Assembly (NCBI GenBank): GCA_945905295.1
Contig: CAMDPX010000031.1
Span: 1 to 45,294, forward strand
Origin: Planctomyces sp. SH-PL62
GTDB taxonomy: Bacteria > Planctomycetota > Planctomycetia > Planctomycetales > Planctomycetaceae
DNA length: 45,294 nucleotides
Direction: 5' to 3'
Every line of letters begins with the position of its first letter. The stretch's first letter is position 1. The position numbers and the translations under genes are program-made. Below the pieces are notes generated by a model that did not search any database, was not told the origin of the DNA, and worked only from the letters and a program-made list of their open reading frames with translations. Positions 1 through 45,294 of the stretch are shown here, in pieces.

Positions 1-51
1 GGGAGCGGCCCGCTACGAACGCTTCCTACCGTATCCAACCGGGCCGCTCCC
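1..51. repeat. Hairpin with 12-bp perfect arms
   Basis: The arms at 1-12 and 40-51 are exact reverse complements (GGGAGCGGCCCG type) around a 27-nt loop. The element abuts the stop codon of the minus-strand beta-propeller gene. It could terminate that transcript, although no T-run follows, or be another member of the intergenic palindromes common in this window. Confidence 0.75.
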
Positions 52-948
52 TCACGGTCGCGGTACGGATGGCTGCGGCGCATCGACCAAAAACAGATCG
101 TGCCATCCGTCGTGTTCGCGGACGATGACGAGGTGTTCGCCGTCGGGAAGCCAATCGGCGTAGTCGTCCCGTTCCGGTGAGTCGGTCACTCGCTGCGGAT
201 GCGAGCCGTCAGCCTGCATCACATAGATCTCCGCGTTGCCATCGCGATGGCTGGTGAAGGCGATTCGCTTTCCATCAGGAGAAAACTTCGGGCGAATGTC
301 CTGACCCGGACTGTTGGTGAGACGCTGCGGGGCGCTGCCGTCGGCGTTCATGCGATAGATCTCGAAGTCGGCATCGCGGCTCGAACCAAACACGATCGTC
401 CGGCCGTCGGGTGAGAACGCGGGCCAGTTGTTGATGCCCGGCGTATCAGCCAATGCCTGTCGCTCGGTGCCGTCGAGCTTCACCGCAAAGAGTTGCTGCC
501 GTCCCCCTTCGCCGAACGAATACACAACTCGCGAGCGATCGGGACCAATCGCTGGACTTCGCAGGCCGGAGAATCCGCCGCCCGGAGCGACTTCCCCAAG
601 TTTGTTCCCCATGTCGTCGTGAATCAGGATCGCTGCTCGCAAGACGCCGACCGTCTTGATGAAGGCGTATGACTTTCCGTCGGCGGAAAACATCGGATCG
701 AACTCCGAAGAGTCCGCCTTCGGGTGCAGCGGCTGCGACGTGCGGTCCTGCAAGTTCAATTTCATCAGTCGGTACAGCGTTGGATTTGCCAACTCGCAGT
801 ACACGACTTCGCGGCCTGCCGAGCATACGGTGGTCGCGAGTTTCAATCGGCCATCGCGCGTCAGTTGCACCGGTTCGGCGGCATGCAGTGGTGGCACGCT
901 TGCGAGAACGAGGCACAACACCAAGCCGACTCTGAAACTGTTCGACAT
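52..948 (-). CDS. Secreted TolB-like WD40/PD40 beta-propeller protein
   Basis: This is probably an exported beta-propeller protein. Repeated blades of the TolB type are visible: PAFSPDGRTIVFGSSR, PKFSPDGKRIAFTSHRDG and ADWLPDGEHLVIV, with interleaved EIYRMNADGS and EIYVMQADGS motifs. These match the PD40 repeat, which usually mediates protein contacts rather than catalysis. The reading frame is open to 1017, but I take the ATG at 948 because it gives a clean signal peptide (MSNSFRVGLVLCLVLASVPP, then LHAAEP). That makes about 298 residues, shorter than full-length TolB, and no TolB N-terminal domain is seen. It is the last gene of the minus-strand series after three DUF1501 genes. Two inverted repeats separate it from the nearest one, so it may have its own promoter. 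Its ligand is unknown. Confidence 0.8.
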   Translation of the reverse strand: MSNSFRVGLVLCLVLASVPPLHAAEPVQLTRDGRLKLATTVCSAGREVVYCELANPTLYRLMKLNLQDRTSQPLHPKADSSEFDPMFSADGKSYAFIKTVGVLRAAILIHDDMGNKLGEVAPGGGFSGLRSPAIGPDRSRVVYSFGEGGRQQLFAVKLDGTERQALADTPGINNWPAFSPDGRTIVFGSSRDADFEIYRMNADGSAPQRLTNSPGQDIRPKFSPDGKRIAFTSHRDGNAEIYVMQADGSHPQRVTDSPERDDYADWLPDGEHLVIVREHDGWHDLFLVDAPQPSVPRP

Positions 949-991
949 GAATAATCCAAAACCGAATGATTGAACGGCCAAAGTCACCCGA

Positions 992-1065
992 AGCGTCAGC
1001 GAGGGCGAACGCTTCACAAACTCACGAATTCAATGCGTTGTGAAGCGTGCGTCCTCGCTGATGCT
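992..1065. repeat. Inverted repeat, 28-nt imperfect arms
   Basis: The arms at 992-1019 and 1038-1065 match as reverse complements with about three mismatches around an 18-nt loop. It lies just upstream of the beta-propeller gene in the 949-1285 gap. Apart from this and the next inverted repeat I see no gene in that gap. Confidence 0.7.
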
Positions 1066-1115
1066 ACAGGTTAGTGCCACAGATCGCAGTTGAACTTTCA
1101 TGGAGCATGAAACTC

Positions 1116-1195
1116 CCCACGGATGGCATGGCAATACCACGGATGAAAAACGAGAAGCCCTGGTTTATCCGTGGTATCGCCATGCCATCCGTGGG
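1116..1195. repeat. Inverted repeat, 29-nt arms with one mismatch
   Basis: The arms at 1116-1144 and 1167-1195 are reverse complements except at one base, around a 22-nt loop. Each arm also contains the short word CCACGGAT twice, so the element has internal symmetry. It lies 91 bp beyond the stop of the DUF1501 gene. A transcription-terminating or RNA-stabilising hairpin is possible, but a mobile palindrome is equally likely because unrelated palindromes fill other gaps here. Confidence 0.75.
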
Positions 1196-1285
1196 AATCA
1201 TCGGTCTAAAAACTCAAGTTTTGATCAGAAGGCAGCCAGCGATGGTTCCGGTGGAAGGTTATTTCTGATCTGTGGCATTAGTGAG

Positions 1286-2623
1286 TTACAGCAGCTCATC
1301 GATCACCTGGCCTCCGGCGAGGACATTCATTTCGGCGCGGGCTTGCGTGTCGAGACCGGCCAACTCGGCGATCGTCGTTCCGACCATCAGCGGCGAAATC
1401 GGTGAGCCGATTGGTTGTTCTCCGCGCTTATCGCTGGAGCCGATCACTCGTCCCGGCTTCACGCCTCCGCCGGCCCAGATCGAGAAGTAACACGGCGGCC
1501 AGTGATCGCGAGCCGCGTTGGGTGTGATCCTGGGAGTTCGACCGAACTCGCCCATCAACACGACCAGCGTTTGATCGAGCAGCCCGCGCTCTTGCAGTTC
1601 ATCGAGCAGCGCCGGGTACGCTCGGTCGAGAATCGGGCAGTGATGGTCTTGCAGCAATTCGAAATTGTAGAGGTGCGTGTCCCAACCAAACTCGAAGCCC
1701 GTGTTGAGCGCTTCCGGATGCCGGCTGTAATTGAGTTGCACGTAAGGCACGCCGGCCTCGACCAGGCGGCAGGCGAGCAAGCTGCTCTGCCCGAAGACCG
1801 TGTGCCCGAAGCGAGCTCGCGTTTTCTCCGACTCGCGCGTCAGGTCGAACGCTTGGCGAGACTGCGGCGTCAGCAAGAGATCGTAGGCCGATTGAAATTT
1901 GCGGTTCCACGAATCGAAGCCGACGGTTTCGAGCGTTCGCGGTACGACGTCCAACTCGCGCATCAGCGTTGCTCGATCGCGAATCCGCACCGGGTTCAAG
2001 CCGTCGAGAAGTTGCAGCGCCGGTATCTCGACCTGACTTTCGGCCGAGCAACCCACGAGTAGCGGATCATGCGCCTGCGTCAGCGTTCCACCACCATACC
2101 CTTCAATGCGCCGTCCGCTATCCGCCAGGGCGCCGCGTGTGAGCGACACAAACGGCGGCAGATTCCCTTTGTGTCCGCGATGCTTGGCGACGATCGACCC
2201 GAAGTTCGGCTGCACCGGAGCGGGGAGTTCCTTGAATCCGGTGAGCGCCATCGTTCCGCCGTCGGGATGTCCCGGTTCGGAGGTCGCGTGAGAGCGGATG
2301 ATCGAGAACCGATCGCTGCGGCTGGCCATGCGCGGCAGCAACTCGGTGAAGTTCAAACCGGGCGTGCGCGTCGCAATCGAATGGAACGGACCACGGAACT
2401 CCATCGGTGCGTCCGGTTTTGGATCACACGTATCGACGTGACTCGGAGCTCCCCACAAAAACACGAAAATCACGGACTTCGCACGCGGCTCTTTTCGCAC
2501 GACTTGTTGTCCGACGGCTTGCGACAACCCCATGCCGATCGGCACCGACGCGGCCATTCGCAAGAACGATCGACGCCCGACTGCCCCGCAAGTCTTCGTC
2601 CGAAATGAACCGACGTCGAACAT
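1286..2623 (-). CDS. DUF1501 family protein, Tat-exported
   Basis: DUF1501 proteins belong to the alkaline phosphatase/sulfatase-like fold and are greatly expanded in planctomycetes; their substrates are mostly unknown. This copy has 445 residues, the usual length. A twin-arginine signal is at the N-terminus (GRRSFLRMAA near residue 17), so export in folded form is expected. Family landmarks are VIFVFLWGAPSHVDTCDPKP near the start, LPRMASRSDRFSIIRSHAT, VVLMGEFGRTPRI and the C-terminal RDHWPPCYFSIWAGGGVKPG. It is more divergent than the two other DUF1501 genes here. It follows the DUF1501 gene at 2765-4108 on the same strand, but a 141-bp gap with a perfect inverted repeat separates them. The usual cytochrome-like DUF1549/DUF1553 partner is absent. 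Confidence 0.9.
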   Translation of the reverse strand: MFDVGSFRTKTCGAVGRRSFLRMAASVPIGMGLSQAVGQQVVRKEPRAKSVIFVFLWGAPSHVDTCDPKPDAPMEFRGPFHSIATRTPGLNFTELLPRMASRSDRFSIIRSHATSEPGHPDGGTMALTGFKELPAPVQPNFGSIVAKHRGHKGNLPPFVSLTRGALADSGRRIEGYGGGTLTQAHDPLLVGCSAESQVEIPALQLLDGLNPVRIRDRATLMRELDVVPRTLETVGFDSWNRKFQSAYDLLLTPQSRQAFDLTRESEKTRARFGHTVFGQSSLLACRLVEAGVPYVQLNYSRHPEALNTGFEFGWDTHLYNFELLQDHHCPILDRAYPALLDELQERGLLDQTLVVLMGEFGRTPRITPNAARDHWPPCYFSIWAGGGVKPGRVIGSSDKRGEQPIGSPISPLMVGTTIAELAGLDTQARAEMNVLAGGQVIDELL

Positions 2624-2666
2624 GAGCCGTCTCGTGGATCAGAAGAGTTGTGTCGATGATCGTGAA

Positions 2667-2753
2667 GGGGTCGGGAGTCTTTTTCATGCCGCAGTCGAGA
2701 GAGTTGCAGTTGTCGAGTTCGTGTCGTGCGGCATGAAAAAGACTCCCGACCCC
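2667..2753. repeat. Perfect 27-bp inverted repeat between DUF1501 genes
   Basis: The arms at 2667-2693 and 2727-2753 are exact reverse complements around a 33-nt loop. The arm contains a run of five T (or A on the other strand), so the RNA could act as a terminator or processing signal in either direction. It fills most of the gap between two same-strand genes. Confidence 0.85.
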
Positions 2754-2764
2754 GTTGCGGAGAC

Positions 2765-4108
2765 TCACGCCAATTCCGGCAACGGCTTCTTACCATCGAC
2801 GACGTACTGCGGTCGCCCCGCCAGATCATTGAGCTTCGTTTCGAGGTCGATGCCAAGATGCTGATAAAGCGTTGCGATGACCTCGGCAAAGTGAATTGGG
2901 CGTTCGGCGATTTCGGCTCCGTGTCGATCGGTCGCTCCGATCACTTGTCCCGCGCGGATGCCGCCACCAGCGAGGACTCCGCCACCGACTTGCGGCCAGT
3001 GATCGCGGCCGGCGTCTGGGTTGATGCGTGGCGTGCGGCCAAACTCGCCCCACGCACAGACCATCACGTCGTCGGCTAGGCCGCGAGCGTGCAAGTCCTC
3101 GATCAAAGCGGAAAGTCCTTGATCGAACGGCGGCAGGTGCGTGTTCTTCATGCCGTTGAAGTTATCGCTGTGGAAATCCCAGCGGCCAAAGTTCAGCGTC
3201 ACCACGCGAGCACCCGCTTCGACCAATCGCCGAGCCATCAAAAAATGTTCGAGGTTCCGCGGTGCTCCGTCGCCAAAGTTCTTCTCGTCCCCTTTGCCGT
3301 ACCGTTCGCGCGTCGCGGCGTCTTCTTTCGACAGATCGAGCGCATCGACCAACTTGCTCGACGTGAGAATCTCGAACGCCTGACGAGCAAGTGAGTCCAT
3401 GCCGATCATCGTCCCCGAAGCATCGACCTCGCGGCGAATCTGATCGACCGAAGCCAGCAATGCTTTGCGATCACCGAGTCGAGTCGCATCAATTCCATTG
3501 AGCACCATGTCCGCTCGCCCCGGCCCCGACGGACGGAACGCCGCGTGAGAAACTCCCAAGTAGCCGGGCAATCCCGGCGAGCCATACGGCGGATGCCCCG
3601 TGTCCGGCGACAAGCCCACGAATGGTGGAACAGACTTGCTGCGCGGACCAAGCACCTTCGACACCGTCGAACCGACCGACGGCCAACCACCCGGAGGCTG
3701 CTGCCGCTTCGAGCGGCCGGTGTAGCAAATGAACGAATCGTGATCCCCGTCCGGCGATCCGTAGACCGACCGCAACGGCACGAGCTTGTCCATGATCGCG
3801 GCCATGCGTGGCATGTGCTCGCAAATCTCGATGCCGGAGACGTTCGTCGGGATCGGCCGGAACTCACCCCGAATCTCCGCCGGGGCATTCATTTTTAAGT
3901 CATACATGTCCTGATGACCGGGAGCTCCGCACATGTAGACCATGATGACGGACTTCGCCGATTTCTTGCCGGCCAGTTGTTCGGCTCGCAGCAAATCAGT
4001 CAGCGTCAAACCGCCAACGGCCAACGCTCCAACCTTGAGCATGTCGCGACGAGAGATTCCATCGCACAGCGTCTTCTTCGATCCGAAAAAATTCAGCATG
4101 GTGGGCAT
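2765..4108 (-). CDS. DUF1501 family protein, Tat-exported
   Basis: This is a second DUF1501 protein of 447 residues. The twin-arginine motif SRRDMLKVGALAVGG starts near residue 19. Family blocks are VIMVYMCGAPGHQDMYDLK, ICEHMPRMAAIMDKLVPLRS, VTLNFGRWDFHSDNF, VCAWGEFGRTPRINPDAGRD and GGGIRAGQVIGATDRHG, followed by the C-terminal LYQHLGIDLETKLNDLAGRP. Conserved Asp/His residues are compatible with the phosphatase-like fold, but I cannot assign metal ligands by eye. An in-frame ATG three codons later (4099) is an alternative start; neither has a convincing ribosome-binding site. It lies 105 bp downstream of the membrane kinase and may be co-transcribed with it. Confidence 0.92.
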   Translation of the reverse strand: MPTMLNFFGSKKTLCDGISRRDMLKVGALAVGGLTLTDLLRAEQLAGKKSAKSVIMVYMCGAPGHQDMYDLKMNAPAEIRGEFRPIPTNVSGIEICEHMPRMAAIMDKLVPLRSVYGSPDGDHDSFICYTGRSKRQQPPGGWPSVGSTVSKVLGPRSKSVPPFVGLSPDTGHPPYGSPGLPGYLGVSHAAFRPSGPGRADMVLNGIDATRLGDRKALLASVDQIRREVDASGTMIGMDSLARQAFEILTSSKLVDALDLSKEDAATRERYGKGDEKNFGDGAPRNLEHFLMARRLVEAGARVVTLNFGRWDFHSDNFNGMKNTHLPPFDQGLSALIEDLHARGLADDVMVCAWGEFGRTPRINPDAGRDHWPQVGGGVLAGGGIRAGQVIGATDRHGAEIAERPIHFAEVIATLYQHLGIDLETKLNDLAGRPQYVVDGKKPLPELA

Positions 4109-4213
4109 TCAGAAGGCGGGAGGAATTAGGCAGGAGTCATCGGAGATACATCAGGAAAAGCCGATGCGGGCACATGGTAGTATCGGGCGACGGCGACTGA
4201 CAACGAGAGACAA

Positions 4214-5956
4214 TCAAGATCGACGCATCTCTCCGTCGCGTCGTTGCCGGTAATACTTCCAACCCGGCACGAAGAAGCTCAATCCAGAGGCCACGCCAAA
4301 CAGTGCGATCCGCAAATCGGGAATGCGCCACAGAGGCATCAGCGCCATGACGATGCCGATCAAGAACATCGCAACTGCCTGGATGTAGAACCGGCCGGAC
4401 AGGATCGCGGCTTTGACCAGGAAGACCATGCCGCTGATGAGGCCCAGCACCGGTGAGAGCGACAGCACGTCCAATCCCAACGACCACTCGACGACGTAGA
4501 GGCCGGTGCTGGCGATCATGCTGCCGGCCCAGGTGTGAGCGATTTGGCGTTCGACGAAAGTGATCGGACCTGCTCGGCGGCGCAGGCTCCAGAAGCACGC
4601 GGCCCAGATGCCCAGCAGCACGACCCAGAGGCCCGGATAGACCCAGCGTGATTTCACATCACAGAGCAACAGCACGTTGGTCAGCATGCTCATCGCGAAG
4701 ATGACGGCGGCGTGCCACATCCAGAGCAAACCCCAGTTCTGCAAGACGACGGCGTGATGCGTCTCGCGAAAGGCTCGGCTGAGGATTTGCGAGAAGTGCC
4801 CCGATCTCGCGGAGATCGGCTCGTGAGCCAAGAACGCTTGTAGATCATCGGCGAGCGCATCGGCGGTCGCGTAGCGCAAGTCGCTGGGCTTTTGCAGGCA
4901 CTTCAGCGCGATGAGTTCGAGGTCGGGATCGGCATCGGGATTGAGCACTCGTGGTGGGATCGGGTCTTGTTCAAGCACTTGCAAGATGGTGTCCACGGGC
5001 GAGGCTGCTTGAAATGGCGGACGACCAGTGAGCATCGCGAACAAGATTGCTCCGAGGCTGTAGACATCGCTGGCCGGGCCGACTTCACCGCGCTGGCCTG
5101 CGGCCTGTTCGGGAGCCATATAGCTCGGCGTACCGAGGATCGCGCCGCTCGCAGTGAGTTGCGTGACTTGTTCGCCGTGGAGCACGTTTTCAACGTGCTT
5201 CGATGCGGGCACGTTGGAAACGTGCCCCACGAGGCGTTTCGCGAGTCCGAAGTCGGTGACATACGGCTGTCCCTCGCGGTCGATCAAAATGTTCGACGGT
5301 TTGAGGTCACGATGCAGGATGCCATGCCGATGCGCGGCGGCGACCGCTCGACAAATCGGAACCAGCAACTCGGCGGCTTCGCGTGCTGGCAATGGTCCGT
5401 CCGTCAGCCGCTTCGCCAGCGTCGTCCCCTCGATCAGCGGCATGATGAAGAACGGCTGCCCGTCGAGTTCACCGACTTCATACACCGAGACGACATGCGG
5501 ATGCTTGAGCTTCGCGGCGGCCTCGGCCTCGGCTTGAAACCGAGATAGGTCGGTCGCTGATGCCAACCGGCCGGGCAAAATCATCTTCAGCGCGACGGCG
5601 CGATTGAGGCTGATCTGCGTCGCGCGATAAACAACCCCCATGCCGCCGCGGCCGATCTCTTCCAGCAACTCGAAGTCGCCGACTCGCCGTGGCGTAGAGC
5701 AGGCGGCTCGCCTGCTTCCGTCTCTATCGTCTTCTGGCTCAGGCGGGCCGCCCGAGCTACGGGTGAAGCTGCCGAAGTCTTCGGCGATCATTGCGGTCGC
5801 CCACAACTCGCGCAGTTCGGTTTCGAGTTCCGGGTGCTCGCGAGTGACGTCGGCAAAATCCGGCATCCGGCCATCGCGCGACGAGGCGACCAGCCGTTCG
5901 AGTAAGGCAAACAAAATTTCGTCGCGATCATCGGACACGGCGTAGCGATCAATCAC
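4214..5956 (-). CDS. Membrane Ser/Thr protein kinase carrying two in-frame repeat insertions
   Basis: This is a Hanks-type kinase with an intact active site: glycine loop GRGGMGVVY (102-110), VALK lysine K124, HRDLKPSN (215-222), DFG (235-237) and APE (281-283). Residues 1-65 are a helical N-terminal region common in planctomycete kinases. The C-terminal 170 or so residues hold about five hydrophobic segments, so the kinase is membrane-anchored. The start is GTG, and its GTGA overlaps the stop of the upstream DUF1501 gene, which implies translational coupling. Two stretches look foreign. Residues 243-260, between DFG and APE in the activation segment, and residues 66-88, in the linker before the kinase domain, are both encoded by palindromic repeats. 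Whether autophosphorylation tolerates the activation-loop insert is unknown. The substrate is unknown; linkage to an ECF sigma factor and DUF1501 genes suggests a shared regulatory circuit. Confidence 0.93.
   Translation of the reverse strand: MIDRYAVSDDRDEILFALLERLVASSRDGRMPDFADVTREHPELETELRELWATAMIAEDFGSFTRSSGGPPEPEDDRDGSRRAACSTPRRVGDFELLEEIGRGGMGVVYRATQISLNRAVALKMILPGRLASATDLSRFQAEAEAAAKLKHPHVVSVYEVGELDGQPFFIMPLIEGTTLAKRLTDGPLPAREAAELLVPICRAVAAAHRHGILHRDLKPSNILIDREGQPYVTDFGLAKRLVGHVSNVPASKHVENVLHGEQVTQLTASGAILGTPSYMAPEQAAGQRGEVGPASDVYSLGAILFAMLTGRPPFQAASPVDTILQVLEQDPIPPRVLNPDADPDLELIALKCLQKPSDLRYATADALADDLQAFLAHEPISARSGHFSQILSRAFRETHHAVVLQNWGLLWMWHAAVIFAMSMLTNVLLLCDVKSRWVYPGLWVVLLGIWAACFWSLRRRAGPITFVERQIAHTWAGSMIASTGLYVVEWSLGLDVLSLSPVLGLISGMVFLVKAAILSGRFYIQAVAMFLIGIVMALMPLWRIPDLRIALFGVASGLSFFVPGWKYYRQRRDGEMRRS
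5177..5230. repeat. Palindromic repeat inside kinase activation loop
   Basis: Two tandem hairpins (GAGCACGTT/AACGTGCTT and GGGCACGTT/AACGTGCCC types) form an imperfect overall palindrome of 54 bp, or 18 codons. The same family occurs between genes at 10245-10307. On the minus strand it encodes VGHVSNVPASKHVENVLH, which interrupts the otherwise canonical DFGLAK...GTPSYMAPEQ segment. Confidence 0.85.
5693..5761. repeat. In-frame palindromic repeat in kinase linker
   Basis: The ends at 5693-5715 and 5737-5761 are imperfect reverse complements that begin CGTAG. The unit is 69 bp (23 codons) and encodes a low-complexity stretch (SGGPPEPEDDRDGSRRAACS) before the kinase domain. Its AGGCGGCTCGCCTGC core recurs as a single hairpin at 41342-41362 inside the oxygenase gene. 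Confidence 0.7.
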
Positions 5957-7338
5957 AGCAATTCGTGAATCGGCTTCACGCCGGCATCGACGAGGTAATG
6001 CGGGCGACCTTGTAAGTCTTGAACCGTCGTGTTCGCGCCGTCGATTCCAAGGTGCTGGTACAGCGTCGCGAAGACTTCTTGGAACGTGACCGGACGATCG
6101 ACTGCTTCGCCAGCGATCTTGTCGGAGGCTCCGATGACTTGCCCCGCGCGGATGCCTCCGCCCGCGAGCAACGCGCAGGCAAGGCGCGGCCAGTGATCGC
6201 GGCCGACTTGCTTGCTGATGACCGGTGTGCGGCCGAACTCACCCCAGACGAGGACCATCGTGTCGTCGAGCATCCCGCGCACTTGCAGGTCGTCGACCAG
6301 CGTCGTCATTGCGTTGTCGAAGATCGGGAAGTCTTCTTGCTCGCGGAGGAAGATCGAGTTGTTCGCTCGCCCCTCGGCGTTGAGGCCGCCGTGCCAATCC
6401 CACTTGCTGTAATTGAGTGTGACGACTCGCACGCCCGCTTCGATCAGCCGCCGAGCCATCAACATGCTCTGTGGGACGCGCGGTGCGCCGTTGCCGTCCA
6501 TCATGATCTTCGGATTGCCGATCCCGTATCGAGCGACGATGCGCGGATCTTCTTTCGAGAGATCAAGTGCCTCGGCCAAGCGAGACGACGTCAACAAGTC
6601 CATCGCTTGCCGCGTGAACGTGTCGAGTCCGTCCATCATTCCTTTCGCATCGACATTGCGACGGAAGCGATCCACGCTCGATAGCAAAGCCTTTCGATCT
6701 CCAAGACGTTCCGGCGTCACGCCATTGAGCACCATGTCATCGCGTGTCGAACCCAGTGGGCGAAAACCCGACTGACCAACTCCAAGAAATCCCGGTCCCG
6801 GTTCGTTGTACGGCCCGTGAGTGGTGGTGTAGCAGAGGCTGACATACGGCGGAGTTGCCGGATCAACCGGCCCCTTGACCTTCGACACCGTCGATCCGAA
6901 TTGCGGCCAGCCTCCGGTGGGGACTCCTGCGCCGCGCGGCGGACGGCCGGTGAAGCATTGCGTGGCATCGTGCTCGGCCTGAGCACCGACCAGCGAGCGG
7001 ATCGGAACGAACCGATCCATCATCGTCGCCATCTTGGGGAGCAACTCGCCGATCTCGACGCCGGGCACATTGGTGGCGATCGGCTTCCACGGACCAGCGA
7101 TCTCTGACGGCGCGAACGGCTTCAAATCAAAGAGGTCCTGGTGAGGAGGACCACCGACCAAATAGATCATGATGACCGACTTCGGTCGCTTGGTCGTCGA
7201 TTCCGCTCGCGCGTCGGCCGCCAGCAATTGCGACAGCGTCAATCCGCCCCAGCCCAGCCCGCCGATCCGCAGAAAGTTGCGGCGCGACATTCCGTCGCAG
7301 AATTGTTGGTCATCCGACTGGCCGAGAAGCGTCAGCAT
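5953..7338 (-). CDS. DUF1501 family protein, Tat-exported
   Basis: This is the third DUF1501 protein, 461 residues. A twin-arginine signal SRRNFLRIGGLGWGG lies near residue 18. Family blocks are VIMIYLVGGPPHQDLFDLKP, IGELLPKMATMMDRFVPIRS, TLNYSKWDWHGG, LVWGEFGRTPVISKQVGRDH and AGGGIRAGQVIGASDK. The ATG at 7338 has GGAAGG about ten bases upstream. Its stop overlaps the GTG of the kinase, so the two are translated from one message. It closely resembles the 2765-4108 protein and less so the 1286-2623 one. The ECF sigma gene lies 141 bp upstream on the same strand. The set is therefore sigma factor, DUF1501, kinase, DUF1501, DUF1501, an arrangement I do not recognise as a standard operon. Confidence 0.93.
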   Translation of the reverse strand: MLTLLGQSDDQQFCDGMSRRNFLRIGGLGWGGLTLSQLLAADARAESTTKRPKSVIMIYLVGGPPHQDLFDLKPFAPSEIAGPWKPIATNVPGVEIGELLPKMATMMDRFVPIRSLVGAQAEHDATQCFTGRPPRGAGVPTGGWPQFGSTVSKVKGPVDPATPPYVSLCYTTTHGPYNEPGPGFLGVGQSGFRPLGSTRDDMVLNGVTPERLGDRKALLSSVDRFRRNVDAKGMMDGLDTFTRQAMDLLTSSRLAEALDLSKEDPRIVARYGIGNPKIMMDGNGAPRVPQSMLMARRLIEAGVRVVTLNYSKWDWHGGLNAEGRANNSIFLREQEDFPIFDNAMTTLVDDLQVRGMLDDTMVLVWGEFGRTPVISKQVGRDHWPRLACALLAGGGIRAGQVIGASDKIAGEAVDRPVTFQEVFATLYQHLGIDGANTTVQDLQGRPHYLVDAGVKPIHELL

Positions 7339-7479
7339 TTTCGGGGCACCTTCCTGCGGAACATGGATCGGGGCGTTTCACTCAGAAGATCGGCTGAGGA
7401 TCGTATCAGGCATGACTGATGCCACCAAGTTCGTTGTGAGGCAGGTTGGCAAAATGATGGGGAACAGAATGATGAGCAG

Positions 7480-8109
7480 TCATATTCCGGAAGCTGATCC
7501 TTCGATGCCGAGCACCGATCTCAGCCGTCGCAGTGCCCGCAAGTATCTCATCCCGGCGGCCGGTTGCGAGAGGCCGAGCAGTTCAGCGACCTCGCTGTTG
7601 CCGAGTTGCTCGCAATGCCGCATCAACAGGATCTCACGATCGGTCTCGTCGAGTTGTTCGAGGGCACCGAGAAAGCGTACCTCGATCTCCTTACGGATCG
7701 AGGCGGCTGCCGGCGTTAGTTCTTGAGCGCTGATCTGCGCGAACAGATCAAACGCCGATGAGACATCCGCCGACTGTGGTGCATGCTGCTCGCGATCCAC
7801 GCTACGACGTTGAGCGTGATGGCGGCGATGCACGTCGATCATCCGGTCTTTGGCCAGATGCCGCAGCCACAGATGAAATGGCATCGAACCGTTCTGAATA
7901 AAGTCGCTCAGCCGCCCGTGGGCTTCCAGCAAGACATCCTGCACGACATCGCTGGCATCGACTCGCCCAGCGACGGCGCGGTCCAGCCGAGCTTGAACCA
8001 TGCGTCGCAATGAGTCGCGATGCCGCTCGAGCAAATCATTGATCGCGGCGGAATCTCCGCCCCGCGCGGCATTCAACAACTGCTGAGTCTGTTCCGAATT
8101 GGGAAGCAT
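7480..8109 (-). CDS. ECF-type RNA polymerase sigma factor
   Basis: This 209-residue sigma-70 family protein has the two ECF domains. Region 2 is seen as DASDVVQDVLLEAHGRLSDF and FHLWLRHLAKDRMIDVHRRH. Region 4 is seen as DREILLMRHCEQLGNSEVAE followed by LLGLSQPAAGMRYLRALRRL, a helix-turn-helix for the -35 element. Proteins of this style in planctomycetes are often linked to Ser/Thr kinases rather than to a classical anti-sigma factor, and a kinase is nearby here. No transmembrane anti-sigma gene is adjacent. The ATG at 8109 is the only sensible start. Its regulon cannot be told from the sequence; the downstream DUF1501-kinase genes are plausible targets. Confidence 0.92.
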   Translation of the reverse strand: MLPNSEQTQQLLNAARGGDSAAINDLLERHRDSLRRMVQARLDRAVAGRVDASDVVQDVLLEAHGRLSDFIQNGSMPFHLWLRHLAKDRMIDVHRRHHAQRRSVDREQHAPQSADVSSAFDLFAQISAQELTPAAASIRKEIEVRFLGALEQLDETDREILLMRHCEQLGNSEVAELLGLSQPAAGMRYLRALRRLRSVLGIEGSASGI

Positions 8110-8133
8110 GTTGGCTCAGCCTGGCATTACGTA

Positions 8134-8239
8134 GCCGTCATCGCTCCGCGTGACGAGCCGAGTGCTTCACAACAGCCAAACTTCTTCAGTGATTCCAGCC
8201 GTGTGGAGCGTCCGGCTCATCACGCGGAGCGATGATGGC
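8134..8239. repeat. Inverted repeat, 27-nt arms (25 of 27 paired)
   Basis: The arms at 8134-8160 and 8213-8239 are reverse complements with two mismatches around a 52-nt loop. It fills the gap between the STAS gene, whose stop is just beyond the right arm, and the sigma gene. It could attenuate read-through from STAS into sigma, or be a mobile intergenic palindrome. Confidence 0.75.
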
Positions 8240-8242
8240 AAC

Positions 8243-8602
8243 TTATTCAATCGCCTTGACGGCTTCGGCTTCGGTGGGAAGCAACGGCCACAATTTGTCG
8301 AGATGGGTCACTTCCAGCACTTCGCGGCAGTACGACGTCAGACCTGCCAGCGCAAACTTTCCGCCCGCTCCATTCACTCGATTCCAAACGCGGAAGAGCA
8401 CTTCGATAAAGGACGAGCCGAAGAACTTCGTATGGGAAAGGTCGATCACGATTCTGGGTGGGTCCGCTGCCTTCGCTGCCTCCAGCACAAAGTCTCGGAC
8501 CTGATCCAGCGTGAATTCGTCCAGCGTTTCAAACTGCGGGCCAAACGTGATCACCGTCACGCTGCCGCACTTGTGAATTCCGGGAGTCAAAGGGGCGACC
8601 AT
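8243..8602 (-). CDS. STAS-domain protein (anti-sigma factor antagonist-like)
   Basis: This is a single STAS domain of about 119 residues. The core is RIVIDLSHTKFFGSSFIEVL, which matches the SpoIIAA-type pattern in which a serine near GSS is phosphorylated by a partner-switching kinase. It is followed by GGKFALAGLTSYCREVLEVT and a short C-terminal helix. The frame is open to a TTG at 8644, but I choose the ATG at 8602 because the additional residues look unlike STAS; no good ribosome-binding site supports either. It lies upstream of the ECF sigma gene on the same strand, which suggests a partner-switching input. No SpoIIAB-type kinase is adjacent, and ECF factors are not usually controlled this way, so a functional link is inference. 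Confidence 0.82.
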   Translation of the reverse strand: MVAPLTPGIHKCGSVTVITFGPQFETLDEFTLDQVRDFVLEAAKAADPPRIVIDLSHTKFFGSSFIEVLFRVWNRVNGAGGKFALAGLTSYCREVLEVTHLDKLWPLLPTEAEAVKAIE

Positions 8603-8759
8603 GATGGGCGGTCCGTTTCGCGGAGGAGACCAGGCGAGATGCAAATCAAACGCGACGAACCATGTTCAAGAAACCAAGCGCTCCGGCTCGTTGCGGTGAG
8701 CATCGTAAGTTTGCGGAACATCTTGTCAACGAGGTACCGCCGAAGACCTGTGGCTGGAT

Positions 8760-9599
8760 TCAGAGTGCGCCCTTGCCCGTCAGCACAACGCCGACCGTCC
8801 GAAACAGGATTTTCAGATCATTCCCCAAGCAGCAGTTCTGTAGATAGAGGAGGTCGAGGGCGACCTTCCGGCGGAACCCGGCGATGTCGTTGTCGTAGCC
8901 GTTGAGCACCTGAGCCAAGCCGGTCAGTCCCGGTTTGATTCCCAGCCGCAACAGATAATTTGGGACTTCCTCGGAGAGTTGTTCGATGAATTCCGGCCGC
9001 TCCGGCCGCGGCCCGACCAGCGACATTTCGCCTCGAAGCACGTTCCACAGTTGCGGCAGTTCGTCGAGTCGCGTCTTGCGAAGGAACCTGCCGATCGAGG
9101 TGACTCGCGGGTCGCCTTTGGTCGCGAATTGGGCTCCGTTCTTTTCGGCGTCGATGCGCATCGTCCGGAATTTGTAGAGCACGAACGGCTTGCCATAGCA
9201 GGTCGCCTGCCGACGATCATTCGATTGCTGACGACGATTCCCACTCTTGGCGGCCGCGTCAGTTCGCCGGTCTCGCGACGTGCGAAGATTCAAGCCGGTC
9301 CGAATCTGCCGAAACAGAATCGGGCCGGGCGAGGTCAGCCTGACCGCCAGCGCGACCAGCAGCATCACGGGGGCGAGCAGCACGAACATGACCGCCGCAC
9401 AGAACACATCCATCACACGCTTCGCTTGCTGAGTCCACAGGTCGATGCTGCGAAGGTTCGTTTGCGGACGTTCCAATTCCAGCCGAGTCAGCCAATCCGC
9501 CGGCGGCAGCTCTGCCGCGTTCGCGTAGTCGGCGACAATCGCGGCGAGATCGGTGTCCCTGGCAAGTGCGAATTTCGATGTGAGTTCTGGTGCGGACAT
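8760..9599 (-). CDS. Bacterial sugar transferase (WcaJ/undecaprenyl-phosphate type)
   Basis: The family transfers a sugar-1-phosphate to undecaprenyl phosphate at the inner membrane and so starts exopolysaccharide synthesis. Visible features are one hydrophobic segment (about residues 65-86), [13 protein letters not shown] (90-102), [49 protein letters not shown] and [15 protein letters not shown]. At 279 residues it is the short, single-TM catalytic form. Residues about 104-135 are a hydrophilic Arg/Gln-rich insert between RTG and [12 protein letters not shown], where relatives usually run on directly. The DNA there contains the palindrome GCAGGTCGCCTGC (9198-9210), so a repeat-derived insert is possible. 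No other polysaccharide gene is present in the window. Confidence 0.93.
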
Positions 9600-9844
9600 G
9601 GGGTGCTGTTCGTCTCAGAGGAGAGCGGTTCCACGAAGTGCGAAAACCATACACGCTGCACCGGACTCGTCGAGCGCGCATCTCCGCCGACTCGCACGGA
9701 TCGCTCAGACCGAGGCCGTTCGTGTGCAAAGTGCCGAGACCTCTTGTCGAACCAATCGCGTCAATCACACCGGCATGTTGCCGATCGGCAACACAACCCC
9801 CACCGAGCTTGGGAACTGTCGATTTACTCGCCCCACCTCGCCGG

Positions 9845-9915
9845 GGTGGTTCCCGCGCTTCTGCACGACCGAAAACGCGGAGAACTTCGAGTCGTGCAGA
9901 AGCGTGGGAACCACC
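9845..9915. repeat. Inverted repeat, 25-nt arms with one mismatch
   Basis: The arms at 9845-9869 and 9891-9915 pair with a single mismatch around a 21-nt loop. This is a distinct family from the two neighbouring elements. Confidence 0.8.
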
Positions 9916-10011
9916 GACGCGAAGCCGGTGGTCTCTACTCAAATCGGTTGCCAGAACAAGATCGTTGTCGTTGTTTACGCGGAATTCCCTCCCTGGAATC
10001 GTCCAGGGTCT

Positions 10012-10097
10012 GGCATTTCAGAATTCAGAATTGGCCGAGCGCGACGTGCTAACTCGGAACCAACTCCACTTCGGCCGACTGTGAATTGTGAAGTGCC
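10012..10097. repeat. 86-bp palindromic repeat, copy 1
   Basis: The left arm 10012-10038 (GGCATTTCAGAATTCAGAAT, then TGGCCGA) and the right arm 10071-10097 are imperfect reverse complements. A tail of about 40 bp starting TGACCCCCGCGTTG follows and is shared with copies 2 and 3. The same 86-bp unit recurs at 19841, 20662 and 21629 in the same orientation. Confidence 0.9.
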
Positions 10098-10244
10098 TGA
10101 CCCCCGCGTTGCTGGACACGGAAGACACAGAGACAACAAAAGTCAGGCAGACAAAGAAGAATGAAAGAGTGTGTCTGACTTGTAAAAACACCGTTCATCG
10201 CATCTCTTGTCGTTCTTGATCCTCCGAGCCTGTGAATAAATGAC

Positions 10245-10307
10245 GTGGGGCACGTTTTCAACGTGCCCAATCAGGCTGTTTTCGAGCACGTTGAAAACGT
10301 GCTCCAC
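10245..10307. repeat. Double-hairpin palindrome (GCACGTT family), intergenic copy
   Basis: Two hairpins lie in tandem (GGGCACGTT-TTC-AACGTGCCC and GAGCACGTTGAAAACGTGCTC), and the whole element is itself an inverted repeat. The intragenic relative is at 5177-5230 in the kinase activation loop. Confidence 0.88.
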
Positions 10308-10384
10308 GAAAACTTCACAGCCTCTCCGCTTACCGTTCGTGTGCATTCCTCAGACAGTGGTCCTCACCGTGTTGGAGGTCAGCG

Positions 10385-13300
10385 ATGTCGAACTTCTCTC
10401 GTCCCGAGAACATGACCCGCCTCGAGTTTCTGAGTTCAGTGCAGCGTGAGGCTTGGCAACGTGGAGAGCGGGTTCTTGTCGAAGCTCTGTTGCGGCAGCA
10501 TCCGAGCGAGTTGTTGAACGACGAGGAATTGCTCCAACTGGTCGTCGGCGAGTTTCAGTTGCGGCGGCAGTGTGGCGACTCTCCGGCCGAGGGGGGATAT
10601 GCCGCTCGCTTTCCCGCGTTGAAGGATCGGCTGCTGCCGTTGCTCGCCAAGGCGCGAGCCAGTGACGGTCCCGGAACGAGTGAGGTGGAATTGCCGGCCA
10701 CGTCTCAGACAGCGCAACGTTTGGAAGTTGGCTCGACGGTGCTGACCTATCGGCTCGTGCAACGGTTGGGGGACGGCGCAACCGGGACGACTTGGAAGGC
10801 GCGGCACGTCGCGCTCGACAAGGACGTCGTCTTGAAAGTGCTTCCCGAACGGCTGACGCAGAACAAGCAGCTTCTCGAACGGTTTGATCGGGAGACTCAG
10901 TCGATCAGCAGGCTCGATCACCCGCACATCGTCCGCGCACTCGACGCCGGAGAATGGCAGGGCCTGCGCTACTTGGTGATGGAATACGCCGAGGGATTCA
11001 AGCTCGCGAAGTTAGTGGCCGACGGGAGAGCCCGTTCGGTGGCGGATGCGTGCGAGGTCATTCGCCAAGCGGCGACAGGTCTGCAACATGCTCACGAGCA
11101 CGGATTGGTGCATCGCGACGTCAATCCGGACAATCTGATGGTGACCAAGCAGGGGAAGGTAAAAGTTCTGAACCTGGGTGTGGCCCTCTTGAAAGGTGAC
11201 ATGCCAGGCAAGAAAGACTTGGCGACGATCACCGAGTCGGGGCAGATGCTCGGCTCGCCCGACTATATGGCCCCCGAACAGTGGGAAGGCTCGCACACGG
11301 TTGATGGGCGGGCGGACGTGTACGCTCTGGGCTGCACGTTGTTCTTTCTGCTGACCGGCCGCGCTCCCTACAGCGACAGCCAGCACCAATCGGTGTTCTC
11401 CAAAATGCAGGGGCACACCCTTGAGCCCATTCCCGATCTCAAAGCGATGCGTGCGGACGTGCCGGACTCCGTACACAATCTCTTCCAATCGTTGATGGCG
11501 AAGAACCCCATCCATCGAATGCCGACAGCCGCACTCTTGGCGAAGGAGCTCGCCACGATCCGAAAGGAATTGCTCGAACCCAGCCGCGCCGCCGCTCCAA
11601 CGCCGCCGATGGTGCCCAAGGCTGCGGTGACTGCATCTCCGCCACCTCCACTGGCTGAGCTTCAAGCGACCGAATCGAATTCCGTCTTGGCGGCGTTTGC
11701 CGATGACGGGAGCTCGCGGAAGCAGCCTGCGAAACATCAGACGCCTCCAGAGACTAGCCCTGCCGAATCCATTGATGACATCGCTGGGTTGGCGGCGGCC
11801 TTTCAATCGCCGTCCCAGAAAGTTCCACGCGCCGCCAAGAGTGCTCCCGTCAGCCAGAAGCGGCAGCTTGTGTGGATCGGAGCGGCCGTCGTGTGTCTGG
11901 CAGTTGTGGGCTCAATCTATGTCTTCGTGACTTCGTCTTCTTCCAAACGAAAAGCAGCGCAGGCCAGCGTCGCGAAACAAGAGGCTGAGAAAAAGGAAAA
12001 GACTAAAAAGAACACCGCCAAGAAAGTGACGTCAGCCAGTGCCTCGAAGAAATCAAAGGACGCTCAGCCGCCGCCGGCATTGCCACTTCCGGAACTCGTC
12101 CAGCGAGTGGATCGCGGGATCGTTCGCATCGACACCTTCAACGCGAGCAACCAACCCTTGGGGCACGGCACGGGTTTCGTGATCGACGACAGCGGCTTGA
12201 TCGCCACCAACTTTCATGTGGTGGATCTGGCCGCGAAGGCGACCGCTACGTTTGAGGAGGGGAAAACGGTCGACATCAAGGGCTTGCGAGCCTGGGACCA
12301 GGACGGTGACCTGGCCATTTTGGAGTTGGCGGAAGTGGACCGGTTCATCGAAGTCCTGCCGCTGAACAAGGAGGTCCGCCGCGAACGAGCCATCGACGTG
12401 GTCGCCATTGGTCATCCGCAGGGCTTCAAGTTCGTGATTACTCCTGGAATCATCAGCGCCATTCATCGCACCGATCAGTTGCCGGAAGAATATCGTCAGG
12501 AGCTCCGCACGCCTGACGATTACACCTGGTTGCAAATCGACGCCGCGATCAACAGTGGCAACAGCGGCGGCCCGCTCATGAACCGGCAAGGGGAAGTGAT
12601 TGGCATCATCACCTGGGTCGTCAAAGGGGCTCAGAATCTGAACTTCGCGATTGATGTGCGCCACTTGCGGCAGTTGTACACACAACGCCAACCCACGGCC
12701 GTCGCGCTTTCGGAGGTGACTGGTCCGTTCGGCGATCTGGTCAGTCTGGTGAAAGAGTTCGAGAACAACATGCAAATCTTGATGGATGGAGCGAGGCGTT
12801 CCAAATCGCGGGACGAGGCCATCGCGTTCATCCAACAGAACCACCCCGCTGTGGACGTGCTGCCGCGCATCAATGCGTTAGCCGAGCGATTTCGTCAGGG
12901 ACATGTCGCCTTGCCGGCGTGGAGCGTGATGTGCCGGATGGTCGATGCCTCGTGCCCGGCGACCTGCGATGAGACGTTCCGCCTGGCGGCGGATCGCATC
13001 TGCCAGACGCATCGCGATGACGAGCGGATCATGAATTCGCTGTTGTCTCTTAGGCATTCACGGTTGCCGTCCGCTCAAGCCTTGCTGAAGCGTCTCAGCC
13101 AAGAGAGCCAGCAAGACAAGATCAAAGCCTGGGCGCTGTATGCCTTGGCCGGTTCCTTGCGAGAAGCCAGCCCTGGAAAGCCATCTGCGGAGTCCATCGA
13201 AGTCCTGGAGCAAATGAAACGGGACTACGGACATCTGCAACATAACGGCTACATGATTTCCGACATCTGCGAGTCCGAGATCTTCAATGCCAAATTCTTG

Positions 13301-13726
13301 TCGATCGGCTGCACCGCGCAGGACATCTTCGGACAAGACCAGGACGGCCAGGAGTTCAAGCTCAGCGATTTTCGAGGCAAGGTCGTCGTGTTGGATTTCT
13401 GGGCCGATTGGTGTCCGCATTGCGTGGCGATGTATCCGCTGGAACGCATCCTGGTTGAGAAACATGCCAAACGCCCATTTGCATTGCTGGGCATCAACGC
13501 GGACAAAGCCGACCGATTCCGTCAGGTCATCGACTCGAAGCAGGTGACTTGGCGAAATTGGTCCGATGGTCCGGGCGGACCGATCAGCGTAGCTTGGCAC
13601 GTCTCGTCGTATCCCACGCTGTATGTCCTCGATCACAACGGAGTCATTCGTTATCGCGATGTTCGGGGAGCCGAGTTGGAGGCGGCTGTTGAAAAGCTCT
13701 TAGCCGAGCAGCCCGCGATCAAGTGA
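10385..13726 (+). CDS. Kinase-TM-trypsin-thioredoxin (TlpA) fusion protein
   Basis: This 1113-residue protein has three enzymatic modules. Residues about 122-395 are a Hanks-type kinase fold: LGDGATGTTWKA, K151, then HRDVNPDN (243-250) and APEQ. The lysine of HRDxKxxN is Asn247, and the DFG motif reads N263-L-G265, so Mg binding should be impaired and this may be a pseudokinase. Residues about 495-518 form one transmembrane helix, followed by a Lys-rich stretch. Residues about 570-760 are a trypsin/DegP-like protease with His611 (TNFHVV), Asp642 (DGDLAIL) and Ser727 (NSGNSGGPL). Residues about 970-1113 are a TlpA/thioredoxin domain with C1010-P-H-C1013. The kinase should be cytoplasmic and the protease and redox domains outside the membrane. 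GGAGG lies six bases before the ATG. The gene is followed by a broken kinase. Signal-dependent proteolysis or redox quality control is inference. Confidence 0.93.
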   Translation: MSNFSRPENMTRLEFLSSVQREAWQRGERVLVEALLRQHPSELLNDEELLQLVVGEFQLRRQCGDSPAEGGYAARFPALKDRLLPLLAKARASDGPGTSEVELPATSQTAQRLEVGSTVLTYRLVQRLGDGATGTTWKARHVALDKDVVLKVLPERLTQNKQLLERFDRETQSISRLDHPHIVRALDAGEWQGLRYLVMEYAEGFKLAKLVADGRARSVADACEVIRQAATGLQHAHEHGLVHRDVNPDNLMVTKQGKVKVLNLGVALLKGDMPGKKDLATITESGQMLGSPDYMAPEQWEGSHTVDGRADVYALGCTLFFLLTGRAPYSDSQHQSVFSKMQGHTLEPIPDLKAMRADVPDSVHNLFQSLMAKNPIHRMPTAALLAKELATIRKELLEPSRAAAPTPPMVPKAAVTASPPPPLAELQATESNSVLAAFADDGSSRKQPAKHQTPPETSPAESIDDIAGLAAAFQSPSQKVPRAAKSAPVSQKRQLVWIGAAVVCLAVVGSIYVFVTSSSSKRKAAQASVAKQEAEKKEKTKKNTAKKVTSASASKKSKDAQPPPALPLPELVQRVDRGIVRIDTFNASNQPLGHGTGFVIDDSGLIATNFHVVDLAAKATATFEEGKTVDIKGLRAWDQDGDLAILELAEVDRFIEVLPLNKEVRRERAIDVVAIGHPQGFKFVITPGIISAIHRTDQLPEEYRQELRTPDDYTWLQIDAAINSGNSGGPLMNRQGEVIGIITWVVKGAQNLNFAIDVRHLRQLYTQRQPTAVALSEVTGPFGDLVSLVKEFENNMQILMDGARRSKSRDEAIAFIQQNHPAVDVLPRINALAERFRQGHVALPAWSVMCRMVDASCPATCDETFRLAADRICQTHRDDERIMNSLLSLRHSRLPSAQALLKRLSQESQQDKIKAWALYALAGSLREASPGKPSAESIEVLEQMKRDYGHLQHNGYMISDICESEIFNAKFLSIGCTAQDIFGQDQDGQEFKLSDFRGKVVVLDFWADWCPHCVAMYPLERILVEKHAKRPFALLGINADKADRFRQVIDSKQVTWRNWSDGPGGPISVAWHVSSYPTLYVLDHNGVIRYRDVRGAELEAAVEKLLAEQPAIK

Positions 13727-13799
13727 TTCTCGAATGTCTGTCCCGTTCTCCTGGCCGCGACACCATTGCTCGCCAATCGCCCCGACTCGGGAGTCCTCC

Positions 13800-14504
13800 A
13801 TGCCGTTGACCATTGACCAATTCACTCACCAGGTGTCTTCGTCCGGCCTGATGACCGAAGACGGGTTGCGGGCGTGGTTCAAATCGGAGTCGTTCGATCA
13901 GGTTCCGTTGGATGGCGAGCAGCTCGCGCGCGAGTTGGTCAAGCAGAAGAAGCTGACCAAGTTTCAGGCCAGCCAAATCTACGCGGGCAAAGGGGCGTCG
14001 CTGGTCCTCGGCAACTACGTCATTCTCGACAAGCTGGGCCAGGGTGGCATGGGGATGGTGCTGAAGGCCGAGCACAAGCGCATGAAGCGGCTGGTGGCGG
14101 TGAAGGTGATCTCGGCGGCGGCGATGAAGTCGAAGGATGCGGTCCAACGCTTTCATCGCGAAGTCGAAACGGCGGCGAAGTTGACGCACCCCAACATCGT
14201 CAACGCCCACGATGCCGACGAGGCCAAGGGGACGCACTTCCTGGTGATGGAATACATCGAGGGGGACGACCTCTACGCGCTGGTGAAGAAGGGCGGAACG
14301 CTGAGTGTGAACGCGGCCCTCGACGCGATTCTACAGGCGGCGCGCGGGTTGGAGTACGCTCACAAACGCGGGGTGATTCATCGCGACATCAAGCCGGGCA
14401 ACTTCGTGCTCTACCGCGACCAGAGCTGCCGCAAAAGTAGTCCGGCTGGCGATCGCCAGCCATTGGCGAAAATGTTGTCAGAACGGTCTGACGCTAAAGA
14501 CTGA
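13800..14504 (+). pseudogene. Ser/Thr kinase truncated after the HRD motif
   Basis: From the ATG at 13800 the frame encodes an N-terminal region typical of planctomycete kinases, then LGQGGMGMVLKAEHKR, the VAVKVI lysine, the MEYIEGDDLY hinge and HRDIKPGN. After FVLYRDQ (about 14420) similarity stops abruptly: no DFG, APE or C-lobe follows, and the last 24 or so codons look random before the stop. The protein would lack the metal-binding and activation segments and could not fold as a kinase. The break coincides with the start of the low-G+C block (next gene at 14669), as expected if inserted DNA replaced the 3' part. It lies 73 bp after the fusion gene, so it was probably a partner kinase. 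Confidence 0.85.
14444..14461. repeat. 18-bp perfect palindrome at the kinase break
   Basis: GGCTGGCGATCGCCAGCC is a perfect palindrome located just past the point where kinase similarity ends. It could mark the junction of the inserted block. It is short, so its role is uncertain. Confidence 0.6.
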
Positions 14505-14668
14505 ATCAAAGTTGTGCCGCTTTCTTCACGCGGTTAATCCCTCTGGAATGAGGTCATGCAGAAAGCTCGCTGCAGCACCCCTTGCTTGCGATTTTGCACA
14601 TCAGTGATTATGAAAACTACCGAAGCGTGGCCTTTTCTATCTCCTTTAAGATTTGTTTGGAGTTCAGC

Positions 14669-16918
14669 ATGCCAAACCCCATTGCCTGTCACGCCATGCA
14701 GAAAGTACTCGAATTGTCGAGTATCCAGGAGGGTGAACTTCGTCTTGATTTTTTGAAGCTAGTTTGTGAACTCCACGGAGAACAAAGGTGTGCAGCATTG
14801 CTGTGGCTCTGGGATCCCGAATGGAGAGTCCTAGTGCTCAATAGCTATCACTCACCGATGTTGGATGTCGAAGCCCCCGCAGAGTTAATGCGTCGCGAAG
14901 CAACACCGAACCATTCGGGGAACGAGTTACTTTCCGGCAACGGGGAACTTTGTCCTGGAAAGACAGACTTTTGGCGGGTCAATCTCCATGAGCAGCCAGA
15001 GGTTTTGGCCTGGGCAGAAGGATTGGGAATTACAGCGAATTGCAAATTTACGCCGTTGTCGATTCGAAAACCTCAACCGCCGACCGGTTCTCCAGAAGAG
15101 ATTTGTATTGGGTTCGTGCAGTTCCTTTCGCAGTCTCAACTCAGTGATGAAATCTCAGATTGCCTGCGGTTTTGGGGAGCTGGCCTGGCAAGTGCGATCA
15201 CTCGGCAGCGAGAGCAAGGCCATTTTGCTGTATTGCGAGAACTGAGCCGGGGAGATGCTCAGTTAGACCGAAACAAGGAAGAGTGGTTACAGTTGGCTGT
15301 TGTGCAGGTTGCCAAACGCTGTTCGGCACAATTCGCCTTGGCTCTTGCGCCCCGGGCGGACATGAATTTTGAAGCCAAGGCCACATATCCACTCACGGCC
15401 TCGCTGCGAGGGTTCGTGGCTCATCGAAATAGCCTGACGCACAGGATCTCGCAGAGCAAGGAACACCTTCGTGTTCGACTAAGAACATTCCAAGACCCGA
15501 ATGAACTGCTGCGTGTCTTCGGCCATACCGAATTTGATCACAAGTTAGCAGAAGCCATCGCGGATGCTCTCAAAGGACCACCGCAGTCATGGCTCGCGAT
15601 GACGGTCAAGTTTGGAAGGCGGACCAGTGCGGTCATCATGCTTTGGAATAAGACGACTGGTTTGACACGCTCATTTAGCCACACGGATTCCTCGATTCTT
15701 GAGGCGGCCTGTAAATTTCTTGGGGACGTACTCCCAAGTGTGGAGAGTTACCAAGCCATTCAAACGCTCTCAAAAGTGGACTACTCGGATTTGTTGGATA
15801 ACGAGCGAACTCAACAAAAGGCGTTTTCGCAAATCGGAAATCTTGTTACTGGCATCGCTTCGCTAGCAATTGTTCATTGGCCGCACATCAAAGAATCTCC
15901 CAAAGGGATGCTGCTCTTACAAGTCGGTGAAAAATGCTTCGACCCGAATGCGCCACTTCCAGGACCAACTGCGGATGTTGCTCCGATCCCAGAAAGTCAG
16001 ATTCGCGATCCTGACATTCCCTACTACTTTGCGACGACGATACCGACGATCGAAAACGGAAGAGCATTCCTCTATCTCGCACTGCGAAGAAGCTGGCTCA
16101 GCGACTTTGCGAAAGCGATCTTGATTTTTTTTGTCAAAGAATTGAGCCATGTGTTACGCACACACGATCATTCCGAGAAAGTCAAAGGCGACTTTGCGCA
16201 AATTCGCCATGCCATTCGAGCCAACCTAATGGGTGTGGTGGGATATATTCAGGAGGCCAAATCGAGCCTGGAAATTCAAACGCAGCAGGCTCGGATGATT
16301 CCAGCAGTTCAAACCCGACTTCGAAAGGCTTTCGGGTGGGCTTATTTTTACGCCGCTAGGACTAGCACATTTCTCGATTCCACGAGGTTTTTGCTCGGAA
16401 ACATCACGCGTGATTCGCTGAAACTCAACGGAGCATCGCTTCGAACAAGTATCAACACCATCATCAATTCGCTCCGTCCGCTGGCCGAGGATCGCCGAAT
16501 CGATTTGAAATTAGTCGATCAACTGCCGCAGGGACGAGACCAAGTGAATTTCGATCAGCAACTCATCGATATGATGGTCTTCAATGTTGTCGAAAACGCA
16601 ATCAAGTATTCCTATCGCGACAAGGACGTCATTGTGGCTTTGACATTCCGTAGCTCGAATTGGGTGTTGACGGTCACTGACTACGGAGAACACATCCAAG
16701 CGAAAGACCTCGCACCTATTTTTCGTCCCTACGAGCGTCGCTCGCCAGGAGGACATTCCACACCACGGCCTGGTACGGGACTCGGCCTTCCGGTCGCGAA
16801 AGCGATCGCCGAAGCACATGGCGGTCGCATTGAGGCCACATCGATCAAGTTGCAAGACACCGTTGATGCTCCGGCCGAAACGATTTTTACTGTGATTATG
16901 CCCCGATCACCTTCTTAG
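14669..16918 (+). CDS. Soluble sensor histidine kinase with GAF-like N-terminus
   Basis: This is about 749 residues from the ATG at 14669, chosen because GGAG lies about six bases upstream; the frame is open further to 14582. There are no membrane helices, so it is cytoplasmic. The N-terminal 480 or so residues contain two or three alpha/beta regions resembling GAF sensor domains, without an obvious ligand motif. The H-box is QIRHAIRANLMGVVGY with phospho-acceptor His514. The ATPase has the N-box FNVVENAIKYS (Asn643), G1 D671-YGEH (the second Gly of DxGxG is His) and G2 GTGLGLPVAKA (702 on). It leads an operon: the receiver gene starts 22 bp after its stop and the cyclase 12 bp after that. 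Base composition is visibly poorer in G+C than the flanks, which indicates transfer. The signal sensed is unknown. Confidence 0.9.
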   Translation: MPNPIACHAMQKVLELSSIQEGELRLDFLKLVCELHGEQRCAALLWLWDPEWRVLVLNSYHSPMLDVEAPAELMRREATPNHSGNELLSGNGELCPGKTDFWRVNLHEQPEVLAWAEGLGITANCKFTPLSIRKPQPPTGSPEEICIGFVQFLSQSQLSDEISDCLRFWGAGLASAITRQREQGHFAVLRELSRGDAQLDRNKEEWLQLAVVQVAKRCSAQFALALAPRADMNFEAKATYPLTASLRGFVAHRNSLTHRISQSKEHLRVRLRTFQDPNELLRVFGHTEFDHKLAEAIADALKGPPQSWLAMTVKFGRRTSAVIMLWNKTTGLTRSFSHTDSSILEAACKFLGDVLPSVESYQAIQTLSKVDYSDLLDNERTQQKAFSQIGNLVTGIASLAIVHWPHIKESPKGMLLLQVGEKCFDPNAPLPGPTADVAPIPESQIRDPDIPYYFATTIPTIENGRAFLYLALRRSWLSDFAKAILIFFVKELSHVLRTHDHSEKVKGDFAQIRHAIRANLMGVVGYIQEAKSSLEIQTQQARMIPAVQTRLRKAFGWAYFYAARTSTFLDSTRFLLGNITRDSLKLNGASLRTSINTIINSLRPLAEDRRIDLKLVDQLPQGRDQVNFDQQLIDMMVFNVVENAIKYSYRDKDVIVALTFRSSNWVLTVTDYGEHIQAKDLAPIFRPYERRSPGGHSTPRPGTGLGLPVAKAIAEAHGGRIEATSIKLQDTVDAPAETIFTVIMPRSPS

Positions 16919-16940
16919 CGAAGCGGAGAAGATATCTACC

Positions 16941-17453
16941 ATGCAAGAGCAGATTGATGTCGTCATCACAATTCACCACTTCGAGGATGAGCCGGAATCT
17001 GTGCGTTGGATTCTCGGAACATTGCTCAACACTTTGTGGTTAAAACATCCAGATGGAGATTTTGGTGACGGTGCCATTCACGTGTCACCGGATCGAAAAG
17101 AGCATTCGTTTGTCTTTCGACGTGCTCAGGACAGTAGCTCAATCCAAGTACGACATTTGTCATACGAGCGACTAGAAGTATTCCAGCAGCAATTCCCGGA
17201 AGAAGTCAAACCGCATGACCTCGTGCTGCTTGATTTGATGTCGATTTCCCCCGAAGGCCATCCTGTGGTACATGGGGTCGACAGTTATATGGTTGCAGTA
17301 AAAAGTATTCTGCAAAACCGAATCCTATTTCTGACGTCCTATGCAAGCGATATTCCCGACGACATTCGTGAGCACCTTGAGCCAAAGCAGATCTGGCATA
17401 AGCCCGTTAATTTAACCGCCTTTTTTGAAACGCTGATCGGATTTTTGCCATAG
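16941..17453 (+). CDS. Receiver (CheY-like) protein with enlarged loop
   Basis: This 170-residue single-domain protein has the receiver signature: acidic cluster HHFEDEPES (E15-D16-E17), phospho-acceptor D98 in HDLVLLDLMS, Thr132 in ILFLTSYAS and K154-P155 in IWHKPVNL. In ordinary receivers the phospho-Asp lies about 45 residues after the acidic pair; here the gap is about 82. Roughly 40 additional residues (about 30-85, including FGDGAIHVSPDRKEHSFVF) are therefore inserted after helix 1. It has no output domain, so it should act by binding another protein, most simply the cyclase encoded 12 bp downstream. The cognate kinase is the gene immediately upstream. GGAG lies 12 bases before the ATG. 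Confidence 0.85.
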   Translation: MQEQIDVVITIHHFEDEPESVRWILGTLLNTLWLKHPDGDFGDGAIHVSPDRKEHSFVFRRAQDSSSIQVRHLSYERLEVFQQQFPEEVKPHDLVLLDLMSISPEGHPVVHGVDSYMVAVKSILQNRILFLTSYASDIPDDIREHLEPKQIWHKPVNLTAFFETLIGFLP

Positions 17454-17465
17454 ACGGAGATTGCA

Positions 17466-18854
17466 ATGAGTGATGTTCAACCACGTTTTCGCTCTCAGAT
17501 GGAAAGCAGGGCGTTGGAGTCGCTTGGGAGCGTAATGACAACACTTTGCTATCGAACTAGTGATTTGCGGTCGTTCGACAAGAGCCTGTTTGGCCCGTTG
17601 TGTCAGTGCATTGCCAATATCAGCGCGGACGCGATTGTCGTCTACTCTGACAAATACAACATAGCGTTGAGCACATACGCACTGGCGGGCCGCAGTATGC
17701 GTAAGCATGAAGACGATGTCATTCGCCTCGTTTTGACGGAACTCAAAAAAATTCGTCAGTCTGCGGACTCTTCCAGCTTGTCTCATCTGCCCCTCGTGAT
17801 CCCGTGGGGTTCTGACTCTGTGATCTTGGCTGCGCCATTTCCAACCGGGAATGATCGTGCCGATCCATTGGGCGATCTGAGCGACAGTTTCTCTCTGGTT
17901 GTTTTTCAAAAGCGGCACCTTCCGGGAAATGGTGAAGCAACGTCTCACGACTACGAAGTTTGGCGGCGTCATCTCGTGTTTCCAGTGCTGAGCCTAGTGT
18001 TCCTGATTTTGCGTCATCGCATTCGGCTGTTTGCGTCTTTCCCGCCGAAGGTATCGCGTCTCTACTGGGATACAGCGGGAGGACGAACCGCGACTCCCGG
18101 CAAGCCGGCATTCGAGCCTCCGTGGATAGGCCGGAAGAGTTCTGAGGCTGGATCCACATCCAAGCTCCTGAGGCAGAAATCCACTTCTCGACTGACGGCA
18201 ACGCTGTCTTTCGATCTGCGAAAGTCCACCTTTTGTATGGAGAATACTCCCCCGGCGAAGTTCGCGCGGTGGATGGACGATTTTGTAGAGATTCTTCATC
18301 AGATTGCGCACCAGCATGGTGGCGTGTTTGATAAGTTCACCGGAGACGGAGCACTCGTGCATTTTTTAGCGGACGAGTGTCGTGAGGTTTATCAAAAGGA
18401 TCCCATCGAATGTGCGGTCCGGTGTGCTGTCGATTTTATTCAGGCAACGCGAATCCACCTTCCCAGACTTCAGCAATTTCTCACACACGATTCACGACTT
18501 CTCGGTGGATCTGCCGGCATTGATTACGCCTCTGCGCATTGGGACATTGATAGCCGATTTCATCCGGTCACCGTCGGCAAGGGCGTTGTGAATGCTTGCC
18601 GACTCGGAGACGGAGCTCTCGCCGGGCGTATTCGGCTCACCAATCGCGTCTATCGACGTCTTCCAAGGTGGTTTCGGACTGCTTACGAATACGTCGCGGT
18701 TGACTTTTCGAGCAAGGAAGTGGTCAAGAACCAGGAAGTGACCTGTTGGGAATGGGAACCTCCGAAGTTTGGAATTCAAGGCGACGTTGAGGCCGTGAGA
18801 CGGATCTGTGATCAAATCTATTCGCAGCGAAGACGATCCGACACACGCAAGTAG
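17466..18854 (+). CDS. Class III nucleotidyl cyclase
   Basis: Of 462 residues, the N-terminal 230 or so resemble a GAF/sensor region and hold one hydrophobic stretch (HLVFPVLSLVFLILRHRI) that may be a buried helix or a membrane segment. The C-terminal half is a class III cyclase domain. Metal-binding D250 is in LSFDLRKST; K290 and D294 are in FDKFTGDGALVHF, the standard pattern. The transition-state region reads GKGVVNACRLG with N376 and R379, a spacing of three where the usual VNxAxR has four. In a gapless alignment Val would take the catalytic Asn position. The product could be cAMP, cGMP or another cyclic nucleotide; substrate residues are not clear. It is the last gene of the tight operon and is probably gated by the receiver. 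The overlapping-context membrane CBS gene starts 123 bp downstream. Confidence 0.88.
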   Translation: MSDVQPRFRSQMESRALESLGSVMTTLCYRTSDLRSFDKSLFGPLCQCIANISADAIVVYSDKYNIALSTYALAGRSMRKHEDDVIRLVLTELKKIRQSADSSSLSHLPLVIPWGSDSVILAAPFPTGNDRADPLGDLSDSFSLVVFQKRHLPGNGEATSHDYEVWRRHLVFPVLSLVFLILRHRIRLFASFPPKVSRLYWDTAGGRTATPGKPAFEPPWIGRKSSEAGSTSKLLRQKSTSRLTATLSFDLRKSTFCMENTPPAKFARWMDDFVEILHQIAHQHGGVFDKFTGDGALVHFLADECREVYQKDPIECAVRCAVDFIQATRIHLPRLQQFLTHDSRLLGGSAGIDYASAHWDIDSRFHPVTVGKGVVNACRLGDGALAGRIRLTNRVYRRLPRWFRTAYEYVAVDFSSKEVVKNQEVTCWEWEPPKFGIQGDVEAVRRICDQIYSQRRRSDTRK

Positions 18855-18977
18855 AGGATCGAAGTTGTCAGGGTTCGTTAGGGGGATGAAAAGTTGTCGC
18901 AACGGCGTTCAATTCACCTTGAACCAGCACATCAGGATTATTCGTCTGGCACACACAATCAGTCGGTGAGGTGAAGC

Positions 18978-19688
18978 ATGAATGACTCTTCAGACGGTTC
19001 GTTTCGGGAGACGGTGGCGAGATGGATCTTTTTCCTCTCCATCGGTGGCATCGTGGTTCTGAGTGGTCTCGTGATTTGGATGAACCCCGACCAATCCATG
19101 ACCGTCTTGAACATGCTGCTGCCCGTGTTCTCTGCATGGGTCGGGACCGTCATCGCTTTCTACTTCGGGCGCGATAATTTCGAGTCGGCGAACAAACAGG
19201 TGCGCGACATGTTCGAGCGTCTGAGCCCTGCCGAGCGTGCCGAGGCACTCATCACCACCATCATGCGAAAAGAAAAAGAAATCATCAATTTCGTGATCGA
19301 GGATGGAAAGACCGATGCGGACTACAAGCTTCAGCAACTCTACGGCAAGTTTAATTCTAAGGTGACTCGACTGCCGGTCGTGGACTCCAAGAAACGTCCC
19401 AAGTATTTGATCCACGACAGCCGAATTGCCAAGTATGTGGAGCAGGGCGGGAAGCTGGACGACAACCTCAAAACATTCATCGACGAGGAAAGCAAAAGGC
19501 AGCGGGAATACGGCGTCAACAAGGGATTCATCGTCATCTCAGAGGCATGCACGATCGCTTCCGCAAAGCAGAAGATCGAGGAGATTCCAGGCTGTCAGGA
19601 TATCTTCGTGACAAAAGGCGGCAGTCCCGACGAGCCGCTGACGGGCTGGGTCTCAAACACGCGTCTGGCGAAGTCCCTCGAGGCGTAA
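18978..19688 (+). CDS. Two-TM membrane protein with paired CBS-like domains
   Basis: This protein has 236 residues. Two hydrophobic helices are at about 14-34 and 43-63, and the second ends in AFYFGRDNFESANKQV. The soluble part has two segments that read like CBS motifs: NSKVTRLPVVDSKKRPKYLI and, after a Lys/Glu-rich helix, FIVISEACTIASAKQKIEE, then DIFVTKGGSPDEPLTGWVSN. CBS pairs bind adenine nucleotides in other proteins. The start has AGGTGA six bases upstream. It follows the cyclase on the same strand after 123 bp. Its base composition is closer to the chromosome than that of the three preceding genes, so it may be resident rather than part of the block. As a nucleotide-binding membrane protein beside a cyclase it is a candidate effector, by inference only. 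Confidence 0.78.
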   Translation: MNDSSDGSFRETVARWIFFLSIGGIVVLSGLVIWMNPDQSMTVLNMLLPVFSAWVGTVIAFYFGRDNFESANKQVRDMFERLSPAERAEALITTIMRKEKEIINFVIEDGKTDADYKLQQLYGKFNSKVTRLPVVDSKKRPKYLIHDSRIAKYVEQGGKLDDNLKTFIDEESKRQREYGVNKGFIVISEACTIASAKQKIEEIPGCQDIFVTKGGSPDEPLTGWVSNTRLAKSLEA

Positions 19689-19830
19689 GAACTTGTCCAA
19701 GATCAACTTCGCTGCCCTGTAGCCCGTGCCCTTGTGGCACGGAGGATTCTGCCTCGCGTACATCGAAATCAATCCTCCGACCCACGAGGGGTCGGGCTAC
19801 AAAACACGGAATAGTTCTTGGACAAGTTCT
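19688..19830. repeat. MITE-like element with 15-bp perfect terminal inverted repeats
   Basis: AGAACTTGTCCAAGA at 19688-19702 is the exact reverse complement of 19816-19830. Inside, the segments starting GTAGCCCG (19719) and ending GGGCTAC (19800) form a second, imperfect palindrome. The 143-bp unit starts at the last base of the preceding stop codon and has no coding capacity. The structure resembles a non-autonomous mobile element. Confidence 0.75.
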
Positions 19831-19840
19831 AAGAGCGACT

Positions 19841-19926
19841 GGCAATTCAGAATTCAGAATTGGCCGATCGCGACGTGCGAACTCGGAACCAACTCCGCAT
19901 CGGCCCATTGTGAAATGTGATGTGCC
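19841..19926. repeat. 86-bp palindromic repeat, copy 2
   Basis: The arms are 19841-19867 and 19900-19926, with the shared tail TGACCTCCGCGTTG after the right arm. It directly precedes the PIN toxin gene, whose AAAGGA ribosome-binding site lies in or just after the tail. Confidence 0.9.
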
Positions 19927-19983
19927 TGACCTCCGCGTTGTTGGGACAACACGGAAGACGCGGAGAAGTGAAAGGAATTTGCG

Positions 19984-20469
19984 ATGCAGCCTTCGATCTA
20001 CCTCGAAACGAGCGTCATTGGATGTTTGGCGATGCGACTGAGCGGCGTCTTGCGGATCGCAGCCAATCAGCAAACCACGCGCGACTGGTGGGACAATCAT
20101 CGACAGCGATACGACCTGTTCGTGTCACGCTATGTGGTTGATGAATGCTCGGATGGCGACCCCGTCGCCGCTCAGGAGAGGCTCGTCTTTCTCGAAGGCA
20201 TTCCATTATTGGAAGTCAGCGACGCGGCCGTGACGCTTGCAGAAGCCCTGCTCAAAAACGTGCCGTTGCCGCCCAAAGCGGCCATTGATGCTTATCACAT
20301 TTCGGTGGCGGCAGTTCATGGCGTAGAATACCTGACGACTTGGAATTGCCGACACATTGCCAACCCGGCGCTACGAGCGCGAATTGAATTCGTCTGCCGT
20401 GAAATGGGCTACGAACCTCCCGTGATTTGCACACCGCAGGAACTGTTGGAGATCAACGATGCAACCTGA
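19984..20469 (+). CDS. PIN-domain ribonuclease toxin (VapC-like)
   Basis: This 161-residue PIN-domain protein belongs to the YLETSVIG subgroup, in which Glu replaces the first Asp of classical VapC. Further active-site context is AAIDAYHISVAAVHGVEYL and TTWNCRHIAN, conserved in this family. PIN toxins are Mg-dependent RNases. The antitoxin-like reading frame downstream overlaps its 3' end by 11 bp (ATGCAACCTGA), which implies coupled translation with toxin first. The start has AAAGGA about ten bases upstream. The gene pair is bracketed by copies 2 and 3 of the 86-bp repeat. The RNA target is unknown. Confidence 0.88.
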   Translation: MQPSIYLETSVIGCLAMRLSGVLRIAANQQTTRDWWDNHRQRYDLFVSRYVVDECSDGDPVAAQERLVFLEGIPLLEVSDAAVTLAEALLKNVPLPPKAAIDAYHISVAAVHGVEYLTTWNCRHIANPALRARIEFVCREMGYEPPVICTPQELLEINDAT

Positions 20470-20647
20470 TCCCGTTGTGGCCGAAATCCGCATCATCCGC
20501 GAACGCCTCGCCGCCAAATTCAATGACGACGTTGCCGCCATTGGGCGTGACGCGCAACAGCGCGACGCTGCCGGTGACCGAGTGGTCGTTCGCCGAGAAC
20601 CTCGCCCCGCCGTGAAGCCAACCCACCTTCCCGCGAAAACCGCTTGA
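20459..20647 (+). CDS. Small antitoxin-like protein paired with PIN toxin
   Basis: This 62-residue protein begins MQPDPVVAEIRIIRERLAAK FNDD. That N-terminal helix matches small proteins that regularly accompany PIN toxins of the YLETS type (consensus DPIVxEIRRIRExxAxxFNYD). No DNA-binding motif is obvious; the C-terminus is basic and Pro-rich. Its ATG lies inside the toxin gene in another frame. It probably neutralises the toxin by direct binding, from family context. Repeat copy 3 begins 15 bp after the stop. Confidence 0.8.
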   Translation: MQPDPVVAEIRIIRERLAAKFNDDVAAIGRDAQQRDAAGDRVVVRREPRPAVKPTHLPAKTA

Positions 20648-20661
20648 ATCGTCCGGGGTCT

Positions 20662-20747
20662 GCCCTTTCAGAATTCAGAATTGGCCGAGCGTGCCGTGCG
20701 AACTCGGAACCAACTCCGCTTCGGCCCATTGTGAATTGTGAAGTGCC
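20662..20747. repeat. 86-bp palindromic repeat, copy 3
   Basis: The arms are 20662-20688 and 20721-20747, with the tail TGACCCCCGCGTTGTGGGAC. The 16 bases before it (AATCGTCC-GGGTCTG) also match those before copy 1 with one change, so the conserved unit extends upstream. It separates the toxin/antitoxin pair from the next pair. The rest of the gap to 20892 has no visible feature. Confidence 0.9.
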
Positions 20748-20892
20748 TGACCCCCGCGTTGTGGGACACAGACATCGCGGAAGTCACGGAGAAGACAGAT
20801 TCAGTGCCGCGTGACGTGACACCGGTGGTTGGGTAGGATCGCTCAAGTATTCGCGCGATTTCAACGGCCTGTCCCGTGTCGGAGGCGTTGCC

Positions 20893-21153
20893 ATGAGCCC
20901 AGCAACAATCGAAGACGAATTGGAAATGAATCGCACGGCCTATGAAGAGAACCGGACGCGAATTCGTCAGGCGGGCTGCGGCCATTATGCGGCGATCGCT
21001 GCCGGCAAACTGATCGCGCTCGTGGCGACTTTTGAAGATGCCGTTCAGGCGATCCAATCGCTGGACCCTCCGCCCGCGCACTATGCGGTCTTTCCCGCTG
21101 ACGAAGAGCCAGCTTTTGAGATCATCGACGATTTCGGCGGAGAGGTTCATTGA
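20893..21153 (+). CDS. Small conserved protein preceding retropepsin-like gene
   Basis: This 86-residue acidic protein has GGAGG seven bases before its ATG. After an N-terminal helix (IEDELEMNRTAYEENRTRIR) there is a compact beta/alpha segment, CGHYAAIAAGKLIALVATFE, then DAVQAIQSL. It resembles the small DUF5678-like proteins (pattern GxYVAIxxGxxVA followed by a helix) that often sit before aspartic-protease-like genes; this match is by eye. Its stop overlaps the next ATG (TGATG). The function is unknown. Confidence 0.72.
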   Translation: MSPATIEDELEMNRTAYEENRTRIRQAGCGHYAAIAAGKLIALVATFEDAVQAIQSLDPPPAHYAVFPADEEPAFEIIDDFGGEVH

Positions 21154-21575
21154 TGGCGACCGCAACGTGGCAATGCACCGCGAATGGTCGCTACTGGCTC
21201 GATGTGCTGGTTGGGAGTCTTCCGGTGCCATTGATGATCGACACGGGGGTGGTCGATCCAGAACAGCGGGTTGGCATCGAACTGGAACCGCAACTGTTCG
21301 ACGTGTTGCAGCAAACTGGAAAGTTCTCTCAACGAGCATTGCGCGTTCGGAAGGACGCGGGAGGACAGTGCTTGCCGTTGATTTGCGCTGCGGTCGATGC
21401 GAGCTTGTCGACGCCTGGGGCAAATCAACCGCTGGGGCCATCCATCCGCATTCACGTTGCACGCGGAGTTGCGGGCGTCCCCAGTCGTGTGGGATTGGCG
21501 TTCTTCCACAAACTTCCAGAATGCCGAGTCGTCTGGGACTGCGCCGCGAAAACGTGGGCGATGTCAGTGAGCTGA
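21153..21575 (+). CDS. Retropepsin-like aspartic protease family protein
   Basis: This protein has 140 residues. The motif VPLMIDTGVVDPEQRVGIEL contains D-T-G, in the place of the DTGA active site of retropepsin-like proteases, preceded by hydrophobic LVGSLP. It is a single lobe, so a dimer would be needed for activity. The residue after DTG is Val rather than the usual Ala/Ser, and the second family element (a hydrophobic-hydrophobic-Gly) is read in SRVGLAFFHKL. It is translationally coupled to the small protein upstream through TGATG; a TTG three bases earlier is the alternative start. No signal peptide is present. The substrate is unknown. Confidence 0.7.
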   Translation: MATATWQCTANGRYWLDVLVGSLPVPLMIDTGVVDPEQRVGIELEPQLFDVLQQTGKFSQRALRVRKDAGGQCLPLICAAVDASLSTPGANQPLGPSIRIHVARGVAGVPSRVGLAFFHKLPECRVVWDCAAKTWAMSVS

Positions 21576-21628
21576 GTTGAACTGAATCAGTTCCGACTTC
21601 AGTTCTATGTGTGTCATGTTCAGGGGCT

Positions 21629-21714
21629 GGCATTTCAGAATTCAGAATTGGCCGAGCGCGACGTGCGAACTTGGAACCAACTCAGCTTCGACGAACTGAG
21701 AATTACGAACTGCC
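21629..21714. repeat. 86-bp palindromic repeat, copy 4
   Basis: The arms are 21629-21655 and 21688-21714. The right arm is more diverged than in copies 1-3 and the common tail is missing. It closes the array on the right. The remainder of 21576-21899 has only the TPR gene's ribosome-binding site. Confidence 0.85.
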
Positions 21715-21889
21715 TGAGCGACCGCGCTCTTCAAAACAGCAATGGCAATTGAGGAGCTGGAGCGAGCCGGTTCAAGCTGGAACTCAAATTGCCGACAGAC
21801 TTGCTCCTGCGCTGTGCTGACGGACAAGATGCCGCCCCGTGAAATGCCCTAGTCATCGTTCAACGTCAAAATCCGAACTCTCACATGGC

Positions 21890-21894
21890 GGAGG
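21890..21894 (+). promoter_or_regulatory. Ribosome-binding site that fixes the TPR start
   Basis: GGAGG lies five bases before the ATG at 21900. The in-frame ATG at 21885 has no such site and adds five residues in front of the signal peptide, so 21900 is preferred. Confidence 0.75.
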
Positions 21895-21899
21895 CTTCC

Positions 21900-24800
21900 A
21901 TGTCCCCAGCAGGTAAAGTTCTGCTCGCGATCGCTCTTCAGTGCGCGTTGCTGGCACCGTGTCCGAGTCTCGCCGCCGATGATCCGAACCCGGAGGCGAC
22001 TCGCCAGTACGCTGTGGCTTACGGCTTCCAATCCAAGAAGCTCTTCGCCCAGGCGATGCCGCGCTGGACCGAATTCTTGAAGACGTTCCCGCAAGACACG
22101 CGCGTCCCGAACGCGCACTACCAACTCGGTGTCTGCCAGTTGAACGAGAAGAAGCTGCCGGAGGCGACGGCCACATTCAAGCTCATCCTGGCGACGTATC
22201 CGCAGTTCAAGCATCTCGACGGAGCACAATTCAATCTCGGCCTCACGCTGTTCCAAACGGCTCAAACTTCAAAGCTACCGAACGACTTCAAGGCTGCCGC
22301 CGCTGAGTTCGCCAACGTCCCAACCAAGTTCGCGGCGAGTCCGCTCGCGGCCGACGCGACGTACTATCAGGCCGAGAGCTTGTATCTCGCCGCCGATAAG
22401 CCGAACGCGATCGTCGCGTATCAGAAGGTGATTGCGACGTATCCCGCCGCGACGGTCCTGCCGGAAGCGTTCTACGGACTCGGCACCACGCAGGCCGACC
22501 TCGATCAGCATGTCGAAGCGGTCACGACGTTCACGAAGTTGCTGCAAAGCTTCCCGCAGAGTCCGCTCGTCCCAGAGGCCAAGCTGCGGCTGGGCACATC
22601 GCTCGTCGCGCAGAAGAGACACGCCGAAGCCGAGCCTCACTTCGTGCAAGCCGCGGCCGTCCCCAATTTTCCGTTGGCTGATGTCGCTACGTTGAAGCAG
22701 GGCCAAGCACTGTTCGATCAAAACAAATTCCCCGAAGCCGCTGCCGTGCTCGATACGGTTCCGACGAAGTTTCCCAAGAGCGAACAGATCGGCCCCGCCT
22801 TTACCGCCACCGGCAAAGCCCGTTTCAAAGCGGGACAATTCCCACAGGCTCAAACCGCGCTGGCCACGGTCGTCACTCAAAAGCTGCCGACCGCTCCCGA
22901 AGCCGCGTATTGGCTCGGACGCACGCTGATCGCGCTCAAGCAACCGGCCACTGTGGTCGCGACCGTCGATCCCGTCATCTCCGCGAACGCTCAGAGCGAA
23001 TTCATCCCCGCGTTGCAGTTGGTCCGCATCGACTCGATCTACGAAATCCCCGAACGTCGCAAAGAGACGATTCCGCTCTACTCGCAGTTCGCGGCGACGT
23101 TTGCCGCGCACGAACTCGCGCCGGAAGCCAAATACCGAGCCGCACTCGCTGCGTTGCAGACCAGTGACTTCCCGAACGCGCAGGCCCAAGCAGAGCAATT
23201 CATCGCGACCGCTCCGTTCGCGAAGCACGCACTCGTCCCGGAAGTGGTCTTCGTCGCGGGCGAGGCGTATTTGCTCAATCAACCGGAAGCGAATCTCGCG
23301 AAGGCCGAGCCGCTCTTCCGTCGACTCGTCACCGAGTTCCCCACGAACCCACACGCTCCGCAAGCCCAAGTCCGCATCGGCCTCTGTTTGTACTCGGCGG
23401 GCGTCGCCGCCAATCAGCCGCCGAAGTTCGAGGAGTGCATCGCCTACCTCAACCCAATCGTCGCGACGTTGAAAGACCCCGCGCTGCTCGCTGAAGCGCG
23501 TTACCTCATCGGCCGAGCACACGGCGAAATGAAACGTCATCCCGATGCCGTCGTCGCCTTCCGAGCCGCTCTACAAGCCAAGCCCGATTGGGATCGCCTT
23601 GACGAAGTGCTGCTCGCGCTCGGCGTCAGCCTGCGAGCTGTCAACGACGCGCCGAACGCCACCGTCGAACTCACGAAGCTCAACCAAATCGCCGCCAGCA
23701 AGCTGCGCGACCGAGCGTTGTTCCATCTCGGCGAGATTGACCGCGGACTCAAGAAGCCCGACACCGCCGTTGCGTTCTACCAGCAAGTTGTCACCGGTTT
23801 CCCGATGAGCGACCTCGTCCCCGCCGCGATCTATGGCAGCGGAGCCGCACTCTTCGAGAAGCCCGACTACCCGAACGCCACCACGCATCTGACAAAACTC
23901 ATCGCCGAGAAACCGCAAAGCGAACTCGTCCCCGCCGCGCTCTTCCTGCGAGGTCTTTGCCTGCATCGCCAAAAACAATTCGACCCCGCATTGAAAGACC
24001 TCACGCAATTCATCGCTACGAACAAGGCCGCCGAGAAAGATGCCCTCGACGCCAAGTTCGCGATGGCCCTTTGCCAAGCCGGGCTGAAACAGTTTGCGCC
24101 GGAGATCGTGACGCTCACGCAATTGCTCACCGCCAAGCCCGACTACCCTGACGCCGACAAGTGCCACTACGAAATTGCCTTCGCGAACCTCGAACTCAAG
24201 AAAGAGAAGGAAGCCGCCGACGCCTTCCGCTTGCTCGCAACGAAACTGCCCACCAGTCCGCTCGCCGCCGAGTCTTGGTTCCGAGTCGGCGAGTTCCACG
24301 AGACTCAAAAGCAACCGACGGAATCCATCGCAGCCTTCACGGCCGGCCTCACGTCCGCGAAGACGCCCGAACTGCGCGAGCGACTGCACTACAAACTCGG
24401 CTGGGTCCAGCACGACCAAAAACAATTCCCCGCCGCGCTGGCCACGTTTCAAAACCAAATCAAAGAGTTCCCGCAGGGGACTCTGCTCGGCGATGCCAAC
24501 TTCCTCGCCGGTGAATGCCAATTCCGCCAGGACAAGTTTGCCGAAGCTCTGCCGTTTTACGCTGCCGTCATTACCGCCAAGAGCGAACGCTTCCACGCGA
24601 AAGCTCTCTACCGCAGCGGCACCTGCGCCACGCAACTCAAACAATGGCCACAAGCCCAACAACACTTCACGGTGCTGATCCAAGCCTTCCCACAATTCGA
24701 GCAACTCTACGAAGCTCGCTTTGGGCTCGGCTTCGCTCAACAAAACCAAAACCAAATCGACGCCGCGAAAGCCACCTACCTGCAAGTCACCAAGGAAACT

Positions 24801-25073
24801 CGCACGGAAACCGCCGCGAAGGCCCGCTTCATGATGGGCCAATGTGCTCTCGCCGCGAAGAACAACGCCGAGGCCACCGAACACTTCCTCGAAGCCGCCT
24901 TTGGCTACCCCTACGAAGAATGGCAATGCCAGAGCCACTTCGAGGCCGCGAAGTGTTTCATCGAACTGAAGGACACAGAGAAAGCCCGCGAGTCTCTCGA
25001 AACCGTCACCAAACGTTTCCCCAATCACGTCCGAGCCAAAGAAGCGACGACATTACTTGCGGGCTTGAAGTAA
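21900..25073 (+). CDS. Secreted tetratricopeptide-repeat protein
   Basis: This is 1057 residues with a signal peptide (MSPAGKVLLAIALQCALLAP, then CPSLAADDP). The rest is about twenty-five TPR-like units of 34-37 residues; examples are PNAHYQLGVCQLNEKKLPEA, PEAFYGLGTTQADLDQHVEA and AKALYRSGTCATQLKQWPQA. Such arrays bind peptides or proteins; long secreted versions are common in planctomycetes, where they may organise cell-envelope complexes. Composition is Ala/Lys/Pro-rich with regular AxxxFPxS turns. No catalytic domain is seen. It is monocistronic as far as visible: the cassette array precedes it and the tRNA locus follows. The opposite strand also has long open frames because of biased codons; they are shadows. 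Confidence 0.9.
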   Translation: MSPAGKVLLAIALQCALLAPCPSLAADDPNPEATRQYAVAYGFQSKKLFAQAMPRWTEFLKTFPQDTRVPNAHYQLGVCQLNEKKLPEATATFKLILATYPQFKHLDGAQFNLGLTLFQTAQTSKLPNDFKAAAAEFANVPTKFAASPLAADATYYQAESLYLAADKPNAIVAYQKVIATYPAATVLPEAFYGLGTTQADLDQHVEAVTTFTKLLQSFPQSPLVPEAKLRLGTSLVAQKRHAEAEPHFVQAAAVPNFPLADVATLKQGQALFDQNKFPEAAAVLDTVPTKFPKSEQIGPAFTATGKARFKAGQFPQAQTALATVVTQKLPTAPEAAYWLGRTLIALKQPATVVATVDPVISANAQSEFIPALQLVRIDSIYEIPERRKETIPLYSQFAATFAAHELAPEAKYRAALAALQTSDFPNAQAQAEQFIATAPFAKHALVPEVVFVAGEAYLLNQPEANLAKAEPLFRRLVTEFPTNPHAPQAQVRIGLCLYSAGVAANQPPKFEECIAYLNPIVATLKDPALLAEARYLIGRAHGEMKRHPDAVVAFRAALQAKPDWDRLDEVLLALGVSLRAVNDAPNATVELTKLNQIAASKLRDRALFHLGEIDRGLKKPDTAVAFYQQVVTGFPMSDLVPAAIYGSGAALFEKPDYPNATTHLTKLIAEKPQSELVPAALFLRGLCLHRQKQFDPALKDLTQFIATNKAAEKDALDAKFAMALCQAGLKQFAPEIVTLTQLLTAKPDYPDADKCHYEIAFANLELKKEKEAADAFRLLATKLPTSPLAAESWFRVGEFHETQKQPTESIAAFTAGLTSAKTPELRERLHYKLGWVQHDQKQFPAALATFQNQIKEFPQGTLLGDANFLAGECQFRQDKFAEALPFYAAVITAKSERFHAKALYRSGTCATQLKQWPQAQQHFTVLIQAFPQFEQLYEARFGLGFAQQNQNQIDAAKATYLQVTKETRTETAAKARFMMGQCALAAKNNAEATEHFLEAAFGYPYEEWQCQSHFEAAKCFIELKDTEKARESLETVTKRFPNHVRAKEATTLLAGLK

Positions 25074-25112
25074 CCCATTCGCACAAATCCGAGCCGCTTG
25101 GAACTGTCCAAC

Positions 25113-25140
25113 TTGCGACGCGGTTCTTCGCAACTATACT
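25113..25140 (+). promoter_or_regulatory. Probable sigma-70 promoter for tRNA-Leu
   Basis: TTGCGA (25113-25118) and TATACT (25135-25140) are separated by 16 bp and lie about 110 bp before the tRNA. Both hexamers are one or two bases from consensus. The transcript would include the tRNA-like remnant at 25194. Confidence 0.5.
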
Positions 25141-25193
25141 CCGTCCCCTCTCGCGTCGGGCGGCGATCATCAGATTACCGACCGGCGCAAAAC

Positions 25194-25230
25194 ACCGGCG
25201 GAACTGGCAGACGCGCTCGGTGGGAGACTC
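25194..25230 (+). pseudogene. Degenerate tRNA-Leu 5' part
   Basis: GGCGGAACTGGCAGACGCGC matches the D-arm region of leucine tRNAs almost perfectly, and the intact gene just downstream has GGCGAAATTGGCAGACGC. No anticodon arm, variable arm or T-arm follows in order, so this looks like a decayed or truncated tRNA-Leu. Confidence 0.5.
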
Positions 25231-25248
25231 AGTCGGACACAGAGATTC

Positions 25249-25332
25249 GCGGTCGTGGCGAAATTGGCAGACGCACTAGCTTGAGGTGCTAGCGCCCGCA
25301 AGGGCTTGGAGGTTCAAATCCTCTCGACCGCA
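25249..25332 (+). tRNA. trnL(gag): tRNA-Leu (anticodon GAG)
   Basis: This 84-nt gene has the seven-base acceptor stem GCGGTCG/CGACCGC and discriminator A. The anticodon arm CTAGC-TTGAGGT-GCTAG has GAG at 25283-25285, the long variable arm CGCCCGCAAGGGC is typical of class II tRNAs, and the T-arm GGAGG-TTCAAAT-CCTCT is present. CCA is not encoded. It reads CUC and CUU codons. Confidence 0.96.
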
Positions 25333-25334
25333 TT

Positions 25335-25409
25335 CAAGACAACCCAGCAGACTGATGGGGCCAGTGGGGCTTAACCCCGTGCAGGCTCGATTCCTGTCTT
25401 GCTCACTTT
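25335..25409 (+). other. tRNA-like or structured RNA segment
   Basis: GCAGGCTCGATTCCTGT resembles a T-arm with loop CTCGATT. A GGGGCTTAACCCC hairpin lies before it, and CAAGAC (start) pairs with GTCTTG (end). A proper anticodon loop with T33 cannot be drawn, so I do not call a functional tRNA. It may be a decayed tRNA, a structured leader or trailer, or the imprint of an integration event next to tRNA-Leu. The rest of 25074-25604 holds only the tRNA locus, promoter and terminator. Confidence 0.3.
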
Positions 25410-25452
25410 GATTGAGTCGTCGTGAAGGCACTGCCTCGCGGCGATTCGCAAA

Positions 25453-25477
25453 CCCCGGAGAAATCCGGGGCTTTTTG
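25453..25477 (+). terminator. Rho-independent terminator of the tRNA locus
   Basis: The stem CCCCGGA/TCCGGGG with loop GAAA is followed by CTTTTTG. It is strong on the plus strand. On the minus strand it could also stop hrpA transcription, but the T-tract there is short. Confidence 0.85.
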
Positions 25478-25604
25478 TTGCCTCAACTTCAGGACGCGAG
25501 ACCGTCTGCGGAACCTCGCGTGCCGTTGCGGACGAGTACCAGCAAGTCCAGGATGATGCTCCGCAAAGTCGAGAGTTGGTGCATGGCGTCTTCCAACCCC
25601 AAGG

Positions 25605-28600
25605 CTACCGAAGTTGCTCCCACTGTTTGTCCCAGCGTTGCGGCGAGATTGGGATTGCGGTTCGCAGTTCCTGTGCGAACTGCGACACGCGCAATTCCTC
25701 CAGCATCCAGTGGCAGGTTGCGAGTTCCGGTTCGTGGCGGCCGGCTTGCTTCACGCTGTTCAGTCGCGCGAGCAGCTTGCGCCAGCGCGGTTCGATGTCG
25801 GTCATCGCGCGTTGATCGCGAGCTTGCCCGGCGGCGGCGATTTTTTTGAGCCGGATCGCGATGCCTTGGAAGTAACGCGGAAATTGTTGCAACCAATCCC
25901 ACGCGGTCGTTGTGAGAAATCCCGCCTCGGTCAGTCGCGCGAGCTGTTCTCGGCAATCGGCGACGGCGGTCTGAGCGAATGGCAGCCGGCAGCCTGAGAT
26001 CGCTTGACGTGCTTCGGTGTATGCAGCGATCAGCGGGCCGATGAGCTGCATCACCTCTTGGGTGGCAGCCGGAATTTGCGCCTTCGCCGCGCGGGCTCGG
26101 TCGTGAAATTGCGACTTCGTTGTAGGACGGACAATCCTGTCCGTCCTCACGTTCGCCGATTCGGGACGGACAGGATTGTCTGTCCGACTTCCGAAGAACG
26201 CCCGCTCGGCGATCAGCTCGATCAGTAACTGTGACAACCGGCCTTTGTCCGGCAGAGTTGCCGTCAGCATTTGCCATTTGCCAAGCTCGGGCAGGTGCTG
26301 CACCTGCTTCTTAAGCTCTTTCGAGGCCGCGATGACAAACAGCCGCCGCAAGCCGAGCCGCGTGTCGAACGCCGCACGTTCCGCGGAATCAGCCAAGCGC
26401 AACGAGACGCTCTCACCACGATCGACCAATGACGGATGGCCCTTCAACTTCAGGCCGCCATGTTCGAGATCAACAGTCGGCGGCAGCACATCGAAGTCCC
26501 AGTCAGTCAACCCATCGCGGTTCCACTGCGAGTGGTCGATCGCCGAGAAACTGGCTGACGCCTTCGCGCCCAGTTGCGTTCGCAGTTGATTGAGGTCGCG
26601 GCTGACTCCCAACGTTTTGCCGTCCGCGCCGAGCAGCTTGACGCTGATCCGCAGATGCGGCGGCAAGCCGTCCTCGCGAATTTCGCTGGGATCAATCCGC
26701 TGGCCGCTCAACTTCGTGAGCACCGCTGCGACCGCCGCGTTGACGTCTCCCTCGCCGAACTTGATCTGCTTAAGCACCGCCTTGGCCGTCTCCGGGACAG
26801 GGACGAACAACCGCCGTCGCTCCTTCGGCAGCGACTTGATGAGCGCGATGACTTTCTCTTCGAGCAACCCCGGCACGAGCCAGCCGAGACGCAGCGGATC
26901 GAGTTGATTGAGTCCCTCCTGCGGTACGGTGATGGTGATTCCGTCATCCGCCTCGCCCGGATCGAGCTTGTAGGCGAGCGGGACTTGAATGTGTTTGAGC
27001 TTCAACGTCTCCGGGAAGTCCTCGGCCGACGCGGTGGCACGCTCCGGGTTCAGCAAGTCTTCGCGTGACAAGAACAGGCGAGCGGGGGACGTCAGCCCCC
27101 CGGTGCTTTCTTTGAGCGGAATGGCGCTAGCCACCGGTGGCACGGAGTGTCTTGATGTCGATGTCCCAGACGAAACACCGGCGGCTAGCGCCGTGCCGCT
27201 CGCACCGGGGGGCTGACGCCCCCCGCTCGCCTGTTTTGTTGGTTGTGATTGTTGGCACCACTTCAACAAACTCGGCCCATCGACGACGTCTTGCGGAATG
27301 CGTTGCTCGTAGAACTCCAGTAGCGCCTCTTCACCTTTCAGGAAATCCGCGCGGCGCGACTTCACTCGCAATGCTTCGAGTTCGTCGATCAGCTTCGAGT
27401 TGTGAACGAAGAACGGAGCGGTGCAGTCGAAGTCCCGTTCGACCAAACCGTGCTGAATCAGCAACCTCCGCGCGGTGGCCGCATCAATCCGTCCCAACCG
27501 CACTTTGCGGCGCGGCACGATCGTCAGTCCGAACAACGACACACGCTCGAACGCCATCGCCGAGCCTGCCGAGCGGTCCCAATGCGGCTCGCTGTGCGTC
27601 CGCGTGACGAGATGCTCGGCGAGCGATTCGATCCAGGCTGGGTCGATTCGCGCGACCGTTCGCAGATACCGCTTGCTGGTCTCGATCAACTCCGCCGCGA
27701 CGATCCATTTTGGTTTCGAGCCCATCGTCCCCGATCCCGGCCACACAACTCCCTTCATTCCGCCGGCCGCTGTGTACTCGGTCGATTCGCTCTCGCGATT
27801 CGCGATGCTCGCGAGGAACCCCGTCAGCAACGCACGATGAATCGCAACGACAGCTTCGTTCCGGGAGGGCGAGGCTCCCGCCGAGCCGCGATGGGCGAGA
27901 GGACGTGAATCTCGGACCCGCTCGGCGGGAGCCTCGCCCTCCCATCGCCTTGGTCCTGATTTCAATCCGTTCTCTTGCGCAATCTCGACCAACTGCCGAT
28001 GCACGTCGGCCCATTCGCGCAGCCGGTTGAAGTTCAGAAAGTTCTGCAAGCATGCCTTTCGCACCTGACTCTTCGAAAGCGTGTCCTTCAAGTGATGGAA
28101 GAAATCCCACAGCTTTAAGAGGCTGAGGAAGTCCGAGTCGGGATGTTGAAACGGCCTGTGCTTCTCATCCGCCGCCTGCTGTTTGTCGAGCGGCCGTTCG
28201 CGCGGGTCTTGAGCCTCCAGCGCGGCGGCGATGATGAGGATGTCGTGCAGGCAAGCTTCGTCGTGCCCCGCGACGATCAATCGAGCGATGCGCGGATCGA
28301 CCGGCAAACGCGCCAGCTTGCGGCCGAGTTCCGTGAGTTCGTTTCGTTCGTTGACCGCTCCCAGTTCAAACAGTGTTTTGTAGCCGTCGCGAATCGCCGT
28401 CGGCTTCGGCGGTTCGAGGAACGGGAAATCCTCGATCGCTCCGAGGTTGAGCGACTGCGTTTGCAGAATCACCGACGCGAGATTCGTGCGCAGAATCTCC
28501 GGCGGAGTGAATCGCTCGCGCGTGTTGTAGTCCGCTTCATCGAACAGCCGGATGCAGATTCCCGGCCCGATGCGTCCGCAGCGACCTTTGCGTTGATCGG

Positions 28601-29951
28601 CCGACGCCTGCGAGATCGGTTCGATGGGCAGCCGCTGCATCTTGCTGCGCGCCGAGTACCGGCTGATGCGTGCCGTGCCGGTGTCGATCACCGCTCGAAT
28701 GCCGGGGACCGTCAGCGAGGATTCAGCGACGTTCGTGGCGATGACAATGCGTCGCTGACCGGCTCTCGGTTCAAAGACTCGCTGCTGTTCGGCGAGCGTC
28801 AGCCGAGCGTAGAGCGGCAGGATCTCGACATCGGCTTTCGTCCCTTTGCGTCCGCCCGTGATGTGAAACCGCGCTCGGAGCAACTTCGCCGTTTCGTGAA
28901 TGTCCCACTCCGTCGGCTGAAAGATCAGGATGTCCCACAAGCCCTCGGCGACGAGTTCATCGACCGCGTCGAGGATCGCCTGCTGCGGGTCGATGTCACC
29001 CACGTCTTGGCGAGCGGGGCGCGTCAGCCCCCCGGTGCTTACTTTGAGCGGCAAGGCGCTAGCCGCCGGTGATTCGGGATCGACGTTTTCTGGCGAATTA
29101 CCGGCGGCTAGCGCTGTGCCGCTCATAACCGGGGGGCTGACGCTCCCCGCTCGCCTGTTATCGTTGAGCGAACGCCAGCGGGTTTCGACCGGAAACATCC
29201 GCCCGGAGACTTCGAGAATCGGAGCCGGATGACTCGGCGAACCGAAATGTTCCGCGAACCGCGCCGCGTCGATCGTCGCCGAGGTGATGATGACCTTCAG
29301 GTCCGGCCGCTTCGGCAGCAGACGCTTCAGATAGCCGAGCATGAAGTCGATGTTCAAACTTCGCTCGTGAGCTTCATCAATGATGAGCGTGTCGTACTGG
29401 TCGAGGAACCGGTCGCTGCGCGTCTCGGCCAGCAGCACGCCATCGGTCATCAGTTTGATAAGCGTGTTGGGCTGTGTCGTGTCGGTGAAACGGATCTTGA
29501 AACCGACCGTGCTGCCCAGCGTCGTCTTCAATTCGTCAGCCACGCGAGCGGCAATCGTCCGCGCGGCGACGCGACGCGGTTGCGTGTGGCCGATCAAGCC
29601 GGAGACGCCGCGGCCTAACGACAAGCAGAGCTTCGGTAACTGCGTCGACTTTCCCGACCCGGTCTCGCCGCACACGATGACGACGGGATGATCGCGGATG
29701 GCCGCTTCGATCTCGACACGTTTGGACAAGATCGGCAGCTCAGCATCGAACGCGATCTTCGGGACGCAGGCGAGCCGGCGTTCGCGTCGCTCCGCCGAAC
29801 GACGGAACTCGTCTTCAAACTTGGCAAGCAGTTTGTCGAACGGACGCTGTGCCTGTTTGGCCGCGATCAACTCACGGAGCATCCGTCGCAGCCGCTGCCG
29901 GTCGCTCTGCATGGTCTCGGCGAGACGGCGGTCCCAGTCGGAAAATGACAT
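25605..29951 (-). CDS. hrpA: ATP-dependent RNA helicase HrpA (DEAH), with four in-frame repeat insertions
   Basis: HrpA is a DEAH-box helicase that unwinds RNA and in E. coli rescues stalled ribosomes. Visible here are Walker A GETGSGKST (95-103, K101), GHTQPRRVAA, motif II DEAH (192-195), motif III SAT in IITSATIDAARF, and motif VI near QRKGRCGR. The C-terminal half has the HrpA-specific DUF3418 region. At 1448 residues it is longer than the roughly 1300 of the E. coli protein. Much of the excess lies in four segments encoded by palindromic repeats: residues about 266-315, 670-697, 907-959 and 1256-1276. All keep the frame and are Ser/Pro/Arg-rich, probably surface loops. The FHA gene lies 52 bp upstream on the same strand and may be co-transcribed. 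Confidence 0.96.
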   Translation of the reverse strand: MSFSDWDRRLAETMQSDRQRLRRMLRELIAAKQAQRPFDKLLAKFEDEFRRSAERRERRLACVPKIAFDAELPILSKRVEIEAAIRDHPVVIVCGETGSGKSTQLPKLCLSLGRGVSGLIGHTQPRRVAARTIAARVADELKTTLGSTVGFKIRFTDTTQPNTLIKLMTDGVLLAETRSDRFLDQYDTLIIDEAHERSLNIDFMLGYLKRLLPKRPDLKVIITSATIDAARFAEHFGSPSHPAPILEVSGRMFPVETRWRSLNDNRRAGSVSPPVMSGTALAAGNSPENVDPESPAASALPLKVSTGGLTRPARQDVGDIDPQQAILDAVDELVAEGLWDILIFQPTEWDIHETAKLLRARFHITGGRKGTKADVEILPLYARLTLAEQQRVFEPRAGQRRIVIATNVAESSLTVPGIRAVIDTGTARISRYSARSKMQRLPIEPISQASADQRKGRCGRIGPGICIRLFDEADYNTRERFTPPEILRTNLASVILQTQSLNLGAIEDFPFLEPPKPTAIRDGYKTLFELGAVNERNELTELGRKLARLPVDPRIARLIVAGHDEACLHDILIIAAALEAQDPRERPLDKQQAADEKHRPFQHPDSDFLSLLKLWDFFHHLKDTLSKSQVRKACLQNFLNFNRLREWADVHRQLVEIAQENGLKSGPRRWEGEAPAERVRDSRPLAHRGSAGASPSRNEAVVAIHRALLTGFLASIANRESESTEYTAAGGMKGVVWPGSGTMGSKPKWIVAAELIETSKRYLRTVARIDPAWIESLAEHLVTRTHSEPHWDRSAGSAMAFERVSLFGLTIVPRRKVRLGRIDAATARRLLIQHGLVERDFDCTAPFFVHNSKLIDELEALRVKSRRADFLKGEEALLEFYEQRIPQDVVDGPSLLKWCQQSQPTKQASGGRQPPGASGTALAAGVSSGTSTSRHSVPPVASAIPLKESTGGLTSPARLFLSREDLLNPERATASAEDFPETLKLKHIQVPLAYKLDPGEADDGITITVPQEGLNQLDPLRLGWLVPGLLEEKVIALIKSLPKERRRLFVPVPETAKAVLKQIKFGEGDVNAAVAAVLTKLSGQRIDPSEIREDGLPPHLRISVKLLGADGKTLGVSRDLNQLRTQLGAKASASFSAIDHSQWNRDGLTDWDFDVLPPTVDLEHGGLKLKGHPSLVDRGESVSLRLADSAERAAFDTRLGLRRLFVIAASKELKKQVQHLPELGKWQMLTATLPDKGRLSQLLIELIAERAFFGSRTDNPVRPESANVRTDRIVRPTTKSQFHDRARAAKAQIPAATQEVMQLIGPLIAAYTEARQAISGCRLPFAQTAVADCREQLARLTEAGFLTTTAWDWLQQFPRYFQGIAIRLKKIAAAGQARDQRAMTDIEPRWRKLLARLNSVKQAGRHEPELATCHWMLEELRVSQFAQELRTAIPISPQRWDKQWEQLR
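26125..26185. repeat. Intragenic palindrome D in hrpA
   Basis: The arms 26125-26146 and 26163-26185 pair with about two mismatches (core GGACGGACAATCCTGTCC). It encodes a stretch with TDNPVRP and TDRIVRP near residues 1256-1276 of HrpA. The core words GACAATCCTGTC read the same motif on both strands. Confidence 0.75.
27075..27233. repeat. Intragenic palindrome A in hrpA (159 bp)
   Basis: The 32-nt end arms (27075-27106 and 27202-27233) are reverse complements with one mismatch, and inner segments around GGCGCTAGCC are also inverted. The unit is exactly 53 codons. Its peptide (SGTALAAG...PLKESTGGLTSPAR) is homologous to that of element B, 1.8 kb away in the same gene and frame. Confidence 0.92.
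27863..27943. repeat. Intragenic palindrome C in hrpA (81 bp)
   Basis: The 23-bp arms 27863-27885 and 27921-27943 are perfect reverse complements. The unit is 27 codons and encodes WEGEAPAERVRDSRPLAHRG plus SAGASPS in HrpA. Confidence 0.92.
29009..29155. repeat. Intragenic palindrome B in hrpA (147 bp)
   Basis: The 28-nt arms 29009-29036 and 29128-29155 pair with about one mismatch. The unit is exactly 49 codons. It is the same family and orientation as element A but differs in the centre, so the two are not a recent perfect duplication. Confidence 0.92.
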
Positions 29952-30003
29952 CGACGTTTCGAGCTTATGGGTGCGAGTCGAGCGAGAGGAAGAGGCTCAC
30001 GCG

Positions 30004-30519
30004 TCATTCTTCCTGACCGCCGTCATGGGCTTCGGAGTCGGTCAGCAGACGGACATCGCTGTGGGAAGGTTTTTGGGCGACGGGGGCGACATCGTCGCTA
30101 CTGCTGTCTGAAAGCCGTTTGTCAGGCCGGACATCATCGTCGCTATCGTCGAGCCGTTCCTCGTCAACCTGACGAGGCGGCATGGCGATCATGACTTCCG
30201 TTCCAGCGTCATGTTCCACCATATCGGGATCGTCTGGGCCGAGATGGACTTTGTACTTGGCATTGGCGAAGGCCAGTTCATCGCCAGGGAGCAACGCGCC
30301 GCGAGTGACTCGTTGCCCGTTGACCTTCGTGCCGTTCGTGCTGCCCAAGTCACGAATGAAGAGCAGCCCGTCCGTCTTCACGATGATGCAGTGCAACTTC
30401 GAGATGCTGCTGCGATCGATATAGATGTCGCAGACGCCGCGCTTGCGGCCCACGATCGTCACGTCCTTTTTGAGACGGATCGATCGCTCGCCATCGGTGG
30501 AGATCAGCTTGGCTTCCAT
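30004..30519 (-). CDS. FHA-domain protein
   Basis: Residues about 1-95 form a forkhead-associated domain that binds phosphothreonine peptides: VGRKRGVCDIYIDRSSISKL, then H, LGSTNGTKVNGQRV and LLPGDELAFANAKYKVHLG. The Arg, Ser, His and Asn-Gly residues of the recognition surface are all present. The C-terminal 75 residues are acidic and unstructured (DDSDDDVRPDKRLSDSSSDD). GAGG lies eight bases before the ATG. FHA proteins normally read marks made by Ser/Thr kinases, of which this genome has several; none is adjacent. It lies 52 bp upstream of hrpA on the same strand. Confidence 0.93.
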   Translation of the reverse strand: MEAKLISTDGERSIRLKKDVTIVGRKRGVCDIYIDRSSISKLHCIIVKTDGLLFIRDLGSTNGTKVNGQRVTRGALLPGDELAFANAKYKVHLGPDDPDMVEHDAGTEVMIAMPPRQVDEERLDDSDDDVRPDKRLSDSSSDDVAPVAQKPSHSDVRLLTDSEAHDGGQEE

Positions 30520-30691
30520 AGTTGTGCCTCAAAGCATCGAATGTCATGCCATAGTTGGATTCGTCATAAGGATACCCTGCCGAGTCGGTATTAAGGGGAA
30601 CTGATTTCTGAAAAATTGGAATGCGTGGCCGAAGTCCAGCGGTCAGTCCGAAATTGTCGATCCGTGAAAGCTTGAGGCCCAAACGGGAAGC

Positions 30692-31300
30692 TCACGGGAC
30701 AAGTTCCGCAACGGGAATTGTCCGTGCAGTTTCTCCCGGAATGTGCAACGTGAGGGATTCCGAGCGTGAGAAGCTCTGCTCGCTGGCATAGTCGGCATCT
30801 CGCCCAGTTCCAATCGGGTCTCGAAAAACTTCGATCAGGGAATCGATCAGGTTGATGATCCAATACTCGCGGATTCCCGCGCGGGCATAGAGATGCCGCT
30901 TTTCGCGATCCGTGGCGAGCGACGTGTCGGCCACTTCAATGACCAGCGCAGCATCAGCTCCGTTCGGATGCCGATCCGCGTAGTCCAGGATGCTCCCGCG
31001 CACAATCGCGAGATCCGGTTCCGGCACGCTGTCGGCCGTCTCCAGCGAGCATTGATTGCGGCAATGCCAACCGGCAGGCAACTCGCGTTGCAGGATTGAT
31101 TGTGTCCAAGAGACGCGGCCGTCGTGCGGCGGGTTCTTGGGCATCTTTTCGACAATCCACCCTTCCAGCAGTTCGAAGTTGTCGTCTTCCGCGAATCGAC
31201 CAGCCTCCGTCCACCGGCGATACTCGCCCACCGAAAACCAACGCAACGGCCACGCCGGTCGCTCGGTCTTCGTCGGTGTTGGTGACAAAAGTGTGGACAT
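30692..31300 (-). CDS. Uma2-family (DUF820) putative nuclease
   Basis: This is about 202 residues from the ATG at 31300 (MSTLLSPTPTKTERPAWPLR), with an in-frame codon further upstream. The PD-(D/E)XK-like core is FELLEGWIVEKMPKNPPHDG, VPEPDLAIVRG, ALVIEVADTSLATDREKRHL and YARAGIREYWIINL. This matches the Uma2 family, restriction-endonuclease-like proteins common in planctomycetes and cyanobacteria, whose function is unknown. Catalytic candidates are Asp in PEPDL, Glu in VIEV and Lys in REKRHLY. It is divergent from ppdK; the 266-bp gap between them shows no clear signal. Confidence 0.93.
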   Translation of the reverse strand: MSTLLSPTPTKTERPAWPLRWFSVGEYRRWTEAGRFAEDDNFELLEGWIVEKMPKNPPHDGRVSWTQSILQRELPAGWHCRNQCSLETADSVPEPDLAIVRGSILDYADRHPNGADAALVIEVADTSLATDREKRHLYARAGIREYWIINLIDSLIEVFRDPIGTGRDADYASEQSFSRSESLTLHIPGETARTIPVAELVP

Positions 31301-31566
31301 TGTGAAGCCCTGCTCATCTGCGAAATCGGATGCCGTTTGCGTGTCATCGACTTGGTCGCTCCGACACTGTTCCACGGCACCGGCTGACTGTCAAGCAGCG
31401 GAGGGGGGTTGCTTGAGAAGGCCGGTGGCGGTCGCTAATTTCCCCCGCTTGCTGCGCCACGGCTGGCCTCGGTTGGGCAACGTTCGCCCCCACTTTGTGG
31501 TTGATTGACTTGGGCAGATCGTGTTTTGAGACGGCGGTGCGGCGCTTACTTCAAGGGAAAAATTTC

Positions 31567-34224
<2,658 letters not shown>

Positions 34225-34232
34225 CCTTGTAG

Positions 34233-34258
34233 GGTGGGTCGAGTCATCGAGACCCACC
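34233..34258. repeat. Short hairpin after ppdK
   Basis: GGTGGGTC and GACCCACC (8 bp) flank a self-complementary TCGA...TCGA centre. It lies between the ppdK stop and its terminator. Confidence 0.65.
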
Positions 34259-34277
34259 ACTCAAACCAAAACCACGA

Positions 34278-34310
34278 ACGCCCAGCCCTTCAAACGGCTG
34301 GGCGTTTTTC
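34278..34310 (+). terminator. Rho-independent terminator of ppdK
   Basis: The ten-base stem ACGCCCAGCC/GGCTGGGCGT is followed by TTTTC. It lies 54 bp after the stop. Confidence 0.9.
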
Positions 34311-34355
34311 GTTGGTAAAGAACGTGAAATCAAACAGAAGAAAGAGGCCAAAGCT

Positions 34356-34451
34356 GGGAACACTAATCTTCGCTAATCGACACTAATCGGATTCAGAATT
34401 TGTTTTTTGACTGGCCCGAATTAGCGTTAATTAGTGTCGATTAGTGTTCCC
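34356..34451. repeat. ACTAATC-type inverted repeat, left of GxxExxY gene
   Basis: The left arm 34356-34390 and the right arm ending 34451 are imperfect reverse complements built from the word (A/G)CTAATC repeated three times each. Related arms lie at 34886-34982 and 35456-35490 on the other side of the gene. Confidence 0.85.
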
Positions 34452-34484
34452 ACCCTTTCCGTTTTCTTTCCTGGAGACCAAAGC

Positions 34485-34880
34485 ATGTTCAAAGAAGAAG
34501 GCTACAAGTTCATGGGAGCGGCGTTTGAGGTTTACAACCAGCTTGGCTATGGCATGGCGGAGGAGGTCTATCAGCAGTGCCTCGAAATCGAGTTGCGGTT
34601 GCGCGGCATCCCGTTTCGATCCAAGCACGAACTTCGCTTGATCTACAAAGAGCATCCAATCGAAACCGTCTACAAGCCGGACCTGTTCGTCTTCGAAGGA
34701 ATCGTTGTCGAGCTGAAAGCGGTCACCGAGCTGACCTCAGACCACGAAGCCCAACTCTTCAACTACATGCGCATCGCTCGGCAGCCGGTTGGCTACCTGA
34801 TCAACTTTGGCCGCAAAGGAGAGTTGGAATGGAAGCGCTTCATTCTGTCCGACCTGCATCCGACTCCGGCGCAAGCATGA
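34485..34880 (+). CDS. GxxExxY family protein
   Basis: This is about 131 residues from the ATG at 34485 (TGGAG upstream). The family signature is GYGMAEEVYQQCLEIELRLR, then FRSKHELRLIYK and YKPDLFVFEGIVVELKAVTE. The D...E-x-K in the last two blocks is a PD-(D/E)XK nuclease-like active site. GxxExxY proteins are found in many environmental bacteria and in rRNA intervening sequences; their activity is unproven. The gene is bracketed by ACTAATC-type inverted repeats, and a fragment of a second copy of its 3' end lies at 35371-35450, so the repeats and gene together look like a mobile or duplicating unit. Confidence 0.93.
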   Translation: MFKEEGYKFMGAAFEVYNQLGYGMAEEVYQQCLEIELRLRGIPFRSKHELRLIYKEHPIETVYKPDLFVFEGIVVELKAVTELTSDHEAQLFNYMRIARQPVGYLINFGRKGELEWKRFILSDLHPTPAQA

Positions 34881-34885
34881 GGTTT

Positions 34886-34982
34886 GGAACGCTAATCTCC
34901 ACTAATCGCCGCTAATCAGGCCGGGCAACACGGAGTTTCCGATCTGTTCCCATCAGCGAAGATCAGCGTCGATTAGTGTTCC
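34886..34982. repeat. ACTAATC-type inverted repeat, right of GxxExxY gene
   Basis: The left arm starts GGAACGCTAATCTCC, and the right arm ends GTCGATTAGTGTTCC at 34982; they are imperfect reverse complements. It starts five bases after the stop codon. Beyond it, 34983-35595 holds a small hairpin, two gene remnants and a half repeat but no intact gene. Confidence 0.8.
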
Positions 34983-35012
34983 TCGCAACCGATTGACACT
35001 CCATTTCCAACC

Positions 35013-35035
35013 TTTTGCCACAGGCTGTGGCAAAA
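35013..35035. repeat. 11-bp perfect hairpin
   Basis: TTTTGCCACAG and CTGTGGCAAAA flank a single G. A diverged second GCCACAG...CTGCGGC block follows within 40 bp. It lies directly before the DUF1016 remnant. Confidence 0.65.
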
Positions 35036-35078
35036 CTGCCGACTTCGGCAAAAGTGCCACAGCCTGCGGCACAAATTC

Positions 35079-35342
35079 CGCCACGCCACCGACTCCCCGA
35101 CCATCGGCTTGATCCTCTGCCAAGACCGCAACCACGTCGTCGTCGAATACGCTCTGTGAGGTATGGACAAGCCGATCGGCATCTCGGAATACGAACTCAC
35201 CCGCACGTTGCCTCGCGAACTGCAATCAAGCCTCCCCACGATTGAGGCCATCGAAGCGGAACTGACGGAAACGCCGCAAGAGAAGCCATCGCTTAAACGG
35301 CTCACGACAAAGAAGACAACGAAGAAGAGCGGCACGAAATGA
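35079..35342 (+). pseudogene. DUF1016 (YhcG-like PDDEXK nuclease) C-terminal remnant
   Basis: The frame reads DSPTIGLILCQDRNHVVVEY, then AL, a TGA stop at 35157-35159, and in the same frame MDKPIGISEYELTRTLPREL, QSSLPTIEAIEAEL and a Lys-rich tail to the stop at 35340. These match the end of DUF1016 proteins, where ALRDMxKPIGVSEY is continuous, so one codon has become a stop. Only the last 85 or so residues remain; no N-terminal part is in the window. It lies between the GxxExxY gene and the fragment of its second copy. Confidence 0.78.
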
Positions 35343-35370
35343 AGTGCTTCGACTGAACTCGTTCGGCGAC

Positions 35371-35450
35371 CTGATCAACTTCGGCCGCAAAGTCGAGTTG
35401 GAATGGAAACGCTACATCCTGTCCGACCTGCATTCGACGCCGCCGCAAAA
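35371..35450 (+). pseudogene. 3' fragment of a second GxxExxY gene
   Basis: The frame encodes LINFGRKVELEWKRYILSDL HSTPPQ, nearly the same as the C-terminus of the intact gene at 34485-34880 (LINFGRKGELEWKRFILSDL). Everything upstream in that gene is missing. An ACTAATC arm follows directly, as in the intact unit. Confidence 0.88.
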
Positions 35451-35455
35451 GTCAC

Positions 35456-35490
35456 GGGAACGAACACTAATCTCCGCTAATCGACGCTGA
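35456..35490. repeat. ACTAATC-type repeat, single arm
   Basis: This is the half-element that follows the GxxExxY fragment, and it matches the left arm at 34886. No opposing arm is seen. 35491-35595 shows nothing. Confidence 0.75.
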
Positions 35491-35595
35491 TGAAGACAGG
35501 TGACGCAGTCGCAGCCATTGTTCGGATCAGCGCCGAGTTGGCAGTTCTCGCAAACGGATCAAACGAGTCCGTGACTTCAACGGAGTCATGCGGAG

Positions 35596-36036
35596 TCAAG
35601 CCGCACGCGCTCGTGCCGAACTGTCGGTGAGATCAAACAGTAATTCGATTTCTTGAGGCGTGAGATATCGAAATCCCTGTGGTGGATGAAACCCCGGCCA
35701 AAGATTGCGTAGGGACCACAGCGAAATTGGTGACTGAAATGGTCGTACTTGGCCGACCCAAATCCCAATTCCCGTTTCGAGCCCATCGAAGTATGAATTG
35801 AATTGTTCTCGCGTCACTGCGGCAGTTGCGCGAGTGCGACGCCAAAGTGGCTCCAGTCGAGTTTCTGTGACATTCTCGACCGTGAAGGTGCCGATGACTG
35901 CCGCAGTGGGAATTGTCGAATACACCAATACCTCATCACCTTTCGCAATTCGCGGCGCACGGCGACGCAACTCCACTTTCTTTGTGCCAGCGAAGATCGC
36001 ATCAGCGAAGCGCGGGTGAATTGAGAGCAAGAGCAT
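35596..36036 (-). CDS. ASCH-domain protein
   Basis: This is about 146 residues from the ATG at 36036, with GAGGAG seven bases upstream, instead of the further codon at 36081. The N-terminal PUA-like fold has the ASCH signature: LLSIHPRFADAIFAGTKKVE, LRRRAPRIAKGDEVLVYST and AAVIGTFTVENV. ASCH domains bind RNA or modified bases; some are nucleases or coactivators. The start lies inside the 3' end of the GNAT-PIN gene (35-bp overlap), which implies coupled translation and a joint role. Composition is closer to the chromosome than the upstream gene. The function is unknown. Confidence 0.88.
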   Translation of the reverse strand: MLLLSIHPRFADAIFAGTKKVELRRRAPRIAKGDEVLVYSTIPTAAVIGTFTVENVTETRLEPLWRRTRATAAVTREQFNSYFDGLETGIGIWVGQVRPFQSPISLWSLRNLWPGFHPPQGFRYLTPQEIELLFDLTDSSARARAA

Positions 36037-38044
36037 AAATCTCCTCGAACGCTTGAGAGGTGATTGAAATGGGAGATTCAAGATTTGTGTTGATCCCGTT
36101 TCGCCTGAGCACTTCTTGAAACGTGTCCCAAGGAACCGGATGAATTAGTTCGGTGTCGTGGAATCTGATTGCCATGATGTCGGTATCGAGGCTGTGCTTT
36201 GCAGTCTCGAAGACGTCCGACCATTCGTAGACCCCAAGGCGTTTGAATCGCCGAAACAATGTTTTGGGTTTGTCGACGACGACTTCAGCAATTCTGGAAC
36301 ATGCGCGAATTGCCTTTCGGCCTTCAAGGTTTCCTTTGTCACTGACGTACCAGAGAATTCGTCCTGGGGCTTTCACAATTTGCGACCGCGCAGAGCGATA
36401 GTAGGCTGATTCCGGATTGAGGGCGAGGTCAATGTTTGCCCCCCACAACGTCTGTCGAGCCAAGTGTTCGTCGAACAAGTCCTGCGCGAATTCAGGTCGG
36501 ATTGGCACAATGAAATTGGATTGCTGCGAACCACCAACCTTGACCGGCCAGAGAACGTGCTCGATTTCTGACTCGTCCTGCGGCGTCAATGCCAACCTCA
36601 GGCTGGAGGCAAGTTGACCGACTGTGGGTTCACTCAGCCCACATTGTTCAACTCGATTGGCTAACTCGTTTGGCGAATGAATCCCCGTGAAGGCCAGCTT
36701 GAACCAGCCTTCCTCTCCGGCAAGAAAACCGAGGTCGGAACACGCAGACGATTGGACGTCGTTGAGTTTCGGCTCCGTCACGACGATGCCCGCTTTACCT
36801 CGGCGGATCACGTTCTGAATCAATCCGGTAAGAATTGTCCGTGAGAGTGTTCCAGCAAGACGATGGGAACAAACTCGAAACATCGGTAAACGATCAAATG
36901 ACTCGCGAGTATCGACCACATAAACCGCCAATGTTTTGTCGCCCTGGTCAGTGACCTGTTCGCAATCAAAACGGTGTGGGTCAGCCTGAAAGGAATGAAG
37001 CAACGTCTCCAACTCGCGCTTTGTTTCATTCGGACAACGAATCGCATCTAACACATCGTCGTTGGTCGTTCCGACGCGTTGACGCGAGATTTGTCTCGTC
37101 CCTGCGACCAATGCTCGCTGGTATTCTTCTTCTCGTACCAATTCGTCAATGCGTGCGATCAATTCGGCTGGGCGCACGATCGAAAGCCCACAAGCGGTGT
37201 AGACCTCTTCGGCACGATCCAGCAGTGGGCCGTCGCGCGAAACAAAAACCGTGACATCAGCCGCGACTGCGTGAATCAATTGGCGAACATCGGATTCATC
37301 ACGAGCCGACTTTGTGTTTGGAAACAGCGGCTTGATCAAATTCTCGGCTCGCTGATATTCCGTCGGATGAGCAGCGAGACGTGGAAACTCGTTGGAATCC
37401 GAAAAACGCTTCAACCGCAATGCTTCGTCGGCTTGACGATGAAAGTCAACGAGCACTTCTTCCGTGACGCATAGGCGAATTTCATCTTGCAGCCAATCCG
37501 CGCGCAGACCGAGCGACTCGTCATTTCGTCGATCAACGATGTCAATCAAGACGTTTGTGTCAATGACAACGTCGATGGCCGTCGTTGATGCCTTATGCGA
37601 GAACAAAGACGGCTTTCCATAGTCCATCCACCACACCGTCAGCTTGCTGCCACTAACCGCGCGACCTACACACTCTCTTGCAGGGAAAAAACCGAGTTTC
37701 GGCCAAAGATTCGAGACGTCGAAGTCCCTGCGACATTTCAATTCAATTCCGCTTAAGTGGCTTGTGATCTTCACCAACTCGTTGACCAGAAGCCTGGCGA
37801 TTCCTCTGCCGCGCGCCGCCGCCGCTGCGCAGAGGTGAGTTATCTTTGCTTTGCCCTTGGCACTCCGGAACAAGAGATATCCAAGAAGTTGATCCGTTTC
37901 GACGACACCTAGCACATGTCCGAGCCCTGCGTGTTCGTCAAAGGCTCCGTCCGGCATCATGCCAAGAGTGTCGCTATTGACCCTCCAGAGTTTTTTGACT
38001 TCAGCTAGGTAGGGGGACGACGGATCGACTCGAACGATTTCCAT
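36002..38044 (-). CDS. GNAT-PIN multidomain protein
   Basis: This is about 680 residues from the ATG at 38044 (GGAG upstream); the frame is open to 38182. Residues about 1-140 are a GNAT acetyltransferase with acetyl-CoA loop AARGRGIARLLVNELV. Residues about 157-320 are a PIN nuclease: VVIDTNVLIDIVDRRNDES with Asp162, and VFVSRDGPLLDRAEEVY with its second acidic cluster. Residues about 340-500 again look GNAT-like (YVVDTRESF, ARGs near NVIRRGKAGIVVTEP). The C-terminal 180 residues are unassigned. Codon composition is markedly poorer in G+C (27/60 at 36841-36900) than the neighbours, a sign of transfer. An acetyltransferase plus RNase in one chain, coupled to an ASCH protein, suggests RNA modification or a conflict system, by inference. 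Confidence 0.82.
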   Translation of the reverse strand: MEIVRVDPSSPYLAEVKKLWRVNSDTLGMMPDGAFDEHAGLGHVLGVVETDQLLGYLLFRSAKGKAKITHLCAAAAARGRGIARLLVNELVKITSHLSGIELKCRRDFDVSNLWPKLGFFPARECVGRAVSGSKLTVWWMDYGKPSLFSHKASTTAIDVVIDTNVLIDIVDRRNDESLGLRADWLQDEIRLCVTEEVLVDFHRQADEALRLKRFSDSNEFPRLAAHPTEYQRAENLIKPLFPNTKSARDESDVRQLIHAVAADVTVFVSRDGPLLDRAEEVYTACGLSIVRPAELIARIDELVREEEYQRALVAGTRQISRQRVGTTNDDVLDAIRCPNETKRELETLLHSFQADPHRFDCEQVTDQGDKTLAVYVVDTRESFDRLPMFRVCSHRLAGTLSRTILTGLIQNVIRRGKAGIVVTEPKLNDVQSSACSDLGFLAGEEGWFKLAFTGIHSPNELANRVEQCGLSEPTVGQLASSLRLALTPQDESEIEHVLWPVKVGGSQQSNFIVPIRPEFAQDLFDEHLARQTLWGANIDLALNPESAYYRSARSQIVKAPGRILWYVSDKGNLEGRKAIRACSRIAEVVVDKPKTLFRRFKRLGVYEWSDVFETAKHSLDTDIMAIRFHDTELIHPVPWDTFQEVLRRNGINTNLESPISITSQAFEEIYALALNSPALR

Positions 38045-38269
38045 GATGGAATTGGCTCCGTTGTTTCCGAGAACGGCTGATCCTCGGAGTCTACACAACT
38101 CTTGATTGACCGGAGAGCTTCGGTCAGCACTTATCGGAAGCGGCCAAGATGATGGACAAGCACAGATTTGCGATCTCGCCATCCTCCATCAAAGCTTGGT
38201 GTCGAAAGTCGGAGCCTAGTTGTGACTGCGGCTGGCCGAGTTTTTGCGAGTCAGTATCGATTGACACAA

Positions 38270-39190
38270 TCAAAACAGTTGCCGCTGCTGGGGCTGTTTC
38301 TGGGACTGCAATTCTGCGGGCAGTTTCGGAAGCGGCGACAGAGTGGGGACGAGTTCGCTTAGTCGGCGATGGAATCGTTGAGCGAACTCCGCGGCGAAGA
38401 AGTTGTTTGGGGTGTGCGTGAAGACGAAGGGGGACAGGCCGGCTTGGAGCCACTCGGCGACGAGGGGAGTCCAGTCGTCGATCCAGGGTTGGATGAGGTC
38501 CAGGTTGTCGCGGCCGATGAAGCGGAGTAGTGGGTGGCGGCCGGTCACGGTGCGGCGGAACGGGGATTGAGGCTTGCGGCGTTGGGCTTCTGTTTCGGCG
38601 TCGGTGGTGGGTGGGGCGGAGAACAAGGCTCGGCTGTCGAAGAGGACTCGGTCGATGTGCAGGCGGCTCAAGAGTTCGTCGAGTGCGCGTTCGGTGGGGC
38701 CGTTGTCGAAGTAGTCGCGATGACGGACCTCGACGGCGAAGGGCAGTTCGCGCGGGAGGGCTTCGAGATACCGAGCGAGCGGCTCGAATTGGCGGCGATC
38801 GAATGTCGGGCCGAGTTGCAGAAACGAGGGGCCGAGTCGGTGGGACTCGTTCAGGATCGACAGCAGTTCGAGGAATGTGGCAGTCTCGGCTTCGGCGGCG
38901 ATGAGTTGTTTGTCGTGGCTGATCGTGCGTGGGAACTTGAGGCAGAATCGAAAGCCGTCAGCGGTCTCGTTCGCCCAGCGACGCACGGTGTCTCGGCTGG
39001 GGATCGCGTAGAACGTGCTGTTTCCCTCGACCGTGTTAAAGACGGTGCTGTACTGCTTCAAAAAGTCGCGAGGCTTGGCATCCGGCGTGAAGAACGGGCC
39101 AACCCATGCGGGGCAGGCCCAAACCGGGCATCCCAGAAACAACGTCGGGTTGGCAGTCTGCTCGGCATCGAGTGCGGTGTCGTGGCTCAT
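38270..39190 (-). CDS. DUF72 family protein
   Basis: This 306-residue TIM-barrel family protein (YecE-like) has typical blocks LFLGCPVWACPAWVGPFFTP, FNTVEGNSTFYAIPSRDTVR, GFRFCLKFPRTISHDKQL, LGPSFLQLGPTFDRRQFEPL, FAVEVRHRDYF and PFVFTHTPNNFFAAEFAQRF. The biochemical role is not established; it is sometimes suggested to be a hydrolase. The ATG at 39190 gives the family-typical start. It is divergent from the RhuM gene across 128 bp. No operon partner is visible. Confidence 0.95.
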   Translation of the reverse strand: MSHDTALDAEQTANPTLFLGCPVWACPAWVGPFFTPDAKPRDFLKQYSTVFNTVEGNSTFYAIPSRDTVRRWANETADGFRFCLKFPRTISHDKQLIAAEAETATFLELLSILNESHRLGPSFLQLGPTFDRRQFEPLARYLEALPRELPFAVEVRHRDYFDNGPTERALDELLSRLHIDRVLFDSRALFSAPPTTDAETEAQRRKPQSPFRRTVTGRHPLLRFIGRDNLDLIQPWIDDWTPLVAEWLQAGLSPFVFTHTPNNFFAAEFAQRFHRRLSELVPTLSPLPKLPAELQSQKQPQQRQLF

Positions 39191-39318
39191 CGAATGAGTG
39201 TTGCGAATGACGAGAAGCGGCGGAACTCACTCCATCGGAAATCGTTTTGAGCGGCGGTATCTTCCGCGAAGGACCGAAGGGCTGTGACCACCACGACGAG
39301 CGGTCGAGAGATGACACC

Positions 39319-40371
39319 ATGAGCGACCAGAACCAATTCCTGCTCTACACCGCGCCCGGCGGGGTCGTGAAGGTGGACGTGTTCTTGAAGGACGAAACAG
39401 TCTGGCTGACGCAGAAGGGGCTGGCGGAGCTGTTCGGAGTACAGGTGCCGGGCATCAACAAGCACCTGAAGAACATCTTTGAGTCGGGGGAACTGGCTCG
39501 TGAGGCAACTGTTTCCAAAATGGAAATAGTTCGCGCCGAGGGTGATCGCGACGTCGCCCGCGAGGTCGAGTTCTACAACCTCGACGCCATCATTGCCGTC
39601 GGCTACCGAGTCAACAGCTACCAGGCCACGCAGTTCCGCATCTGGGCCACGAAGACGCTGCGGGAGTTCATCATCAAAGGCTTCGTGCTGGATGACGAGC
39701 GGCTGAAGCAGGGGAAACAGGTCTTCGGCAAGGATTACTTTGACGAACTGCTGGAACGCATCCGGGAGATTCGGGCGAGTGAGCGGCGGTTCTATCAGAA
39801 GATCACGGACATCTACGCGCTGTCGGTGGATTACAACGCGGATGCGCCCGTGACCAAAGAGTTCTTTGCCACAGTGCAGAACAAACTGCATTGGGCGATC
39901 ACCGGCCAGACGGCGGCGGAGTTGATCTATGCCTCCGCCGATGCCACGAAAATCTACATGGGCCTGACGACATGGAAGCGTGCGCCGAATGGAAAAATTC
40001 TGAAGTCCGACGTGTCGGTCGCGAAGAACTACCTGAGCGAGGCGCATGTGAAGGAGCTGAACCGGATCGTCTCCGCCTACCTCGATCTGGCGGAGAACCG
40101 GGCCGAGCGGGGCATCCTGATGAAGATGGCCGATTTGGTCACGTTCCTGCACAACTTTCTGGAGCTGTCGAACTATCCGATCCTTCAAGACAAGGGGATG
40201 GTGAGCGCGCTGGAAGCGAAGCTCAAAGCGGAAGGGGAATTCGAGGTCTATCGTCAGCGTCAGGATGTGGAATACGTCTCCGACTTCGACCGCGAGATCA
40301 AGCGGTTGGAAGGAACGCTTCCAGACGCGCCGAGGACACACCGCGATCAAGATGAAACAAACGGACGTTGA
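39319..40371 (+). CDS. RhuM-family protein (virulence RhuM)
   Basis: This is 350 residues from the ATG at 39319. Family blocks are ETVWLTQKGLAELFGV, INKHLKNIFESGEL, FYNLDAIIAVGYRVNSYQAT, FRIWATKTLREFIIKGFVLD and FGKDYFDELLERIREIRASE, followed by TAAELIYASADATKIYMGLT. The N-terminus contains a helix-turn-helix-like Bro/KilA-type DNA-binding region. RhuM genes occur on pathogenicity and defence islands and often near restriction systems; the molecular function is unknown. It is 25 bp upstream of the 2OG oxygenase gene and probably co-transcribed. The minus-strand frame 39187-41316 that covers it is a shadow. Confidence 0.93.
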   Translation: MSDQNQFLLYTAPGGVVKVDVFLKDETVWLTQKGLAELFGVQVPGINKHLKNIFESGELAREATVSKMEIVRAEGDRDVAREVEFYNLDAIIAVGYRVNSYQATQFRIWATKTLREFIIKGFVLDDERLKQGKQVFGKDYFDELLERIREIRASERRFYQKITDIYALSVDYNADAPVTKEFFATVQNKLHWAITGQTAAELIYASADATKIYMGLTTWKRAPNGKILKSDVSVAKNYLSEAHVKELNRIVSAYLDLAENRAERGILMKMADLVTFLHNFLELSNYPILQDKGMVSALEAKLKAEGEFEVYRQRQDVEYVSDFDREIKRLEGTLPDAPRTHRDQDETNGR

Positions 40372-40395
40372 ACAGCAAGACGAGGAATGATTTTC

Positions 40396-42975
40396 ATGGA
40401 TAGCATGGCGACAGAGTTGCTTCAGGTTCTCAACGGGTTGGGAGATTCGGCGGCGTTTTGCGCGACGGGGACCGTTGGGGCTGTGCTGCCGGGGTTGGAA
40501 GTAATTGGGGTTGGTGATGTCGGAGTGCCGGTGTCGGCGGGGGATGCGAAGCGGCTCATCAAGGCGGCGGCACAGGCTCCGTATGGGCGCGGGGAGGAGA
40601 CAGTCGTTGATCCCAAGGTGCGGCGAGTTTGGCAGCTTGAACCGTCGCAGTTCGCGTTGCGGAATGCGGAGTGGAAATCGTGTCTCGCGCTGATCGTGGA
40701 AGATGTGCGGCGCGAGTTTGGGATCGCTCAGAAGGTCGAGGCTCAGCTTTACAAGTTGCTCGTCTATGAGAAGGGAAGTTTCTTCGCGCCCCATCGAGAC
40801 ACTGAAAAGGCGGAGCGGATGTTTGCGACGCTGGTGGTTTGCTTGCCGTCGAAGCATGAAGGTGGGACGTTGATCGTCTCGCATGACGGGAAGACTCGGC
40901 GGATTGATTTCGGCGGCGAGGCGTCTCGATTTCAGATGCAGTACGCGGCGTTCTATGCCGACTGTCAGCACGAGATCACGCCGGTGGTCAGCGGGTATCG
41001 AGTCTGTCTCGTTTACAACTTGGCGATTGCCAAGTCGAAACAGCAGCCCTCCGCGCCAGTCAGCGGCGGGGCAGTGGATTTGGCGGCGACGGCGCTGACG
41101 AACATCTTTGCAGACACGTCTCGCGACAAGATCGCGATTCCGCTCAAGCATCAATACACAGAAGCGGGGTTGGGTGACGTCGAAGCCTTGACCGAGTCCA
41201 ACAACAGCAGCGACCACGACTTCGATGACGACTTCGATGACGACGATGACTGGGACGACGACGAGGACCGTCTGGATGACGAGTCGGATGTCGAATCGAA
41301 ACCGGCTGCGAAGCACACGCCCGCCGCGAAAGAAAAGGGAGGCACAGGCGAGCCGCCTGTGCTACGGCTGAAAGGGGGCGATCAGGCTCGGATGGATGTG
41401 TTGGCGCGAGCGGCCGAGAAGATCGGCTGCCGAGCGTATGTGGCCTTGCTAACGCACTGGCAATCGGGATCAGTCGACTATAGCTCGTTCGATGACGAGT
41501 ACTCTGGGTGGGGGTCGCGTCGCGGTCGACACACGCCCGATGATTCAAGTGCCGAGTTTGAACAGGTCGACGACGAGTCAATGGAACTAAGCCATTGGTT
41601 CGACGCAGCGGGACTCACGGTGCCGTTTCAGTCGTTGAACCTTGAAGACGCTGAGGTCGTCAGCGATGTCGCGGCGAAGGATCGGCCTTATCGGCAAGAG
41701 ATCCACGAAGCGACTGGCAATGCCGGTGCCTCGATGGAGCGCTGGTATCACCAAGCGGTCGTCGTGATCTGGCCGCAGGACCGGTACTTCGGCATCCTTG
41801 CTGGAGCGGGGCCGGTCAACGCCGTGCCTGCGTTGGAAGATTTGGTCAGCCGTACGAAGCAGCCGACTCATGACAAGGAATGCTGCCGGTTCGCGAAGGA
41901 GATCATCACTCGCTGGCAAACGCAGGCGCAGTCCAATTTCGATCCGTGGGCCGCTCGGTCGCGCGCGGGTCAAGGGAGCGAGAAATCGCTGACGACTCGA
42001 CTGTTGAAAGTGCTTCAAGCCATCGGCGACGAGACGCTGGCACTGGCGTTCGTGCGAGACATCCTGCCAACGGCCTGTGACGGAACCGAGGGGCCGGAGC
42101 TGACTCGGCTAGTCGAACAGCTTGGCTGGCGGAAGTTTGCCGAACCGCTGCAAAAGGTCTTCGCGAAGCAGACGCCCAGCGATTACGGCTGCGAGTTGAT
42201 GACACCGGTCGCGTTGTTCGAAGCGTTGTGTTGCCGTGCTCCGAAGCTGACCAAGGAGCGGCTCGCCGTCTGCCGGTCACTTGCGGATGAATTGGAGCAA
42301 GCGATCGAACGCTGGGATCGCCGCACATGGAGTTCCTGGAGCAAAGAACAAGACCATCGCGCCGGCATTGTCGAGCCGGTCGTTCGCGCGTTGGCTGCGA
42401 TCGAAGCCGACGAGTCGCTCGATCGCTTTATTTCGCGAGCAACATCCGACTCAACACATTACGACCTGCACACGGTGTTGATTCCCGCCGTGACGAGTTT
42501 GTTGAGTGACCGCACGTTTCATGACAGTGCGAGAACCTTGATCGGCCAAGCGGCTGCCGCGCGTCTGCATCGACATTGTCTGGCGGAACTACAAACTCGC
42601 ACGGCCGAGCGACCGCAACCTCCTGCCGATTGGTCGCGTGAGACGAAGCTCGACTGCAAATGTGCTGACTGTCGTGAGCTGTCCGAGTTCCTCAAGAACA
42701 AGGACGAACCGGTTCGCCGCTTTGCTCGCCGCAAAGAATTGCGACAACACCTGCACCGTGAAATCGACAAGCATCACTGCGACGTGACTCATGTGACCGA
42801 CCGCCGAGGTTCTCCGCAAACGCTGGTCTGCACGAAGACTCAAGCCAGCTACGAACGTCGTCTGACGCAGTTTGAAACCGACGTGCGACTGCTCGGCGAA
42901 TTGGAACGACTTCCCACGATGACGCCCACTCGAACGGCGGCAACGAAAACTCGCCGAAGCACCAAGAAGACCTGA
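40396..42975 (+). CDS. Large 2OG-Fe(II) oxygenase family protein
   Basis: This is about 859 residues from the ATG at 40396, chosen because GAGGA lies nine bases upstream. Residues about 100-215 are a 2-oxoglutarate/Fe(II) dioxygenase of prolyl-4-hydroxylase type: H133-x-D135 in FFAPHRDTEKAERMFATLVV, distal His192 in DCQHEITPVVSGYRVCLVYN and Arg202 for the 2OG carboxylate. All iron ligands are present. Then comes a run of Asp (SDHDFDDDFDDDDDWDDDED) at about 270-295, an in-frame GC-rich hairpin at 41342-41362 (codes GEPPVLRLKG) and a long helical region to the end. The C-terminus has a Cys-rich CKCADCRELS motif that may bind metal. The substrate is unknown; the length far exceeds the core domain. 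Confidence 0.85.
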   Translation: MDSMATELLQVLNGLGDSAAFCATGTVGAVLPGLEVIGVGDVGVPVSAGDAKRLIKAAAQAPYGRGEETVVDPKVRRVWQLEPSQFALRNAEWKSCLALIVEDVRREFGIAQKVEAQLYKLLVYEKGSFFAPHRDTEKAERMFATLVVCLPSKHEGGTLIVSHDGKTRRIDFGGEASRFQMQYAAFYADCQHEITPVVSGYRVCLVYNLAIAKSKQQPSAPVSGGAVDLAATALTNIFADTSRDKIAIPLKHQYTEAGLGDVEALTESNNSSDHDFDDDFDDDDDWDDDEDRLDDESDVESKPAAKHTPAAKEKGGTGEPPVLRLKGGDQARMDVLARAAEKIGCRAYVALLTHWQSGSVDYSSFDDEYSGWGSRRGRHTPDDSSAEFEQVDDESMELSHWFDAAGLTVPFQSLNLEDAEVVSDVAAKDRPYRQEIHEATGNAGASMERWYHQAVVVIWPQDRYFGILAGAGPVNAVPALEDLVSRTKQPTHDKECCRFAKEIITRWQTQAQSNFDPWAARSRAGQGSEKSLTTRLLKVLQAIGDETLALAFVRDILPTACDGTEGPELTRLVEQLGWRKFAEPLQKVFAKQTPSDYGCELMTPVALFEALCCRAPKLTKERLAVCRSLADELEQAIERWDRRTWSSWSKEQDHRAGIVEPVVRALAAIEADESLDRFISRATSDSTHYDLHTVLIPAVTSLLSDRTFHDSARTLIGQAAAARLHRHCLAELQTRTAERPQPPADWSRETKLDCKCADCRELSEFLKNKDEPVRRFARRKELRQHLHREIDKHHCDVTHVTDRRGSPQTLVCTKTQASYERRLTQFETDVRLLGELERLPTMTPTRTAATKTRRSTKKT
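41342..41362. repeat. Intragenic hairpin in the oxygenase gene
   Basis: GCACAGGCG-AGC-CGCCTGTGC is a perfect 9-bp stem. It belongs to the same word family as the element at 5693-5761 in the kinase gene, in opposite sense. It lies just after the Asp-rich segment. Confidence 0.7.
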
Positions 42976-43045
42976 GAGGCAATCCATCAACCGAGTCTGG
43001 ACTTCAAATTCGCGCCGGTCGCCGAATAATGAAAGGACGCCGCCG

Positions 43046-43477
43046 ATGTCACCCCCAAGAACTTCTCGCAACGACCCCTGTCCTTGCGGCAGCGGCAAAA
43101 AGTACAAGCACTGTTGCTATCGTCAGCACGCCGAGAGCGAAAGCAATTTGGCACCAGGTCAACAGCCGATGCGGTATCCGATTGGCACCGTGGCGATGTA
43201 TGGCCCCGACGACAAACGGCCAACCAAAATCGCCGCAGGGGTCATCCTCCACGAAAAGGCCGAGCCGATCATGGAACGATGGGTGGCCATGGATGTGACG
43301 ACCAACCCGAAAATACAACAAGAGATCAAGGACTTCTTTCTGAGGTACGGCGTCAAAGAAGTCGCCATGAGTGAGGGCAACATGGGTTGCCCGCACGAAG
43401 AAGGCGAGGACTTTCCACTCGGCGAAGACTGCCCGTTCTGCCCCTTCTGGGCCGGCAAGCAAGGGAGCAATTCGTGA
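43046..43477 (+). CDS. SEC-C motif protein
   Basis: This 143-residue protein has a SEC-C zinc-binding motif at the N-terminus, RNDPCPCGSGKKYKHCC (about 8-24), the form found at the end of SecA and in many small proteins. After it comes a compact region and a second cysteine cluster MGCPHEEG...DCPFCPF that could bind another metal. GAAAGGA lies about nine bases before the ATG. It lies 70 bp after the oxygenase gene on the same strand. The function is unknown. Confidence 0.9.
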   Translation: MSPPRTSRNDPCPCGSGKKYKHCCYRQHAESESNLAPGQQPMRYPIGTVAMYGPDDKRPTKIAAGVILHEKAEPIMERWVAMDVTTNPKIQQEIKDFFLRYGVKEVAMSEGNMGCPHEEGEDFPLGEDCPFCPFWAGKQGSNS

Positions 43478-43501
43478 GAGTGAACGTCCCGAATGCCCGC
43501 A

Positions 43502-43616
43502 CGTAGCTCAGTTGCTCCGCAACTGAGATTCCCAATGTGTCACCGATGACCGGACAGCGTGATCTTGGGTGTTGGTTGACGTTGGGAATGCGAGTCGCAG
43601 AGCGGACTCGCCTACG
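43502..43616. repeat. Composite inverted repeat between convergent genes
   Basis: The outer ends CGTAG...ATTCCCAA (43502-43535) and TTGGGAAT...CTACG (43582-43616) are inverted. Each side also forms its own hairpin: CTCAGTTGC/GCAACTGAG on the left and GCGAGTC/GACTCGC on the right. It sits between the convergent SEC-C and EF-hand genes and may end both transcripts. Confidence 0.8.
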
Positions 43617-43617
43617 A

Positions 43618-45213
43618 TCAATCGGGTCGGCTGGCGGTAATCAGGCGTTTGCCGTCGGGGGTCCAGCAGCAGCCGCCGTTGTGACGAGTGGGGTCTTGGC
43701 CTTTGACGAGCGTTGGGGGTTCCTCGTTGTTCGGGTCGAATTCGTAGAGCTGCAATCGGTTTCGTTCTTCGCAGTGCATGCCGATGACAATTCGGTGGCC
43801 TTTCGGATGCCAGGCCGAGTCGGCGATCAGTGACTTCTTGGTGCTCACGCGCGTTTTCAGAGTTGGCTTTGGCTTCGCGGCCCAATCGAGGATCGCGATT
43901 TCTTGAGTGGCGTCCGCCTTATTCCCTTTGACGCAGACTTTGGAGCTGTCGGGCGACCAGGACATGTTCTCCATGATTTTTTGATACGGGCTCTCTTGAG
44001 CGGGGACCAGCACTTCGACTTTTTTCGTTTCGACGTTGTACAAGCTGATGATGGGTGCGGAGAGATCGGTCTGGATGATCCATTTGCCGTCGGGGGACCA
44101 CTGAGCTCCCCAGCCGGGGGCCGCGAACTCGCCGGCTGCGCGACCGGAGTCGTCCCGCGTCACGATCCAAGCACCGCGTTGAGGAGTTCCGCGAGAGATC
44201 GTCAGCCGCTTGCCGTCGGGAGCCCAATTGGGCATGAGTCCGTATTTCTGTTCGCTCGGCTTGCGGTCGACCATGTCCATCAAAAAAAAAACGTTCGTTG
44301 CGGCGACTCCCGTGTAGGAATCGAAGCCGATCGTCTTGCCGTCGGACGACACGGACGGAGAGCCGACGTCTCGCTTCTCCAGTTTGAAGAACGGAGCCCA
44401 GCCGGTCCCGTCCTCATTCAAGACGAACAGCTCGTTAAAGGTTTTGAACTTGAAATAAAACTCATTCACCGAGAGTTGCTTGTCGCCGTTGGTGTCGAGC
44501 CGAGAAAAGTACAACATCCGCAACAGCGGAAACTGCAGTTGATCGAACTTGAACTCGGCGAGTGAGAGTTGGCCGTCGCCGTTGGAATCGGCGAGCAGCG
44601 ACGACCACGGCAAGACCATGTTGGATTGCGGAGTCAGCCGGTATTCCGCGAGCGACAACAGTCCGTCCTGATCGAGATCGAAGCCGGGAAGCGCATGCTC
44701 GGCCAGCCGCTTCTTCCAATCGGGGGTGCCGAGCAGCAGCTCATTCCGATCGAGCCGCGCATCCAAGTCCTTATCCATCGTTCGAAATTCGAGCACGGTG
44801 TCGGTGAACCCGCGCCACGGCAGGCGGCGGAATTCGTCAAACGACAGAGTGCTGTCTTGGTCCAAATCGAGATTCTGAAATTCCTCGGCCGCCTTATCAC
44901 CGGCATACGACCGATCGAGATACTCGATGCGACTGAGCCGATCATTGCGGTCGAGGTCGATGTGCAGCCACAGCGAGTGATTCGCGACATTGCCATTCGG
45001 AAACCGCGTCAGCGATCCGTCACTGCGGCGAATTCCCAACTGAATCTCAACAAACCGCCGAGCCGCCGCGCGAGTGACAAAGCCATTCTGATTCGGGTCC
45101 GCTTCACGTTGGATGTCTCGCAAGGGGTTCGGCCCCATCTGCTGCATGTCCGGTGAGCGCCCATCCGCACCAATCTTGACGCGTCGAGTAAGTTGGCGGG
45201 GTTGTTGATTCAC
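43618..45213 (-). CDS. EF-hand and PD40 beta-propeller protein, no signal peptide
   Basis: This is 531 residues. The N-terminal half has at least four EF-hand calcium loops: DLDQDSTLSFDEF, DLDQDGLLSLAEY, DSNGDGQLSLAEF and DTNGDKQLSVNEF. The C-terminal half has TolB-type blades: PNWAPDGKRLTISRG, AQWSPDGKWIIQTD, MSWSPDSSKVCVKG and CCWTPDGKRLITAS. Proteins of this kind in planctomycetes are usually exported, but this frame begins with GTG at 45213 and has no signal peptide; a stop lies in frame nine codons upstream. Together with the start of a possible transposition gene immediately beyond, this suggests the 5' end was lost. The role may be calcium-dependent binding outside the cell. Confidence 0.87.
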   Translation of the reverse strand: MNQQPRQLTRRVKIGADGRSPDMQQMGPNPLRDIQREADPNQNGFVTRAAARRFVEIQLGIRRSDGSLTRFPNGNVANHSLWLHIDLDRNDRLSRIEYLDRSYAGDKAAEEFQNLDLDQDSTLSFDEFRRLPWRGFTDTVLEFRTMDKDLDARLDRNELLLGTPDWKKRLAEHALPGFDLDQDGLLSLAEYRLTPQSNMVLPWSSLLADSNGDGQLSLAEFKFDQLQFPLLRMLYFSRLDTNGDKQLSVNEFYFKFKTFNELFVLNEDGTGWAPFFKLEKRDVGSPSVSSDGKTIGFDSYTGVAATNVFFLMDMVDRKPSEQKYGLMPNWAPDGKRLTISRGTPQRGAWIVTRDDSGRAAGEFAAPGWGAQWSPDGKWIIQTDLSAPIISLYNVETKKVEVLVPAQESPYQKIMENMSWSPDSSKVCVKGNKADATQEIAILDWAAKPKPTLKTRVSTKKSLIADSAWHPKGHRIVIGMHCEERNRLQLYEFDPNNEEPPTLVKGQDPTRHNGGCCWTPDGKRLITASRPD

Positions 45214-45236
45214 AACCTTTTCAACTTGGAGGCGTC

Positions 45237-45294
45237 ATGTCACGTCGAGCGAATGGGCGGAAGATTTCGGAGTGGCGTGGGCGGTTCGAGCGGT
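45237..45294 (+). CDS. Start of a possible IS66-type accessory gene (partial)
   Basis: Only 19 codons are in the window, MSRRANGRKISEWRGRFER, with GGAGG eight bases upstream. The basic start and the R-x-S-x-E-W pattern resemble the N-terminus of IS66-family accessory proteins. It is cut by the window edge, so the call is weak. Confidence 0.35.
   Translation, partial: MSRRANGRKISEWRGRFER

Follow-up and report, generated by a model that had tools for sequence, protein, structure and literature searches.

A predicted pseudokinase joined through a membrane helix to a trypsin-like protease and a TlpA-like thioredoxin domain in two closely related planctomycetes

HtrA/Deg proteases, and especially the membrane-anchored DegS of the S1C family, combine a trypsin fold and a His-Asp-Ser triad with a transmembrane (TM) anchor, and PknB-type Hanks receptor kinases carry a kinase fold inside the cell, one TM helix and further domains outside, i.e., PASTA domains (cf. 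the NCBIfam name NF033483). RsgI9 of Clostridium thermocellum similarly consists of a cytoplasmic regulatory domain, a TM helix and an S1C protease-like ectodomain, and mycobacterial MviN holds a bacterial pseudokinase domain within a membrane protein, with a different partner protein and neither a protease nor TlpA. Few bacterial pseudokinases are known to have a clear output domain. A survey of planctomycete Ser/Thr kinases describes, in its available text, TM kinases whose C-terminal domains have been shuffled (105 accessory domain groups, 307 architectures; PMC11032199). The accessory domains were collected there from kinases in which the three KDD sites are all present, so a protein lacking the DFG Asp would not be covered, and the terms trypsin, protease, peptidase, AhpC, redoxin and thioredoxin are absent from the available main text. 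Kinase domains of actinobacterial conflict systems, with disrupted catalytic residues, are likewise a bacterial kinase fold thought to be non-enzymatic, according to the available text of PMC7159879; their own partners are vWA-MoxR systems, TlpA does not occur in that text, and neither does thioredoxin, as is also the case for the available text of PMC6411480 and PMC8195603. Finally, TlpA/ResA oxidoreductases and Sec thiol-disulfide isomerase-like proteins (cd02966, UxxC; PMC13188914, available portion) have the domain, and the position of the active site within it, in common with the thioredoxin part of the protein described here.

In the window (i.e., the whole stretch of 45,294 nucleotides analysed), the list of open reading frames contains an intact frame with an ATG start that encodes 1113 aa (Table 1). 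Pfam matches to Pkinase (122–386, 2.7e-42), Trypsin_2 (595–741, 1.6e-28) and AhpC-TSA (974–1090, 2.4e-19) each exceeded the gathering score, and hydropathy predicted a single TM peak. The frame, Pfam and hydropathy thus bear out the earlier note, in which kinase fold, TM helix, trypsin-like protease and CPHC thioredoxin were read as parts of one chain, and alignment returned the same positions for H611/D642/S727, N247, N263 and CPHC. The four parts named there stand, and a helical domain between trypsin and TlpA (ca. residues 767–973), missing from that list, has to be added. The N-terminal region of residues 1–114 also aligns ahead of other planctomycete kinases (L034, L036, L039, L053, L061, L082 and L086; alignment A4).

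Table 1. Predicted features of the gene and of its shared downstream neighbour, in window coordinates.
Feature	Residues	Position	Strand	Evidence
Whole gene: pseudokinase–TM–trypsin–helical linker–TlpA	1–1113	10385..13726	+	ORF, Pfam, orthologue with identical architecture
N-terminal helical region	1–114	10385..10726	+	Alignment A4; helices in model
Protein kinase fold, PknB-like	122–386	10748..11542	+	Pfam 2.7e-42; AF2 model
Beta-3 lysine, retained	K151	10835..10837	+	Invariant alignment column
Catalytic loop HRDVNPDN; D245 and N250 kept, K247 to Asn	243–250	11111..11134	+	Alignments
NLG for D-L/F/M-G; Asp lost	263–265	11171..11179	+	Alignments
Single transmembrane helix	495–513	11867..11923	+	Hydropathy 2.42
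HtrA-type trypsin-like protease domain without PDZ	570–766	12092..12682	+	Pfam; VIA
Catalytic His	His611	12215..12217	+	Alignments
Catalytic Asp	Asp642	12308..12310	+	Alignments
Catalytic Ser (GNSGG)	Ser727	12563..12565	+	Alignments
Helical linker domain	767–973	12683..13303	+	AF2 helices; profile A3
TlpA-like thioredoxin domain	974–1113	13304..13723	+	Pfam AhpC-TSA, Redoxin
CPHC redox motif	1010–1013	13412..13423	+	Alignments
TPR-repeat protein, next shared downstream gene in the orthologue genome		21885..25073	+	TPR/YfiO Pfam

Compared with HtrA/Deg proteases, the protease domain has no PDZ in the Pfam scan, is followed by a helical linker and TlpA, and shares its chain with a large cytoplasmic pseudokinase. 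Compared with PknB-type kinases, the DFG Asp and the catalytic-loop Lys are lost, and the outer part consists of two predicted enzymes rather than PASTA domains. Where RsgI9 has an anti-sigma domain and NTF2 without TlpA, this protein has a pseudokinase and TlpA; the Pfam scan at E ≤ 0.01 gave no match to the RsgI N-terminal anti-sigma domain, and the kinase stands in its place. In contrast to TlpA/ResA and the Sec forms, the thioredoxin domain combines a Cys-Cys motif (CPHC) with fusion to linker, protease and pseudokinase. As the earlier note had supposed, no described family with the kinase–TM–trypsin–TlpA order was encountered in the literature searched, and no text joining kinase, trypsin and thioredoxin in planctomycetes was found in that mainly open literature; such proteins could be listed in the supplementary tables of PMC11032199 and PMC4807772.

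The kinase domain belongs to the Hanks-type family PF00069 (145.4 bits vs. a gathering score of 31.7), and PknB chains headed the PDB structure matches of its AF2 model (mean pLDDT 81.5; e.g., 5u94 with an rmsd of 1.6). Whereas K151, E170, D245 and N250 are all kept, so that the beta-3 Lys and the HRD Asp of the KDD triplet are present, the DFG Asp is absent (N263). Pseudokinases are defined in the available part of PMC4718504 as kinases without at least one of the VAIK Lys, the HRD Asp and the DFG Asp; by sequence, the D263N change, together with K247N/H, makes the domain a pseudokinase. The earlier claim of an Asn for the HRDxK lysine (N247) was upheld by the alignment, and that of NLG in place of DFG survives for the Asp-to-Asn change only. 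A double change was partly rejected, as DLG is the family norm (69 of 95 non-duplicate kinase rows, with DMG and DFG at 9 each). Further departures (G132A, V136T, A149V and L266V) lie in columns that are invariant in 20/20 other kinases, which were chosen by hand from similarity-search relatives; Val136 and Ala149 presumably adjoin the nucleotide site, judging by their role in PKA. We infer that this domain has no kinase activity, although with K151, E170, D245 and N250 in place it may still bind nucleotide to some extent or be active in an unusual way.

One full-length orthologue with the same layout was found, in the same genus (L016, equal to L131). Its 90% identity over residues 1–1113 in a second genome assembly, along with the separate Pfam match of each domain, ruled out an assembly error or frameshift join, a doubt that the earlier note had raised. 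The orthologue is a pseudokinase by the same reckoning, with NLG at the DFG position and His at that of the HRDxK lysine. All 20 aligned, more distant kinase relatives have Lys and Asp at both sites, as do 28 of the best 30 kinase matches in each of the two genomes that hold the orthologues. Since these relatives are canonical and the orthologue is also altered, the alignments place both losses as derived and common to the two orthologues. The earlier concern that homologues might have a standard HRDxK/DFG, leaving only local changes, thus applies to the distant relatives and not to the sole orthologue, and of the two Asn residues proposed for a conservation check, N263 is conserved and N247 is not. 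A tree of 75 kinase domains places both orthologues within canonical kinases, on a single stem of 0.61 (support 100/100).

Of the 12 genomes available for the genus, 2 encode the full protein, and when the linker region alone was used as query (1e-6), these 2 were the only matches among 170 family genomes, which makes a general role unlikely. In G002 (L101/L129), a further genome from this genus, only a 3′ remnant is left, in a 122-aa frame that is 77% identical from query residue 996 onwards. A block at 21795–25346 of the window adjoins the orthologue in L016/L131. A scan of 9900–14600 found no sigma-70 promoters (1.0 expected in shuffles) and nine terminator-like sites (4.9 expected, sd 2.4), none of which enters the reading given here.

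For the outer module, the trypsin fold and the His-Asp-Ser triad agree with HtrA/Deg (S1C) proteases, and VIA, the structure list of which covers residues 1–204 of the module model, matched the trypsin domain to DegQ, DegP and DegS structures at Z scores of about 24–26 (e.g., DegQ with Z 25.6 and an rmsd of 2.2 over 191 aa). The Pfam scan gave 12 families at E ≤ 0.01, with no PDZ after the protease, and the model, of moderate confidence (pLDDT 78.7, alignment of 8 rows), predicts helices there. The last domain resembles TlpA/ResA in its AhpC-TSA/Redoxin fold, its CxxC and a conserved Pro (YPT), with the CPHC and Pro columns invariant in alignment A2, and no TlpA matches occurred among the best 50 Foldseek rows of the module model. 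Because the trypsin domain contains zero cysteines, TlpA cannot switch it by a disulfide within that domain.

A trypsin–linker–TlpA module was also identified in 12 other distinct proteins, and the 11 with a visible start carry no kinase (the start of the twelfth, L037, is lost at a contig end), so control by a kinase is not intrinsic to the module's working. These starts comprise a lipobox (L024, L040 and L090, and in L026 upstream of an in-frame stop), a zinc ribbon with a TM helix (L130, L169–L172) or others. Such lipobox, signal-like or zinc ribbon–TM starts argue for an extracytoplasmic trypsin and TlpA, as the earlier note had assumed, and we infer an N-inside topology for the single-pass protein; by the positive-inside rule, the lysine-rich stretch after the TM helix speaks against this topology. 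Some relatives have lost the protease Ser (L090) or the TlpA CxxC (L170, L172 and L157), and these separate losses weaken the case for strict joint action. Among 242 loci, kinase and trypsin within one frame of at least 250 aa occurred only in the gene analysed here and the orthologue, each in several copies, so that a widespread kinase-trypsin fusion family was not seen in this sample. The loci are redundant and were picked because they resemble portions of the protein; other genomes, and fusions that involve dissimilar trypsins, could add further cases. One more case, L166, joins kinase, linker and TlpA without trypsin.

Taken together, we give a probability of about 0.5 to a protein with a pseudokinase platform inside, a cooperating protease and TlpA outside, and one pass through the inner membrane. 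With its N-terminus in the cytoplasm, such a protein would expose an HtrA/DegS-type protease without PDZ, which the helical linker connects to a CPHC thioredoxin of the TlpA type, and both would jointly treat extracytoplasmic proteins, in the simplest case through disulfide reduction or rearrangement and cleavage of whatever remains misfolded. Inside, a PknB-like domain that would stem from an active planctomycete kinase, but lacks the Asp that binds Mg and the Lys of the catalytic loop, could work independently of phosphotransfer, as a platform for docking, oligomerisation or ligand sensing, and bring the module under the control of the kinase network of the cell. While protease and TlpA presumably act together, signalling across the membrane is speculative. 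Most likely, the pseudokinase serves as a cytoplasmic anchor or for docking and was swapped in, apparently onto an older two-enzyme module; control of the outer enzymes, as proposed in the earlier note along with nucleotide or partner sensing, is a plausible candidate function. That the dead kinase would, through nucleotide or partner-kinase binding, switch the outer protease-oxidoreductase pair on or off for inside-out envelope quality control seems unlikely to us.

Alternatively, the protein could be a recent chimera with no special signalling, in which a kinase 5′ part, inactivated before or after the event, was fused to a trypsin–linker–TlpA gene, serves as membrane anchor and translation start only, and is drifting. 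The kinase omega of the orthologue pair (0.238, a ratio that is noisy at the low dS of 0.187) was the highest of 15 reciprocal kinase pairs (others 0.022–0.220), as relaxation would predict, and the finding of only two full copies, the mere 3′ remnant in G002 and the widely varying anchors of the module family fit this as well. However, omega is far below 1 (bootstrap range 0.146–0.409), indicating from codon comparison that selection on the domain is purifying, be it the weakest among the 15 pairs; moreover, the kinase Pfam match is strong, the frame is open, and 68 of 80 conserved kinase columns are intact in both orthologues (12 departures), so that a chimera of this kind appears possible but doubtful.

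An unconventional active kinase, in which D245, K151 and N250 and an unusual metal chemistry would still allow phosphorylation of itself or of partners, and which would respond to an outside signal through the protease and TlpA, draws on the four retained residues K151, E170, D245 and N250, but we regard it as improbable: two catalytic-site residues as well as Val136 and Ala149 are altered in both orthologues, and the Lys position differs between them (Asn vs. His), as expected without selection for activity. Still less credible is an S1C domain that acts mainly as a ligand sensor, with the pseudokinase relaying to a cytoplasmic partner, as in the layout of RsgI9. Although RsgI9 (7sjy) was the top Foldseek row of the module and its protease-like domain is reported in the available text of PMC12203970 to bind polysaccharide, the triad here is intact, the trypsin domain is the most constrained of all (omega 0.079), and in VIA RsgI9 scored Z 23.7, ranking 33 among the best 50 rows and below or tied with HtrA proteases. 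With regard to a defence-system role, which we did not adopt, the protein matched 36 PADLOC families; the 25 listed fell in stretches at residues 109–559 (kinase up to TM), and none of these 25 in trypsin or TlpA.

For the preferred reading of a pseudokinase platform with an outer enzyme pair, the locus offers an unusual domain combination with a candidate function in two closely related planctomycetes. The candidate output consists of two measurable enzymes across the membrane, and those versions of the module that begin with a lipobox, a zinc ribbon or a plain TM helix form a natural control set, so what a pseudokinase adds could be tested by domain swaps. The module family further suggests that planctomycetes build envelope enzymes via anchor exchange. 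Relatives of the linker are spread across the class (profile A3 matched 105 of 397 genomes), and the module is linked to a widespread apparent selenoprotein form, which ordinary annotation would end at UGA: many linker-TlpA relatives across the phylum resemble selenoproteins with UxxC, among them a WUGPC form, and have a SECIS-like hairpin that hardly varies.

The open frame on the + strand at 10385-13726 encodes 1113 aa with no stop within, and the residues picked out in the earlier note were all found in place, i.e., HRDVNPDN at 243, NLG at 263, H611, D642, S727 in GNSGG, and CPHC at 1010. Its Pfam domains and TM segment are listed in the table; no PDZ domain was detected at E <= 0.01 in the Pfam scan, and a helical stretch of ~200 residues that connects the protease to the thioredoxin domain (the linker, aa 767-973) was missing from the earlier note. 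The whole protein is present in one further genome assembly (loci L016, from the genome collection, and L131, from genome G010, being one and the same ORF), with 1110 residues aligned at 90.5% identity. Finding the same full-length protein in a second assembly bears out the one-chain order against an assembly error. Among 12 genomes of the genus, a full match over the trypsin-linker-TlpA module (residues 570-1113) occurred only in genomes G000 and G010, and a search with the linker region alone as query (1e-6) matched only these two among 170 family genomes. In a third genome (G002), a 3′ piece is left, read in a frame of 122 aa and 77% identical to the query from residue 996 on; this remnant (L101:1494-1860) covers the TlpA end only, with unrelated sequence and a run of C in front of it.

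Features of the window protein, of the 8-kb stretch downstream of its gene, and of related loci (L-numbers)
Feature	Position or loci	Basis or context
Protein kinase	aa 122-386	Pfam, above curated cut-off
TM segment, single strong one	aa 495-513	hydropathy
Trypsin_2	aa 595-741	Pfam, above curated cut-off
AhpC-TSA	aa 974-1090	Pfam, above curated cut-off
Truncated kinase, 256 aa, ending soon after catalytic loop	13734-14504	8-kb stretch
HATPase protein	14582-16918	8-kb stretch
Protein with weak nucleotide-cyclase similarity	17466-18854	8-kb stretch
PIN-like protein (weak)	19984-20469	8-kb stretch
Zinc ribbon + TM start	L130, L169, L170, L171, L172	
Lipobox start	L024, L040, L090, L026 (L026 start upstream of in-frame stop)	
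Signal-like or TM start	L031, L157	
Start cut off by contig end	L037	
TGA-bearing linker-TlpA	L105-L107, L110, L112, L113, L119, L132, L244-L272	TlpA domain

Under the usual definition of a pseudokinase, quoted from an excerpt of PMC4718504 (i.e., lack of the VAIK Lys, HRD Asp, or DFG Asp), the kinase domain classifies as one on its residues. Of the two asparagines that the earlier note proposed to check for conservation, Asn263 is common to the orthologue (catalytic loop HRDIHPDN, metal-binding motif likewise NLG), but position 247 is His there; Lys247 and Asp263 are kept in 20/20 other aligned kinases, hand-picked from 80 loci of a similarity search. Against the refuting condition of the earlier note (standard homologues, making these local changes), the outcome is split: the more distant kinases aligned are standard, yet the sole full-length orthologue found shares the loss. 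When the 30 best kinase matches per genome were compared, 28 in each of the two genomes also keep both residues, the exceptions beyond the orthologue pair, L212 (VLD) and L201 (PPG), being possible alignment slips, and the Lys is present in 91 of 95 non-duplicate kinase rows (the four without it being the two orthologues and two weak rows that have Thr). One locus, L196, has HGD in place of HRD. Of 80 columns with conservation of >= 90%, 12 show a deviation in one or both members of the orthologue pair, including G132A (glycine loop), V136T, and A149V; since other kinases give 0 to 14 deviations over 58 to 69 columns in a leave-one-out count, this number is not exceptional in itself, but the active-site position of the deviations is. 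In a tree of 75 kinase domains, the pair sits on a fully supported stem of 0.61 inside canonical kinases (two enclosing forks, 94/85 and 89/87), and the residue loss is therefore derived. Because K151, E170, D245, and N250 are retained, nucleotide binding is possible. Two weakly kinase-like minus-strand ORFs (L018, L019) carry HRNVTPSN, with neither the HRD Asp nor the Lys, and are perhaps another pseudokinase type.

Between the orthologues, omega was 0.238-0.240 for the kinase (bootstrap 0.146-0.409), 0.208 for the linker (0.110-0.435), 0.157 for TlpA (0.045-0.383), and lowest, at 0.079, for the protease (0.035-0.151, overlapping the linker and TlpA ranges). The pseudokinase value was the highest of 15 reciprocal kinase pairs (the other 14 spanning 0.022 to 0.220), drawn from the 30 best kinase matches per genome at >= 70% identity, though the ratio is noisy because of the low dS of the pair (0.187). 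The pseudokinase thus appears to be under weaker constraint than active kinases, without being released from it.

The kinase fold is cytoplasmic by nature, and the trypsin-TlpA module is placed outside because it starts after lipoprotein signals in relatives. Many lysines follow the TM segment, contrary to the positive-inside rule, which counts against an N-in, C-out orientation; this orientation is nevertheless very probable. The AlphaFold2 model of aa 570-1113 (mean pLDDT 78.7) resembles HtrA proteases over model residues 1-204 (DegQ, Z 25.6, rmsd 2.2, 191 aa), with the RsgI9 S1C-NTF2 pair as its first Foldseek row, and the N-terminal model (pLDDT 81.5) resembles PknB (5u94, rmsd 1.6). Most likely, the window protein is a membrane-held protease-oxidoreductase that would act on extracytoplasmic proteins, with the pseudokinase as a non-catalytic docking domain in the cytoplasm; we hypothesize that the latter may signal to the outer enzymes.

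Literature searches, partly of incomplete texts, returned nothing relevant on a kinase + trypsin + thioredoxin combination, and the view that no family with the kinase-TM-trypsin-TlpA order has been described held up within them. In a survey of planctomycete kinases (PMC11032199, main text), 105 groups of accessory domains and 307 architectures are counted, drawn from kinases with all KDD sites kept, and trypsin, protease, peptidase, AhpC, redoxin, and thioredoxin are absent from that main text. PMC7159879 describes, for conflict systems of actinobacteria, kinase domains whose catalytic residues are disrupted, and reads them as non-enzymatic.

Outside this pair, the module occurs without the kinase. 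The linker profile (1e-5) matched 105/397 class genomes, many matches sitting in frames about 250 to 550 aa long (TlpA presence being checked in the fetched loci). Trypsin, linker, and TlpA were united in 14 distinct proteins after duplicate checking, window pair included; the starts of the other 12 are given in the table, the kinase was absent from all 11 of these with a visible start, and L026 and L037 gave no kinase match in any part. The trypsin part of L026 is interrupted by an in-frame stop (~6259), away from any Cys, which reflects a sequencing error or pseudogene. In a quick TlpA tree with few columns, a single clade (SH-aLRT 98) unites 11 of the 14, the window pair among them, with L090, L146 (= L172), and L157 outside it on long branches. 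Catalytic parts have been lost piecemeal: the protease Ser of L090 is replaced by Asn, and CxxC is missing from the TlpA of L170 (SSHC), L172, and L157, the last having CNETCPASC in its linker. The window linker carries a CPATC pair (aa 857-861; 12953-12967), kept in the orthologue, and the trypsin domains of both lack Cys. In another family of the class, L166:2871-6497 encodes zinc ribbon - kinase (HRDLKPGN, DFG) - TM - TPR - linker - TlpA without trypsin, an independent kinase-TlpA chain, so that kinases have joined this TlpA unit more than once. At L089:4603-7452 (= L173), linker and TlpA follow an N-terminal part resembling thermonuclease by eye, which looks like another swap.

Many linker-TlpA relatives appear to be selenoproteins, widespread in the phylum. 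The module profile matched 36/294 genomes of the phylum at 1e-60, and exactly one in-frame TGA was present in 47/47 rows listed besides the window's; this threshold excludes weaker matches, which may include Cys forms, and a separate search gave many TlpA relatives without a stop among the matches listed. In 37 loci selected because a TGA had been flagged, 39/39 TGAs fell at the position of the first Cys in the CxxC of TlpA, 33 of them within WUGPC. From base 28 of the read (TGA = 1-3), CACGAGCGGTCGCTCGT was exact in 32/37 distinct reads, and GAGCGGTCGCTC was found in 33/37, all 33 folding into a stem around a GGTC loop. This near-invariant hairpin 3′ of the TGA (CACGAGC-GGTC-GCTCGTG) is missing from four reads with HEK for HERS (L254, L258, L262, L268), has CTC instead of CAC in L249, and was absent from 9/9 Cys homologues compared, window's included. 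SelB scored above cut-off in 11/12 genomes of the genus versus 2/14 controls, and tRNA-Sec in 9/12 versus 5/14; the window's own genome has SelB, its best tRNA-Sec match (46.7) lying just below the cut-off of 47. The planctomycete linker-TlpA form was not found in the literature searched, seen in part. Since Sec TlpA-like proteins with UxxC (cd02966, PMC13188914) and planctomycete selenoproteins (PMC4807772) are already listed in the sections seen of these sources, these proteins probably belong to a known class, one whose SECIS-like element is unusually fixed. The Sec/Cys label changes six times on the weak TlpA tree, which places the window's CPHC head in a family alternating Sec and Cys.

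Finally, a stretch of ~8 kb downstream of the gene (window 13748-21794) is missing beside the orthologue and looks like an insertion or island. The ~6 kb upstream of the orthologue has only two short pieces in common with the window, and the next shared block (21795-25346, a TPR protein) begins ~175 bases after the orthologue.
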